From contig JALGPY010000004.1 of NCBI GenBank assembly GCA_023055425.1, positions 114,307,504-114,371,503 on the forward strand: a stretch of DNA of 64,000 nucleotides, read 5' to 3'. The DNA is from Linanthus parryae. Its lineage: Eukaryota; Streptophyta; Magnoliopsida; Ericales; Polemoniaceae. The position numbers were made by a program, and so were the translations under genes. A model generated the notes under the pieces. The model made no database searches, was not told the DNA's origin, and worked only from the letters and a program-made list of their open reading frames with translations. Positions 1-64,000 of the stretch are shown piece by piece. Position 1 is the first letter of the stretch. The number at the start of each line of letters is the position of its first letter.

Positions 1-1245
1 AGAGCATCCTTGGTTTTTGGAAAGACTGAATAGTGTTAATCTGTGTTTCTTATGTGTATAAGCATTTTGTGAATGGCCTAAAAATAGCAGTGGAATCTAC
101 TAATTTCAGTTTCATATGACTGTCCAAAACAAGTATCAAGTATAGCCTTTTACATTATAAAAGTGGGCAAGGAACTCTTTGAACCCTTGAAGTGTAGGTC
201 AAGTTCCATATCTGTCCGTGAAGTTTTAAGAGTCTCAATTTGGCCCCTGACGTTTATGTTTAAGAGCTATTGTTATTTCCGTCTAACATCTCTGTTACGA
301 GTCAGACACTAAACATTCAAAAATATATCCAAAAGTCCATTTTCTCTCAACTCAACAAGCCCGATTAAGCTGGGAAAAACGCTTGCGGAGGTGAATTACA
401 AACATAGGTCAGAAAGGAAAAACAACCCTTTAATATAATTTTTGAGCGTGTGGCTGTATTTGGTAAAGTGAAGACAATTCACCGTCTCAGATCCACTTTG
501 GCACATGATATGAAACAGAAAGTTTCTTTTCATGAAAAGAAGTTTCTTTCGTCTCATCAATTCATGCCCAAACCCAGACATAGGCTAGTTTATCGTATAT
601 GTTAGTTCTCATCTGGAGTTTGATTCTATTTTATCAAACTCTTGAGCAGGTAATTCAAGATGGACGCAAATTCAGTGCACGAGGGTAAAACGGCAAGCAA
701 GCCTAGATTTCCTTAGCTTTGGAGTTCTTTCTAGCATCAGGCCAGGAAAAGGCTGAAGTGGCCAACCCACATTGGGGACCATTCGGTCAAACCTTGACAA
801 ACGTTGACCCTAGGCGTGGTCAACCACCTCCTTTTACATCTCATGTTTGCTATTGTCTATTTGTATTGTACACCGGTCTGACTGGTTGAACTGTGAGCCA
901 ATGCCACACGGTTCGACGTCCTGTCCGGTTTTTAAAACTATACTTCCATCTTATACAAATGTCCAAAACAAAAAGTCTATGTTGGGTGGTCAAACTCTCG
1001 CCTACTGCAACTTCACAATCCGTGCACATTTTATTTGGCCAGCATTTATTCCACTTTTAAAAGTCATCAAGTGTTCATTCGCCTTCATAAAGAACGTGTT
1101 CATTACTACTAAATCACGTGCCAAAGCGAACTCCAAGATCTCAATCCCCTCTTCATTCCTCTCTCCGAACACCAAAACCTCCACGTATTCTCTAAAAAAA
1201 GTTGTTATCCCTCACAACATGCCCAATGAGATCTCCACCTATTAC

Positions 1246-1247
<2 letters not shown>
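1..1247. other. Intergenic DNA, no gene seen
   Basis: I see no conserved coding sequence here. The longest open frames carry no recognisable motif, and one of them simply runs through the microsatellite that follows. The stretch near 175-310 is A/T-rich, low-complexity-like DNA of the kind found in degenerate MITE-type repeats, but I could not find its partner arm. Confidence 0.5.

Positions 1248-1323
<76 letters not shown>
1248..1323. repeat. Compound microsatellite (CT)n(TA)n
   Basis: About 20 CT units run directly into about 17 TA units. The adjacent dinucleotide tracts keep a 220-residue frame open on the plus strand, coding for alternating Leu-Ser and Tyr-Ile. That frame is an artefact of the repeat and not a gene. 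The tract is likely to vary in length between individuals. Confidence 0.95.
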
Positions 1324-1326
<3 letters not shown>

Positions 1327-1899
1327 CTCGAGCTGTCCAATTCCTCCCAAAACTGTCTCCTAACAGTGTCTTCTAGCTCAACTTGTGGCACGGAGGCAGC
1401 AATAACATTGAGTGTCACTTTTCCAAGAACTTGCTTTCAAAGGATTAACCTATCACCTCCTCTTTTAACCCTCTACCACTTTATCCAAGATCTTTGTCTA
1501 CAAAAGTAAGTACACCATTCCGACACCTATCTTTACCTGAATACCAAAGCTTAAAAGTGGCTCTTTCTATCTCCCTAGCCTTCTCCCCTACGCACTTAGT
1601 TTCCAAACAGCAAACGTATCAACTTTCCTCCAATTTGTAGCATCAACTATCTCCATCCCTTCTTTCCTAGGAGCCTCACATATCTGAGCTAAGAGAACCA
1701 TTTGTTACTTTGGCGAGGGTGAAAAGATTACTGGCTCTCATTATTCCTACGCATAAATGACATGTTCTCTACTACATGCGTTCATACACGGAGTCCCCTT
1801 TGTAGACCCCATTCGACGTTAATATCACAGAGGATCATTAGTCTTTCTATCATGAATTCGTAACATCTTCTTTGCAATTTCGAAGAACAAAAATATGAG

Positions 1900-2578
1900 A
1901 AGAACCTGATGGGCGATATTCTCATCAGAAGAACTCTTACCATTTCTTATATGCTACGCTCTAAAGTATCTTATGTATTCGAAGACCCGTCTATATGCCA
2001 TTGTTGGAAATATCATTGTTTCTATTCCACATGTAATACCATTGTTGAAAACAATCTGCGGAAGAAACATCGTAAGCCATTTTGGTCACAACAATTCGAT
2101 GAAATATTTGGTATTGTGGAGAAATCCTCTCAGGTTACAACTTGCAGATGATATTTGGAGATATTTGGTTCACAGCACAAGTCGTGCTAATTATTTAACG
2201 AGTAACGGAAATTGGGAGTATTTGGTGCATTTAGTAGTCACTCCAAGTATTCCTTCTCAGACTCTACGGAGTCGAGTTATCTCAAGCGGGGGAGAATGAT
2301 AGAGATTGTAGAACGAGAGAGGAAGTACGCACAACTTCAGACTTCATCCGATATTGTAGGGAATCTCCATATTATTTATGGCCGAATCGTAATTTTAATC
2401 ATTTCACTTCCATTTGTAGTTTGCTGCAATTAAGACTCATCGTCTATAAATAGAGAGTGCGCCACATAAAGCAAGACGGCTTGATTTGATGATAATTCTT
2501 AGTTACAGGGATATTGAGTGTTGAATCCTGAGAAATGCACTGTTGTTTGAGTTTTGCTATTGGTGTCCTGCACCAACA
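1900..2578 (+). mobile_element. Degenerate LTR-retrotransposon 3' end with LTR-like segment
   Basis: A purine-rich run (CAAGCGGGGGAGAA) at 2283-2296 looks like a polypurine tract. It is followed at once by TGATAGAG and a segment of about 282 bp that ends CCAACA at 2578, so the segment has TG...CA ends. A TATA-like CTATAAATAGAG lies at 2441-2452 inside it, as in an LTR promoter. The DNA before the tract (about 1900-2296) would be the tail of the internal region, but I recognise no domain in it. There is no second LTR, so this is a truncated relic. The identification rests on structure only. Confidence 0.4.
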
Positions 2579-2937
2579 AGTGCTACTGGCATAGAGATAA
2601 CTACTCTTATGACCTTCCCCAAGGGCATGACCTGAAAAAAGTGGACCAAATTCCACCTTTAAAGTATAATGTAACTGATTCTCAAAACCAATATTCTTGC
2701 AATTCGCATATAAGCATGAATTCAAGGAACTGAGAGCGATATCCAAGACGTACAAGATAGAGGTGAATCTGGGACGGTCATCTAGCCACAAATTCCCACA
2801 AAGATAATTGACTTATCATATGTGCTTCGCCTATGTTTCTTGGTATACATTATGTGCCAAGTAGTGTGTTGATCCCCATTCATATATCGAATTTTTGAAC
2901 TTCAAATAGAAGAAAACTACATTTTCTAACTGACCAG

Positions 2938-2981
<44 letters not shown>

Positions 2982-3041
2982 AGAAATAAAAAATAAGCAC
3001 TTCACACTTCTATTTTGAAGAGAATTCCAAGAATCACTTAC

Positions 3042-4633
3042 TTGGGGCACATCCAATCTCCCCTCTTCATTTCAACATCTTTGGGGAACTCGTCATCCTT
3101 GGAATTAGAAGGGCGCTCCTTGCGCCGGACAGCTTGTACAACGACCTTCGGAATTGCAGGATCAATAGGAGTTTCACTCAGTGTAATCAAATGCGACAGC
3201 AAATTTCTTGCTGAAGACTCAATGAGTACTCTTTGAGAAGAAGGTTTATCTCCACCTGAAAGTACGAAAGGATCTAGGGCATGGAATAATAAGATACGAA
3301 CAATGTCGACGGTGCGTGCAGCTGATTCGGAATCTTTGAGTATGACATAAGCTCTGTCACATGATTCTCGCAAATTGCAAGCACCACACACCTGTAAGTT
3401 AAGTCACATGAATATGACGATATCCAGAAAGAAAACAACTTTATCCAGAAACTCAAGCGAATATTTCTCTATTCAATCTACTTGATAAAAGATACAGGCA
3501 TCTACTTCATAAGAGAACTTACATCTCCTTCATCAAGATCCAGATATGCCCTCAACCTCTTAGCTGAATTGACAGCTTTCCTGAAAGTGTTAGGACACCC
3601 ACTTCCCACAACTGTCCGAATATCCTCCTCAGATAACAAACTGTGAGACAATAACAACAATTACTCGAGTCATATAAACCAAAACAAAATGCTGCTGAAG
3701 GGTTAAACAATGCAGAAGAATTATTGGCGCCCTTGGTTTTCCGTACTATCCGGATCGGACTGGACTGGACTAAATTTTCCGGATAATATTGCATTGGATT
3801 AGCTGAGCTACAATTAATAATGTGTTTGGTTTCGGAAGATATAAATAGTCCAATCCAGCTAATCATGTGAGAGGGGACTAATTTGGGGTATTAAACACCA
3901 TTTTTTCACTATATAGTACCGGTATGAAAATTAGTCCATAACAACCAAACACAGTATTTACTAATAATTGGACTATATTTAGCCCAATCCTAGCCAATAC
4001 CGCTAATTCTAGCAAACCAAACGTATTTAGACAATGCTGGTCAAGAAGCATCAATGAACATCTAAATAGTAAAAAATTCACTAATATCTGTTTTTTCTGT
4101 AAAGCTGGGCTTTTCCTTTGCGGGTTTAAGAACTTGAAACCAAACAGCATAAACCCATTAACGCTAACAGCCTTCAAACAACGAACCCACTTAATTTTGA
4201 TGATTTTATCATAAACCCAGAAATAGATGTCATGATGTGATGATGGGTCTTACTTGAACAAATCAAAGCGGTCACGGGCAAAGCAGAGAGTGGCGTCCTT
4301 CAAGAGAGTAACATCCCTGTAAACATCCCCATCACCGGCACTGTCGAGTTCTGGGTTTGTATTGATATAGCCTTTGGCCTTCAAGCGGTCGATGAAAGCG
4401 ACCCATTCAGGCCAAGGGTGGTGGGAATCGGAGGGGATGTCGACTGGGGTTTTAGTGGGTATTGAGTCGATTGAGACGGCGGCGGAGGAGGAGGAGGAGT
4501 ATCGGCGGAAGTGGAGCGGTGGGATGATTCTGGAGTGGAAGAAGTTGAGGGGGAGTGGGGATGATGGGGAGAGAGATGTGCGGTGGTGGAAGATTGAGGA
4601 GCTGATGAGGGAGAATAAGCGAGCAGATGACAT
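3042..4633 (-). CDS. VAR3/OZ-type RanBP2 zinc-finger family protein, 3' end missing
   Basis: Three exons can be joined in frame: 4633-4254, 3640-3523 and 3391-3042, all with GT-AG borders. The product begins with a Ser/Arg-rich, transit-peptide-like leader. It continues with the family block containing PWPEWVAFIDRLKAKGY, LLKDATLCFARDRFDLF, GCPNTFRKAVNSAKRLRAY, DEGDVCGACNLRESCDRAY and VDIVRILLFHALDP, and ends at KRGDWMCPK. In the plant VAR3/OZ family (organelle proteins tied to RNA editing and chloroplast development), that last motif opens the first RanBP2-type zinc finger. Exon 3 ends at a good donor (GTAAGTG) after only the first cysteine. A run of about 40 A (2938-2978, plus strand) follows in the intron. 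I found no exon with the remaining cysteines before the LTR relic. A retained intron would end the protein at 3038. The gene may be truncated or have distant 3' exons. Family assignment is secure; completeness is not. Confidence 0.8.
3727..4030. mobile_element. Possible MITE in intron 1 of the zinc-finger gene
   Basis: The intron segment opens with GCGCCCTTGGTTTTCCG and closes with CTAGCAAACCAAACGTA, an imperfect inverted pair sharing the GGTTT/AAACC core. It contains several internal inverted bits such as ACTGGACT/AGTCCAAT and TAGTCC/GGACTA. This layout is typical of small non-autonomous DNA transposons. I found no clear target-site duplication, so family and exact ends are open. Confidence 0.35.
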
Positions 4634-4979
4634 GGTTAGATGGGGAGGATTGATGAAGAAGAAGAAGATATGGGGGTGGTGATTATGGTGGTGGCATTTG
4701 AAGGTGTTTTCGGGGGAGGACAGTGCGACGGCACCCGGGTTTAGGGTTCTACAACGATAGGATAATTGTTACGAAGCAATGTGAACTGTGAAGATAAATT
4801 TAGAGTGCACATAACATAGCCGGATTTATTTTTATTTTATTTTTTTGACCAACAGGGAAATTTTTATAGATCAAGGAATCCCATTACAACTTTCTATGGA
4901 AATGATTTCCAGAAACTCATGATTCTGTAACACACTTCTATCACTATCAAAAATGCTCACTAACTTGACTAACTTGTCT

Positions 4980-7900
4980 ATAGTTTAATTGGCATTCCTA
5001 GGAATCCATCTAAATTTTGCTCTTCTAAAATGGGCAAAACATTTGGCATCTTGAATTATTTGATCAATCTCCCAGCAAGAGCATTTACTGCTACTTATAG
5101 CCTGCAAAACTATCATGTTGTCACCCTCTATTTCAATAAGATCACATTCGCAGTCTTGAAGTCTGCTACAAGTATAGGTTCAGCAAATAATGCGGAGCTC
5201 GTCTTGATCTTTTTCCACCCTGCATCCACCACTTCCCCTCTATGATCTCTAGCTAGCCATCCTAAAACAGCTCTATGATCTGCTTTGCTCCAGGTGGCAT
5301 CAAAATTCAGTTTGATACATCCTTGGGGGGGGGGGGGGGGGGGGGGGGTTCCCCATTACTTTTGGGTACCCACCTGTTTCTTTGCTTCCTCTTTGTCAGT
5401 TACCTTCTTTCCAAAACCACAACCATTTTGCCACTCATTCCAAGCATGTTTAAACTTCATACATGCAGACATAGGATTTGGGTTTTGGTGATTGAAGATC
5501 TTTTCATTTCTTGTCAACCATATTTGCCACAAAACTATCATGACTTTCTCCATATAAAACTGAGGTCTATTTTGCTGAAGACTTTCGGTCCATTCCTCTA
5601 AAACCCAAGCAATCAGATTTTGACAATTCACAATATCATCTACCTTCATACCTTGGATACCAAACCAAAACGGTCTTGTGAAGCCACATTTGGTGAACAT
5701 ATGCTCTTCATCTTCACTTTCAGACTCACATATTTTGCATACACCATTCCAATTTTTTATTCTTTTCCCCAGATTAGCATCTATAGCCAAAACTCTATGC
5801 ATAACTCTCCAACAAAATAACTTAACTTTTGGGATCAAATCAGTCTTCCATAACCATTTCCAAAAGATTTCAGGGATCACCACAGAAGATGAAGGGTTGG
5901 TCTTTTTCCTTCTGAATTTTGTATTTTGCTTTTAGAATCTTCATAGCTGTTAGGATTCCAGATTTTACCTCATAATTTCCATTTGTATTCCATGGCCATC
6001 TCAGCACATCTGCACTCTCTGTCCATTTAAGGAGAATTTCTCTAATAGCTGCTGCATCTTCCTCCTTGAACCAGAAATCCAATTTTCTTGTTTTCCAGCT
6101 TCTAGAAATAGCATTTATAAGATCACTAACATATAGCCTAGCTTCTGACATCTGGGGAAGTCTGTTTGGGATATGGCTATCATGATTAATAATCCATGGA
6201 TCATCAAACACTTTTACAGATCTGTCATTTCCAATTTGCCACATTGCATCTTTTTTCAACACCTCCCTACCTGCTAGGATGGCTTTCCAGGTACCAGACC
6301 CCTTTTGTCTATTTTTTGTTTCCCAGAAAGTTTAATTTCGATAGTACACTGACTTTAGGAACTTTGCACAAAGTGAGTTTCGATTTTGTAGTAGCCCCCA
6401 TGCTGATTTGGCTATGAGTGCATAATTCCTAGCTTGTATTTCTTTAAATCCCATACCCCCTTTAGCTTTTGGCATTGACACTTTTTCCCATTTGAGCCAA
6501 CATATCTTCTTGTCTTCTATTTGAGCACTCCACCAAAAACTTCTAACTAAGTTTGTAATCTTCTTGCACAAATATTTTGGAAGTAGCACCACTGCCATTG
6601 CATAAGCTGAGATGGCCAAAGCCACTGCTTTCAGAAGCACTTCTCTACCTGCAAAGTTCAATGTCTGACTCTTCCATCCTTTCAACCTTTTTTGTACTCT
6701 TTGGAACACATAATCATACACCTTCCCAATAGCTCTTCCCCATACAGCAGGTATTCCTAAAAAGAACTCATTTGAATTTAAAGAGGGTGCTTCCAGCAAC
6801 TCAGAAATAGATTTCTTGATTTGATCATCAATATTTGGGGAGAACAAAATACCTGACTTTTGGAGGTTGGTACACATTCCACTAGATTTTTTCAAATTTG
6901 TGAAGGGTCCTTAAGAAATTTTGGGTTTATTTTGTGAAGGCTTGAAGAAATATTAGGGAGTCATCCGCAAACAGGAGGTGGCTCAGATTCTGACAAGTGT
7001 TCTTCAATTGTATTCCCTCAATCTCTTTTCTCACCATAGCTATCTCCATTGCTCGTGTAAAGCTTTCCATAACCAACACAAACAAGTATGGGGAGAGTGG
7101 ATCTCCCTGTCTTAAACCCTTTTTGGAACAACTTCACCTCTTGCTTCTCTATTAATCTGAACTCTATATTTAACTATAGATATACGCTGATATATAAGCT
7201 GAATCCAGGCAGAGCTGAAACCCACTTTCTCCAAAATAGCTATAAGATAGTCCCACTCTAGTCTATCATAAGCTTTGCTTAGGTCCAGTTTGAGAGCCAT
7301 CCAACATTTCTTTTTGGCTTTGTGATGTCTAATTCTATGAAAGAACTCTTGTGCTATAATAATATTGTTTTGGATGTATCTTGAAGGAACAAAGGCTGAT
7401 TGGACTGGAGATACGATGGAGGGAAGAATCACTTTGAGTCTGTTTGCAAGTATTTTTGCAATTATTTGGTACATCACAGTACTTAGGGCAATAGGTATGA
7501 ATTGGGAGACAGAGTCTGGATATCTAACCTTTGGGATCATTACCAAATTTGTGACATTGAGACTCTTTAGCAAAAGCTCAGTTTTGAAAAAGTCTTGTAC
7601 TGCATAACACACATCATGCTTGATGACCTCCCATTGTGTTTGATAGAAGAGTGTTGTAAATCCATCATAGCCAGGGGCTTTGTGTGACCCCATCTCTTTC
7701 ACAGTCTCATGTATCTCCTCCATGTTAGGTACCCTTGTCAGCTCTTCATTTTGATTATCAGAGACTTTCCTTTCAATGCCTTCCATCATTTCTTCCCAGT
7801 TCCTTGTACCAGCAGTTTTTGTAGAGATTGTTATAAAAATCTGTGAAAGCCATTCCAATTTTCTTCTCATCAGTCAGCCATTCCCCTATCACATTTTTTA

Positions 7901-8264
7901 TCCTTTCAATTTTGTTTCTCCTTCTTCTCTGGATTGTGCTCAAGTGGAAAAATCTAGAGTTCCTATCACCTTCCTTTAGGTAATTCACTCTAGACTTTTG
8001 TTTACAATATAATTCTTCCATGTCCCAGACTAGAGCCAGCTCCTTTATTACAGAAGATGCTTTTGTAAAGTTTTAATCATTGTGGGGTAGTTGTTGCACT
8101 TCCCTCAACTCATCTTCAAGAGTTTTTATTTTCTGAATATTGTGATTGCTTTCTTTTTTACTCCATTCCCTAAGAGCTTTACTGCAATTAACCATTTTGA
8201 ACCAGAGTATACATTGATGAACCCCTTGTCTCCATTCCCCAAGCTTTTTCCACAATAGTACCAC
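4980..8264 (-). pseudogene. LINE ORF2 remains: reverse transcriptase, zf-RVT, RNase H
   Basis: Reading downstream on the minus strand, the RT begins in the frame 7870-7112, with motifs SHKAPGYDGF, QSAFVPSRYIQNNI and ALKLDLSKAYDRLEWDYL. A frameshift near 7110-7120 follows. The frame then carries GDPLSPYLF and the catalytic LLFADDSLIF box (about 7100-6950), followed by a stop near 6930. The thumb region lies in 6895-6332, followed by further breaks. The zf-RVT part (VKLFCWRVMH, CKICESESEDEEHMFTKC) is at 5883-5356. RNase H starts at IKLNFDATWS near 5250 after a 24-base G run. At least three frame breaks make it dead. An autonomous plant L1 would also carry ORF1 and an endonuclease, both absent here. 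Confidence 0.85.
5325..5348 (+). repeat. Homopolymer of 24 G
   Basis: Twenty-four consecutive G residues interrupt the LINE between its zinc-binding part and its RNase H. G runs this long are rare in plant DNA. They could form a G-quadruplex, and their length in an assembly is often unreliable. Confidence 0.95.
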
Positions 8265-8429
8265 ATAGAGATTATTTTAATTCACCTAAAAAAGAGATCA
8301 TTTAAATAAAATTCTATGTCATAACAAATGAAATTAAATTAAAATGCTAGAGTTCCGGTTCAAAACTTATTAAAATTGGCGTTCGCAAACATGCACTAAG
8401 CTGATCATCTTAAAACCCCCAATAATTAT

Positions 8430-8515
8430 AAATGAGTGCTAGCTCAAGTGATAGAATGTTTAAGTCTCTGCATGAAATCATGGATTCAAACAAAACGACA
8501 AAAAGTAAATTTGAA
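8430..8515 (+). mobile_element. Possible decayed tRNA-derived SINE
   Basis: GCTAGCTCAAGTGATAGAA resembles a tRNA-type A box, and GGATTCAAAC about 35 bases later resembles a B box. An A-rich tail follows. The arrangement and wording match the better-preserved SINE near 31,400. Decay is strong, so this is tentative. Confidence 0.4.
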
Positions 8516-8795
8516 AAAAAGACCCAACAAGTTTCTTAAAAGAAAAACCCCGAGAATCGAGATATAGATTCTCCATCCAAAGAAGAATACGCAACGCAAG
8601 ACCTTTTCCAACTGCCATGCTGCGAGGGCAATACAGTCAAAAGCAAAACCCGGTAAACTTATGCTCCGAACCCCAAAACCCGTCCCGGTTCATAAAATCT
8701 CCCATTAACCGACCCTAAACCCTTCCACAAGATTCAGACACACCACCCCCCTCCAAATCAAAATCAAATCCCCACCAGCTCGTGTAATCGAGAAC

Positions 8796-11700
8796 ACCAC
8801 AGAGACCAATCGATCTCAATTTCGATCCCTCTTCGATCTCTCATCACACAACACTAACAACATGAGAAGAGCGTCCACCATCGCATCCTCCGCCCTCCTC
8901 CGATCCGTCCTCTCCGACGGTTCCTCCGCCGTCGTCCACCCCAGGCTTCTCCAGGTCGCCCTATACGGAACCACCAATTCCTCTACTACCACCACTTCCG
9001 CCTCCTCTCGCACTCAATGGTTCAATTCCTTTCTGGGTTCCACTTCCGGCAAGGTGGCCTCCGTCGGGGTCGCCGGAACTCTGCTTACCGTCGCCGGTGC
9101 CACGGTACTGTTCGAAGAGGCCTACGCCAAGGAGAGGGTCCCGTCGGAGTTCGCTCCCAAGGAGGTTGTTCTCTATCAGTATGAAGCCTGCCCTTTTTGC
9201 AATAAGGTTAAAGGTAAGATTTTAACCCCCTCTATTATGATAATTCCCTAAGTTGAATGGCTGAGAGTGTCTTATTAGGAAGTATTTGGTTCCTGGGATA
9301 TGGTGGGGATATGGTATTCCAACTTCTATTACACTTCCAAAAAAAATTATGATAATTTCCTAAGTTTGAATGACTGAGATTGTCTTATTATGAAGTATTT
9401 GGTTCCTGGGATATGGTGGGGACAAGCTATTCCACATGTCACATTTTGGGGAATAGCAGCTTATTATGTAGATTAGTTTGATGAAAAGTGAATTGCCTTT
9501 TAGTTCGATAAGGATAGATATATGGAACATCACTAGCAAGTACTCCTGGTCATATACTGATATACTTGTTTGTTTATCTGGGTTCTGGAAGATAATTGAT
9601 ATTGAGTTAGTTGTTTGTGGGCAATTAAATGTGTTCTACAAAGATCTGCACCATTGAAACATGGGTACGTCGTGTAAGGGACCCACCTTATTATAGGGGT
9701 TGTTGATTGCAAGGGTTCACGAATTTGGCAATCGTTTGCGTTTCTCTGAATTGAAATTAGAGTGCAACAGTAAACATGGATTTCCATTTTCCAGGTACAA
9801 CGAAATATTATGTGGGTAACATAGCCAAAGGGAGGTAGCTGTCCTGGTTAGGGTTATTGACCCGGACACGAAATGATGAAATAAGGAAGATTGGTTTCAT
9901 AAGAAAATAATTACAATTTGTTGCACCGGAGCATTGTACTCCAGAAGTCCAGATATATGAGATGCAACCTCCTGGTGCAGATTCAAGAATTCGTCAATTC
10001 CTCGCCTTAATTGCTTGCAGGAGGAACAGATAGCTTAGTCCCAGACAGGTCCGTGGACTGGGCATCTCCTTTCCTCTGAACTACAAAGAAACCACCCCTT
10101 CCCGGGTCAGAGTGCTGAACTTCACTTCTGCATATGAAGTACTGACCATGTCATATGTCCCCATTGTAACTCCCAAATCTCAAAACAATTTCTACCTATC
10201 TGATAACACTTATCCCCTCACCTCCTACGATGGATGGGACCAACTAGTTAGCTTTGTAGGTTATTTTAGCACATTTCATTCCTCGATTTCCTGTTCTTTC
10301 TGTGGATTTTTTCTGTTAAATTAAACCTACAGTATTATGTGGAAGACACCTAAAATGGAATGAACGTGTGTGGTTGAGCACTTTGCCCATGTACTATTAA
10401 GTGATTAAAGTTCAACATCCGTTTCCGCTTTCTTTATCATGTATGGTCAATATTGGAAGATAGATTTGTTCTTGGAAATAAAATCTTGGAGCAATTAGAC
10501 TACAAGAGGAAGATTGGTAAATTGACCTCAGTATCAGTCCCCTATGAAAGTGTGTATACTTAATGCTATGCCATCATCAAGTTCCAAAATAGAAATTGAA
10601 GTCTTAGTTACAGACTATGGCGGACCTATGAAGGGACTGGTTGGGGTACCCCACCACCAAAATTTTCCAAATTCGTACTGTACTCTGTATATTTTTTGTT
10701 CATTTAACTAATTTTAGCCCCCATTGAAACTACACAAGAATCCCCACTACTTCGCTTGGTTCATTAAAATATTATTAATTTGTTCTTTGGTGTATTCGAC
10801 GTCATTAAATGCTGTACTTCTAGTTGTTTTTTGCAAAAAATCTCTCTATTTTCTATATTCTTGTTTATTTTGTGGTGAACCAAATCTAACTTTTAGGTTT
10901 CATCTATTTGAAATTATTAATATTTGGCTCTCGATAGCTAAACTTGCTATAGCAGTTTGGCCCCCAGTATGGCAAATTCCCTTGACCACAGAGACCAATC
11001 GATCTCAATTTCGATCCCTCTTCGATCTCTCATCACACAACACTAACAACATGAGAAGAGCGTCCACCATCGCCTCCTCAGCCCTCCTCCGATCCGTCCT
11101 CTCCGACGGTTCCTCCGCCGTCGTCCACCCCAGGCTCCTCCAGGTCGCCCTCTACGGTACCGCCACCACCACCACTTCCGCCTCCTCTCGCACTCAATGG
11201 TTCAATTCCTTTCTGGGTTCCACTTCCGGCAAGGTGGCCTCCGTCGGGGTCGCCGGAACTCTGCTTACCGTCGCCGGAGCCACCGTATTGTTCGAAGAGG
11301 CCTACGCCAAGGAGAGGGTCCCGTCAGAGTTCTCTCCCAAGGAGGTCGTTCTCTATCAGTATGAAGCTTGCCCTTTTTGCAATAAGGTTAAAGGTGCGCT
11401 TTTAAGCTCTCTATTATGATAATTCCCTAAGTTGAATGACTGAGATTGTCTTATTATGGTGGGGATATGGTATTCCACATGTCACATTTTGGGGAACAGC
11501 TTATTCCTCGTAGCAGCTTATTATGTAGAAGATTAGTTCGATCAACAGTGAATTGCCTTTTAGTTCGATAAGGATAGATAAAAGTATGGAATATCACTAG
11601 CAAGTACTGGTCATATACTGGTATACTTGTTTGTTTATCTGGGTTCTGGAAGATAATTCATATTGAGGTAGTTGTTTGTGGGCAATAAAATGTGTTCCAC

Positions 11701-12960
11701 AAAGATCTGCACCATTGAAACTGCATTTTGAACTTCTTGAGGCAAGTTAGAGGATTGGTGTAAGTAATCCGCCTAATGATAGGGGTTGTTGATTGCAAGG
11801 GTTCCCAAATTTGGCAATCGTTTGCGTTTCTCTGAATTGAAATTAGAGTGCAATACTAAACATGGATTTCCATATCCAGGTAAAACGAGATATTATGTGG
11901 GTAACATAGCCAAAGGGAGGTAGCTGTCCTGGTTAGGGTTATTGACCCGGATACAAAATGATGAAATATAAGTAAGATTTGTTTGATAAGAAAATAATTA
12001 CAATTTGTTGTACCGGAGCACTTTACTCCACAAGTACAGATAGATGAGATGCACCTTCGTGGTGCAGATTCAAGAATTCGTCAATTTTCCGCCTTAATTG
12101 TTTGCAGGAGGACGAGATAGCTTAGTCCCAGACAGGTCCGTGGACTGGGCATCTCCTTTCCTCTGAACTACAAAGAAACCACCCCTTCCCGGGTCAGAGT
12201 GCTGAGTTTCACTTCTTGCATACGAAGTACTGACCATGTCATATTACCCCATTCTAACTCCCAAATCTCAAAACAAATTCTACCTATCTGATAACAATTT
12301 TCCCCTCACCTCCTACTATAGGTCCATGGATATTTTTTTCTGTTAAACCTACAGTATTATGTGGAAGACACCTAAAATGGAATGAATGTGTGTGGTTGAC
12401 CACTTTGCCCATGCACTATTAATTGCTTGGAGTTCAACATCCGTTTCCGCTTTCTTTATCGTGTATGGTCAAAATTGGGAGATAAATTTGTTCTTGCAAG
12501 TAAAAGCTTGGAGCAATTAGACTACAAAAGGAAGATTGGTAAATTAACCTCAGTATCAGTCCCCTATGAAAATGTGTATACTTCATGCTATGCCATCCTC
12601 AGACCTCAAATTCCAAAATAGAAATTGAAGTCTTAGATACAGAAAATGGCGGACCTATGAAGGGACTGGTTGGGCTACACCTCCACAAAAATTTCCCATA
12701 TTCGCAGTGTACTCTGTATTTTGTTCTTTAACTAATTTAAGGCCCTGTCGAAACTTCACAAGAATCTCCACTACTTAGCTTGGTTCATTAAAACAATATT
12801 TATGGGTTCTTTGGTGTATTCGACGTCATTAAATCCTGTACTTCATCTTGTTTATGTTGCGGTGAACCCAAATCTAACTTTTAGGTTTCATCTATTTGAA
12901 ACTATACTTGCTATAGTAGTTTAGGTTAGCCCCCTAGTATGACAAATTCCCTTGATCCAC
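8796..12960 (+). repeat. Tandem segmental duplication carrying a first exon
   Basis: The segment 8796-10984 recurs as 10985 to about 12,960. Both copies begin at the same 5' leader (ACAGAGACCAATCGATCTC). They carry the first exon, the start of intron 1 (AATTCCCTAAGTTGAATG), the landmarks TTTGGCAATCGTTTGCG, CCAGACAGGTCCGTGGACTG and GTTCAACATCCGTTTCCGC, and an end marked CAAATTCCCTTGA. Copy 1 contains a further internal repeat of about 110 bp (9235-9320 and 9347-9435, both with TATTTGGTTCCTGGGATATG) that copy 2 lacks, and copy 2 is shorter through scattered deletions. The copies remain very similar, so the event is fairly recent. Confidence 0.9.
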
Positions 12961-13802
12961 CCCTGATCACAGACACACTCTGTTTGAACCTGTTTTTTTG
13001 GCTATTGACACTTTCCACGCTTATGGATGCTGTAGATCAACATGCTCCTTTCCCTGTTCACCATAGAGGTGCATGGAGTGTGATAGACTATAGTTGAACA
13101 AGGACACATGTGGTGCAGGGGCTGAAAATTGGGGATACGTGGGGTCCTGCAGTATTATAAGGTGTATTAATATTAATGGAGTAATACTTATTTAGGTAGG
13201 ATTATGTAACTTGTTTGTTTACGCCATTATAAGGAAGAGTATTACTAGTTTTGAATCCCAGGTTTCCACCTACATCGTGGGTATTACCAACGAGATGGTA
13301 TTGAACCCCCCTGAAACTGTCTCTGCACCAAACGTCCCTACAGGTATTATTATTACTATACACATTCTTTGTCCCTGCACCAAACGTGCTCTAAGTACTT
13401 ATTTCCCTAGTAAGAAGTATCAGTTTCCAAGATCATAGGTCAATAAGATGGAAGTAGGACGAAAAAAGACGGGTTTTCTCGAATCTTGCCCTCTGTGGCA
13501 TGTGTTAAAAGTTCACTGGATATACTAATGGGCACGGTGTCACTTCCCAAGTTGGCGACTAGTAGATATTTGTTACTGTCTGTTGAAAAATAAGGCTTTA
13601 TGTTTTCCCGGGACTTGTAAGCATAAGTAACTCGTGTTAGCGAAACAAAATAGTTTTTCATGAGATACATCTAGCATTTCCAGAGGCTGTCGACTGGGAC
13701 CTGATACTCTGTAGGAAATGAAGCTAGTACATGGATAATTAATGAAAATAGAGAACAATAAAATTCATTTAGTTCAGGAATTACCTACATCCACTGAAGA
13801 AT

Positions 13803-13846
<44 letters not shown>

Positions 13847-16800
13847 TTCACTGCTGGATGGAACAGCAAACTGCCCAATGAGCCCGGGGCCCCATTAACA
13901 TTAAGGGGATTTATTAAAGTGACGGTATTCAGTGAGCTGAGATCACTATGTTACCATATCTACGTGGTGTTCAAGCCACTGAGTGTTAAAAGAGCTGTGG
14001 GATTCACAAACATGCTTCTTATTTGTCAAGTTGCAACTTCTGAGTGGCCTGGACTGCCACGTAGCCACTGCCAATTGGCGTTCCTGGTCAATCAATTGCC
14101 CTATTTTATTTAGAGTTGACAAGATAGTGTATGTCGCATGTTTTTGATTGCAATTGGAGTGACATTAACTCTTATGGGTGGTATATAAAAAAATAAAATA
14201 ATCTCAAATTGACAATGTTATTTGATTTCCCGATGTTTCCTGAATACACAGAAAAAACCTCCTATCTTTGATCCAGTCCATATGGGTGAAATATCAGATC
14301 GATCAGGTGTTTTTTTATGTTTTGGAGCATTCTCCTTGTTATTATGGGTTTAGTAGTTATCATGCTCTATTGATAACATATAAGTTTATTTGATTTACTC
14401 GTTTGTCTGTTGATTTTTTTATTCATAGTTTGATACTTTGATTATCTCTTACTCCAATATGATTGAATTTGTAAAGATATGCCATGAGATATTTTGTAGA
14501 TGACACTGTCATCTGCCTTATATTACTTCCTTTTCTTCTCTTGTTCTGTCACTTATTGTTAATATTAACTTTCAGCATTCTTGGACTACTATGATATACA
14601 ATACAAAGTTGTGGAGGTCAATCCACTGTTTAAAACGGAAATAAAATGGTCTGATTACAAAAAGGTGCCTATACTGATGGTGGATGGCGAGCGGCTGGTT
14701 GATTCATCAGGTTCTTTCATTATCTTAACTGATGTTGCCGACCCTCCTCTCACTTTGTCTTACCTTCAGCTTTGTCCTACACTCTATTGCAACTCTTTTG
14801 GAATATCTTCAGTTATTAGATTATTTCAAATCCTTGTCAAATAATGTGTTTCTTTTAACAGCTATAATTGATAAGCTAGGCAGCAAGATTATTCCTGGAA
14901 AATCCTTTGATTCAGTCCCAGATGACGATGAAGAGAAAATATGGCGCAGGTATGGTATTACTCTTTAATCAATCTTTTGTTGCAAGAACTTAATCTTGCT
15001 AAAAAGAACCCTTGTACGTTGCCAACTCTACAAATTTTGCGAGAGGTTTCTTCTTGGGGAATGTAACTTGAGTGTTGCAAAGGTAAATTCGGCCTCCTGA
15101 AGATACTGGGTTGATCGGATACATCCAGATTTGCTTTAGTTGGCCTCTGCATGTTTGAGCTGAATAAGAAAGAAGGTTTCCTCATGAGTGAGGCGGCAAG
15201 GTATCTCTGCCACTATCATGTGTGTGGCATAAGTTGAGTCTTAAATTTATCCGTAGGGGGTAAAATGCAATTCGCATTTTTGTTTATTAACGGAAATAAC
15301 TTTTGACAGAAAACCACCTCGCAGTTTCGCTTCACTGACACTTAGCTACATGCAGTATTGGTTTTACCACTTATCATCTCTACAGTTTGCAAATTTGCGA
15401 CACTTGAGTCCAAATGGACTAACCACTTATCTTTTCTCCTTTATTTTTCTTTTTTGTTTTTCTCTCTTCTAATTTTATTTATATATATATTTTTTTCTTT
15501 TTTTCTTCTTCATATTTATCTAATGGAAGTTAACGGTGTTAGTCCATTTGGACCTAAGTGTCGCAATTTTACAAACTGCAGAGACAATAAGTGGTAAAAC
15601 CAATACTGCTTGTAGCTAAGTGTCAGCGAGACGAAACTGCGAGGGGGTTTTCTGTCAAAAGTTATAACGGAAATGTCGACGGAGACCTATGTGAAACACT
15701 GAGCAATCCACAGGTTAGCTACTTGAAACTTTGTAAACCACAAGTCACCTATAAGAAACCGAGCCCAAACCACATGTCACATATCTGTAATTTACCCTTA
15801 ATATATTGAAATTAGGTACTATAGGGGTTAGTATTCGACATGTGTTTGGCATGAAGCCAAAGAAAGTGAACTGGCCTCTCATCTTCATTCACAAATGCGG
15901 TTAAACATGCAATTGGTATAGATTTATTTGTCTTCTTTGGAATGATCACAAACTGTTGAACCACACACGCCTATGGACAAAAATACCCAGACAGCTGGTC
16001 GAGTCTTTGCTTTGCTCCCCCCAGGTCACCAATTCAAGGCCACTGAAAGACTGTCGTACATTTACTTCTGGTCTCCATTTCTTTAGAAAACTATGTTGGT
16101 AGAAAGGATTACTTTGTGGTAGAGAGCATCATATTTTGCTTTTTATTGGTGGCGAGAGGCGGAGTACCACTTGGTTCTTCCTTGTTTCCATGAGGCTTTC
16201 TTTTGGTTAAGCTCTTATTGTAAGCATTTCTTAATCAAGTGATTTCTTAGTGTTGACGTCTCCATGAGTTTTTGGCATGACTTATTATTTTCTTACTATT
16301 TCGTGATGCAGATGGGTTGACGGTCATTTGGTTCACGTTCTGTCTCCAAATATCTACCGAAACCCTTCCGAGGCTTTGGAGTCCTTTGAATATATAACTA
16401 GCAGTGGTGCGTATGTGCAAGTTATATTTTTATTAGTATGTAGTGCGAGTCGGGTGTTGCATCCTGTGGTCCACACTTTCTTTTCCTGTACATGAAGCAA
16501 TGACATCTCCCTCACTGAATAGCAAAAGCTAAGGGTTGTTTTCTTCCTTCAGTAGTTATTAATCTTCGCTCTTCGCCTGTACTTACAGGTGAATTTAGCT
16601 ACCTAGGTAGGATTGCGGCGAAATATGTTGGCGCTACTGCAATGTACTATGTTTCCAAGAGACTGAAAAAGAAGCATAATATTACTGATGAACGTGCTGC
16701 CTTGTATGAAGCTGCAGAGACTTGGGTTAATGCACTAAATGGCAGGGATTTCTTGGGTACGTTAGCTCTATACTACTGCATTTGTTTCCTAACTAGTAAA

Positions 16801-17758
16801 TAAGAAGCCTGATGTTTGTCAATAGCATGATGGATAATGGACAACTCGGATTATTAGCCCTCATAGTACCCTCCGCATTTCTGGGACTGTTTGACTTGTC
16901 CATCATGAGGCAAGGGTTCTTTTGTGGGACTGTTTGTCCATTACTTAAGGTCATCCCTGGAACCCTTCATTGCTATAGGTATATTATCCTGCACTTCTTG
17001 ATCTATGGGCTTGGGAATCGGCTTATAAAATTTCCGTAATTCAATGAACGTTCTCAATGTATTATGATGATAGTATACGCTTGAATATACTTGTAATTAA
17101 TTTGGGAAACTGGCATTGATTTTTCCCCCGTATCATATGGTCTGCACAGAGTACTGATGAACTGATGCAACTTAAGTTTGATTTTCCGTTAAAAGTTAAT
17201 GGTTACTCGTTTATGTTTAAGAATCGTTCATAAATTGTAATAAATGAATAACTGCATCATTAACATTCTACGAGTAGAAGAGTTGTGATATGGGGTAGAT
17301 TCATGTTTGAAAACTTGTTGAGTTGGGTCTCTTGAGCTTTAGCATTGTACACTTGGTTTTGATGTATCTAGGATAGTGCATTGTTTTCTTATACTAAAAA
17401 TTGAGGCTCCCTCGCTTGTTTTTCATGATCTATGAAAGTAATATAGATCAGTAGATCTTTTGTGAACCCTTTTAAGTCCAACAGTCCATAGGTGTCTATA
17501 TCTAGTATTACTATATAACCAATTATTGGAACACACATCTAATATTCTTGGTTTCTTCCCTGACTTACCGAGGTTTAACTTTTCCCAACTGTTACAGGTG
17601 GTTCGAAGCCTAATCTAGCTGATCTTGCCGCCTTTGGGGTTTTAAAACCTATTCGCTATCTCAAATCAGGGATAGATATGGTGGAGAACACACGCATTGG
17701 TGAATGGTATACAAGAATGGAGGCTGCCGTTGGAAAGTCTTCAAGGATCAATGCCTAG
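8862..17758 (+). CDS. Prostaglandin E synthase 2-like thioredoxin-fold/GST protein
   Basis: Six exons join in frame with GT-AG borders: 8862-9213, 14576-14710, 14862-14949, 16312-16406, 16589-16756 and 17598-17758 (332 residues). The order is an N-terminal leader rich in Ser/Thr and Arg (likely mitochondrial), a hydrophobic segment (VASVGVAGTLLTVAGATVLF) and a glutaredoxin-like fold opening LYQYEACPFCNKV with a CPFC motif. Then come KVPILMVDGERLVDSS (the cis-Pro glutathione-site region) and a helical GST-C-like domain with WVDGHLVHVLSPNIYRN and YVGATAMYFVSKRLKKK. The protein ends at the TAG at 17756. This is the full domain order of plant proteins related to membrane-associated prostaglandin E synthase 2. 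Their role in plants is unsettled, so I infer a thiol/glutathione-linked membrane protein. Intron 1 is over 5 kb because of the duplication, which supplies a second first exon at 11,051. Introns 1 and 3 also hold a T homopolymer (13,806-13,843) and a fold-back element. Confidence 0.9.
11051..11393 (+). CDS. Duplicate, still-open first exon of the PGES2-like gene
   Basis: This copy keeps the ATG, an open frame, the leader, the hydrophobic segment and the CPFC motif, and it ends in the same phase at a GT (AAAG|GTGCGC). It differs from copy 1 by an in-frame loss of 9 bases (three residues in the Thr/Ser run) and a few substitutions. Joined to exon 2 at 14,576, it would give a 329-residue protein. 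Its donor, GTGCGC, is further from consensus than the GTAAGA of copy 1, so it may be spliced less well. It could serve as an alternative first exon or be a fossil. RNA evidence is needed to tell. Confidence 0.7.
15245..15805. mobile_element. Fold-back MITE in intron 3 of the PGES2-like gene
   Basis: Two arms of about 130 bp, at roughly 15,290-15,425 and 15,530-15,675, are inverted copies of each other. Matching pieces include CTTTTGACAGAAAACC with GGTTTTCTGTCAAAAG, ACTGACACTTAGCTAC with GTAGCTAAGTGTCAG, and TTGGTTTTACCACTTAT with ATAAGTGGTAAAACCAA. The loop is T-rich. Weaker outer similarity (GGGTAAAATGCAA at 15,258 against a TAATTTACCC at 15,789) suggests the true ends lie further out. Length and structure fit a non-autonomous Mutator-like fold-back element. 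Transcribed from the gene, it would make a long hairpin inside the intron. Confidence 0.8.
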
Positions 17759-18412
17759 ACTGATAAGCGCTATAAAGTAGTCATAAAATACACTTTTTCC
17801 CGAATTTGATTGTCCGCTGACAGGTTGAGCATGTCAAATTTGAAGCAGAGTGTCTGTAGGTCCAACTATTTTGGTCCTTTAAGAGATTTTGGTAGAAGGC
17901 AGTGATATTTGTATGCTATGGTGCCTATATTCTTTGCGAGCTGGAGTGATTTAGGTTACAGTACATTTCATGGTTACATGATTTTGTAGCAGATGAAATA
18001 AAGACCGACCAAGTTTTCCGAATGTAGAAGTCGTTACATGGTACAATTTGTTTAGCATCACATATTGTTCGCGAATGTTTCAAAATACAGGCGAATGTTT
18101 CAAGGACATACTGTTTTGTTGCGATGTTTTGATACTTTGGAATCACAGGGTTTGGTTCGCTTGTTGCTTATATTATGAAGTTTGTGCTTGAAAGATTGCA
18201 GATGAATGGAGGGTTTGAAAACAGAAGCACTCTGAGTGCAAAAACTGCACCAGAGTGCGTTAGGAGTTTGTATTTGTAACAGTAAACTGCTAATTCATTC
18301 ATGTTATCATGTAGCTGGCTTACTATGCAAAGCAAAAGGCATAGAAGGACATCTTAGTACTCTACTAACTTATTATGGGTCCTAGGTTACTTATCATCAA
18401 AGGTTCAAACAG
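17759..18412. other. 3' flanks of two convergent genes
   Basis: This stretch separates the stop of the PGES2-like gene (plus) from the stop of the sulfotransferase (minus). It holds no open frame of note. Both 3' untranslated regions and polyadenylation sites should lie here. I can see only A/T-rich signal candidates such as AATAAAG near 17,998 (plus strand). Confidence 0.5.
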
Positions 18413-19465
18413 CTAAAACATGAAGCCGCAATTGCTGAACTTATGATGAATGATCTGGTCCAGCTCCTCTGCCATTTCAGCAGTCAAATAATTCTTCCAG
18501 TCTCCAACTTTACCCTTCCTGAAGAACCTGTTATTTTCATATCCTTGTGAGTTGGTTATCGCCCGATGCTTACCCTTCCTGTTCACATCCAAATTGCTCA
18601 AGTTCTCAAAACTACAAAACTCTACTATTTCCTTCACCACCTCGTCCTTCTCCTCCTCAACTGTGAAAGGACAACCCATAAACTCCGCCAACATTTTCAC
18701 ATAATGTGCGGTATTCATCATCAAATCTTCATATTTCAGAATAAGTACCTTTTCAGGAGACTTTAAGCTTCCTCTAAAGTACCCTAAAACATGATCCCAA
18801 TAGGGTCCATTCACAGACATTCCTTTACAGAACATCTGAAACAAGTCGCTTAGCTGAAGAGCTTCTCCGTCCTTGAGCACAAATTTGCTCATGACATTCC
18901 AAAGAGATACGAATACGTCCTTTGGGTCCCTATAAATGTAAACAATCTTACACTGTGAGGCTATTATAGATTCCGGCAAGGATTCATAAGGAATGTGCGT
19001 GGACACGAGAGGTAGTTCCGGATCTGTCTTAGGTTGACCTTTAGAAAGGTCAAACTCCAAGAAAGGGACACAGTCATGGGGGAGGTTAGTGAGCAAAGGG
19101 CTTCCGGAAACATCCCCAAAACGAGTTCGGGTCACAACAGCAAATGCCAGGGCTTTGAGCCATGTGGTGCCGGATTTTGGGGAGCTGCAGAGGAAGATAT
19201 CGCTGGGTTGGGCAGTGAAGTGTTGTTGAGCTGATATGGTTCCTGTGAGGAACCAGTAATTGTACCAAAAGCCTTGATATAGGTAAAGATGGTTATGAAT
19301 TGGCCATCCACCTGGTACTTTGGGAAGGGTTTTGATGATCTCTTCATGATCATTGGTTTTTTTAGTATCTGCTGCTGTGTGATGTTGGTCTTCTTCCTTG
19401 ACGCTGTTGGTGGTTTTCAGGAAGTTGTTGCTGCTTCCTTGTTCAGATGGCAATGAGGATTCCAT
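18413..19465 (-). CDS. Cytosolic sulfotransferase (SOT), flavonoid/hydroxyjasmonate type
   Basis: This is an intron-less gene of about 350 residues, the usual size for plant SOTs, which move sulfate from PAPS to small hydroxylated acceptors. It carries the 5'-phosphosulfate loop PKSGTTWLKAL (about residues 96-106) and the catalytic histidine in VSTHIPY (about residue 157). It also has the 3'-phosphate site YRDPKDVFVSLW (about 178-189), PYWDHVLGYF and the C-terminal PAPS motif RKGKVGDWKNYL. I chose the ATG at 19,465 over one at 19,528. A TATA-like element lies at 19,531-19,540, only a few bases from the upstream ATG, which would therefore not be in the mRNA. The acceptor cannot be told from sequence; the relatives act on flavonols, hydroxyjasmonate or brassinosteroids. 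A fragment of the same family lies 0.8 kb upstream and an intact paralogue at 36.3 kb. Confidence 0.92.
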   Translation of the reverse strand: MESSLPSEQGSSNNFLKTTNSVKEEDQHHTAADTKKTNDHEEIIKTLPKVPGGWPIHNHLYLYQGFWYNYWFLTGTISAQQHFTAQPSDIFLCSSPKSGTTWLKALAFAVVTRTRFGDVSGSPLLTNLPHDCVPFLEFDLSKGQPKTDPELPLVSTHIPYESLPESIIASQCKIVYIYRDPKDVFVSLWNVMSKFVLKDGEALQLSDLFQMFCKGMSVNGPYWDHVLGYFRGSLKSPEKVLILKYEDLMMNTAHYVKMLAEFMGCPFTVEEEKDEVVKEIVEFCSFENLSNLDVNRKGKHRAITNSQGYENNRFFRKGKVGDWKNYLTAEMAEELDQIIHHKFSNCGFMF

Positions 19466-19530
19466 CAGCAGCAATGTCTTCTTCCTCTTCTCTCTTTCTC
19501 TGTGTGAAGAGATGTACGATGATGGCACGA

Positions 19531-19540
19531 GTTATTTATA
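19531..19540 (-). promoter_or_regulatory. TATA-like element of the sulfotransferase gene
   Basis: On the minus strand this reads TATAAATAAC. It lies about 66-75 bases upstream of the chosen ATG at 19,465. Transcription about 30 bases downstream would start near 19,500 and exclude the alternative upstream ATG. Confidence 0.55.
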
Positions 19541-19559
19541 ACGTTAAAGATGTGATTTT

Positions 19560-20269
19560 TGGTGTGACAAAAAGTGCATTAACTGTAGTGTAGCAAAGTA
19601 GAAAGATTTGTCAAAAAAAATGTGACTACATTTCGGCTTTTTTAAAGAGATTCGACAGTTATTTTTGAAAAGTAAATATTAAAATTTTAAAACATTATTG
19701 TATATTTATTAATATAATTTATTACATTTTCGGTATTAATTTTGGTGCTGGTCATTTCATTTATGATATACTTCACCACTTGTTTGTAACTATCATTTTA
19801 TGAGCATTTGGTGTACATAATTAGCATGCAAATCTTTGGAGTAAATGGTGAAATAATGGAGAGGCATTCAGTGTGTTAATTGCCCTTAACTGGTTTAGTT
19901 ATTCCCATTTATTATTGTATCAAACTATCATTAATCTTCCAGTCATTTGGTTGTACTATATATAAACGTCTACGGTTCGGGGACGGGTTCACAGAAACTG
20001 GCGTGAGCCGTGTGACCCTTGCAACGGCGGGACTGCGAGGATCTACGATGTAAGACAGTGTCCTACCATTGCGCCTCTCACACTCATGCCAGCAATATTT
20101 TTCACATAATGTTCACTATTTTGATACTATATTGTCTATTTTATTGAGCTATTTAGACTATTACGAACGTGACTAATGACTGTTTCTTGCATGTTTCTGT
20201 CGCAGATGACTAACAATTTTGAACCTGGCAAATATCGGCTCAGAAGATTATTTTTTCTAATAGCACAAT
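19560..20269. other. Upstream region of the sulfotransferase, no gene
   Basis: This is A/T-rich promoter-side DNA. A GC-richer patch at 19,975-20,095 (with GACGGGTTCACAGAAACTGG and CTACCATTGCGCCTCTCAC) stands out. It has an A-box-like GCGCAATGGTAGG on the minus strand but no convincing B box. It may be part of a dispersed repeat. Confidence 0.4.
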
Positions 20270-20597
20270 GCGCGGCATCTGCCATAAAATCTTAGTATTT
20301 GAAGATTATATGCAGTCGAGGGGACTCTATTCTTGCTTGCAAGTAGCCCAAGACGTGATCTCAAGAGGGTCCGTTTGCAGATATTCTTTTACAAAACATC
20401 TCGAGGGCCACATCTAGCTGAAGAGCTTCACCGTCCTGGGTCACAAATTTGCTCATGAAATGCCACAGAGAAACGAAATCATCCTTTGGATTCCCACAAA
20501 TGTAAACAATCTTCTTACACACTTGGGAGTCTATTAACTGATTTCGGCAAGGATGAAAAAGAAATGTGTGCTCAGGAATGGGATGAATGACAAACAA
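20270..20597 (-). pseudogene. Sulfotransferase fragment
   Basis: The frame 20,597-20,361 matches the middle of the intact SOT. KIVYICGNPKDDFVSLWHFMSKF aligns with the 3'-phosphate site, and GEALQLDVALEMFCKRISANGP with the following helix. The binding arginine of YRDPKD is replaced (CGNPKD), and the frame breaks just before the expected PYWDHVLGY. A WDHVLGYLQA-like trace and SPRLHIIF continue out of frame to about 20,270. The start, the PAPS loop and the C-terminus are absent. It is a decayed tandem copy of the neighbour at 18.4 kb. Confidence 0.85.
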
Positions 20598-20851
20598 AAG
20601 ATAGCGAACAACATGGACATAAAAGAAGGGAATTTGGATTTCAGTTACTATCTCTTTACTCTATAGGTCTGCCTTTGAGCAGAAAAACCCGCAAGTTCAG
20701 AGTTGCAGAGACCTACTGTAGTAGTTTCACCATTAAAAAAAAAAAAAAAAAACTTTATTGTGCAGGCATTATTATCGCAAAAAATCTATATACGTTCTTC
20801 TCAAAAGTGCAAGGGACCATCTTAGTGTGATGTCAAAAATGAAAACCATTG

Positions 20852-23800
20852 TCAGAAAAATGATCCCTCATCATCACAGGCTAAGGCAAGAAGTTGAGTT
20901 AACTGTTCATCCGTCCACTCCAGAAGTGATGACTTTTGCTTTAGAGGCTGTCTTTGAGTTCCAACCCCATTTATCACCTGAGTTCCTTGATCACTTTCAG
21001 TCTCAACCAATTTAGCAGCAGAACTATTGTTAAGGAGACCGCTTGATGTATGTCCTCCTTCGTGTGCTTCATTCACAGGTTCATTTGTAATGTTCGCTTC
21101 CATTCCATTTGCCTTCTTGAGGATATTTTGTGTGGCATTTTGGCTTAGCAAAGAGGCATTCTGTTCAACCACCTGAACTTGTTCTTGTCTACTTGTGCTG
21201 CTGCAACGGCTGCTTTGGGGAAGTTGATTTTCTTTATCTGATTGGCTTTTGTAATGTGCTGTTCCTGTCACATTGGCATGTTGTCTGGTAACATTAGAGG
21301 TTCCTTGAGGCATCTCCACCTCTGTAGATCTGCGGGCATTACCTGTTTCCCTACTGCACTCTGATATAGTGGAAGGGCGTTAGTAAGGAGTCCATGTTTC
21401 AAAATTCAAAGTATTCATTCAAAATTAAACTTGAACATTGGTGGACTTATTGCTTCAAGGGTAAGAGAAAAGGAGAAGACTATCATCTACCTTTGTCCAG
21501 AACAGATTTTAGAGCAGCCACTGGGTAATCTTGGTTTAAAGAAACTGCATTGTCTTTAGAAATGACCTGCCATAAACAAGTTTATAGAAGATGATCAGTT
21601 AAGAGTATTTGGGGAATAGAACACAGTGTCACAGCAGTCACATCCCAAATTTGATTCTCTTGGGTGGTAATTTTCACATGTTGGTGTCAACTTCAACATG
21701 ATGCCGATTTGCTCACTTCTGATTTCCAGCATAAAACTGCTAGTTCTTCTAGAGAACATAAACTATACATTATACAGTGAGTTACAGGCCTTAACCACAC
21801 TACCATTATTTTCTCAAAATAAAGAACTACGATAGGGATAACGTTATTTTCAAAATAGTACACTTCATTCTGGAAGGGTGAATTTTCAGTCCAGATCTAC
21901 CCCGGTAAAATGGAAAGACGGTAGGGGAAAAGAAGAGTCATAATATAAAGTATGAATGGACCTCGGACATGAGAAATATAGATTTTTTTATGATGGTCTA
22001 ATGTCTGGAAGCCTTCTCATGTCCTAACAATTCAGTGGACATATCACTGTATCATGCTCTGAGTTCCCTTCCTACTTCAGGAACCAGATCAATTCATATT
22101 CTCGGTAATACATGCCTGAGTTACTCAGATTCATCTCCATAAGAAAGGAAATATCGCTGGACGTGAAAAGTCTAAAGTTTGAAGTACGCCTGCACAGAGC
22201 GTAGAGCCCATGCTTACCGGTTGAAGGTTGTTCTAAGGATGACAGTAAAAAAAACTTTAGTTAACTGAAAGATCATCAGATATCAAGAATTTTCAGGGTA
22301 GATAAAGTTGTAGCAGTCAAATGTTGGCAAGTGAATTACTTAGCTGAATGAAGGAAACTTCAAACTCTGCATCCATAGACCCCAAACCCCAACTATACAC
22401 TTCCATTTACCTGAATGTAAGAACTCACTAGCAGCACGAGTGGGAACACAACAAAAGTATATGGAATTACTCATCAAATTTAAAATCTCTTTAAGGAAGA
22501 AGACTATAGGGTTCCCAAACAAATGTGTTCTGTAAGATAGATATAGATGACAATGTACATTGACTGGTGGTCCGGTGACCATTCATAAACTACTAACAAA
22601 ATTGAGAAGACAATATAATCGGCAACAGTTTCGCCTAAATATAAAGATGATGACCTGCAGTTTGTTCCAGCAAAAGAGAGCAGTATTTAAATGAGCTCAG
22701 CTGGACATATTTTACCAGAAACGTGGTACGCTGCGGTACGCCGGTACGTGGGACGGGAATGGGAACGAGAAACGCGATAGGTGCCGGTACGGGGTACGCT
22801 AGGGGTAGGCTTCTCCGGAACGATGTCCGGGACGAAATACAATTACTAGGAACAAGGAACACTATTTAGGAACAATTATTCCCCCGGTTACCTAGAAAGT
22901 CCAACAATATCAATTAAGCAGTTTCATACTTCCATTCTCAAATCCAGTTATTATGATAACATAACTTTGTGCATGTAAGTGCCACTGATTACAACTAATA
23001 TAAACACATCAATTGTGTACTCAGTCTACGAAACGTTCGGGTCGATGCTTTCTGCGTTTCGGGTCGAAAACGTACCGCGTTTCGGTACGTACGACTCGGA
23101 ACGAGAAACGCGGCTACTTTTACGTTTCTGGTAACATAGAGCTGGACTAGTAAGATTACAAATTTCATGTCCCAAGATTGGATGACTTGATGACAGTTTC
23201 TATATTCAAGATCAACAACAAGAACCATTTTCTCTCATGTAAAATACATAAAAAATTGATGGGAATGTGGCTGTCAAAGTTGAGAGTAAATGGTAAGATC
23301 ACAACTTTATTACTCCAGCGTAAGACTATTGGATTATGAATGCACAGCAGTGACGGAAACTTGGAATTATAGTGATGAACTAGTACCTTGACCACATTGC
23401 TATTGGTGATGTTGATATAACAAGCGGACCGAGAAGGTGAAAACACAGCCACCTGCAAGAACCATGTTGTACTAAGTATCTCCCAGATTCCACTTAAAAG
23501 AAACACTGTACTAACCATTAAATAGCACATCAATTATTACTAATTGTAAGGAAAGACTAACAATACTTATCCAAGAAAAACTTTAACCTATTATGAGCAT
23601 TGGGATGATCTTAGGGTTTATATATGTTCGTAAAGGCATACCTTCTGGAGTATCAAAACAGAACCAACTGATACATCTTTTCTAATCTGAACCTCTTCAA
23701 GAACTTTGCGATGAATTGAAGCCCCAATAGTACCAGTAGGATCCTAATGCAAAAAACGATCCCAATTCACTAAATAAAATATCGTGATCAACTACATATC

Positions 23801-24646
23801 TGTCTCAGTATCACACTGTACCCTTTACCTTCAAAGTAACCATTAGATCACCGCGACCATTGGGTTCGCACGATTTGATGATTGCAACAACCTGATCAAA
23901 CCCCATTAATCAACAAACCACATAACTTCTTCCAATAACAACAAAATTCAAACACAGAAACATTTATTTACCAGATCAACTCTCCCAATGTTGCGGCTAC
24001 CCTTAATAGTACTCAGAGGCGTAATCGTGTTTCCACCCTCCAATCCACCTATAACATTCAAACAGTCATTTTCAAGCAATTAACAAGTACTAAAGCAATA
24101 CCCACAAGTCCAATTGATTAACACAAATCCACAACCTGATTCGATTTTACCTTGCTGACCCAGAAATTCCAAAGCGCAGAGCCAAGGGTTACGATTGAAA
24201 TCATCCTCGAACTCGCCTTCTTCGACGGCCCTACGAATATACTCCTGTGTAGGGACAATTTGGTATTCTCCGCCGTCACCGTCGCCGTCGCGAGGAGGGT
24301 TTTGCCGGTCGTGAGCTTTACGGAGCATGGCGGCCTGAACGAGACCGGCGGGGCCGGGAATGGTGGGCGGAGATGCGGAGGTGGTGGAGGGGGGTTGTGG
24401 GTCGGATCTGGGAGGTGGGTGTTGGTGAGATTGTTGAGGAGAGGTGGGTGGGGTTTGGGAGAGGAGGGAGAAGTTGGGTTGGGGGTCTGATGGGTGAGGA
24501 GGAGATTCGGCGGAGTGGGTGGTGGTGATGGGGGAGGAGTTGGTGGTGGTGGTGGTGGTGGTTTGGGTGTGGCGGCGCTTGCAAGGGCGGAGGAGAGAGG
24601 GGAGGTCGGAGTCGTCGACGTCTAGTGATTGCCATGGCTGCTCCAT
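20852..24646 (-). CDS. HROB: Plant homologue of HROB (homologous recombination OB-fold protein)
   Basis: Seven exons join in frame: 24646-24151, 24048-23972, 23891-23829, 23743-23642, 23452-23387, 21566-21491 and 21360-20852 (462 residues). The N-terminal 110 residues are disordered and rich in Thr, Ser and Pro. Then come NPWLCALEFLGQQG and an OB-fold block: TIKGSRNIGRVDLVVAII, DLMVTLKDPTGTIGASIH, VSVGSVLILQKVAVFSPS and CYINITNSNVVKV. This matches the conserved domain of animal HROB (C17orf53), which recruits the MCM8-MCM9 helicase in recombination and crosslink repair. The C-terminal exon is polar and ends with LLEWTDEQLTQLLALACDDE, a candidate short binding motif. The role in plants is inferred from the family. 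The 1.8-kb intron 5 (23,386-21,567) holds a MITE. A LINE is inserted head-to-head, about 130-160 bases upstream of the ATG. Confidence 0.82.
22707..23139. mobile_element. hAT-like MITE in intron 5 of the HROB gene
   Basis: The element is 433 bp, with inverted ends ATATTTTACCAGAAACGT and ACGTTTCTGGTAACATAG. It is flanked by an exact 8-bp direct repeat, AGCTGGAC, at 22,699-22,706 and 23,140-23,147. Eight-base target duplications are the mark of hAT elements. Inside, CG-rich words such as GGTACG, CGTTTCGG and GAACGAGAAACGCG recur in both orientations. Confidence 0.85.
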
Positions 24647-25066
24647 TTTGAAGGTTTCGCCAGAGGAGGGACTGTTTCGGTTTGGGCGGGAATGTGAGGA
24701 ATCGCTACCAATTGAGGAATTATAGTATTTCAGAACTTAACTAATTAAGGAAATTATTATCAATTGATTGAACGATATATTTAAAAAAAAAAAAAAAAAA
24801 AAAAAAAGAAAGGAAGGGCAGCCATGGCAATACATCAAATTGGTGTGCAGATCGCAGGTGGCTCAAAGTCAACAATCGATTCAGATTCGCTTGGAACAGA
24901 AAATTGAACATACGGTTAGTTTAATCTCTCAATCCTCATCTGATGATATGGTTTTTGCTCAATATATGGAGGAATTTGAAAAAATGATGGGGATAAAGAA
25001 CCCTAGAATTGAGGAAGTGTCTGAAGAACAGGTGGTGGTGGCTGACCTTCAACAGCCACAAGATCA

Positions 25067-28000
25067 ATGTTAAGCTTGTGCTGGAACTGTCAGGGGTTAG
25101 GACGAAGCCTGACAGTCCAGAGATTAAGAGGTCTCGTAAGAGACTATCGTCCAAGCTTAGTTTTTTTATCAGAAACAAAAAACAAATCTCAAAAAATAGA
25201 TGGTATCAGAAGACAGCTTCATTTTGATAATGCTGAGTATGTAGAGCCGGTTGGTATAGGAGGGGGTCTAGCTTTGTGGTGGACAAATGAGATTGATGTT
25301 ACAGTGCAGTGGAAATCTCAAAATTTAGTTCAAGTGTTGGTGGAAGGTGCTAATCTGAATCCCCAAATTTGGTTATTAATTTATGCTCCTCCAAAAGCTG
25401 TAGCTAGAAGACAGTATTGGAGAGAGATTGCTCAGGTTACAGCTCAAATTCCTTTGCCTTGGTTAATTATGGGAGATTGTAATGATTATTTAAGCAGGGA
25501 GGAAAAGCAAGGAGGAAGTCCTATGTCTTCTTGGAGGTGTGATGGTTTCAGAAATTTCATAAGTAGTGCTGGTCTTATGGAGCTGCATTCTCAAGGACTA
25601 AACTATAGTTGGTCAAACAATAGACATCAAGGCAATGTTAGGGAATTAATTGATAGGGTGTTCTTCAGTTGTACATGGGGTTTACAACATCCAAGAGCTA
25701 AGCTTAACAGGGAATACTTCATGGGATCTGATCATTCACCTTTAGTGATGGATACTGATTTCAAGAAGGTGGGTTACAAAAGAGGATTTGTCTTCAGTGA
25801 AAGATGGTTGGACCACTCTAGCTGTTCCAAGACTGTTGAAAAGTATTGGACAGAAAAGAGTTCCTCTAATACTTATTCAAATTTTACATCTAGACTGGTT
25901 AATTGCAGAAAAGGTTTGATTAAATGGAGTAGAACTGAGTTTGGAAATTCTGCAGTTCAAATCAAGAAGATGGAAAGGGAGCTTTTAGAGATTCAAGTTC
26001 AACCTTGGAGCACAGAAAATGAAGAGAGACAAGCTAATATCAAAAAGGATCTTTGTGTAGCTTGGAACAGGGAGGAGAAGTTTTGGAGGGAAAAATCAAG
26101 GATACAGGTTTTAAAAAATGGGGATAGAAACTATAAGTTTTTCTTTCTCTCCACTCTTCAAAGAAGAAACAGAAATTGTCTAAATAAACTGAAAGATGAC
26201 TCTGGTTTATGGCATGAAGATAGCAATGTGATCAAAAAGATGGCTAGAGATCATTTCATTCAATTATTTCAATCATCTCAGAGAGAACCTGATCTACATT
26301 GTCTGAGAAATGTAAAGAGCTGCATCTCCCAAGAAGAAAATGTTAGTTTGATTGCAATGCCTACATCTGAAGAGATTGAACAAGTGGTTTTCTCAATAAA
26401 TCCAAACAAAGCTCTTGGATTTGATGGCTATACAGGTATTTTCTATCAGTCTCAATGGTTTATCATAAAAGAAGAAGTTGTTAAAGTTGTGCAGCATTTT
26501 TTTTGCCACTCAAGAGCTATGTCCAAGCTTCAACAAGACAGTTATAACTCTGATTCCTAAAGTCAAAAGTCCTGAACAGATGGGGGAATTCAGACCTATA
26601 GCTTTATGCACATTTATATATAAAGTCATAGCAAAGCTTCTAGCTACTAGACTTAAAAGTGTCTTGCCAAGACTTATTTCAGAGGAGCAGTCAGCTTTTG
26701 TCCCAAACAGAGCTATACAGGATAATATTTTTATTGCTCAAGAAGTTCTACATCATATAAAAAACAAAAAAGATGGGAAAAAAGGTCAAATGGCTCTGAA
26801 GTTGGATTTGCAAAAGGCTTATGATAAGGTGGACTGGGCTTTTCTTATTCAAGTTTTAAAGCATATGGGTTTTGATCACAATTTTGTGAGTTTGATCTCT
26901 CAGTGCATCAGTACTTCAACATTATGTGTGAAAATAAATGGGGAGAATGGAGATTATTTTGCTCCTAATAGAGGGATAAGACAAGGGGATCCCTTATCCC
27001 CATATCTCTTTGTTATTATGATGGAGGTTTTATCAAGAAACATAAAGGAAGCTGCTGATTTAAATTTTATAAAAGGGGTTAGAGTTTGCAGAGGAGCTAA
27101 AGAGATAAACCATTTGCTGTTTGGTGATGATGCTATTATGTTTCTACAAGCTGATAAAAAGGAGATCAACAATTTTATGGTGATTCTAAAAGAATTTTGT
27201 CAAGCTTCTGGGATGGAGATCAATTTGCATAAATCAGGTATATTTTTGTCTCCAAATATTACTGCTGAAATTGCTGAAGAAATCAAGAGGGAGTGTAATA
27301 TTCCTATCATGGATATGGCTTCCAAATATCTGGGAATCCCAATGTTTTGGGGTAGAACAAAGTCACAGTGCTTCAAGTACATTATTGAGAGAGTTGAAAA
27401 TATATTACAAGGCTGGAAAATGGGATATCTGTCATATGCAGGGAGGGAGCTTATTATTAAAGCAGTAGCAATGGCTATGCCAAGTTATGCAATGAGTTGC
27501 ATCCAGCTCCCTAAGTCTTTTTATACAAGACTTATAAAGATAATGAGAAATTCCTGGTGGGGTGGCAAACCCTTGGAAAAGAAAATGTGTTGGGTTGCTT
27601 GGACAGATTTAACTTCTCCAAAACATGAAGGGGGCTTGGCTTTTAGGGATTTGAAAGCTTTCAATCTAGCTATGTTAGCAAAAAGTGTTTGGAGATTTCT
27701 TCAAAAACCTAACTCTCTTTGTGCCAAAATTTTAAAAGCCAAATATTTCCCAAACTCTTCTATTTTAGAGGCAAAAAAAAGGAAATAATGCTTCTTGGAC
27801 TTGGAGAAGCCTGAAGGCAGGTATTGAAGTAGTTAATAATGGTGTTTGCTGGAGTATTGGAAATGGAAGAGATATTAAAATCTTTGAGGACAGATGGATT
27901 TCAAAAGATAAGGTTTTCAACTTTCAGAAGACCTCTCAAAACTCAATGTTAAATAGAGTTAGTGAGCTGCTGAATTCAGATACAAAGAGCTGGAAAGTGG

Positions 28001-29640
28001 ATTTGATTTCTCAATGCTTTACTCCAGTTGAAAGAAATGCTATTTTAGCTACTTCTATCCCTTGGAAGGAGACTTCAGATCAGATAATTTGGGATGCCTG
28101 CAAAGATGGTGTTTACTCTGTTAAAACAGGTACTATTATTGCTAAAAAGATGTTTGAAAGAGCAGCTTGTCAAAAGAAGAAAGGTTTTGTGGAGTATGGT
28201 TATAATAAAGCTGGTTCTTCATCAAATTTTCATAAGGAATTTTGGAAGAGGAGCTGGAATCTTCAACTTCCTCCAAAAATAAAAATATTTTGGTGGAGGA
28301 TATGCAAAGATGCTATAGCTACACAATGGAATTTGATGAAAAGGGGGTGTGGTGTGATCAGTAATTGTCAGATTTGTAATGCTGGCTGTGAAGATTTATG
28401 GCACTTGTTTGTGGGATGTGCATGGACTAGGCCAATTTGGCTACAAATTGGAGTCCTTATAGATGATGATTTGCAGGATCAGGGACAGTTTAAGAGGTGG
28501 CAATTATCAATGTGGGAGAAAGATTCTTCTCTTCCCAGAAAAGTTGGTTTTTTAGAAAAAATTGCTCTAACCTGTTGGCTAATTTGGAAGTCCAGAAATG
28601 ATCTGATCTTCAACAAAAAGGAGGTTTGTCCATTAAAAGTGGTATTGAAGTTAGAGCATTTAATAAGTTCTTTTTTGTTGATACTGAGGAGAAAAAAGCA
28701 AGTGTTAGGGAGATTAATATTGCCCAGCAAGAGAAAGTCAAGAGCTGGAGGAAACCTCCTTCAGGTAAGTTGAAATGTAATTTTGATGCAAGTTGGCATC
28801 CTGCTTCTTTAGCTCTTGTTGCTAGCTGGGTAGTTAGAGATGAAATGGGGAGCTTGCTGGATTGTGGATGGAGACAAGATTTTGCTAGCTCAAGTTCTTG
28901 TGCAGAAGCCATGGCTTTGAGGGAGGCTGTTTTCCAAAATTTGGATAGAAGACATGTGATGATTTTTGAAGGGGATAACTTGCAGGTTATTAACTCTTGG
29001 AAGCAGAAATCACAAGGAGATTGGGAAGTGGGGAAAATTCTGAAGGACATAGAGCTGCTGGTGGGTGATGAAATTTTGCAGATAAACTGGATATGCAGAG
29101 AAGCTAATAGTGCAGCAGATTTGCTAGCAAATTTTTTTTTTTTTTTTTGGTAAAACCAAGAGGCCAAAGCCTAAAACAAAGACCTAATACATCCTAATCC
29201 AGAATTATCAAAATCCAACACCCCAAAACAGGTAGGGGGAGGAGAGAAAAACAAATGTTTCTCAAAATCATCAAACACACAATCTCTAGCTAAACAATCT
29301 GCTACTGTATTGCACTCCCTCCAAACATGAGTGAGTACACTATTTGAATCAATAAGCAAAGACCTAAGAACACTCACCAGATTCATCAAAGGCAAATCAG
29401 TAGCAGCAGAGTTGATCATGTCCACTACCTCTTTACAATCAGATTCAACCACTCCTGTTTGTTGCATCTCTTTTAACATAGAGACACCAGCCAGAGCAGC
29501 CCACAATTCACCTTGAAAAACAGAAGTTGAAGCAACACACTGATGAAAACCCCATAACCAGCTGCCTTGGTGATTTCTGCAAACAGCTGCAATACAAGTT
29601 CTTCCTCCAGATTTGCTAGCAAATTTAGTGATGAATCTAG
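25067..29640 (+). pseudogene. LINE ORF2: endonuclease, reverse transcriptase, zf-RVT, RNase H
   Basis: The endonuclease (25,067-25,760) shows LCWNCQGLG, SETKN, MGDCND and GSDHSPL, so its catalytic residues look complete. The RT shows NKALGFDGYTGIFY, QSAFVPNRAIQDNIF, ALKLDLQKAYDKVDW, IRQGDPLSPYLF and LLFGDDAIMF (GDD in place of the common ADD), then LGIPMFWGR. zf-RVT has FWWRICKDAIATQWNLMKRG and CQICNAGCEDLWHLFVGC. RNase H has LKCNFDASWHP, SSCAEAMALREAV and EGDNLQVINSW. The frame is broken by single-base slips near 26,500 (run of eight T), 27,773-27,780 (run of eight A) and about 28,620-28,670. It is also broken by the nested LINE at 29,132. Apart from these, the sequence is well preserved. 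Confidence 0.88.
29132..29608 (-). mobile_element. Short 5'-truncated LINE nested in the larger LINE
   Basis: It reads on the minus strand, with its A tail at 29,132-29,149 (T run on the plus strand). It holds only the last part of an RNase H domain (frame 29,506-29,171 with VVESDCKEVVDMINSA and HVWRECNTVADCLARD). The 16-bp sequence CAGATTTGCTAGCAAA occurs on both sides (29,116-29,131 and 29,609-29,624), a clean target-site duplication. It landed in the RNase H of the host LINE, and both encode the same kind of domain, in opposite directions. Confidence 0.93.
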
Positions 29641-29799
29641 ATAGTCTTGAAAGAGATATTGTAATTCTAAATCCAGGTTTTAGACATGTTTTGGAGAATG
29701 ATGTAAGGTTGGTTTGAGTTTTAATAAAATTTTGTTTGAAAAAAAAAATGTTTATGTGTATGCTCTCAGGAAAAAATCCATGTTATTGGAGATGGTTTG

Positions 29800-29870
29800 A
29801 ATTTCGAACCCTCTCTAAAAGATGAGGTACTAGTACAAGATAAGCTAAATAAAGTCAAATGAACCAAAAT
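29800..29870 (+). repeat. Left part of a dispersed repeat split by a transposon nest
   Basis: GAACCCTCTCTAAAAGATGAG, GTACAAGATAAGCTAAATAA and CAAATGAACCAAAATTTC match the left half of the uninterrupted copy at 43,424-43,578. The right half of the same repeat appears at 35,650-35,756. A 22-base piece of it (29,840-29,861) is repeated at 29,880-29,901. Confidence 0.7.
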
Positions 29871-30384
29871 TTCAAAAAGATAAGCTAAATAAAGTCAAAT
29901 TACTTGTTACCCACCTCAAGTATACATTTACCATTCCCAGTTTTAAAACTCTCTTATTATCGCATTCAGTTTGTAATTATTAACAATCAACAATTGAAAT
30001 AATTTTCGTTTAAAAAACTGAACACGGTCAGGGGCATAGTTGTCATCAACTATAAAAAAAATGAAAATCTAAAGAAAATAATATTAAGGTAACTACAGTA
30101 AAACCTCTACAAATTAAAAAAGTTGGGACCGGAATATTTTTTTAATTTAGCGAGATATTATTATATCGATAAATTAACAATTTATTAATTTGAAGAGGTT
30201 TAACATGTCATCTTTAAATTTGCAAGTCCAATGAACTAGTTATAATGTATACTAGTTAGAAATGAAATATAAATTACAAAAATAAGTTCCAAGGCACATT
30301 CTATTAATTAACATTTACAAATTAAACAATGTAAATTCTAGAGAAGACATTTGTGAGCTTGTGAGCTTGATTACGGGTATGCAT

Positions 30385-30676
30385 TATCGCCACAAAATTG
30401 ATGTGAAACACTTGCTAGATTATTCTGGTGAAAATAATAAATGTAATGAGATTCAAAGCACTAAAGAAATTGTGGCGGTTTCTTCTATTTTTTTTTTTTT
30501 TATAAATTGTGGCGGATACTATTATAAATCCGGTCGATAACGAAGTTGAGGATGGTTCAATAACTTTATAACCCGTAACTCGGAAAGAAGCAAGAGGAAA
30601 TAACCCTTCACAACTTTTTATTGTAATAAGAGAAGACAATGCCCCAACTCTTAAGTGCAATGAGCAGATTTAAAGC
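30385..30676 (+). pseudogene. Pogo/Tigger-like transposase C-terminal remnant
   Basis: Read across a 25-base insertion, one frame gives HYRHKIDVKHLLDYSGEN, NEIQSTKEIV, then DTIINPVDNEVEDGSITL, a stop, PVTRKEARGN and APTLKCNEQI. This resembles the end of plant pogo/CENP-B-like transposases (YRHKI..LL.YPGE, then LEPV.RKEA). The DDE core and the DNA-binding half are absent. I know the family pattern from general experience and could not run a search. Confidence 0.55.
30479..30503 (-). repeat. 25-bp poly(A)-type insertion with 12-bp target duplication
   Basis: AAATTGTGGCGG occurs at 30,467-30,478 and again at 30,504-30,515. Between them is only a T-rich stretch of 25 bases (A-rich on the minus strand). 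This is the signature of target-primed reverse transcription that stopped almost at once, leaving little more than the tail. Confidence 0.8.
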
Positions 30677-30686
30677 TAAACACAAT

Positions 30687-31108
30687 GGCCATGTTTGGCA
30701 AAGCTAGATTTTAGGATAGATTAATGAAAATTTGAAAAATAATCAGACCTGTTTGGATGAGCGAGATAGATTTTAGGATTTTTTGGACTACCCGGATCCG
30801 GGTACTTTAAAATCCGGATCCGGTTATTTTAAAAATATTTTCCGTTGCCCAACCACATAACCGGATCCGGGTAGAGACTAACCGGATCCGGATAGGAACC
30901 ATCTGAGCACAAATTAACCAATTAGGAAGTGACACGTAAGCAAATCACCCATCAGGATCCGGGTAGGAACCATCAGGATCCGGGTCATGCCAAACAGGAT
31001 CCGGGTCGTGCCAAACAGGATCCGGTTCTTCTTCTACAAAAATACGATTTTTCTGCTAGATTTTTGATAATCTATCTATCCATTAATCTAGCTTACCCAA
31101 ACGAGGCC
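30687..31108. mobile_element. MITE with repeated GGATCCGG core
   Basis: The ends GGCCATGTTTGGCAAAGCTAG and CTAGCTTACCCAAACGAGGCC are inverted copies. The 3-bp repeat AAT flanks the element (30,684-30,686 and 31,109-31,111), which suggests a PIF/Harbinger or CACTA relative. Eight copies of GGATCCGG lie inside, four as the palindrome CCGGATCCGG and four as AGGATCCGG in a short tandem pattern (GGATCCGGGTCATGCCAAAC and close variants). It sits inside the pogo-like element. Confidence 0.8.
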
Positions 31109-31393
31109 AATATAGATCCGAAGTTCAATAAAAAAAACAAGTGGTTATAGATTCATTTTTTACTAGGCAATCTTAAAATTTGGAATCTTTTAGTAATTAT
31201 TAATTTATAGTTTAGTTGGGACTAGCATATGTACACGAGATTTCAAAAAAATATTATCTTATTATTTTATCGATTGGGGTCCAATTTTGTACCGATCTCA
31301 AATTGGAACTGGACAAATTATTAATTTTATCGAGGTTATTAATTTATCGAGTATCAATTTATAGGTTATACTGTATAATGAAAACAAGTGGCA

Positions 31394-31492
31394 GCTAGGG
31401 TAGTAGCTCAAGTGGTAGAGCGTTGGAAGCCTCCGCATGAGGTCCTGAGTTCGAACCCGGTAGACAACAGAACAATGTCTCAAAAAAAAAAA
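31394..31492 (+). mobile_element. tRNA-derived SINE
   Basis: TAGCTCAAGTGGTAGAGC (31,404-31,421) is a good RNA polymerase III A box, and GAGTTCGAACCC (31,448-31,459) is a perfect B box. An A tail follows at 31,482. The unit is about 100 bp and lacks tRNA cloverleaf pairing in the acceptor arm, so it is a SINE and not a tRNA gene. Confidence 0.75.
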
Positions 31493-31569
31493 TGAAAAAA
31501 ATGATGAAAAAAAGAATTAAAGAAGGAGGAATGAGTCAGCAGACTAGAGACCAACAAACTGCCCTTTCA

Positions 31570-32640
31570 CCTCATGGTGGCAAGATGGGCCGACCCCCGT
31601 GCCAATTTGGCACGACCTGCCTCGACACGCTCTAAACACACCCCAGGCACTGCCCGCTCAACCCGTGGCACAGCCGGGTCACGTTCCTCCCCTAGCCGGC
31701 AAAGCCCCGTCCCAGCCCCCCCCCCCCCCCCCGGGCCGTGCACGGCCCGCCCCCTACAACTTGACACGTGCCGAATTTCTAGAATTTTCGGGCCCGACCT
31801 ACCCCTCGGCACAGCCCATCCCAGCCCGCCGCGCCTCAGCACGGCCTTAACACGGCACGACCCGCTGTCACCATGACTTTCACCTCTCTCAATCTCTCTC
31901 CCGCTCAACCGTTGATGAACAAACCCAGACCAAGCACATACCCGGAGCCACCCCACCGCTATGAAACTGGTAGTCAAACGGAGATCGAACTCAATCAGAA
32001 AGCCACCAAAACTACAAAAATCATGGTCCAATAACCACTAATTCGGACTAGAACAACCTTCAAACCCATGAAACCCTCGAAAACCCATCATCCAACAATA
32101 CCCATGAACCTGTGAAACTTAAACCCGACACCACAATCGAATCATATCTAACCATTGTCGATCGAGCCAAGCACATTCCGCAAACATGACCTCATATAAT
32201 CCTTCGGCCTTCTCGATGTATTGGTGGTGTAGGTCGCCGCCATTGTGGTAGACCATGGCAGGGTTGGATTTTGTCTCCCGCTCTCTATTTGCTCTCTCAC
32301 ACTCGATCTATTGTTTTGACATATTTCCTTGGCTGAGTTCGATCAGGGAAAGACAGAGAAAATGGTGGCAACGGTGGTTCAGTTGTTTTAAGTTATTGAT
32401 CGGGTGTAGGTGGGTATGAATGGGTATTCATATTTGTTTTAGATGAATGTAGATAGGGGAAGGTAGTTTTTTCAATTCGAACAGGGATGGTATGGTAGAT
32501 GCAGAGATAAGGGTTCGTGGGTTGCAGGTGACTTTTTTGGTGGAACACGGCGGCGACAACGACGGTAATAGTGGTGTGTGTGGCCAGATTCTGGGTTTAT
32601 AGTGGCGGTGGAAGGGATATGTTCTTCATATTCATGTATT
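31570..32640. other. GC-rich interior of the large inverted-repeat element
   Basis: The part at 31,580-31,870 is GC-rich and full of short inverted words (GGCACGAC, GCACGGCC, GGGCCGTGCACGGCCC) and contains an 18-base C run at 31,716-31,733. Around 32,255-32,120 (minus) a 43-codon frame with protein-like composition (DLHHQYIEKAEGLYEVMFAE) might be a captured exon, but I do not recognise it. No intact gene is visible. Confidence 0.4.
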
Positions 32641-32783
32641 TGTTATTTGACAATTTTACCCTTCAATAATCGTTAACTAACATAAAATTTTGAATGAAAA
32701 TTACCCCAGTTGATGTTTGCTATCAATCACAAACTTGAGGTGGCAATAAGAGAGTTTTGAAACTGGAAGTGGTGTATGGATCA

Positions 32784-35609
32784 TCTATATCTATATAAAA
32801 GCAAGGGGAAAGAGAAGGCTTCCTCTCCTTATGCCACGTCAGCTATGAGAAGTTATGTATACATGACATGTGTAATCCAAGTTTCACTTACATGTATGTA
32901 TATGCCAATAAAATTTTGCCAAGTTAGAATTCTGCTCCATGTGTACAGTCCAGCTAGGATGAGTTGTAAAGTCATGCATTTCGGAAGTCGGTCAGACAAA
33001 GATGTTGCACTTACCAACAAGGATTCATGAACTTTCTAACTACATTACATACACATGGGACTTCTCAGTTCTTAGGTTTCAGTCATGCATTAGAAAACAT
33101 ATTGGTTTACTTTTTTGAAACTATAACCAATATCCTAACATAATGCTGGATACATTAAACTCTCTCTCTCTGTTAATTAGCCAGAAACATTTGTTTCACA
33201 GTATTTCATGCTCTGAGGATGAAGGTAGTATTTCTATTCTTGGTTGCTATGATTGAGCTGACCTCTCAGGATTCTTTCATCTAACAGGCTAAGCATCATA
33301 TTTTATCTCTACTAGCCAAGCTGTAGAAGAATAAAATTTGTCAACTCCAAATTCGAGAGCTGGTGGTAGTATTCTATTCTATTGTACTTAATACTACTCT
33401 AGAAAGGTTGCTTTTAGTTTCCATTTCTCAAGATTTGGTGTACTGCAAACGGTCAAGATGAAACCCTCACTTTGGCAGTCACAACTGCAAGAAGATCCGA
33501 CGCTTTAGAAGATCCAACATTTTAGAATTTCTTGCTTCAGCGAAAATCGGTAAATATAACCTGGACTTTTCCCTTAATCCTCATCGTCTACAAAATATCA
33601 TTTTTGTTCTGTACGTTATAATGAGTTAATTGCCATTGCTCTTTCGGCTTAGTTCCTCTTTTTCTCATTTCATCAGTTAGCAATTTAGCTGTCAGTTCTT
33701 TTTCTCTATATCTTCTACATGATTCCAATATGAGGCGTTTCGAATTCTACATCCTTTCGCGGATTTTTTTAAAATAATCTATCATATGTTTTTTTGTTAC
33801 CATTGGCAATTAATTAATTCTGCATTTTTCTCATGGCCAGGTTCTCTCTTCAAAAAAAAAAAAGAAACACCAAACTAAGCCTCAAGGGCCAAGACGATTT
33901 AGTGGTTAAGCTTCTGCCGACGTGACAATAGGTAAATATACACTGACGTAAATATGTGTTTGTGTTCTCTCAAAAAAAAAATATGTGTTTGTTACCTTTT
34001 TTGTTTGATACGAGCATTTGGACCAATAGCAGAATTTTTTGAATTTGGTATATTTATTTGATTATGAGATAACATCTTTGGTATGAATCAACGCCAATGT
34101 TTTCTTATACGCAATTTTGGGTTTCGATATCTCTTGGATAAATGGTTTATCTCATGCTATCTTTAGTTTGTTTATCATGCTTTAAAAATTGGTTATTACT
34201 TAATTTGGGTTTTCATGGAGGGTTTTTCTTTTCCCTATTCTCCTTTCCACTTGATGTTTGACATGGAAGCCTCCTTTTTCGTATGTAACTTGATTTACAT
34301 GCCTGGGTTTCTTCACTTCCACATTCACCTCCATTAATTTTTCTTTTTTCCCATGAACCTTTTCAATTTGGGAAAAGCAATTAACGCTTAGTAATTCAAG
34401 CTAGATTCGGCATTTAGAGCCAATGCAAGAAGAGTAGCCATTTCATCACTACGGTACACATTTTTTTTCTTCTTTTTATTGAGAAGAAGAACGCTTGCAC
34501 ATATGCACGATATTTTCAGCTAAGCAGGCTTTTGCCATGTTATAACAAGTTTGTTTTTATGCAAAGAGAGCTATATACTATTAAAATATTTTTTGGCATA
34601 ACATTGACCGGTATATTTCAAATATTTGTAATCCCTCCTCATCTTTTCCTTTCAAATATTAACATGTATAACTATATGTTCGTTTGACGCTCTTTGGCTT
34701 AAAAATTTATCAGAGTATAGGATTCCATGGGCCGAATTACCCGAACTACTCCAATCTGAATGCAGTGATACAATTTGTCAACTCTATTCTTAGCATTTCT
34801 AAGAATTAGAAGGAAATATCTTCTGTAAAAAGGTTTATTTTTAGTGTATAATTTAAGAGAAATGCTAAGGATCCCACTAACATCTTCTACGCAAACCGAA
34901 ATTGGCAATGTGGATACTCATTTAGTATTGATTACATCTGTTTGGAAGGCACGTAGGAGATATGTGAGATATATTCATGGGATCCCAAGCATTTCTAATA
35001 ATTTAATGTGCATGCTGCTATTATTTACATTCACAATTAGTTGAGATTGAATTCTTCATTTTCAGAATTCTACTAAATTGAAAAAGACGTTCCAAGATCC
35101 AAGGAGATTCAGCTTTAAACTTCGACAGCAGACGATGACAATTTTACACTAATCTACAACCGTTTTCTTCCTTACACAATATCATAATGTGGTACTTTTT
35201 AAGTAGATATTTGCCTTGAAAGCGTATATTTTCAGCCTTCCAGTGTAGTCCACGTGCTTCTCTTTACCTTCACAATTAGTTCCATTGAAATTTTTTTGTT
35301 TCAAAAACCTTCATAATTGAGCAAGAGAGATTTAAGCTTCTATATGCGAGAAACATTCAACATTTTAACATACCTTAACTAACCTAATATGTTACCACAG
35401 CACAATCATCGTAATATTCAACAATTATCATTATGTAGTTTCTCTTATTGGACTTATTTTTATTACAAAATCATTTTTCAAGAATTGAATCCCTCATTGT
35501 CGTTCCGTCCAGCGTGATCGCTATTACTGAATAGTATCAAGGTTTCTACAAGTTTAATTATTGAACATCTAAATTTAAATGCCGCGCCATGGCGCGGGGT
35601 ATAGGCTAG
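32784..35609 (+). mobile_element. Non-autonomous Helitron
   Basis: The element begins TCTATATCTATATAAAAGC after a host A and ends CTAG before a host T, as Helitrons do (insertion between A and T without duplication). Its 3' end has a perfect 16-bp palindrome, CCGCGCCATGGCGCGG (35,582-35,597), eight bases before CTAG. The 2.8 kb inside contain no Rep/helicase frame and no gene I recognise. The inverted left arm of the surrounding element gives the related sequence without the insertion. That arm runs continuously where this one is split, which supports both borders. Confidence 0.85.
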
Positions 35610-35649
35610 TTACACTATAATGGAGGTGGGTAATAAGTAATTGACCCTA

Positions 35650-35756
35650 TATATAATTCATGGTACACACTACACAAGGTAGATTCGTAGCTATATATTT
35701 TCAAGCCAGCTCGCCGAGTGAAACATAACATGCGTACAAGACACATCTTATTACTC
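35650..35756 (+). repeat. Right part of the split dispersed repeat
   Basis: CACTACACAAGGTAGATTCG, TAGCTATATATTTTCAAG and CCGAGTGAAACATAACAT match the right half of the continuous copy at 43,424-43,578. The left half lies at 29,800. The DNA between is therefore inserted. Confidence 0.7.
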
Positions 35757-35769
35757 CGTAGATGTTGTG

Positions 35770-35908
35770 CAGTAACATATAATCTTTTGTTACGCTGTAA
35801 CAATGATTTCTTGTACAGTAACATATAATCTTTTGTTACGCTGTAACAATGATTTCTTGTGCAGTAACATATAATCTTTTGTTACACTGTAACTATAAAT
35901 TCTTGTGC
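35770..35908 (+). repeat. Three tandem 46-bp units
   Basis: Units start at 35,770, 35,816 and 35,862 with CAGTAACATATAATC. Each contains the short inverted pair TTGTTACGCTGTAACAA. The first two are nearly identical and the third has decayed. Confidence 0.9.
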
Positions 35909-36262
35909 TGTAATTATGAGGTGGTCCCAAATTCAAATGAAGGCAGCGAGAAATGATTGATGTCATTGTTGTCCGAAAAGCAGGTGATACTGAAGTTTAT
36001 CAAACCTCTGAAGTATGCTTTCAGCTGTCCCAAAGCGCTTTTCACGCAGCATAAGTAATACAAACGCACCCTAAATATACACAGACATCTGATCAGTTGG
36101 AGAGGCTCTAAAGACTATAAACTTGTTTTTATAAGATGTAGAGGCACACACTTAAACCCGCCTTAAGTAAAAAAGAAATACAAAAGTAAAAGTACAGATC
36201 TTGACGAGAATCTTGACGAAAATAGCAGGACTTCAAAGCAAAGAAATTGATAAGTCAAATAA

Positions 36263-37270
36263 TTAGAACTTCAAGCCCCTGTCACTGAACTTGTGCTGAA
36301 TGATCTGGTCTAGTTGTTTTCCCATCTCAGCATTCAAATAATTCTTCCAGTCTCCAACCTTACCCTTTCTGAAGTACGTGTTGTTCTCAATAACCAACGA
36401 GCCGATCCCTACTTGATGCTTCCCTTTTTTGTTCACATCCAAATTGCTCAACTTGTCGAAACTACAAAAGTCAACTATTTCCTTCACAACCCCTTCCTTC
36501 TCCTCCTCCAAAGTGAAGGGACAACCTATAAACTCAGCAATCTTTTTAACATAAAATGCAGTATCTACCATCATATCTTCATATTTCAATACAAGTACCT
36601 TGTCAGGGGACTCCAAACTCGCTTTCAAGTAGCCTGAAACATGATCCCAATAGGGTCCTTGCTCAGCCTCTCCTTTACAGAATATCTCAAAAGCCTCTTC
36701 AATCCGAGTAATGGTTTCAGTGCCAGGTACTAACTTGCTCAAGAAATGCCATAGAGAAATGAAAGCATCCTTTGGGTCCCTGTGAATGTACACAATCTTA
36801 CACGCATTGGAGGCAATGATAGATTTTGGCAAGGATGAATAGGGAATGTGTGTGGCTAAGAGTGGATGTTGCGATGGATCATTCCTAGTTAGATGGCCGC
36901 GAGAAAAATCTCTCTCAAGCACAGGGATACAATCGTTTGGTAAGCAGGTAAGTAGAGGGCTGCTTTCTGAAATAATATTATTATGATCCGCACCATACTT
37001 ATAATGGGTTCGGGTTACAACAGCAAAAACAAGAGCTTTGAGCCAATTTGTGCCAGATTTCACAGCGCTGCAGAGAAAAATGTCATCAGGTTGAGCGGTG
37101 AAGTGTTGTTGAACTGATATGATTTCTTTAATCATCCAGTCATTGTACCAGAAGCCTTCATACAAGTAGAGTTTAGGAAAGAGTACTCCACTAGTTGTAG
37201 GAAGGGTTTCGATGTTCATCTGATCATCTCCTTCATGCTCCTTAACAACATTATTGTTGCTGGATTCCAT
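36263..37270 (-). CDS. Cytosolic sulfotransferase with altered PAPS loop
   Basis: This is an intact, intron-less 335-residue SOT. It keeps the catalytic histidine (ATHIPYSSLP), the 3'-phosphate site HRDPKDAFISLWHF, PYWDHVSGYL, VLVLKYEDMM and the C-terminal RKGKVGDWKNYL. The 5'-phosphosulfate loop reads AVKSGTNWLKAL (about residues 69-80), where the family and its neighbour have PKSGTTWLKAL. The conserved Pro is Val and the second Thr is Asn, while the Lys is kept. It is clearly related to the SOT at 18.4 kb but well diverged. The changed loop may alter PAPS binding or rate, and the acceptor is unknown. A likely 5'-UTR intron (donor after 37,553, acceptor before 37,317) would join a TATA-linked leader to the ATG. 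Confidence 0.9.
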   Translation of the reverse strand: MESSNNNVVKEHEGDDQMNIETLPTTSGVLFPKLYLYEGFWYNDWMIKEIISVQQHFTAQPDDIFLCSAVKSGTNWLKALVFAVVTRTHYKYGADHNNIISESSPLLTCLPNDCIPVLERDFSRGHLTRNDPSQHPLLATHIPYSSLPKSIIASNACKIVYIHRDPKDAFISLWHFLSKLVPGTETITRIEEAFEIFCKGEAEQGPYWDHVSGYLKASLESPDKVLVLKYEDMMVDTAFYVKKIAEFIGCPFTLEEEKEGVVKEIVDFCSFDKLSNLDVNKKGKHQVGIGSLVIENNTYFRKGKVGDWKNYLNAEMGKQLDQIIQHKFSDRGLKF

Positions 37271-37631
37271 CTCTCACAATGAGTGTATGTAATTGACCAG
37301 TTGCGCGCACCAGGTAACTTGCCTAAACAATTTCACACATTAAAGAGATCGTCAATAATAAATGAACTTTGATCTGAATATTAACAAAATTATAAGGCTA
37401 AAAGAGGTCAACAAATAAGTAGTATATGGATATATACATGAAAACATGATATGCAGTTTCTTTTCCCTGATGGAGGAATTCAGTCAAGTAGTAGGAATAG
37501 TTATGAAGAAACTCATAATGCATGCTAAATGAAATAGCTAGACAAACCTCACCTTCCTGATTCTGTGTGCTAGCCTTCCAATGGATCAGAATGAAGAGGC
37601 ACACGAACAATTTTTTGATTGACCAGCCACT

Positions 37632-37640
37632 CTATATATG
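37632..37640 (-). promoter_or_regulatory. TATA-like element of the second sulfotransferase
   Basis: On the minus strand it reads CATATATAG. A transcript starting about 30 bases on would run to GAAG|GTGAGG at 37,553 and could splice to the AG before 37,317, just upstream of the ATG. This is inferred from signals only. Confidence 0.4.
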
Positions 37641-37649
37641 TATTAGTAG

Positions 37650-38668
37650 TAGTTTAGATGTCGTGAAACCGAGTGCACATATAATAATTGCACCCACTAT
37701 CATAATTATTACGTGCATTGTTAAATGAAAATAAAAGTCAACAATACACATGCCTGCAGCACATCTAAGGGCATCTCCAATAGTATTTTGCAATAAGGCA
37801 TATTTTTTTCTAAAGATACGAATTTGCATTTTATCCGGTAAGTTTTTTCACCCTAGACTCCAACAGGACCATTTAAAAGTTAGACAATCTGAACTTTTAA
37901 ATAATATTTTTTTGAGGAAACTTTTAAATAATATTAGATGACAATGAAAGTAATGTAACTTATCTCGTAAGTGAGAAAAATAATTGAAATTAACATAATT
38001 AGGTAGAAGTTATATTTCATTACGACACATGTAAATTGTACCTAAATTTTAGAAGAGATGCCGAAGCATATCTCCTCGCCAAACCTGGCGAGGACGATGC
38101 CGAGAGAGAATTTTAAGTTCGAATGCATGATCTGCTGGAGCCTAAAATTCCTCCAACTTATCCAAATTTTAAATAAAACAATGAAATGCCGATCTTATTG
38201 CCCTAAGAGCATCTCAAGCAGCATGAGGTACTTTTTGAATCTTTTAAGCTTTTCATGATATGCATTTATAGTATTTATTCTAACAGTAAAATGCAATTCA
38301 TACATTTTATAGTTATGTGAAGTTAAAATATACAAATCTGAGATGCATGAGAGGAGAGAGAAACATAATTTTACATGCCTACTTTCTAATTGACTAAACA
38401 TAAAGAGAAAGATGCATGTCATGTGATATTGTTAATTCCCTCTAAAAAAATTCTGCATAATTAGGTGAGGAGCATGATTGAAGTTAAGTTACTGTCAGAT
38501 CATAAGCTTGTATATAGGAAGTTAATTAGCCCCTTAAGTCAAATGACTTTAAATTTGCCACTTCCCAGTCAACTAGGATTAAATAATGCGTCCTCCATTC
38601 AATATCATCGTCACATAGGTGACGCCACATAGGTGACGCACAATTATTTAAAAATGTTAATACTCTCA
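37650..38668. other. Intergenic, A/T-rich, no gene
   Basis: No coding sequence is recognisable. GGGCATCTCCAATAG at 37,769 and GAGCATCTCAAGCAG at 38,208 belong to a word very common in plant repeats, but here they stand as direct and not inverted copies. No element can be defined. Confidence 0.5.
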
Positions 38669-39145
38669 TGTTGACTCTTACCTCACGAACGATAATCAAA
38701 CGATACAAAACACAAGTTTTAATGTGGTTCGTTAGCACAAAGTATGCTAACTACGTCGACGGGAGAAATACCTTTATTCACTGAGTAGGAACGTCTCACA
38801 ATGTTTACATATGTTTCTTAGACCCCAAAGGACCTATTTATACCCCCAAAACTGACCCAATAAAATAAGGAAACAATCTAACCCTCATTTGTAGCCTCCA
38901 TCATTGTCTCCATGCGAAGAGCACGAATCTTTGTGCGAAGGTCTTCGTGCGAAGAATATATGCCTCTTCGTGCAAAGGTCTTGCACTTTGAGACAGCATA
39001 ATGTTCCACGGAGAGTCTTTGGTTCCTGGCTTCTCATGGGTTGTCTTCGTGCGAAGACATCAAAGTCTTCGTGCGAAGACATCTGCAAAAACATCCTTTT
39101 GTGCTCCTTTGAGTATCCTCAAGATTCAAGGCATCTTTCCCAACA
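38669..39145 (-). repeat. 3' LTR of the truncated Copia element
   Basis: About 477 bp with ends TGTTGGGAAAG and GAGTCAACA (minus strand), so TG...CA. Short words GTCTTCGTGCGAAGA and related inverted forms (CTTCGCACGAAG) recur at 38,910-39,085. These could fold into hairpins in the LTR RNA. Confidence 0.75.
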
Positions 39146-40740
39146 AATCTCCACATTGACTTGAAGACTCTCATCTGCAACAAAGCCTCCTCCTCCTTGC
39201 GAACAAAGTTTGTCTTCTTCCCTCCGATGTCTCCCATCACGGAGACTCACTAGACCTCGCGGGTCGGACATGCCTCTTAGGGCTCCCTGGCTCATAATGT
39301 TGAACAATTCCAGACAATGGTGGAACTTGCTCCTCGGAACCAGCTTGGTGAACATATCCGCGGGGTTGTCAGCAGTCCCCACCTTCATCACCTTGATTCT
39401 GCTTTCAGTTCTCAGAAAATGATACCTGACGTCAATATGCTTGGTCCTTTCATGATGAACATGGTCCTCAGTTAAGCAAATTGCACTCAAGCTATCACAA
39501 TAGACTATCGCATGATCTTGATGTAGCCCTAGATCATTAACCATTCCCTTTAGCGAGATTGGCTCCTTTGCTGCTTCCGTTAGAGCCATGTACTCCGCCT
39601 TCGTGGTTGACAAAGTCACCGAAGGCTGTAGCGTGGCCTTCCAGCTCACAACAGAACCTCCCAGAGTAAACACATATCCAGTCATAGATATCCTACTATC
39701 AATATCCCGTGGATAGCCCGGATCCGAGAACCCAGCTACCAAGGTGTCTTCATTAGTCTCATAGCATAGGCCAATGTCTGACGTACCCTTAAGGTACATG
39801 AATACCCATTTCACTGCCAATGATCCCTACCTGGATGAGCCATAAAACGACTAACCACATTAACAGCAAATGCTATGTCTTGTCGAGTACAGACCATAGC
39901 ATACATGAGGCTTCAAACTGCGCTAGCATATGGAACCTTGGACCTGTACTCCTTCCCCTCCTCAGTCTGAACGGTGTACATTCCTAGCTTGTTGTTAGTT
40001 GTCATAGGAGTATCTATAGCTTTTGCTAATAACATCCCGAATCTTGCAAATATCTTATTCATGTATCCCCGCTGTGACAAGAAAAGCTTCTTCTTCGTCT
40101 GGTCTGTATAGATCTCAACTCCCAATATCTTCCGAGCAGCTCCCAGATGCTTCATCTCGAATTTCGCACTGAGAGACCTTTTCAGTTCTCTGACATACTT
40201 GATATTCTGAGTTGCAATCATAATGTCATTCACATACAGAACTAGGTAAATACATGATCCACCATGCAACTTCTTGCGATACATGCAAAAATCATACTCG
40301 CACTTATGGTAACCAATCTTCAACATGAAGCTGTCAAATCTCTTGTACTCTTGTCTCAGTGACTACTTATGTCCGTAGAGAGATATTTTCAGCTTGCACA
40401 TGTGTCCTTCTTTTCTGAGAACTTAGAACCCTTCTTGTTGGCTCATGTACACCTCTTTTTCCAACTCTCTGTGTAGAAAAGCTGTCTTGACATCCAATCG
40501 CTCAAGTTCTAGTAGCACCCGGATAGAAGAATGTCTGACCACCGTAGAGAAGATCTTGTTGTAGTCAACCCCTTCTTAATGACTGAAGCGTCATGCAACT
40601 AGGCTTGCTGTATACTTAACACCCTCTCAGATGCAGTTCCTTCCTTTCTTCTGAAGACCCACTTGCAACTGTCTATCTTCCTTCCTGCTGGCAATTTAAC
40701 AAGCTCCCAAGTCATGTGTTTTGCATCTTTCTTGGACTAT
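39146..40740 (-). pseudogene. Copia reverse transcriptase/RNase H remains
   Basis: From the 5' side: LPAGRKIDSCKWVFRRKEG near 40,680, LDVKTAFLHRELEKEVYM near 40,470, then frame 40,326-39,913 with YLVLYVNDIMIA and FEMKHLGAARKILGVEI. RNase H in frame 39,820-39,119 has AVKWVFMYLKGTSDIGL, LSTTKAEYMALTEA, YCDSLSAICL and HIDVRYHFLR. The RT catalytic box YVDD reads YVND, so the first Asp is lost. Several stops and frame changes lie between the parts. The neighbouring F-box gene is unaffected. Confidence 0.85.
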
Positions 40741-41742
40741 GATACGCAAAGGTATCGGGTTGACGATTTGGTAAGAAATCGACAAAACTCCCAAGTAGCT
40801 TATAGCCTACCGCGCTTTTGCTAACAACTAATTTGTGATCAAACGAAAAAATTCTTTATTCAATTCATCTGATAAAAAATAACTGAAGACTACAACATCT
40901 TTAAATAGTAAAATGAAACTAACCCTAGACTCCTACGGGCTTGACAAGGCCCGGTTCCTACTAAGTAACATAATAACTAGTTAACTACTAATATAATAAA
41001 AGAATAATTAAATTACTAATTAACTGAATACTCAATAAATAATATTAATAATCATAATAATAATGCTGACTCGTACGATACCGTTGACCCGTATCAGACT
41101 ATTCGTGAGGTGAGTGATCGAGTGAATTGCCACAACACAAAATAACTGGGGTAATGAGAGAATGGTTCTACAACCGTCACACTTCAAATTATATAAGATC
41201 TGAATTTTCAATTTGGACCCAACGAAGAATAAGAACGTAGTAGGACTGAACTCGTGAAATCGTGCAACCGTTTCCAGATAACTAAATAACTTTTGAAACA
41301 AATATCAACGACTTGAAGAAGCTGACTGAACTTAAAGCTAGCACATAAATGAAGCAACTAATGACAATCAAACAAAGGAAAAAAAAAATGAATAAGAATG
41401 AAACCGAAAAACAGTGGCAACGATGAATGGGTTTAAAACAAGTTAGTCGATTACACCATGAAAGGGCATTATCAATCTTGAAACCCTTGTGAGAACGGAA
41501 GCTACATTGATCATTGAAACTAGGCTCTCATGGTGACACCAAGGAAGGGACAAACTGAATTTTGCAATTGACGTCAACTGGCCAGCAAAAACTTGTGCGA
41601 TAAGAGATGAAACACAACGAGCACCGGAATACATTAAAGAGTGCATAAAAGTAAAAAATAAACCAACTCCGAAGTCAAAAAAACTTGCTAAAGAAACCAA
41701 GTAATAATCGGAACCCAGAGGCTGTATATAATAAATGGCTAG
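40741..41742. other. Intergenic, no gene recognised
   Basis: This is A/T-rich DNA between the Copia fragment and the F-box gene. Short open frames have no known motif. The 3' untranslated region of the F-box gene should lie at its right end. Confidence 0.5.
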
Positions 41743-42996
41743 CTAGCTATAGAAACAAGAAAGAAAGCAATTATAAAACACTCTCTTTAGAATTTCAAAA
41801 ATGGGTGTGGCGTAACTTCTAATCGCTACTTTTCCTTGCAAGGTATTGGCTTCTTGCTGCTGCTTCAGTGAAACGAGGCTTTGAGTAGTGTTGTACCATG
41901 GCAGAAGGAAACCATATCTTGGAATTGACACAGCATTTGCAAGTTCCTTAAATTCATCCTTACGAGGATCATACATGACATGTGTTACGCCATTGGAAAT
42001 TCGTTTCCCCATAAGAACCTTACCGTTTAGACTGATTCCAGACACCCAAAGATGACAACCATAGGGCCCTATAGACATCTGTTTACTCCATGACTCCTTG
42101 CTATCTCCATCCCACACCCATATTTCATAAATGAAACTTTCAGAATTATCATGATTATTAACGGGTGTATTGATCAACAAAGCAAGGGAATCGGTCATAA
42201 AACTGAAATTGTTTAGGAGGCGCAAATATTGAACTTGGCGTGGAACGGGCAATGTGATTTGCTTGCAAAAACTGTGGTCAGCCAAGGAAAAGGACACCAC
42301 AACCACACTAAGCTCGCTATTCCAATCGGCTTGTCCAAGCCAATACAATCTCCCCCTTGCATATATGCCGCGCCTATAACTAATTTTGTATGGCGCGTTC
42401 AACAGTGTTGACCCGTGTTTTATTATTTCACTCCAACTATTTGTTTTCAAACTCCAAATACATGAAGAGCTAAGATCAAGGGATATGTTGACCAACTTAT
42501 AGTCATTGGATACTGCATCATAGCCAAACCCTATGGCATCGCCAGCGCCGGAGTTGGGAGGAGAGGGGATTGTCATGTCCTCCTGAGTTGCCGGATTCCA
42601 TAGTGCAAAAATTCTTCCGTCGGTTACATGATTATATTTTGCACACGCAAGGCCATTACATAGACCAACGAGGGAGTAGTTTTCTGATGAAACTAGAGGG
42701 GACTTGACAAGAGCGGGTACATAGAATTTTCCCGGTGTTGGAGGAGGAGATAGTTTACAGACGTTGTTGTTGATATAATCATTGCTATAACAATCTAATG
42801 CAGTTATAATGTTGGTTGTTACAGTAGACCAATAAAGAAGATGCTTCTTAATGAAACTAGGGTTTCGAATCAAGTCATAGTAGGGTTTAGAGAGGAGCTT
42901 ACATCGTAGAACATGTTTTACGGGAAGTCTCGTTAAGATTTCCTCGACCACGTCAACTGGGATTCCATGGCTGACCCCTTTTCCAGTGGTTGACAT
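41743..42996 (-). CDS. F-box protein with F-box-associated (FBA/kelch-like) domain
   Basis: This is a single-exon gene of 417 residues from the ATG at 42,996. The frame is open further upstream but the added residues look like leader sequence, while MSTTGKGVSHGIP leads straight into the F-box. The F-box reads VDVVEEILTRLPVKHVLRCKLLSKPYYDLIRNPSFIKKHL. F-box repeats of the FBA type follow: LVGLCNGLACAKYN, LWNPATQEDMTIPSPP, GFGYDAVSNDYKLV and VWDGDSKESWSKQMSI. Such proteins are substrate receptors of SCF ubiquitin ligases, where the F-box binds SKP1 and the C-terminal part selects the target. The target is unknown. No frame damage is visible. Confidence 0.9.
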   Translation of the reverse strand: MSTTGKGVSHGIPVDVVEEILTRLPVKHVLRCKLLSKPYYDLIRNPSFIKKHLLYWSTVTTNIITALDCYSNDYINNNVCKLSPPPTPGKFYVPALVKSPLVSSENYSLVGLCNGLACAKYNHVTDGRIFALWNPATQEDMTIPSPPNSGAGDAIGFGYDAVSNDYKLVNISLDLSSSCIWSLKTNSWSEIIKHGSTLLNAPYKISYRRGIYARGRLYWLGQADWNSELSVVVVSFSLADHSFCKQITLPVPRQVQYLRLLNNFSFMTDSLALLINTPVNNHDNSESFIYEIWVWDGDSKESWSKQMSIGPYGCHLWVSGISLNGKVLMGKRISNGVTHVMYDPRKDEFKELANAVSIPRYGFLLPWYNTTQSLVSLKQQQEANTLQGKVAIRSYATPIFEILKRVFYNCFLSCFYS

Positions 42997-43423
42997 TGGC
43001 TTCAACGTTGGAAGAAGAAGAAAAGCAACGATCTCAATCTCTCTCCCAAACTCGTTCGATCCAATATTTTGCTCTTTTTTTGGTAGAAAAACGGCTAAAT
43101 TGCACCGGAGGTATTCATATTTTGCAAAAACGAGCAAATGGGTAACTAAATTTCAAAATCGATCACCACATGTCCCAAATTTTCGATTTTTGAGCAAATA
43201 GGTATCCCTATGGACGAAAAAATCTAAAAAAACTTTTGTACCCTTTATTTTCACATCTAACTTTTTTTTAAACTACAAGTTTTAATAACAAATCTAAAAA
43301 AATTAAAAATTATAAAACTTTAATTTAATAATTTCATATATGTAAGATAATTCAATATTTTATCAAAATTAAATATTTTTACACTATTTCAAGATATCAA
43401 AATTACATATATTTCTATTGGAC

Positions 43424-43578
43424 AACCCCTTCCTAATAGATGGGGTACAAGATAAGCTACATAAAATCAAATGAACCACAATTTCGTTAAATATAAATCA
43501 CGCTACACAAGGTAGATTAGTCGTAGCTATATGTTTTCATGACAACTTGCCGAGCAAAGCATAACAAACACGACATCT
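43424..43578 (+). repeat. Continuous copy of the dispersed repeat, entered by the Copia element
   Basis: The sequence unites the pieces seen at 29,800-29,870 and 35,650-35,756 in one block (GGGGTACAAGATAAGC, CAAATGAACCACAATTTC, CTACACAAGGTAGATTAG, CCGAGCAAAGCATAACA). It is cut at 43,579 by the Copia LTR. It shows the state of the repeat before the transposon nest at 29.9-35.6 kb was added. Confidence 0.75.
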
Positions 43579-43818
43579 TGTTAAGCATAAGGGTAGCTAG
43601 GTGTTGTTTAGCCACTTTTATGTTACTGTGCTATATCAACATTATTGTAAATGTCAGGGTCAGTGTGTAATTATGTGCATGTATATATTCATCTTCTGTA
43701 ACAGAATTTAGTAAATCAATTGAATAGATATTTTCCTTCTCTCTCTCTCCTCTTCTCTCTCTCTCTTCAATTCTCTTCTTCTTCCTCCTCAGATCTGCAA
43801 CGGAGGTCTTCTTCTACA
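43579..43818 (+). repeat. 5' LTR of the Copia element
   Basis: 240 bp, from TGTTAAGCATAAGG to CTTCTTCTACA, ending in a long CT-rich stretch. The start matches the 3' LTR at 63,833. The primer-binding site follows at once. Confidence 0.93.
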
Positions 43819-43830
43819 TGGTATCAGAGC
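43819..43830 (+). promoter_or_regulatory. Copia primer-binding site
   Basis: TGGTATCAGAGC directly abuts the LTR. It is the complement of the 3' end of plant initiator methionine tRNA, the usual primer of Copia elements. Confidence 0.95.
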
Positions 43831-44239
43831 ATGTAATGGCTCGTTGCCGGTGATTGATCCTCGCGCTTCTTCTCCGGTGGTTCATCTCGACTCAGGTGCT
43901 TCAAGTTCAGTCTCCTCTCGGTCGTTCAATTACCGTCGTTTTTACTCTTCGCTACGTTTCGTCGCTTCGATTCTTGGAGCTTCACATCGCCATTGTTGTA
44001 TGAACAACCTGTCGATCGACTTTTGTGCCTTGTCTTTGATTCGCTGCATATAATTTTTCTCGGTTCTGTTAATTGAGTTGAACTCGAGTTAATTAACTGA
44101 GTTTTTCCGAGTTGCTATGTTGATGTGCCGAGTTTTGCTGAGTTATCATGTATTGTACTGAGTTCTGACCGAGTTGCCGAGTTCTGCACCGAGTCTCATT
44201 GAGTTTAGCTGTTTTCTTCACTATTTCCCCTATGGCTGA

Positions 44240-45546
44240 TCTTCTACATGAAGGACTGAAAGTTCTTGATTGCTAATCTTCGTTCTCTAGTGCCAATAAA
44301 GCTAGATGGCACGAATTACTTGATCTAGAAAGCTCAACTAGTTACAATTTTACAAGCCAACAATCTGTTTCACTTTCTTACAGACACTACTACTGTTCCT
44401 ACACCACAAATTTTGGACTCTTAGTCTGGCACACTTGTTAGAAATCCTGCATTTCCTGAATGGTTTGCCATTGATCAGCATCTCAAAAGTTGTCTCTATG
44501 CTTCTATTGCACCTTCTGTACTGCCTTCTGTGTTGCATCTTCAACATGCTTATCTCATTTGGAATGCCTTGTCTCAAATATTTTCTTCACTATCAAGGTC
44601 ACATGTTCATCAGTTGAAATTACAACTTAGTACAGTTGTGAAAGGTTCTAGCTCAATGACTGTCTTTCTTGACTCTATCAAAGCACTCACTGATCAATTG
44701 GCTCAAGTAAATGAGTTCATCTCTGAGGATGATCTCATCATTCACATTCTTAAAGGCCTACCACCTGAATATGACTACTTCAAGGATGCTATCAGGATAA
44801 GAGGTTCTCCAATTTCTGTTGCTGAACTAAGTTCTCTTTTGGTATCTGAGGAATTGCATCACACTACTTCCTCCTCTCTCAAGAACCTCACAATAGGCAT
44901 TCCAGCTTCACTTGGATCTTCTTCTGGAGCTACTGAACTACATACTGCCTATCAAGCTGTTAAGTATAAGCCTAATTACTAGGCCAAGAACTATCACTCT
45001 CCCAAATATCAGCATTACTCCAAGCCTTCTAGTGGTTATTCCTCCAACACTTACAATGCCTCTCCAAGGTCATCTACTGTTGCTGGAATTCTTGGCAAAC
45101 CTCCTTCTACTGGCTCTCTCTCTTACGATATTACTTGTCAAATTTGTGGAAGAACAACGCATACTGCACTAGATTGCTGGTACAGACTTGACACATCCAA
45201 ATTTGCTAGCACTAAACCTAAGAGAGCATATACTGCAACTGCTTCTTCTTCAGACTCAGATCCCTTCACTCAACCATGGCTGCTAGACACTGGTGCTAAC
45301 AACCATGTGACACACAATGATCATCATTTGACTCATCTGCAACTTTATCATAGAGGTGACACAGTCACTATTGGTAATGGTAATGCCTTGCCTATTCACT
45401 CTATTGGTCATTCTACTCTTCCTGTCTCTTCTAATGTCTCTTTTAAGATACCTACTGTATTTTACTCTCCTGCTCTATCTGCCAATTTGCTCTATGTGTT
45501 TCAGTTTACATCTGATATTGATTGTAGCATCACTTTTAATGCTCAT
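44240..45546 (+). pseudogene. Copia gag and protease region
   Basis: The gag part shows KLDGTNYLI, PEWFAIDQHLKSCLYASI, LKLQLSTVVKGSSSM and HILKGLPPEYDYFKDAI. The zinc knuckle is CQICGRTTHTALDCW near 45,140, and the protease active site is WLLDTGANNHVTHNDHH near 45,280. Three TAG stops interrupt it (after TNYLI, after QILDS and after KYKPNY). The frame ends at the Gypsy insertion within the target word CTCAT. Confidence 0.9.
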
Positions 45547-46173
45547 TGTGCACAAGAGATTTCGGCGGGGAGACCTCCGTGTACACCGTATGTAGAGGAT
45601 CAGAGATCGCACAGGAAGAGTGGGGTTGTGTGTAGGGAGAGAGTAAGGCAGTAGTAATGTCTGAGAGAGAGACAGAGGTTCGGCAGAGCTTCCGCGTATG
45701 GCAGGTGTGTCCTCCTTTGTATGGAAAGGGTAACGGCCTATATATAGCAGAGAACGTGACCGTTGTAGTGTGGTTAATGCGCCCATTAATGGCGGCTTAA
45801 TTAGCTTAACCATAACGGCACGTTCGTCCGAGTATATAGGAACCGTTACAGCACGTTGTGCGCGAATACCGGAACCGTTACGAGGTTGACCGGGTTTGAC
45901 CGGATTGACCGGGTTTATGGAGCTCGTGCCATAAATCTCTCAAAGCAGTTACTAAAGGTCGCGTGCGGGCTTGACTCGCACGCGACAGGGCTTACTCTAG
46001 CCTCCAAACCACTAAGTCCCTACAAGTCCCGTGCAGTGGTATGCGAGGGCTCTGTCTCGCAGCCCCCACATGGATCAGCTCGGCTGGTGATCCAGTGTGT
46101 GTGGAGAACAATATGGTGTGCTGGATGGTTGCCACGTGGCCAAGATCTGTCAGCTCAGAAAGCACTATCTACA
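45547..46173 (-). repeat. 3' LTR of the Gypsy element
   Basis: 627 bp, TGTAGATAGTGC to TTGTGCACA on the minus strand. A near-palindromic CTATATATAG at 45,740-45,750 could act as TATA box in either direction. Direct repeats of TTGACCGG near 45,885-45,915 and the inverted pair GTCGCGTGCGGG/CTCGCACGCGAC at 45,958-45,986 stand out. Confidence 0.97.
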
Positions 46174-46190
46174 TTAGCCCCCTTTCTGCG
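46174..46190 (-). promoter_or_regulatory. Gypsy polypurine tract
   Basis: On the minus strand, GCAGAAAGGGGGCTAA runs up to the LTR start TGTAG. This is the expected plus-strand primer site. Confidence 0.8.
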
Positions 46191-46436
46191 CGTGAAGACT
46201 CATAGCTGTATAGACTTCCATGCGCGGAAACCAACATACGCGTCGCCGCCACGCACCAATTCAAATACGGGTAAGTTCAGCCCCCGTGCGTGCCATTATG
46301 ACCTAAAACCCTTAGAGTCGTGCCGTCTGGCCTTTAGGGTTTTAGGCGTGACGTCAGCTTGTCCTGTGATTGCGCGATTCGACGGTGACGGTTGCGATTC
46401 GACCACTGAAAGGACGCAACCCTTCATTGTTTTTGG

Positions 46437-46443
46437 ATAAATA
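46437..46443 (+). promoter_or_regulatory. TATA-like element of the antisense PMD gene
   Basis: ATAAATA lies 264 bases inside the 3' LTR border. A leader exon from about 46,470 could end at ATCCAG|GTAGGC (46,582) and splice to CCGCAG at 46,903, two bases before the ATG. That would be an untranslated first exon with its own intron. Confidence 0.4.
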
Positions 46444-46905
46444 CTTTGTATCCTCCATTGTTGCAAAGCATCACTTCTTTCTCTTAAAGTGAATGGTACC
46501 CGGAGATCTTCGAGAGCAGATTCAGATAATCAATCACCAGTTCAAAACTGCAAATCGTCTTCTCCAACTGTGCATATCCAGGTAGGCTTCGCGAAAACAA
46601 GGTTGGCCTTGTTCAATTTCGATTTAAAATACCAGTGTATGCCTTGAACTGCGTTGAATCTGTAAACCCATAACATATGATCTGTTGAAACTTGTGAAGA
46701 AGCTTCAAGCTTTGGACCCAATTGCAGCTTAATCCTTCAGTAATAAGGACCTTGGATAGGGTTTTGAAATCCCTGATAATGCAACCCTCTAATTTCTGAA
46801 ATCGATACCAGAAACTGTTCATCTTTCTTTCCATAGATCTTGAATTTCGAAATTCAAACTGAGTGTGGCATATTTCTCCCCCCTTTTTCTTGCTCTTCCG
46901 CAGGA

Positions 46906-49900
46906 ATGGCCAAGACAAAAGGAACCAAACCCACCAAGGAGGATGAAGAGATACCCGATCTTCCGCAGGCTTTGTGGCGAAAAGCCCCCTATCTAGGTGG
47001 CAAAGATTTCTATCATGCGAGGGTTAAGGCGAAGAAAATGCCTGCTCCTGTCCCAAATGAGGGATTGCTAACACTGACTCCTCCGGTTAACTCAGCCTTG
47101 CTCGAGTTAATTGGCTCCGAGGATGTGGTTCGATTGGGAATCGAAAATGGGTACTTCCCCTACGCTGCGATTTCTATCCAAGCTTTTGTCCAGAAATTGG
47201 ACTACATGGATGAGTGGATTGACCACGTGTTGACCAATCATGCTGCGACTCTTGATGAAGCCGGCGTATACTTTGCTGTTCGTGCTATGAAGGGTGCTGC
47301 CGTGAAGCTGGACCAGTCCATGCTTCTAGACCTTCTTTCCCGCTACTCACCTGCGACTCACACATTCCACTTTGCTGAGTTCGAGGCTGCCCCCACACTC
47401 GAGGACGTGCATATGCTGTACGATCTTTCTCCCATGGGTGAAGTGGACCCTTTGAGTCCCTTGAGGACGGCTGCGGAGATTGCCTTGTACACGCAGATGG
47501 AGGAATGCCTAGCAGAGGTAAAGAAAATCTCCACCCGGTGGACTACTACCAAAGCCCTTCCAAACTGGCAGTTGGTTGATACGTCTGCGAAGAACACCTG
47601 GAACAAATGGTTGCAATACTTCTTTCGAGACTATGCGAACAGCAGCATCACTAAGAAGCTTCTGAGTGAAGACCTAGAGGCCAAGAATTACGTGGAGGGT
47701 AAAGGCTATCACTTGACCCTTTGTGCTTTCCTCTGTGCCTGGTTGTCGAGGTACTTAATTGACGGTCACCCGCATGATGGGGTCTTCTACCATGTTTTGC
47801 CGCTTGCTGTGAGGCTCGCCCTTGGCCAGAGAGTCGCACTCGGACCCTTGGTCTTGGGCACGCTGTACTATAGGCTTGATTAGCTGGTTCTGGCCATGAA
47901 AGAGTCGCGTGGCCGCCTCGATATACTGACCTTCGTCAACATTTCCTTCTTGACGATGTGGGTCTTCGAGCGATGGCCATCCTATGCTCCAACTGCTCTT
48001 AAACCCGACAAGTGTTGTCCCCCAGGCGAGACGGAGGAGCGCAACAGTGGCAGGGCTGCGAGGTGGTTCGGAGCGAACAATACCAAGTGCGTTTGGAGCT
48101 TGATATGCGACAAACGGAAAGAGTTTACTGCCAGGCCCTATGCCACACGCATTGAGAACGTGCGATGGTTTCCAAAGCTGTACCCCTCTAAGGGTGTTGT
48201 CTTCTCAGAAGAGCTCCTCTTTGAAGAGGGATCACATTTCCATGAGCGCTATCGCGAGTTCTTTTGCTGGTGTCTACGAGGTTCCCTTCCTGCCCTCGCA
48301 GAGCATATTCATGAGCTTGCGCCAAGGTATGAGAGGATTACCGTGGATGTTGACCCCACTCGAGTTTCTCCCCAGTTCGGCTTTGATGCAGTGGCACCAT
48401 CAATCTGGCCCCAGTCCATTATCAGAGGTTGCTATAAGCGCTTGCTAACAAAGGAGTGCAAGACAGTCTTCATGAACAATCTTTCCTTTGAGCAGCCTGC
48501 AGGTACCCGCGAGGGCGGTTGCTCCCAGAACTGGCTCGCATACTGGGTCGCCCAGCAAATGAGGATTGAGACACAGTCGGCCGCTCAGCCAAGTAGAGCT
48601 CCCTTGATCAAGAGAAACTCTTTTCCGTTTCGCCCCAATTGCAGTCTGAGCGAGTCTGAGTATGGTTGCTACTCGTTGTTGGATCATGAGAACCATTTGT
48701 GCCCTGACGTCATTCTGAAGGAAAAGATCGCCGCAGTTAAGAAGGGCGACACGCATGTATTCAGATATAGCGAGACATTTGCTAAGGTAAGCAATTTTTC
48801 GCGTGCGTTAAACTTCTTGATTTTCACATGCTGATGCTTTCATTCTGTACTGTTTGTTGTAGTTTCATGTGCGGAGATTCGCATCTGGTGATCGTTCCAA
48901 GTCATTGGTTAACACCATTGTTGCCACTAGGCGGCAAAAACAGTCGTTCCTGCTAGCATGGAGGATGGACCCTGAGGTCGAAACCAGGATTCGCGCAGTC
49001 ATGAACGCTTTTGCTGACTCGCTGATAGACAATGCTCCGGCCTCGTCTCCTCCCAGAGATGATCCGTCCCCTCCAGCGACTGCAGCGCCGAGAGCGAAGA
49101 GACCCAGGCAAAAGGGAATTACAATTTCTTCCCCTAGAAGTGCTCCAACTTCTCCTCCGGCGAGGTCCTTTTCTATCAAGGATAAAGGCAAAGGCCGCAT
49201 GCCCAGCAAAGTGCGGAAAGAGCTCGCAGTTGAGACTTTCGTTCCATTCAACCAGGAGGAAGAAGGAGAGAGGCAGGAGCCCAGAGAAGGTGATGAAGAA
49301 GAAGAAGAAAGAACAGTTGTGATGCATGAGGAAGAATCAGGAGGTACCTCCGTCGCGTTTCCCTTCTCATTATCGTAATTCTTTTGCAGTTCTTTCTTAA
49401 ACCAATCATATCTTCGCAGATGATGATGATGATGAGATTATCGGTGGCCTTTTGGCCAAGAGACAAAAGAGAGATACCCATTCCGGCATTCCAGACGATC
49501 CCATAAGCAAGGACGTTCTTGCTGAGTCCCGGAAGACAGCCGCGGAAGCTGCTGAAAGGAGAAGGCAGCGGGAGGAGGAGGAGCTCGAGCGTGTGAGACA
49601 GCGGAGCCTCGAAGAGCAACATGTTGACGACTTAGTGCGTCGAGTTGACGAAGAAGATGTGCTTCCCGAAGTAGTGACTCCTCAGGCGGAGGAGGAGGAT
49701 GCGGTCCCGGAAGAGGATGCAGCAACCCTGGAGCAAGCCCAAGCAGACTTTGAAGAAATCGCAGGCGGCGATAAAGGTGAGATCTTCAATCTCGCAGTAA
49801 CTTATAGAGATGTTATTGTGGGTGCGTTAAAGCATGGTGTGTCAAAGGCTGACATTCGCCGTTGGCTAGTAGGCAAGTGCGGAGAACCTTTAGGTAATCA

Positions 49901-51203
49901 TTTGAGCGATATGCATGTACTGGACCTTAGCCACTTGAAACAGAAACCTGACTGGTTTCTTTGCGTCCCAGGTCACGCTCATTTTAAGGACCTGCTTAAT
50001 GAGGACACACTAATAGAGCATGGTTCCACGTCTTTAGTGTATGAAGAAGACACTTCAATCCCACCTTCGCGTGGAGGTGCTTGCTCTTAGCTTTAGTAAA
50101 GATAGTAAAATAACTTATAATACGAGTTACCTTATACTATCGCATTTTGCATCGCAGGGGCTGATGATGAACCAGTGTTCGAGCAAAGGAATCAAACTTC
50201 TGCGTCCTATGTCCCAGTGCCGAGTTCCCATACCGAGAAGACCGTCGCAGCTGCTGAATACGCAGGAGAGCCTCTTGAGGACATCATCGAACTTTCTGAT
50301 GATGCTGAAGCTGACGCTGTGCTAATGGAGGAAGATGTCCATACTGGCGCTGAGGAAGTAAGAACGAGTGCTGCTGATGCTTCCGCATCTGAGAGCGTCC
50401 CACGCCAAGCATTTTCGGCCGTCACTTCGCCTCCGGCGGTGACTGAGTCGGCGGCACCTCTTCCTGCGTGGAGCTTTTGGGGCTCGCAGGTTGGGAATGC
50501 AGTCGCAGCTGGTGCGGCTTATACTCTTCCTCCAAACTATGAGGGATTAGAGCTCGCAGCTGACAAGAGAGCCATGGAGCAAGGGCAGTCTTCAACTACT
50601 CCAGCAATGCGCATTCCTTCTCTTCGTGAGATTCTTGAAGGAACTGGTAAGTAGTGATTCGCTGTTTGTATCTCGCATTATTCGTTTGCGAATTTGGTAG
50701 CATAACTTAGATTTGACATTGCTTTAGGTTTGAAGCAAACTGATGTGGACTGGCTAGTTCGGATGCGCCTCACCTACCCCCGATCATTTGCGAGATCTCT
50801 GGAGATAGGGACCTTCGACAGGAGGCTGTTTCTAACCGAAGCCATTTGGATTTTGGAGCAGCTGTCTGCGGCGACGCCTGCGACCATTTCTGTCCAGAGT
50901 GCCGAATTGCTTTGTGGCATGTGCCAAAATCTTCTTACCAAAGTTCAAGGCAGACTAGGTTTCAGATTTCTTATGAAAAGAGTCACGCTGATTCGCGCAG
51001 CCGTAACTTTGAAGCCCGGCCATCAAAACCTCGCAGCTGAGAAGCAGAAGGTGGAGCAGCAAAAGCAAAAGGTTGACGAAGCTCTGAAGCTCTATCATGA
51101 GATGAATGCCAGGTGCGGGCAATTGCAGCAAGAAGTGGAGCAGGTAGAGAAGCTGAGCCATCAGTTCGCGCCCCATGACTCCTTGATCAAGAATTTGCTT
51201 TGA
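46906..51203 (+). pseudogene. Spliced antisense gene for a plant mobile domain (PMD) protein
   Basis: Five coding exons join in frame: 46,906-48,786, 48,863-49,343, 49,420-49,776, 50,158-50,646 and 50,728-51,203, about 1,227 codons. All introns have GT-AG ends and phase fits at each. Residues 1-600 are a PMD/aminotransferase-like mobile domain: LLSRYSPATHTFHFAEFEA, PTLEDVHMLYDLSPMG, AYLSRYL-like YHLTLCAFLCAWLSRYLIDG and RLALGQRVALGPLVLGTLY. The rest is acidic and disordered (PPRDDPSPPATAAPRAKR, DDDDDE, EEEDAVPEEDAA), then GTFDRRLFLTEAIWILEQL and a C-terminal coiled coil (EKQKVEQQKQKVDEALKLY). One in-frame TAG (47,881-47,883) breaks it, a likely CAG change. Exon 3 could instead run on to a weaker donor at 50,076, and the bases in between stay open. 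PMD proteins are linked to silencing and to transposons; the function here is unknown. Confidence 0.85.
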
Positions 51204-52600
51204 CTTTTTGAATTTGAAAAATAAGCAAGGAAATGGCTGGAACATTAATGTAATGTTTGAAACATTAATGTAATGTTGCTAGGGTTTCTCCCCCCTTTTT
51301 TTTAACAACAAGAATCAACTTGCCCGTTTTGCCCTTTCCGGGATTTGATAGGATATCTCTGTGCATATCCAATTATGACATCAGCAATTGATACTCTGTT
51401 TGATTTTCGCGCTAATTTCTCGGAAGATAAGCACGCTTTCGTTGGGAAGTCCATCCGAATCATGACTATCCGTCATTTATTAGGATACGCAACTGAATCA
51501 TCGTAGCCTTTAGTAGGGTAATTGATCGTTACCGCTTTTCAAGGCGTAAGTGATTGGCCTTACCCTCTTTTCAAATTCTGCTGACTCATCTTTGGCAACT
51601 GAAGAGTCGACACAGGGTCTATATAAACCCTGTCTTTGCCATTTGGGTTCTTCATCCCAAAAATGTGCTTTGCCGTGAGTCCTTACGACTGCTGGCTTCA
51701 ACGCTTGTTTTTCGTTGATTCATGGCAACTTCAAGTTATGAATCCTGAGTTTGCGCTTTGTGCTGTAGAAATATTTTCCAAGATCCGCTTTATGAGGCTT
51801 ATTGCTTCTTTATAACCATCATAGAGAAGATGGAGATGATATCTCATGTGTGTTCGAAGAATTTTCTTCGTGTATTATGTGTGCAGGTCATGTTTCCGGT
51901 CGCCTCCCGGTGAGGTGCAGCGCCGTAGTGACCGTGCTACCGTCTCGTAATGAGCGGCGGAATTCTCCTCCAGCATCCCTGGAGGAGGATTTCTTGCCTC
52001 TTCGTTCTTGAACTCAGGGGGCTTGTCAATGCGCTTGTCAATCATGACAAGGAGCCCAATACCAGAGGAATGACTGCTTCCCCTGTTCTGGGCGACTGTG
52101 TGCGCCGGAACAGGAGATTCCTCCGGTACATATCTTGATCAGACAGGGGTCTTGTCAGATCCTGAGATCTTGGACATAGGACCACCCAGACCATTGCCGC
52201 CATGGACGCAGCTAATGGCGAGTTGATCTCTTCGCAGGAGCATCCTACTTGCTACAGATCTTTGGCCGCAGATCTGCGTGTCGCATGGCCGATGTTAGGA
52301 CCGTTGGGTTCATCCTTTTCAGTCAGGATTCCCGTGGTGTGTCTCTGCTGGCTTGTCAGCTACTTTTCGAATGTATTGTAAGCCATGTTGGCTGCGTAGT
52401 TAGATTTGAGCTTTTTCGCTTGTAAGCTGCTATCTAGACAGATAAATTGTAAGTCTTTTTGACTCATAATGATAAATAGCTTTTTGCATTATCTGCTGTC
52501 TTGTTACAACAAAATACAGTTTCGCATGCGTATCGGCATATTTCGCCTTGTATAATGTTATATACATGCTTCACATTTGCTATCTGCCATATCAATTCGC
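51204..52600. other. Non-coding part of the Gypsy element
   Basis: This stretch lies between the antisense gene and the tandem array and has no long open frame. A short direct repeat (AACATTAATGTAATGTT, twice) lies at 51,240-51,275 just after the antisense stop. From about 52,480 the array's words (GCATTTGC, GATCGTT) begin to appear in decayed form. Confidence 0.6.
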
Positions 52601-52619
52601 ATATGTTTTATTAGATCGT

Positions 52620-53715
52620 TCGAGATCGTATTTGCGCAGTTGTGCCATCTTGGCAGATGGGCTTGTGATTTGCTTTCCGATGTAAGTGCGAGTGTTATCT
52701 CATCATATATACTTTTGTAGATCACTTAAGATCATTTTACACACTATTGCTATCGCATTTGTATAATGCTGCTATCGCCGCAGATAGGCTTGGAAGATCC
52801 ATTAAGATCATTTTCCGTATGAGTTGCTATCGTGGCCGATAGGCTTTAGTAGATCAATTAAGATCGTTTTTCGTATGAGTTGCTATCGTGGCCGAGAGGC
52901 TTTAGTAGATCAATTAAGATCGTTTTTCATATGAGTTGCTATCTTAGCAGATAGGCTTTAGTAGATCAACTAAGATCGTTCTTTTGCATGAGTTGCTACC
53001 GTAGCAGATAGGCTTTAGAAGATCAATTAAGATCGTTTTTGGCGTAGGCTGCTATCGTGGCAGATAGGCTTAGAGGATCAATTAAGATCGCATTTGCATA
53101 GGCTGCTATCGTAACAGATAGGCTTATAGGATCAATTAAGATCGCACTTGCATAGGCTGCTATCGTAACAAATAGGCTTAGATGATCAATTAAGATCGCA
53201 TTTCGCGTGAGTTGCTATCGTGACAGATAGGCTTAGATGATCACTTAAGATCGCATTTCGCATAGGCTGCTATCGTGACAGATAGGCTTAGATGATCACT
53301 TAAGATCGCATTTCGCATAGGCTGCTATCGTGACAGATAGGCTTAGATGATCACTTAAGATCGCTCTTCGCATAGGCTGCTATCGTGACAGATAGGTTTA
53401 GATGATCAATTAAGATCGCATTTCGTATGAGCTGCTATCGTGACAGATAGGCTTAGATGATCACTTAAGATCGCATTTCGCATAGGCTGCTATCGTGACA
53501 AATAGGCTTAGATGATCAATTAAGATCGCATTTCGTATGAGCTACTATCGTGACAGATAGGCTTAGATGATCACTTAAGATCGCATTTCGCATAGGCTGC
53601 TATCGTGACAGATAGGCTTAGATGATCAATTAAGATCGCATTTCGTATGAGCTGCTATCGTGACAGATAGGCTTAGATGATCAATTAAGATCGCATTTGC
53701 ATAGATTGCTATTGT
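52620..53715. repeat. Tandem array of about 55-bp units
   Basis: About 18 to 20 units of roughly 55 bases follow one another. Each holds GATCA(A/C)TTAAGATCG, CATTTCGCATAGG and CTGCTATCGTGACAGATAGGC. Units at 53,210-53,690 are nearly identical, while those on the left are more varied (TAGTAGATCAATTAAGATCG, GAGTTGCTATC). Each unit holds the short inverted pairs GATC..TTAAGATC and CTATC..GATAG. Tat elements often carry such arrays upstream of the 3' LTR, and some have given rise to satellite DNA. Confidence 0.95.
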
Positions 53716-53933
53716 GGTGGATGGCCCATTGTTAACAGTAATAACAAACTAAAATGAAGCAAAGTTGACATCCAGAAATATGAAGTTCTCGTTTGGGAGA
53801 ATTTTCTTGTTATAATGCTCTCATATGGGAGAGACGAGATTACAATCCTCTCATATGGGAGAGGAGATTGTGTAGATCGTAGCCATACAAGACATTAAGC
53901 GACGTTATAATAAAACGCATGAAATGAGAGAAG

Positions 53934-56855
53934 TCAGGGATAGTACTTCTTAATCCAGCGCATGTTGACTGAACTCGGGGTTGAGGTTGTACCGTGCAAC
54001 CTTCGTATGCTGCAGTAGCCACTGTCGAAGACTTCTGTGACTTCGAAGGGTCCTTCCCAATTGGCTGCGAACTTCGGGTGAGCCGCTTCTCGCATGCAGT
54101 GGTCAGATGCGCGCAGGACCAAGTCTCCAACTGCGAAATCTCTTCGCTGGACCGTCTTATTGTAAGCGCGAGCGATCCTTTCTTGATACCGCTTGTTGGT
54201 CCTTTTGGCCTGTTCTCGCTTTTCCTCCAGCAAGACTAAGTCATGATCACGTTGATTTTCGTAGAGTGCGTGGAAGGCCAATCTTGCCGAATTGACTCTC
54301 ACCTCCGCAGGTACCACAGCCTCGGCCCCATAGCATAGTAAGAACGGTGAGGCCCCCGTGGGTGTCCTCGGGGAGGTTCGGTAGGCCCACAGAGCTATGC
54401 TTAGAGAATCAGCCCACTTCTTGTGGTCATCTGTGACCATCTTGCTCAAAATCCTCAACAGCGTTTTGTTGGTCGCTTCGGCTTGCCCGTTCCCCTTCGG
54501 ATAGTAGGGGGTGGAACATATTTGCCTGATATTGTACTCTGCTAACTTCGCAGCTACCTGGCGATTAACAAAGGGAGTACCGTTATCTGAAAGAATGGTG
54601 TTTGGAATTCCGAACCTGCATATGATGTTTTCTTGAATGAAGTTGACCACAACTAGCGCATTTGCCGTCTTCAGTGGTATTGCCTCCACCCATTTGGTGA
54701 ATAGCTCAGTTGCAGTGAGAATAAAATGATTCCCGTGTGACGTTGGTCGGATGGGACCAATGAAGTCCAGAGCCCATGTGTAAAATGGCCATGGTGTTCC
54801 CAATGCATGTAGATCCACGGCGGGAGCGTGCACTAGGTTTCCTTTGAATTGGCACTCCTGGCAGCGTCGCACTTTGGTGCGGCAATCGACCTCCATTGTG
54901 GGCCAGAAATATCCAATTGAGAGGAGCTGCCTGCATAATTTCGCACCTCCTTGGTGTTCCACCTGATGAGAAAGGTCCATGACTTCTTGTGCTTCTTTGC
55001 CGTCTAGACATCGCAGCAAGTTGCCCTCATGACCTCTTCGCCAAAGCAGGTTTTCTTGTACTACGTATCGAGATGCTTTCCTCTTCAATTTCTCGGCTTC
55101 TTTTCTCGATTCGGGCACGGTGCCCTGGGTGAGAAAATCAAAGAGTGGCTTCCTCCAATCCGTGTCATCATCAGTTAGAGCGATGAGTAGAGAATCTTTT
55201 ATTAGTGCGCAACTTTCGCACTTCCCTTGTATCAGGGCAGCAGCTGTCGACATATCCGGCCAATGAATGCCGTATCTCTGAGCCTTTCGATAGATTGACA
55301 CCTCGCTTTCTCCGCAAGCATGTTGGTGAATCTTTTCCAGCAGCAATTGTCCCTCGTGCTCGGAAACACATTGCATGAGTATTCCGCCAGGGCCTTTGTA
55401 GTAAAGGGTGTTGTCATGTATGCAATGCCCTTTCGTCAGTGCCCAGCTTTCGCTGCTTGTGCCTTCTGCAATAGCTCGTAGGACTGCTTTTCTCCAGTCC
55501 GTGTCATTCATGTGTTCGTCGTCGCACGCATCTTCTGTCAATGCCGACGATGTTCGCACTTCGATGGAGATTCTTGCGGGACATTTGTCTGTGCTGACCT
55601 TGGATCCCAAGGTGGCCAAAGCATCTGCATGCCTATTGTCTGCTCGGGGCTTATGCTCGTACCTCACATCGCAGAATTGCTGTACTAACTTTTGCACTAG
55701 AGTGCGGTAAGACAGAAGGTTAATCTCCTTAAAACCATACTCGCCCGAGGCTTGCTTGACGATCAGCTTGGAATCTCCCATGACCGTCAGATTGCTTACT
55801 TCCAAATCCTTTGCTGCGCGCAGTCCCGCTATGAGGGCTTCATATTCCGCCTCATTGTTGGTGACTGCAAAGTCAAGCTTTGCGGACATCTTTATGACCT
55901 CCCCATCTGGCTTGGTCAAGACTATCCCAATGCCTCCGCCTTTCCTTGTTGACGACCCGTCGAAATGGAGCGTCCAATAGGGTACGTCGATTGCATAGAT
56001 TTCAGGTCCCTCGAGTTCTTCTTCGATTACGGGCTCGTGGCTGTTGTCGGGGAATTGTGCCAACAGATCCGCTACCGCCTGCGACTTGATCGCTCGCGGT
56101 CGCACGCATGTGATATCGTATTGAGAGATGGTCATGTACCATTTCGCCAATCTTCCTCCAGGAGTAGTGTGGGTTAGCAGATATCGTATGGGATCACTCT
56201 TGGTGACCACTACTACTTTGTGCGATGCAAAGTAATGTTTCAATTTCTCTATTACGAAGAACAAAGCAAGGCAATGACGTTCGATGTCTGTGTACCTTGA
56301 TTCAGCAGGTTGCACAATGCGAGAGATGTAGTAGATAGGCCTCTCCTGGCCTTCGTACTCCTGAGCCAAGAGTGCTCCTATGGACCTCCTCGTTGACGTC
56401 AGGTATAGCAGAAGCGGTGATCCCAGTTGAGGCGCGATCATTATCTTTGAGGACGTCAGCAGATCCTTCAGCTTTTCGAATGCAGCTTCGTGCTCCGGAG
56501 CCCAGCTGTATACGGCATCTTTCTTGAGAAGGGCACTAAAACAGCAGGTGATTTCGGCAATCGCTGGGATGAATCTCCGCAGATAGGATAGCTTTCCCAA
56601 AAATGTCTTCAAGGAACTTTGGTTATGGGGCGGCGTCATGCCGGTTATGGCTGATACTTTCGCAGGGTCAGGCTCGATACCTTGGCGATGAACTACGCAT
56701 CCCAAGAACTTCCCTGATGTTACCCCAAATGCGCATTTCATGGGATTCATCTTCAGTTGAAAGCGTCTACATCTATTGAATACTTTCCTCAAATCCGCGA
56801 GGTGATCTGCTTCTTGCTTGGATTTGACTACAAGGTCGTCCACATAGAATTCCAC
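53934..56855 (-). CDS. Gypsy pol: end of RT, RNase H, second RNase H, integrase
   Basis: An open frame of 973 residues. It starts right after a TAA (56,858-56,856) with FYVDDLVVKSKQEADHL, so the RT catalytic box is at its very start. RT-connection and the usual RNase H follow (ALLAQEYEGQERPIYYISR). Then a second, archaeal-type RNase H has YWTLHFDGSSTRKGGG, TNNEAEYEALIAGLRAA, VMGDSKLIVKQ and NRHADALATLGS. Two zinc-binding modules come next, HACGESE...GKCESCALIK and VEHQGGAKL...RRCQECQ. The integrase core has WALDFIGPIRPTSHGNHF, ILSDNGTPFVNR and PKGNGQAEATNKTLLRI (D, D, E present), and the frame ends near SVNMRWIKKYYP. It is intact in itself but lacks its upstream half. No chromodomain follows. 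Confidence 0.93.
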   Translation of the reverse strand: MEFYVDDLVVKSKQEADHLADLRKVFNRCRRFQLKMNPMKCAFGVTSGKFLGCVVHRQGIEPDPAKVSAITGMTPPHNQSSLKTFLGKLSYLRRFIPAIAEITCCFSALLKKDAVYSWAPEHEAAFEKLKDLLTSSKIMIAPQLGSPLLLYLTSTRRSIGALLAQEYEGQERPIYYISRIVQPAESRYTDIERHCLALFFVIEKLKHYFASHKVVVVTKSDPIRYLLTHTTPGGRLAKWYMTISQYDITCVRPRAIKSQAVADLLAQFPDNSHEPVIEEELEGPEIYAIDVPYWTLHFDGSSTRKGGGIGIVLTKPDGEVIKMSAKLDFAVTNNEAEYEALIAGLRAAKDLEVSNLTVMGDSKLIVKQASGEYGFKEINLLSYRTLVQKLVQQFCDVRYEHKPRADNRHADALATLGSKVSTDKCPARISIEVRTSSALTEDACDDEHMNDTDWRKAVLRAIAEGTSSESWALTKGHCIHDNTLYYKGPGGILMQCVSEHEGQLLLEKIHQHACGESEVSIYRKAQRYGIHWPDMSTAAALIQGKCESCALIKDSLLIALTDDDTDWRKPLFDFLTQGTVPESRKEAEKLKRKASRYVVQENLLWRRGHEGNLLRCLDGKEAQEVMDLSHQVEHQGGAKLCRQLLSIGYFWPTMEVDCRTKVRRCQECQFKGNLVHAPAVDLHALGTPWPFYTWALDFIGPIRPTSHGNHFILTATELFTKWVEAIPLKTANALVVVNFIQENIICRFGIPNTILSDNGTPFVNRQVAAKLAEYNIRQICSTPYYPKGNGQAEATNKTLLRILSKMVTDDHKKWADSLSIALWAYRTSPRTPTGASPFLLCYGAEAVVPAEVRVNSARLAFHALYENQRDHDLVLLEEKREQAKRTNKRYQERIARAYNKTVQRRDFAVGDLVLRASDHCMREAAHPKFAANWEGPFEVTEVFDSGYCSIRRLHGTTSTPSSVNMRWIKKYYP

Positions 56856-56858
56856 TTA

Positions 56859-57537
56859 TTTATGCATCATGTCGTGGAACAGGGCCATCATGGCCCGCTG
56901 ATAGGTTGCACCCGCGTTTTTGAGCCCGAACGGCATCACTGTGTAGTTGAACACCCCCACCGGAGTGATGAATGCAGTTTTCCGCGCGTCCTCGGGGTCC
57001 ATCTTGATCTGGTTGTACCCACTGAAGCCATCCATGAAACTGAACATGCGGTGGCCCGCTGTTGAATCGATACGCAAATCGATGTTGGGCAGTGGAATCG
57101 TCCTTGGGGCAGAAGCGATTGAGATCTCGGAAGTCCACGCAGATGCGAAGCTGTCCGTTCTTCTTCACCACTGGCACGATGTTGGCCAGCCATGTGGGAT
57201 GATGATTCGGCTCTATGAATTTGGCATTTAGGAGTTTGACAATCTCCTGCTTGATTTTCACGTTAAGCTCCGGCCTGAAGCTTCTTGTGCTATGCTTTAC
57301 CGGTTTAGACCCTGGAATGATGTCTAAGCGGTGCATAGTGATGCTTGTATCCAGTCCCGGCATCTCATCGTACTCCCATGCGAACACATCCTTGTATTCA
57401 GTTAGGAGCTGTAGCAGTCCTTGCTCCTCCTCGCTTGTGAGGTCCGTACTTAGAAAGACTGGCCTTTTCTTTTCCTCGTTCGGGCTGAGGAACACTTCCT
57501 TTAGCTCTTGCTTTTGTGGTCTGGGCGTATCTTCCAT
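56859..57537 (-). pseudogene. Gypsy reverse transcriptase, N-terminal half
   Basis: The first part (57,537 to about 57,105) reads RPVFLSTDLTSEEEQGLLQL, YKDVFAWEYDEMPGLD, FRPELNVKIKQEIVKLL and LRICVDFRDLNRFCPKDD. A one-base loss just after CPKDD shifts the frame. The continuation at 57,077-56,859 reads FMDGFSGYNQIKMDPED and FGLKNAGATYQRAM. A TAA separates it from the YVDD box. An in-frame TAG lies upstream at 57,579-57,577. The core residues are otherwise conserved. Confidence 0.92.
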
Positions 57538-57669
57538 GCACTCAGGTGCTTCTTTGAGTTTCTCGTCCAGAGCGCCCTAGATTGGCTTTTCCGTTAGCGC
57601 AATTTGCTCGATTTGATTGATTTGCCCAGGGATATCCCCATGCCCGTGTGAGGACATCCCCGCGCACCT

Positions 57670-58686
57670 TCATATGCGATAGCATTTCTTCCCATTGGCG
57701 TAGAAGCTCTCTATCTCCTTGCCTTCGGGGTCATGTTTTGCGATTCTCTTCAGAGTGTACACATTCTTTCGATGGTATGGGATACGCGGCGCCTCTTTGC
57801 GCGTAGGCGGCTTTTCTTTGGCGTCTTCCCTTGTCACCATTACACCCGCAGGTGACTGGTCCTTGATGTCCTCCCAGAGAGGCAAAGGAGTAGGGTTGAA
57901 TGGTCCCGGTGTTTGCTCGTCCGCCATCTCGGTGAACCACACTGCCTCGCTAAGATGTGCTTCATCCAAGTTGAATGGATTCGTTGAAGCCGGTATCTCG
58001 ACTACTCTGTCGTTCCAGATAACTTTCATAACCTGGTGAGCCGTTGAAGGAACCGCGTCGAAGCGATGAATCCAGGCTCGACCTATGATCATGTGATACG
58101 TGGTGTTTGTGTCTATGACATAGAACTTTGCTGAGCACTTGATTTTGCCAATCTGAACGCCCAGGCGGATCCATCCGATCGTCATCCTAGAGTCGCTTCC
58201 GAATCCCATCAGCGGAGATGGACGCCTGACGATCTTGTGCTCGGGGATCCCTGCTAGCTTCAGTGTGTGGAGCGAAACGACGTTGACCGCTGCTCCTCCA
58301 TCGACGAATGCTCGTTTGAACTCGACGCCATTGATGATGGCTGTCACGTACAGAGGCCTCTAGTGGCTCGCATCTGTCTTCTTGTCGCTGGCAGAAAAGG
58401 TCATAACCTTTTCTGTAGAGCGAGACGTCCTGATGACTTTCCCGTTGGAAACTACAAGATCTTCCTCATAGTCCTCCGCTATCCTCAAGATTGCTTTCGT
58501 CATATCTGTCCGGCACTTCTCGGAGAAGTTCATCTCGTCGAAGAATCTGCTAAAGCCGTGCGACCCCTTCATCCGATCGGCACGTTCGTCTTCTGTGTTC
58601 ATACTGTAGTCCTCGTCATCATGGACCTCGGAGATGATGGGTAGACCATCCTCTGCGACTTCTTCCAAGTCGACGATCGAGATCAT
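57670..58686 (-). pseudogene. Gypsy protease region
   Basis: Two open parts in the same frame are divided by a TAG at 58,362-58,360. The upstream part is acidic and ends TFSASDKKTDASH. The downstream part holds the aspartic protease with FKRAFVDGGAAVNVVS (active-site Asp followed by GG, as is usual in Tat elements) and NTTYHMIIGRAWIHRF. It ends at a TGA (57,672-57,670). Confidence 0.88.
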
Positions 58687-58704
58687 GGCAACCTCTTTGC
58701 CTTT

Positions 58705-60306
58705 TCAGTCTTGCTCCGCATGGGCAGGAAGCGGATTGTTGCGCACATCCTTCCTGTGATCGCTGACAATCAGCTCACCGTTCTTCATCTTCTGGTCGAA
58801 TGTAAACCTGAGCTTCTTACATTCCGCTGTGGGGTGCATGACCTTGCCGTGGTACTCGCACCACTTAGGGTCCCTCACCATCTCCTTGGAGGGTATCTTC
58901 TCGAGCGGCGGTAGGACACCGTCCTTGCGCCACTGCCTGCAGAGGTCGCTTGCCTCCTCTACCGAACATGGCAGAGGTGGTACGTCGAAGTTCACAACCT
59001 TCGCTTGCTTCTGGGGTGAAACTGTATTGACCTCAGCTTCGCGTCCCCTCTTGTAACTGAATCTCCCGATCTTGTAGGTGGTGCCGCTCGAAGGTCGCTC
59101 CGGAGCGTTCTTCTTTTTCTGCCTCTCGACTATAGGCTCGATGTTCTTCGTGCATTCAATCAGCTTTGAAAACGTAGGTGTTTGCAAATTGATGAGCATA
59201 CCTTTGTATTCGTCTCGCATGCACTGCAGGCATATCTCTACGAGCCGTCTTTCAAGCATTGGATCTTTGCACTCCAAGGACTTCGCCCTGAATTTCTTGA
59301 TGAAAGTGATCCCATCCTCCTCGCGCTTCTGATACATCCGCGAGAGATGGATCATTGTCACCTTTTCTTACATCTGGAAGAACTCGGTGTAGAACTTCTG
59401 GACCATGTCGTCCCAAGTCTTCACGGATCCGGCTTCCAACGTTCGGTACCACTTGTACACTACGTTCCCCAAAGATTTTGGGAATTCTCGCATCAGCAGT
59501 TTGGGATCAGCTCCGTATGGCCCCATGACATCAATGAAACGCATGACATGCTCATGAGCGTTCCCGTTGACATCCTCGAACTTGTCCCATTTAGGAGCCT
59601 TATACCTCGCCGGGTTAGGCATGAGATAGATCTCCCGCGGGATGGGTGGATCGTTGTCTAGCTTCGGGATAATGGTATCCGCGAATGACTGGTGAGCCAG
59701 AATAGTGTCCATGCGCTTTTGCAGAGACGTCATGCATTCTGGGATGCTTCCCTCGGTAGCAGGTGGAGGGGTTGCCGCAGACGGAGGCGACACATATGCC
59801 GCCGAAGGATTGGGGACATATTGGCTGCTCGCATTGCCCCAGATCGCCGTTGGAGGAGGCAAGGGGTACATCAAAGCCGAGTTGGATGCCAAAGCCGAAG
59901 GTTGAGGAGTGTGAGCAGTGAGAGGCAACATCTGAGCTGTTGACCCCTGAATCGAAGGCAGCTGCGTAGTTGCCGGCGGAGTCTGCAGGTTAGGGTTGGG
60001 AGGTGTGGTGGACACTCCCAATCCTGGAGCGGTAGGCCCTCCTCCTCCTTGAGAGACGGTGGTGGCTGTTGAAGGATTTGGTGCAAGGGTGCCCAGAACG
60101 GTCAAGATCCGTTCTAGCTGCGCAGACTGAGCTTTGAGAGCTTTCGCCTGACCTTGGACGGTGGCATACAAGGATTCTAACGTCGGTGCCTCGCTGGGGG
60201 TCGCAGGAGTACGGCGGGTCTCCTCTCCCGAGGCAGTTTCTGTGGAAGGTGATCTGTTGCTAACATCATCCTCCTGAGACATGGTTGCTTTTGTTGGTAA
60301 GTTCAC
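58705..60306 (-). pseudogene. Gypsy gag
   Basis: The ATG at 60,306 lies just inside the primer-binding site. The N-terminal half is low complexity and rich in Pro, Thr and Ser. The capsid part has KAPKWDKFEDVNGNAHEHV, MREFPKSLGNVVYKWYRTL and DDMVQKFYTEFF, then after a TAA (59,370-59,368) LSRMYQKREEDGITFIKKF. A WCEYHGKVMHPTAECKKLR motif (zinc-knuckle-like, CxxH...C) follows near 58,850. The frame ends at a TGA (58,707-58,705). All parts lie in one frame, so only stops break it. Confidence 0.92.
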
Positions 60307-60319
60307 GTCGGGTTCACCA
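60302..60319 (-). promoter_or_regulatory. Gypsy primer-binding site
   Basis: On the minus strand TGGTGAACCCGACGTGAA starts three bases after the 5' LTR. TGG fits the CCA end of a tRNA. I could not assign the tRNA with certainty. Confidence 0.75.
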
Positions 60320-60322
60320 AAA

Positions 60323-60949
60323 TGTGCACAAGAGATTCCGGCGGGGAGACCTCCGTGTACACCGTATGTAGAGGATCAGAGATCGCACAGGAAGAGTGGG
60401 GTTGTGTGTAGGGAGAGAGTAAGGCAGTAGTAATGTCTGAGAGAGAGACAGAGGTTCGGCAGAGCTTCCGCGTATGGCAGGTGTGTCCTCCTTTGTATGG
60501 AAAGGGTAACGGCCTATATATAGCAGAGAACGTGACCGTTGTAGTGTGGTTAATGCGCCCATTAATGGCGGCTTAATTAGCTTAACCATAACGGCACGTT
60601 CGTCCGAGTATATAGGAACCGTTACAGCACGTTGTGCGCGAATACCGGAACCGTTACGAGGTTGACCGGGTTTGACCGGATTGACCGGGTTTATGGAGCT
60701 CGTGCCATAAATCTCTCAAAGCAGTTACTAAAGGTCGCGTGCGGGCTTGACTCGCACGCGACAGGGCTTACTCTAGCCTCCAAACCACTAAGTCCCTACA
60801 AGTCCCGTGCAGTGGTATGCGAGGGCTCTGTCTCGCAGCCCCCACATGGATCAGCTCGGCTGGTGATCCAGTGTGTGTGGAGCACAATATGGTGTGCTGG
60901 ATGGTTGCCACGTGGCCAAGATCTGTCAGCTCAGAAAGCACTATCTACA
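60323..60949 (-). repeat. 5' LTR of the Gypsy element
   Basis: 627 bp, identical to the 3' LTR except at two positions: T or C in GAGATT(T/C)CGG near the inner end, and A or C in TGGAG(A/C)ACAAT. The CTCAT target duplication follows at 60,950. Confidence 0.97.
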
Positions 60950-60954
60950 CTCAT

Positions 60955-62040
60955 CAATTTGTTATTCAAGACAATCAGTCCAAGACAATTCTATGTACAT
61001 GCCCATGTGAAAATGGTCTTTATCAGTTTTCTGCTGCTGTCCATTCTCTGCACTCTCCTACCTCCTCTTCTATGTCTTCAATGGCTTATTCTGCTACAAT
61101 TACTCATGACACCTCTTTGTGGCATCAAAGGTTGGGGCATCCTGCATTTCCAATTCAGCATTGTCTTCAGCATTGTCTAAATAGGAAATTTGTGTCTCCA
61201 ACCTTGTTATGTAATTCTTGTTCTGTGTGCAAGGCACATAAACTTGTATTTACTCTTTCTGTCTCACATGCCACATCTCCATTTGAATTTGTTCATTCAG
61301 ATGTTTGGGGACCATCTCATGTTTCTTATTTTCAACAATATAAATACTATGTACTCTTTTTAGATGACTTCTCCAAATATTGTTAGTTTTATCCACTTAA
61401 GCTCAAGTCTGAAGCTTACACTGCTTATTTGCATTTCACTGCCATGGTTAGTACCCAATTCAATGCTACTGTTAAGACTTTCATAACTGACAATGGTTCT
61501 GAGTTTGTTAACACTGATTTTGCATTATACCTTCAATCTCAGGGTACTATATACCAAACATCTTGTCCTCACACTCCCCAGCAAAATGGGAGAGTTGAGA
61601 GAAAACGCAGACACCTTATGGAAACAGCACTTACCTTACTATCTCATGCCAAACTACCACCTATTTTTCGGCTAGAAGCTGCTATCACTGCAAATTTTCT
61701 TATCGATAGGCTTCCAAAGAAGTCATTTTCCTTGGTTTCTCCTTATGAAATTTTATTCAAAGAAACACCAGATTATTCTTTTATCAGAGTATTTGGTTGT
61801 CTCTGTTATCCATGGCTCAAACCCTATACTTCTACAAAATTACATCCCAAATCTACAAAGTGCATCTTCTCGGGTTATTGTCCTCATTCAAAAGGGTATA
61901 GATGTCTTTATATTCTCACTACGGTAGTTTACATTTCAAGACATGTGGTCTTTAATGAATCTCAATTTCCATCCATTCCTGATTCTTCCCCTCTTTCCTT
62001 TAAAACTTCATCCTACACTTCAGATTGGGTTTTCTTGTAG
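60955..62040 (+). pseudogene. Copia integrase region
   Basis: The reading continues from the protease after the Gypsy insertion. The GAG-pre-integrase zinc site has SLWHQRLGHPAFP and LCNSCSVCKAHK. The integrase core has FVHSDVWGP, ITDNGSEFVNTDF and PQQNGRVERKRRHL (D, D, E all present), then FGCLCYPWLKP. TAG stops lie after FSKYC (61,384) and after TSDWVFL (62,038). Confidence 0.92.
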
Positions 62041-63832
62041 CCTCTTTTTGCTACTAATTTAAATCCCCCCTTACCATCACCACCTCCCCAAACATCACCA
62101 CTGCCACCTTCTTCTCCCATAAATCAATCTCCACCCTCTGCACCTGCTTCTTCATCAAGTACCATATCTCCCTCACCTCAGTCACCACCACCAGCTCCTC
62201 TCCATTCCATGACTACTAGAGCTAGGGTTGGCATTACTAAACCTAATCCAAAATATGCTCATATCTCTCTTACAAGCTCTGTAGATTCAGAGCCCTCCTC
62301 CTTCAAAGAAGCTTCAACTTCTCCTATTTGGCAACTTGCCATGAAAGAAGAGTATGATGCCTTGATTAAACATGGTACTTGGTCTCTTGTTCCTCTACCA
62401 TCTCACAGAAAACCCATTGGTTGTAAATGGGTCTACATGGTTAAGAATAACTCTGATGGTTCAGTGGCTAGACATAAAGCCAGACTAGTTGCCAAGGGTT
62501 TCTTACAACAATATGGTCCTGACTATTCTGAAACATTTAGCCCTGTAGTGAAGCCTCAAACTATTAGAGTTGTTCTTTCTCTTGCTGTTTCTTCCAGCTG
62601 GGCTATTAAACAACTGGATGTCTCCAATGCCTTTCTTCATGGCTCTCTTGATGAAGAGGTTTATATGTTGCAGCCTCAAGGCTTTGAAAGTTCTGCTCAT
62701 CCTCACTTTGTCTGCAAGCTCCATAAGTCTCTTTATGGGCTCAAACAGGCTCCAAGAGCCTGGTACACAATGCTCAGCACTTATCTTCTTAACTATGGTT
62801 TTGTGCTCAGTAAAGCTGATACTTCAATGTTTGTTTAGAGTCATACTACTTACATTCTCATTGTATTAGTCTATGTGGATGACATTTTAGTCACTGGGGG
62901 TGACTCTAAGGCAGTTCAGTCTCTCATTACATCTATGATTAATGTGTTTGCTATGAAGGATTTGGGAGCTCTTTCTTATTTTCTGGGGATTCAGGTCACT
63001 ACTAACTCTCAAGGGTTGCAGCTATCTCAATCTAAATATGCTTCAGAGTTACTTGCTAAAGATGGAATGTCATCTTGTAAGCCTTGTGCTATATCTTGCT
63101 CTACCAAGTTACCTGCTGCTTCTTCCTTCAATTCTTCCTTGTTTGATGATACATCAAGGTTCAGAAGCATAGTTGGTGGTCTGCAATACCTCCCTATTAC
63201 AAGATCTGATCTTCAGTTTGCAGTTAACTCCATTTGTCAGCACATACATCAGCCTCTTCAGTCCCATTTTCTTCAGCTTAAAAGGATTCTTAGATATGTT
63301 CAAAGGCACCCTAAATCATGGTCTATTATTCAGAAAGAGTTCTTTTCACCTCACTGCCTACTCTCATGCAGATTGGGCAGGTGATCCCTATACTAGAAGA
63401 TCCACCACTGGGTTTTGCATTTTTCTGGGCACAAATCTTATCTCCTGGACTTCAAAGAAGCAACACACAGTGTCAAGATCTTCAACTGAAGCAGAGTACA
63501 GAGCACTTGCTTCTACTTCCGCAGAGCTAAATTGGTTGAAGTTTCTCTTCAGAGATCTAGGTATAGCTCTTCCTTCTCTTCTAGTTCTTTTGTGTGACAA
63601 TCTCTCTGCAATTTCTCTAGCCAGCAATCCAGTATTTCATGCAAGAATAAAGCATATACAGGTGGATTTTCACTTTATTAGAGAACAAGTTGCTGCTAAA
63701 CAGCTTCATTTGCATCATGTTCCCAGTGCTTCTCAGCTTGCTGATGTTTTTACTAAGGCCTTCAATGCTCCTCAGTATACTCCTTTTCTTTCCATGCTTC
63801 AAGTCTTCTCAGTCTCTCAGCTTGAGGAGGCA
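62041..63832 (+). pseudogene. Copia reverse transcriptase and RNase H region
   Basis: A Pro/Ser-rich linker precedes RT with [82 protein letters not shown] (intact YVDD) and MKDLGALSYFLGI. A TAG lies at 62,836, and the frame slips near 63,330. RNase H follows with AYSHADWAGDPYTRRSTTG, SRSSTEAEYRALAS and DNLSAISLASNP, to the final stop just before the purine tract GAGGAGG at 63,823-63,829. The three RT catalytic regions look intact. Confidence 0.92.
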
Positions 63833-64000
63833 TGTTAAGCCTAAGGGTAGCTAGGTGTATTTTAGCCACTTATATGTTACTGTGCTATATCAGCATTATT
63901 GTAAATTTCAGGGGTCGGTGTGTAATTAGGTGCATGTATATATTCATCTTCTGTAACATAATTTAGTTAATCAATTGAATAGATATTTTCCCTCTCTCTC
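63833..64000 (+). repeat. 3' LTR of the Copia element, cut by the window end
   Basis: It starts TGTTAAGCCTAAGG after the purine-rich GAGGAGGCA. Its 168 visible bases match the 5' LTR with about 11 substitutions and one indel. Confidence 0.93.

Follow-up and report, generated by a model that had tools for sequence, protein, structure and literature searches.

We identified a plant mobile domain (PMD) gene lying antisense within a recently inserted Ty3/Gypsy element of the Tat clade, in an apparently spliced arrangement of five coding exons. The reading we favor, at a probability of roughly 0.7, is that the element bears this as a self-promoted, spliced accessory gene that would modulate its own transcription or silencing. 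The gene is confirmed at the DNA level, where its element, orientation, domain, open coding chain and intron-like gaps are all observed; from these we infer a promoter, splicing, a nuclear site and a role in silencing. Coordinates are positions within the window, the whole stretch of 64,000 nt that was analyzed (position 1 being its first letter), and the features are as follows.

45547-46173, minus strand: 3' LTR (left end), 625/627 match to 60323-60949, TSD CTCAT at 45542-45546
46432-46581, plus strand: putative promoter (TATA-like GATAAATA at 46436) and putative untranslated exon, by eye
46582-46903, plus strand: putative 5' UTR intron (GTAGGC ... CTTCCGCAG), about 33% T, by eye
46906-48786, plus strand: coding exon 1, carrying the PMD (aa 127-500) by Pfam, with an in-frame TAG at 47881-47883
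48787-48862, plus strand: intron 1, 76 nt, phase 0, from frame joining and T content
48863-49343, plus strand: coding exon 2, basic cluster AKRPRQK, from frame joining
49344-49419, plus strand: intron 2, 76 nt, phase 1, poor donor GTACCT, from frame joining and T content
49420-50076, plus strand: coding exon 3, net charge -26 (acidic), with AKRQKRD as a basic cluster close to the start, from frame joining
50077-50157, plus strand: intron 3, 81 nt, phase 1, poor donor GTGCTT, from frame joining and T content
50158-50646, plus strand: coding exon 4, acidic (net charge -20), from frame joining
50647-50727, plus strand: intron 4, 81 nt, phase 1, donor GTAAGT, from frame joining and T content
50728-51203, plus strand: coding exon 5, C-terminal heptad pattern, TGA end, from frame joining
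52752-53698, no strand assigned: tandem array of a 55-bp unit, 17.2 copies, in the interval from pol to the antisense gene, by TRF
53934-60282, minus strand: gag-pol, broken in this copy, from Pfam, tblastn with seven plant pol proteins, and in-frame stops
60323-60949, minus strand: 5' LTR (right end), from LTR pair comparison, TSD CTCAT beyond 60949

The Gypsy element spans 15.4 kb and is nested within a Copia element. Its two LTRs of 627 bp each differ at two sites and are bounded by the TSD CTCAT at 45542-45546 and again just past 60949; the insertion is recent. The positions of the PPT and of the PBS stretch fit an LTR element; in Ogre elements the PBS matches tRNA-Arg. LTRs, TSD and a protease-RT-RH-INT order, with protease matches below the Pfam cut-offs, identify the element as Ty3/Gypsy, and eight pol relatives, plant or unnamed, align at 45-52% identity. 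According to Pfam, 56855-53937 codes for the end of RT, RNase H, a second RNase H and integrase (RT_RNaseH 146-246, RVT_3 298-415, rve 690-786). The second RNase H of such elements scores as PF13456. Because this second RNase H precedes integrase, and its placement between RH and INT is the rule for the clade (PMC6317226), we assign the element to Tat (Ogre/Retand type), in agreement with a first-pass annotation of this DNA. In this copy the gag-protease-RT frame of gag-pol contains five stops, and gag-pol has in addition one frame change and one later stop; among the stops, one could mark a natural boundary. The window also holds a LINE at 24-29 kb and a Copia pol.

The antisense gene lies in the interval from pol to the 3' LTR, on the plus strand, opposite to the minus-strand gag-pol. 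Joining its five exons across four short GT-AG introns (76, 76, 81 and 81 nt; phases 0, 1, 1, 1) yields one CDS of 3,984 nt, including the final stop, that is interrupted by a single in-frame TAG at codon 326 (47881-47883). The in-phase exons and GT-AG introns of the first-pass annotation thus stand at the sequence level. Its description of the gene as complete does not, since the stop falls inside the PMD and this copy yields no full protein. The TATA-like box, placed by that annotation just inside the 3' LTR, sits about 260 bp inward of the inner edge of that LTR and outside the LTR proper.

Exon 1 matches the PMD profile, as had been expected. The portion up to the stop alone (46906-47880) scored 74.4 bits against PF10536 (E = 1.3e-20), and substituting X for the stop raised this to 94.8 bits (E = 7.6e-27, profile positions 5-294 of 347), both above the gathering threshold of 34.9 bits. 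By profile score, then, the domain is genuine. Searching both PMD pieces against solved structures gave nothing significant (best E 0.6 and 0.67), and AlphaFold applied to the first piece with no alignment was uninformative (mean pLDDT 38.8). The conceptual protein of 1,327 residues has basic clusters, an acidic middle encoded by exons 3 and 4, and C-terminal heptads whose pattern is matched by only 5 of 1,256 windows of the same protein. The acidic tail reported earlier is accordingly present, and the coiled coil reported with it is possible. Judged from its sequence, the protein is probably nuclear.

We scored the longest coding chain attainable when as many as four introns, each 60-130 nt long with GT-AG ends, are allowed. 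The antisense region gave 2,319 coding nt, compared with 789 or fewer in 60 dinucleotide shuffles. Among 804 overlapping readings elsewhere in the window the median was 468, and the 42 that reached 2,319 all begin in the element's gag-pol, the LINE or the Copia pol. As the broken gag-pol was bridged too, we take the result as evidence of coding DNA and rejected it as proof of splicing. Codon scores preferred the model frame in four of the five exons under a host-gene model and in three of five under each of two other models; for exon 2 none of the three models did so.

Introns 1-4 contain 45, 41, 36 and 42% T, exon windows (n = 3,594) have a median of 24% and do not exceed 38%, and 78-nt windows across the seven gag-pol breaks reach maxima of only 18-28%. 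We therefore read the gaps as introns, T-rich and unlike real gag-pol breaks, and predict that all four are spliced. An improbable alternative is that an antisense ORF, once continuous as in other Tat elements, was split by frameshifts and stops, so that the supposed introns are decayed coding sequence. Such decay would accord with the seven breaks in gag-pol of the same copy, which the chain test bridges, with the stop in the antisense frame itself, and with the weak donors of introns 2 and 3. It is harder to reconcile with four gaps that all measure 76-81 nt, end in GT-AG and exceed in T content every gag-pol break, or with LTRs that differ at just 2/627 sites. Other GT/AG pairs likewise preserve frame at all four introns. 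The density of breaks in gag-pol (5 to 7 in 2,114 codons) and in the antisense gene (1 in 1,327) did not differ significantly (Fisher p 0.42 to 0.16).

We also consider it unlikely that the gene is real and spliced with a product of little import, antisense transcription acting through dsRNA and siRNAs that would work either against the element or in step with it. This idea is in print for antisense ORFs (PMC7264820), and PMD genes of tea are reported to give phased siRNAs (PMC10673657), yet a frame of 1,327 codons with a recognizable domain and one stop would be unexpected without past selection on the protein.

Searches for relatives of the PMD protein among 5.8 billion proteins found none at E 1e-3 or at 1e-2. 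As only the candidates sharing most words were scored (7,994 and 7,996), the missing relatives are weak evidence. Part of pol, run as a control against the same protein database, returned 226 matches, so plant pol proteins are present in it; among the matches listed (at least 120), the named organisms were all plants, the best being Camellia sinensis at 51%. No confirmed locus emerged from viral_contigs, searched with the first PMD piece and with the pol alignment, or from genome_contigs, searched with the pol alignment. With no relative of exons 2-5 found, their junctions rest on a single copy. We regard as very improbable a one-off event in which a host PMD gene entered only this element and is not a trait of its family: the protein searches found no relative and the introns resemble those of host genes, but Gypsy-encoded PMDs are reported to form their own clades across angiosperms (PMD-A1 and PMD-A2, exclusive to Gypsy elements; Ikeda et al. 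2017, PMC5418596), a survey of Ogre elements gives PMDs for 57% of them (Neumann et al. 2019), and the position here equals the usual site of the Retand antisense ORF (PMC11963269).

In the favored reading of a spliced accessory gene, transcription would start from the gene's own promoter, just inside the 3' LTR of the recently inserted element, and removal of one intron from the 5' UTR and four from the coding part would give an mRNA for the PMD protein. The introns would persist because the element copies sense RNA, which holds only their reverse complements; this explanation, offered in the first-pass annotation, is plausible, and suggests in turn that entry of the gene, or its acquisition of introns, took place at the DNA level. 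To modulate the element, the protein would perhaps engage the partners that MAIN and MAIL1, PMD proteins of the host, also use (with PP7L). The accompanying proposal of a captured host silencing factor is unsupported, because the authors of the published PMD phylogeny leave the direction open and lean toward domestication of the Gypsy domain by hosts (PMC5418596).

If the splicing is true, the introns place the gene's arrival at the DNA level, which makes its entry datable to that step, and the protein becomes a concrete candidate with which to ask whether PMDs of transposable elements counter host silencing by MAIN and MAIL1. A broader reading is tentative and rather doubtful: that by lying antisense a multi-exon, spliced, self-promoted nuclear gene for a PMD counter-silencing factor can be kept in full by an LTR retrotransposon, inherited and family-wide, its introns hidden from splicing of the genomic RNA. 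Such an accessory gene would carry introns, which an LTR element can hardly retain in its sense genes. Surveys by ORF length (600 bp; 250 codons) would fragment such a gene and miss most tail exons. Antisense genes of Tat elements are not known to have a function, and study of antisense and spliced transcripts is called for in a 2020 review (PMC7264820).

None of the open-access literature that we searched describes a PMD gene that is at once antisense, 3'-placed and intron-bearing. Ogre elements carry their extra ORF in sense orientation upstream of gag, whereas here the gene is antisense, 3' of pol and apparently spliced, and the gag ATG at 60282 lies only 40 nt in from the LTR edge. The element nonetheless shares with the reported Gypsy PMD genes (PMD-A1/A2, Ogre) the same Pfam domain in a Tat-clade Gypsy setting. 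Its layout is that of Retand in that an antisense ORF separates pol from the 3' LTR, tandem repeats lie in that interval and the LTRs are similar in size. Published Retand-type antisense ORFs in the 3' region include those of Silene Retand, maize Grande (gene23, reportedly read from a promoter of its own and giving a nuclear protein; PMC7264820) and rice RIRE2 (PMC7264820, PMC11963269). These encode TRP28 (PF04195), reported in 97% of Retand clusters, whereas here a PMD, apparently in five coding exons, takes its place; TRP28 gave no match in six antisense pieces at E 0.1 or in the joined protein at E 1. The internal region of 14,149 bp and pol-to-LTR region of 7,760 bp also exceed the Retand maxima given in print, 12,869 and about 6,560 bp.

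The Arabidopsis proteins MAIN, MAIL1 and MAIL3 share the PMD with the element's protein; they are products of cellular genes of clade PMD-C, whereas this one is element-borne, with an acidic and possibly coiled-coil tail. HBZ, the antisense gene of the retrovirus HTLV-1, has spliced transcripts. Named in PMC11963269, it is an antisense nuclear regulator of an LTR element, as our gene may be; its protein is unrelated and the likeness is one of analogy only. A role of MAIN and MAIL1 in silencing transposable elements is reported (PMC5418596), and counter-silencing by PMDs of such elements is a printed idea (PMC5418596, for MULEs; PMC8616336). Earlier publications thus already cover PMD genes carried by Gypsy elements, antisense ORFs of Tat elements and a possible role against silencing; what is less usual here is the PMD gene in an antisense, apparently spliced arrangement.

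The plant-mobile-domain (PMD, PF10536) gene runs antisense to gag-pol, between pol and the 3' LTR of a Ty3/Gypsy retrotransposon (the Gypsy element). A Copia element hosts this retrotransposon, forming a nested insertion at 44425-63838.

Features of the Gypsy element and its Copia host
45547-60949, minus strand: Gypsy element, 15,403 bp, delimited by its LTR pair
60282, minus strand: gag ATG of the Gypsy element
53934, minus strand: end of pol of the Gypsy element
52752-53698: tandem array of 17.2 copies of a 55-bp unit, between pol and the antisense gene
44425-44979: Copia gag (Retrotran_gag_2), left of the Gypsy element
61387-62037: part of the Copia integrase, right of the Gypsy element

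The LTRs of the Gypsy element, 627 bp each, differ from one another by two mismatches and no gaps, and the identical 5 bp CTCAT at both flanks form a perfect target duplication. Because the LTRs are nearly identical, this one copy probably inserted recently, about 0.1 million years ago at 1.3e-8 substitutions per site per year. Seven plant pol proteins, picked from 120 pol relatives listed, align along gag-pol. In this copy gag-pol is interrupted by five stops within the gag-protease-RT frame, by a frame change near 57.1 kb and by another stop; one stop among these may instead mark a natural boundary. Since nearly identical LTRs accompany a gag-pol with several breaks, the copy may have moved in trans. 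In the open frame at 56855-53937 (minus strand), Pfam matches follow one another as the RT end, RNase H, another RNase H-like domain and integrase. Part of Neumann et al. (2019, PMC6317226) describes such an additional RNase H, placed between RNase H and integrase, as a mark of Ogre and Retand, angiosperm groups within Tat.

Elsewhere in the window, a LINE-like element (25046-29153, plus strand) has overlapping endonuclease and reverse transcriptase ORFs, and a second, more broken one lies on the minus strand at 5356-7873, with its reverse transcriptase matched at 7115-7873. Two minus-strand sulfotransferase genes (Sulfotransfer_1; 18416-19531 and 36266-37273) are 76-82% alike in ungapped stretches, and a gene block at 8796-12853 is duplicated in tandem at a spacing of about 2.0-2.2 kb, with stretches 84-96% alike. 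An inverted repeat at 15296-15665, with 128-nt arms that are 91% complementary around a 114-nt spacer, is possibly a small foldback element.

The five-exon in-frame chain proposed in the first-pass annotation is present in the DNA: on the plus strand, from an ATG at 46906 to a TGA at 51203, five exons separated by four predicted GT-AG introns join into a frame of 3,984 nt with a single internal stop at codon 326. The PMD assignment likewise held, and by profile match the domain is real. The piece upstream of the stop scored 74.4 bits (Pfam) by itself; when the exons are joined and the stop is read as X, the score rises to 94.8 bits and the match covers profile positions 5-294 of 347. As the match continues beyond the stop, the stop sits inside a formerly continuous domain. 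DUF7745 matched weakly, under its cut-off; exons 2-5 matched no Pfam family at cut-off, and exon 5 gave five sub-cut-off matches, several to helical families. Directly after the gene's stop codon, a short direct repeat (ACATTAATGTAATGTT twice, 51242-51277) may belong to the signals at the gene's 3' end.

We searched for the longest frame obtainable with at most four introns of 60-130 nt, starting near the end of exon 1 and extending over 2,703 nt. The antisense region yielded 2,319 coding nt, compared with 2,292 for the model as annotated; in 60 dinucleotide shuffles the median was 462 and the highest value 789. In 804 overlapping control readings of other window DNA, covering both strands and three phases, the median was 468; 42 reached 2,319 and 44 reached 2,292. 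All 44 begin in one of three places: the Gypsy element's gag-pol on the minus strand (53.6-58 kb), the LINE on the plus strand (24.4-26.8 kb) or Copia pol, also on the plus strand (60.8-61.2 kb). Within the antisense region, the opposite strand gave at most 759 coding nt and one other plus phase gave 1,764. Because the region exceeds its shuffles and comparable control readings start only in these three coding sequences, the antisense stretch is coding. With codon scores trained on three host-gene ORFs, the model frame ranked first of six in exons 1, 3, 4 and 5. Scores trained on exon 1 put it first in exons 1, 4 and 5 and level in exon 3, and scores trained on pol put it first in exons 1, 4 and 5; in exon 2 it ranked first under none of the three. 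The chain test was ruled out as proof of splicing, as it bridged gag-pol breaks too.

Base composition bears on whether the four gaps are introns or damage. Their T contents are 45, 41, 36 and 42%. Across 3,594 exon windows, each 78 nt long, the median T content is 24% and the highest 38%, with 0.4% of the windows reaching the value of the third gap. Real damage in the Gypsy element is unlike these gaps: on the coding strand, T content peaks at 18-28% in 78-nt windows placed across the seven gag-pol breaks, and at 27% in GT-AG stretches spanning those breaks. Compared with the donor and acceptor consensus, the acceptors are good and donors 1 and 4 are near consensus, but donors 2 and 3 are not. 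Other GT/AG pairs also preserve the frame at introns 1-3 and intron 4, so the intron borders given are provisional.

The encoded protein is acidic in exons 3 and 4 (net charge -26 and -20) and has two basic clusters, at residues 706 and 801. Over its final 72 residues, hydrophobic or small residues fill 76% of the a/d positions in the best heptad register, a level reached in 5 of the protein's 1,256 same-size windows. These features suggest a possible C-terminal coiled coil and a probably nuclear site. The predicted structure of the first PMD piece (pLDDT 38.8) gave no usable fold.

On general grounds, the argument that introns survive in this orientation is sound, because reverse transcription copies the sense RNA, in which the introns are without splice signals. 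Unless its introns were gained later, the gene would therefore not have entered the element as a spliced copy. The first-pass annotation raised a captured host silencing factor, and anti-silencing has been suggested for MULE-captured PMDs in passages of Ikeda et al. (2017, PMC5418596); sections of Nicolau et al. (2020, PMC7156037) report that MAIN, MAIL1 and PP7L interact. Between a host-derived gene and an old element gene, the literature leans to the latter. The same portion of Ikeda et al. describes two PMD clades encoded by Gypsy elements only, and an excerpt of an orchid study (PMC9289625) lists ten plant species whose Gypsy consensuses contain PMDs, or 40 with a looser filter. Among the open-access matches listed, none describes an antisense or intron-bearing PMD gene in Gypsy elements.

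Judged from its sequence, the antisense gene appears to be a Tat-type accessory gene, apparently spliced. In extracts of a 2020 review (PMC7264820), the Grande antisense gene is described as having a promoter of its own and a product that is nuclear. The review also urges examination of spliced antisense transcripts, and the word "intron" is absent from its text. Retand antisense ORFs lie between pol and the 3' LTR, with TRP28 in 97% of clusters and tandem repeats in about half, according to portions of Vicient (2025, PMC11963269), in whose text a term search found none of "intron", "PMD" or "mobile domain". In the part of Neumann et al. cited here, PMD occurs in 57% of Ogre elements, and 23% of Retand elements have TRP28. 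The tandem array between pol and the antisense gene resembles those often seen in Retand elements. The gene combines a domain that is best known from Ogre elements with a position, antisense and toward the 3' LTR, for which Retand elements are the best-known example.
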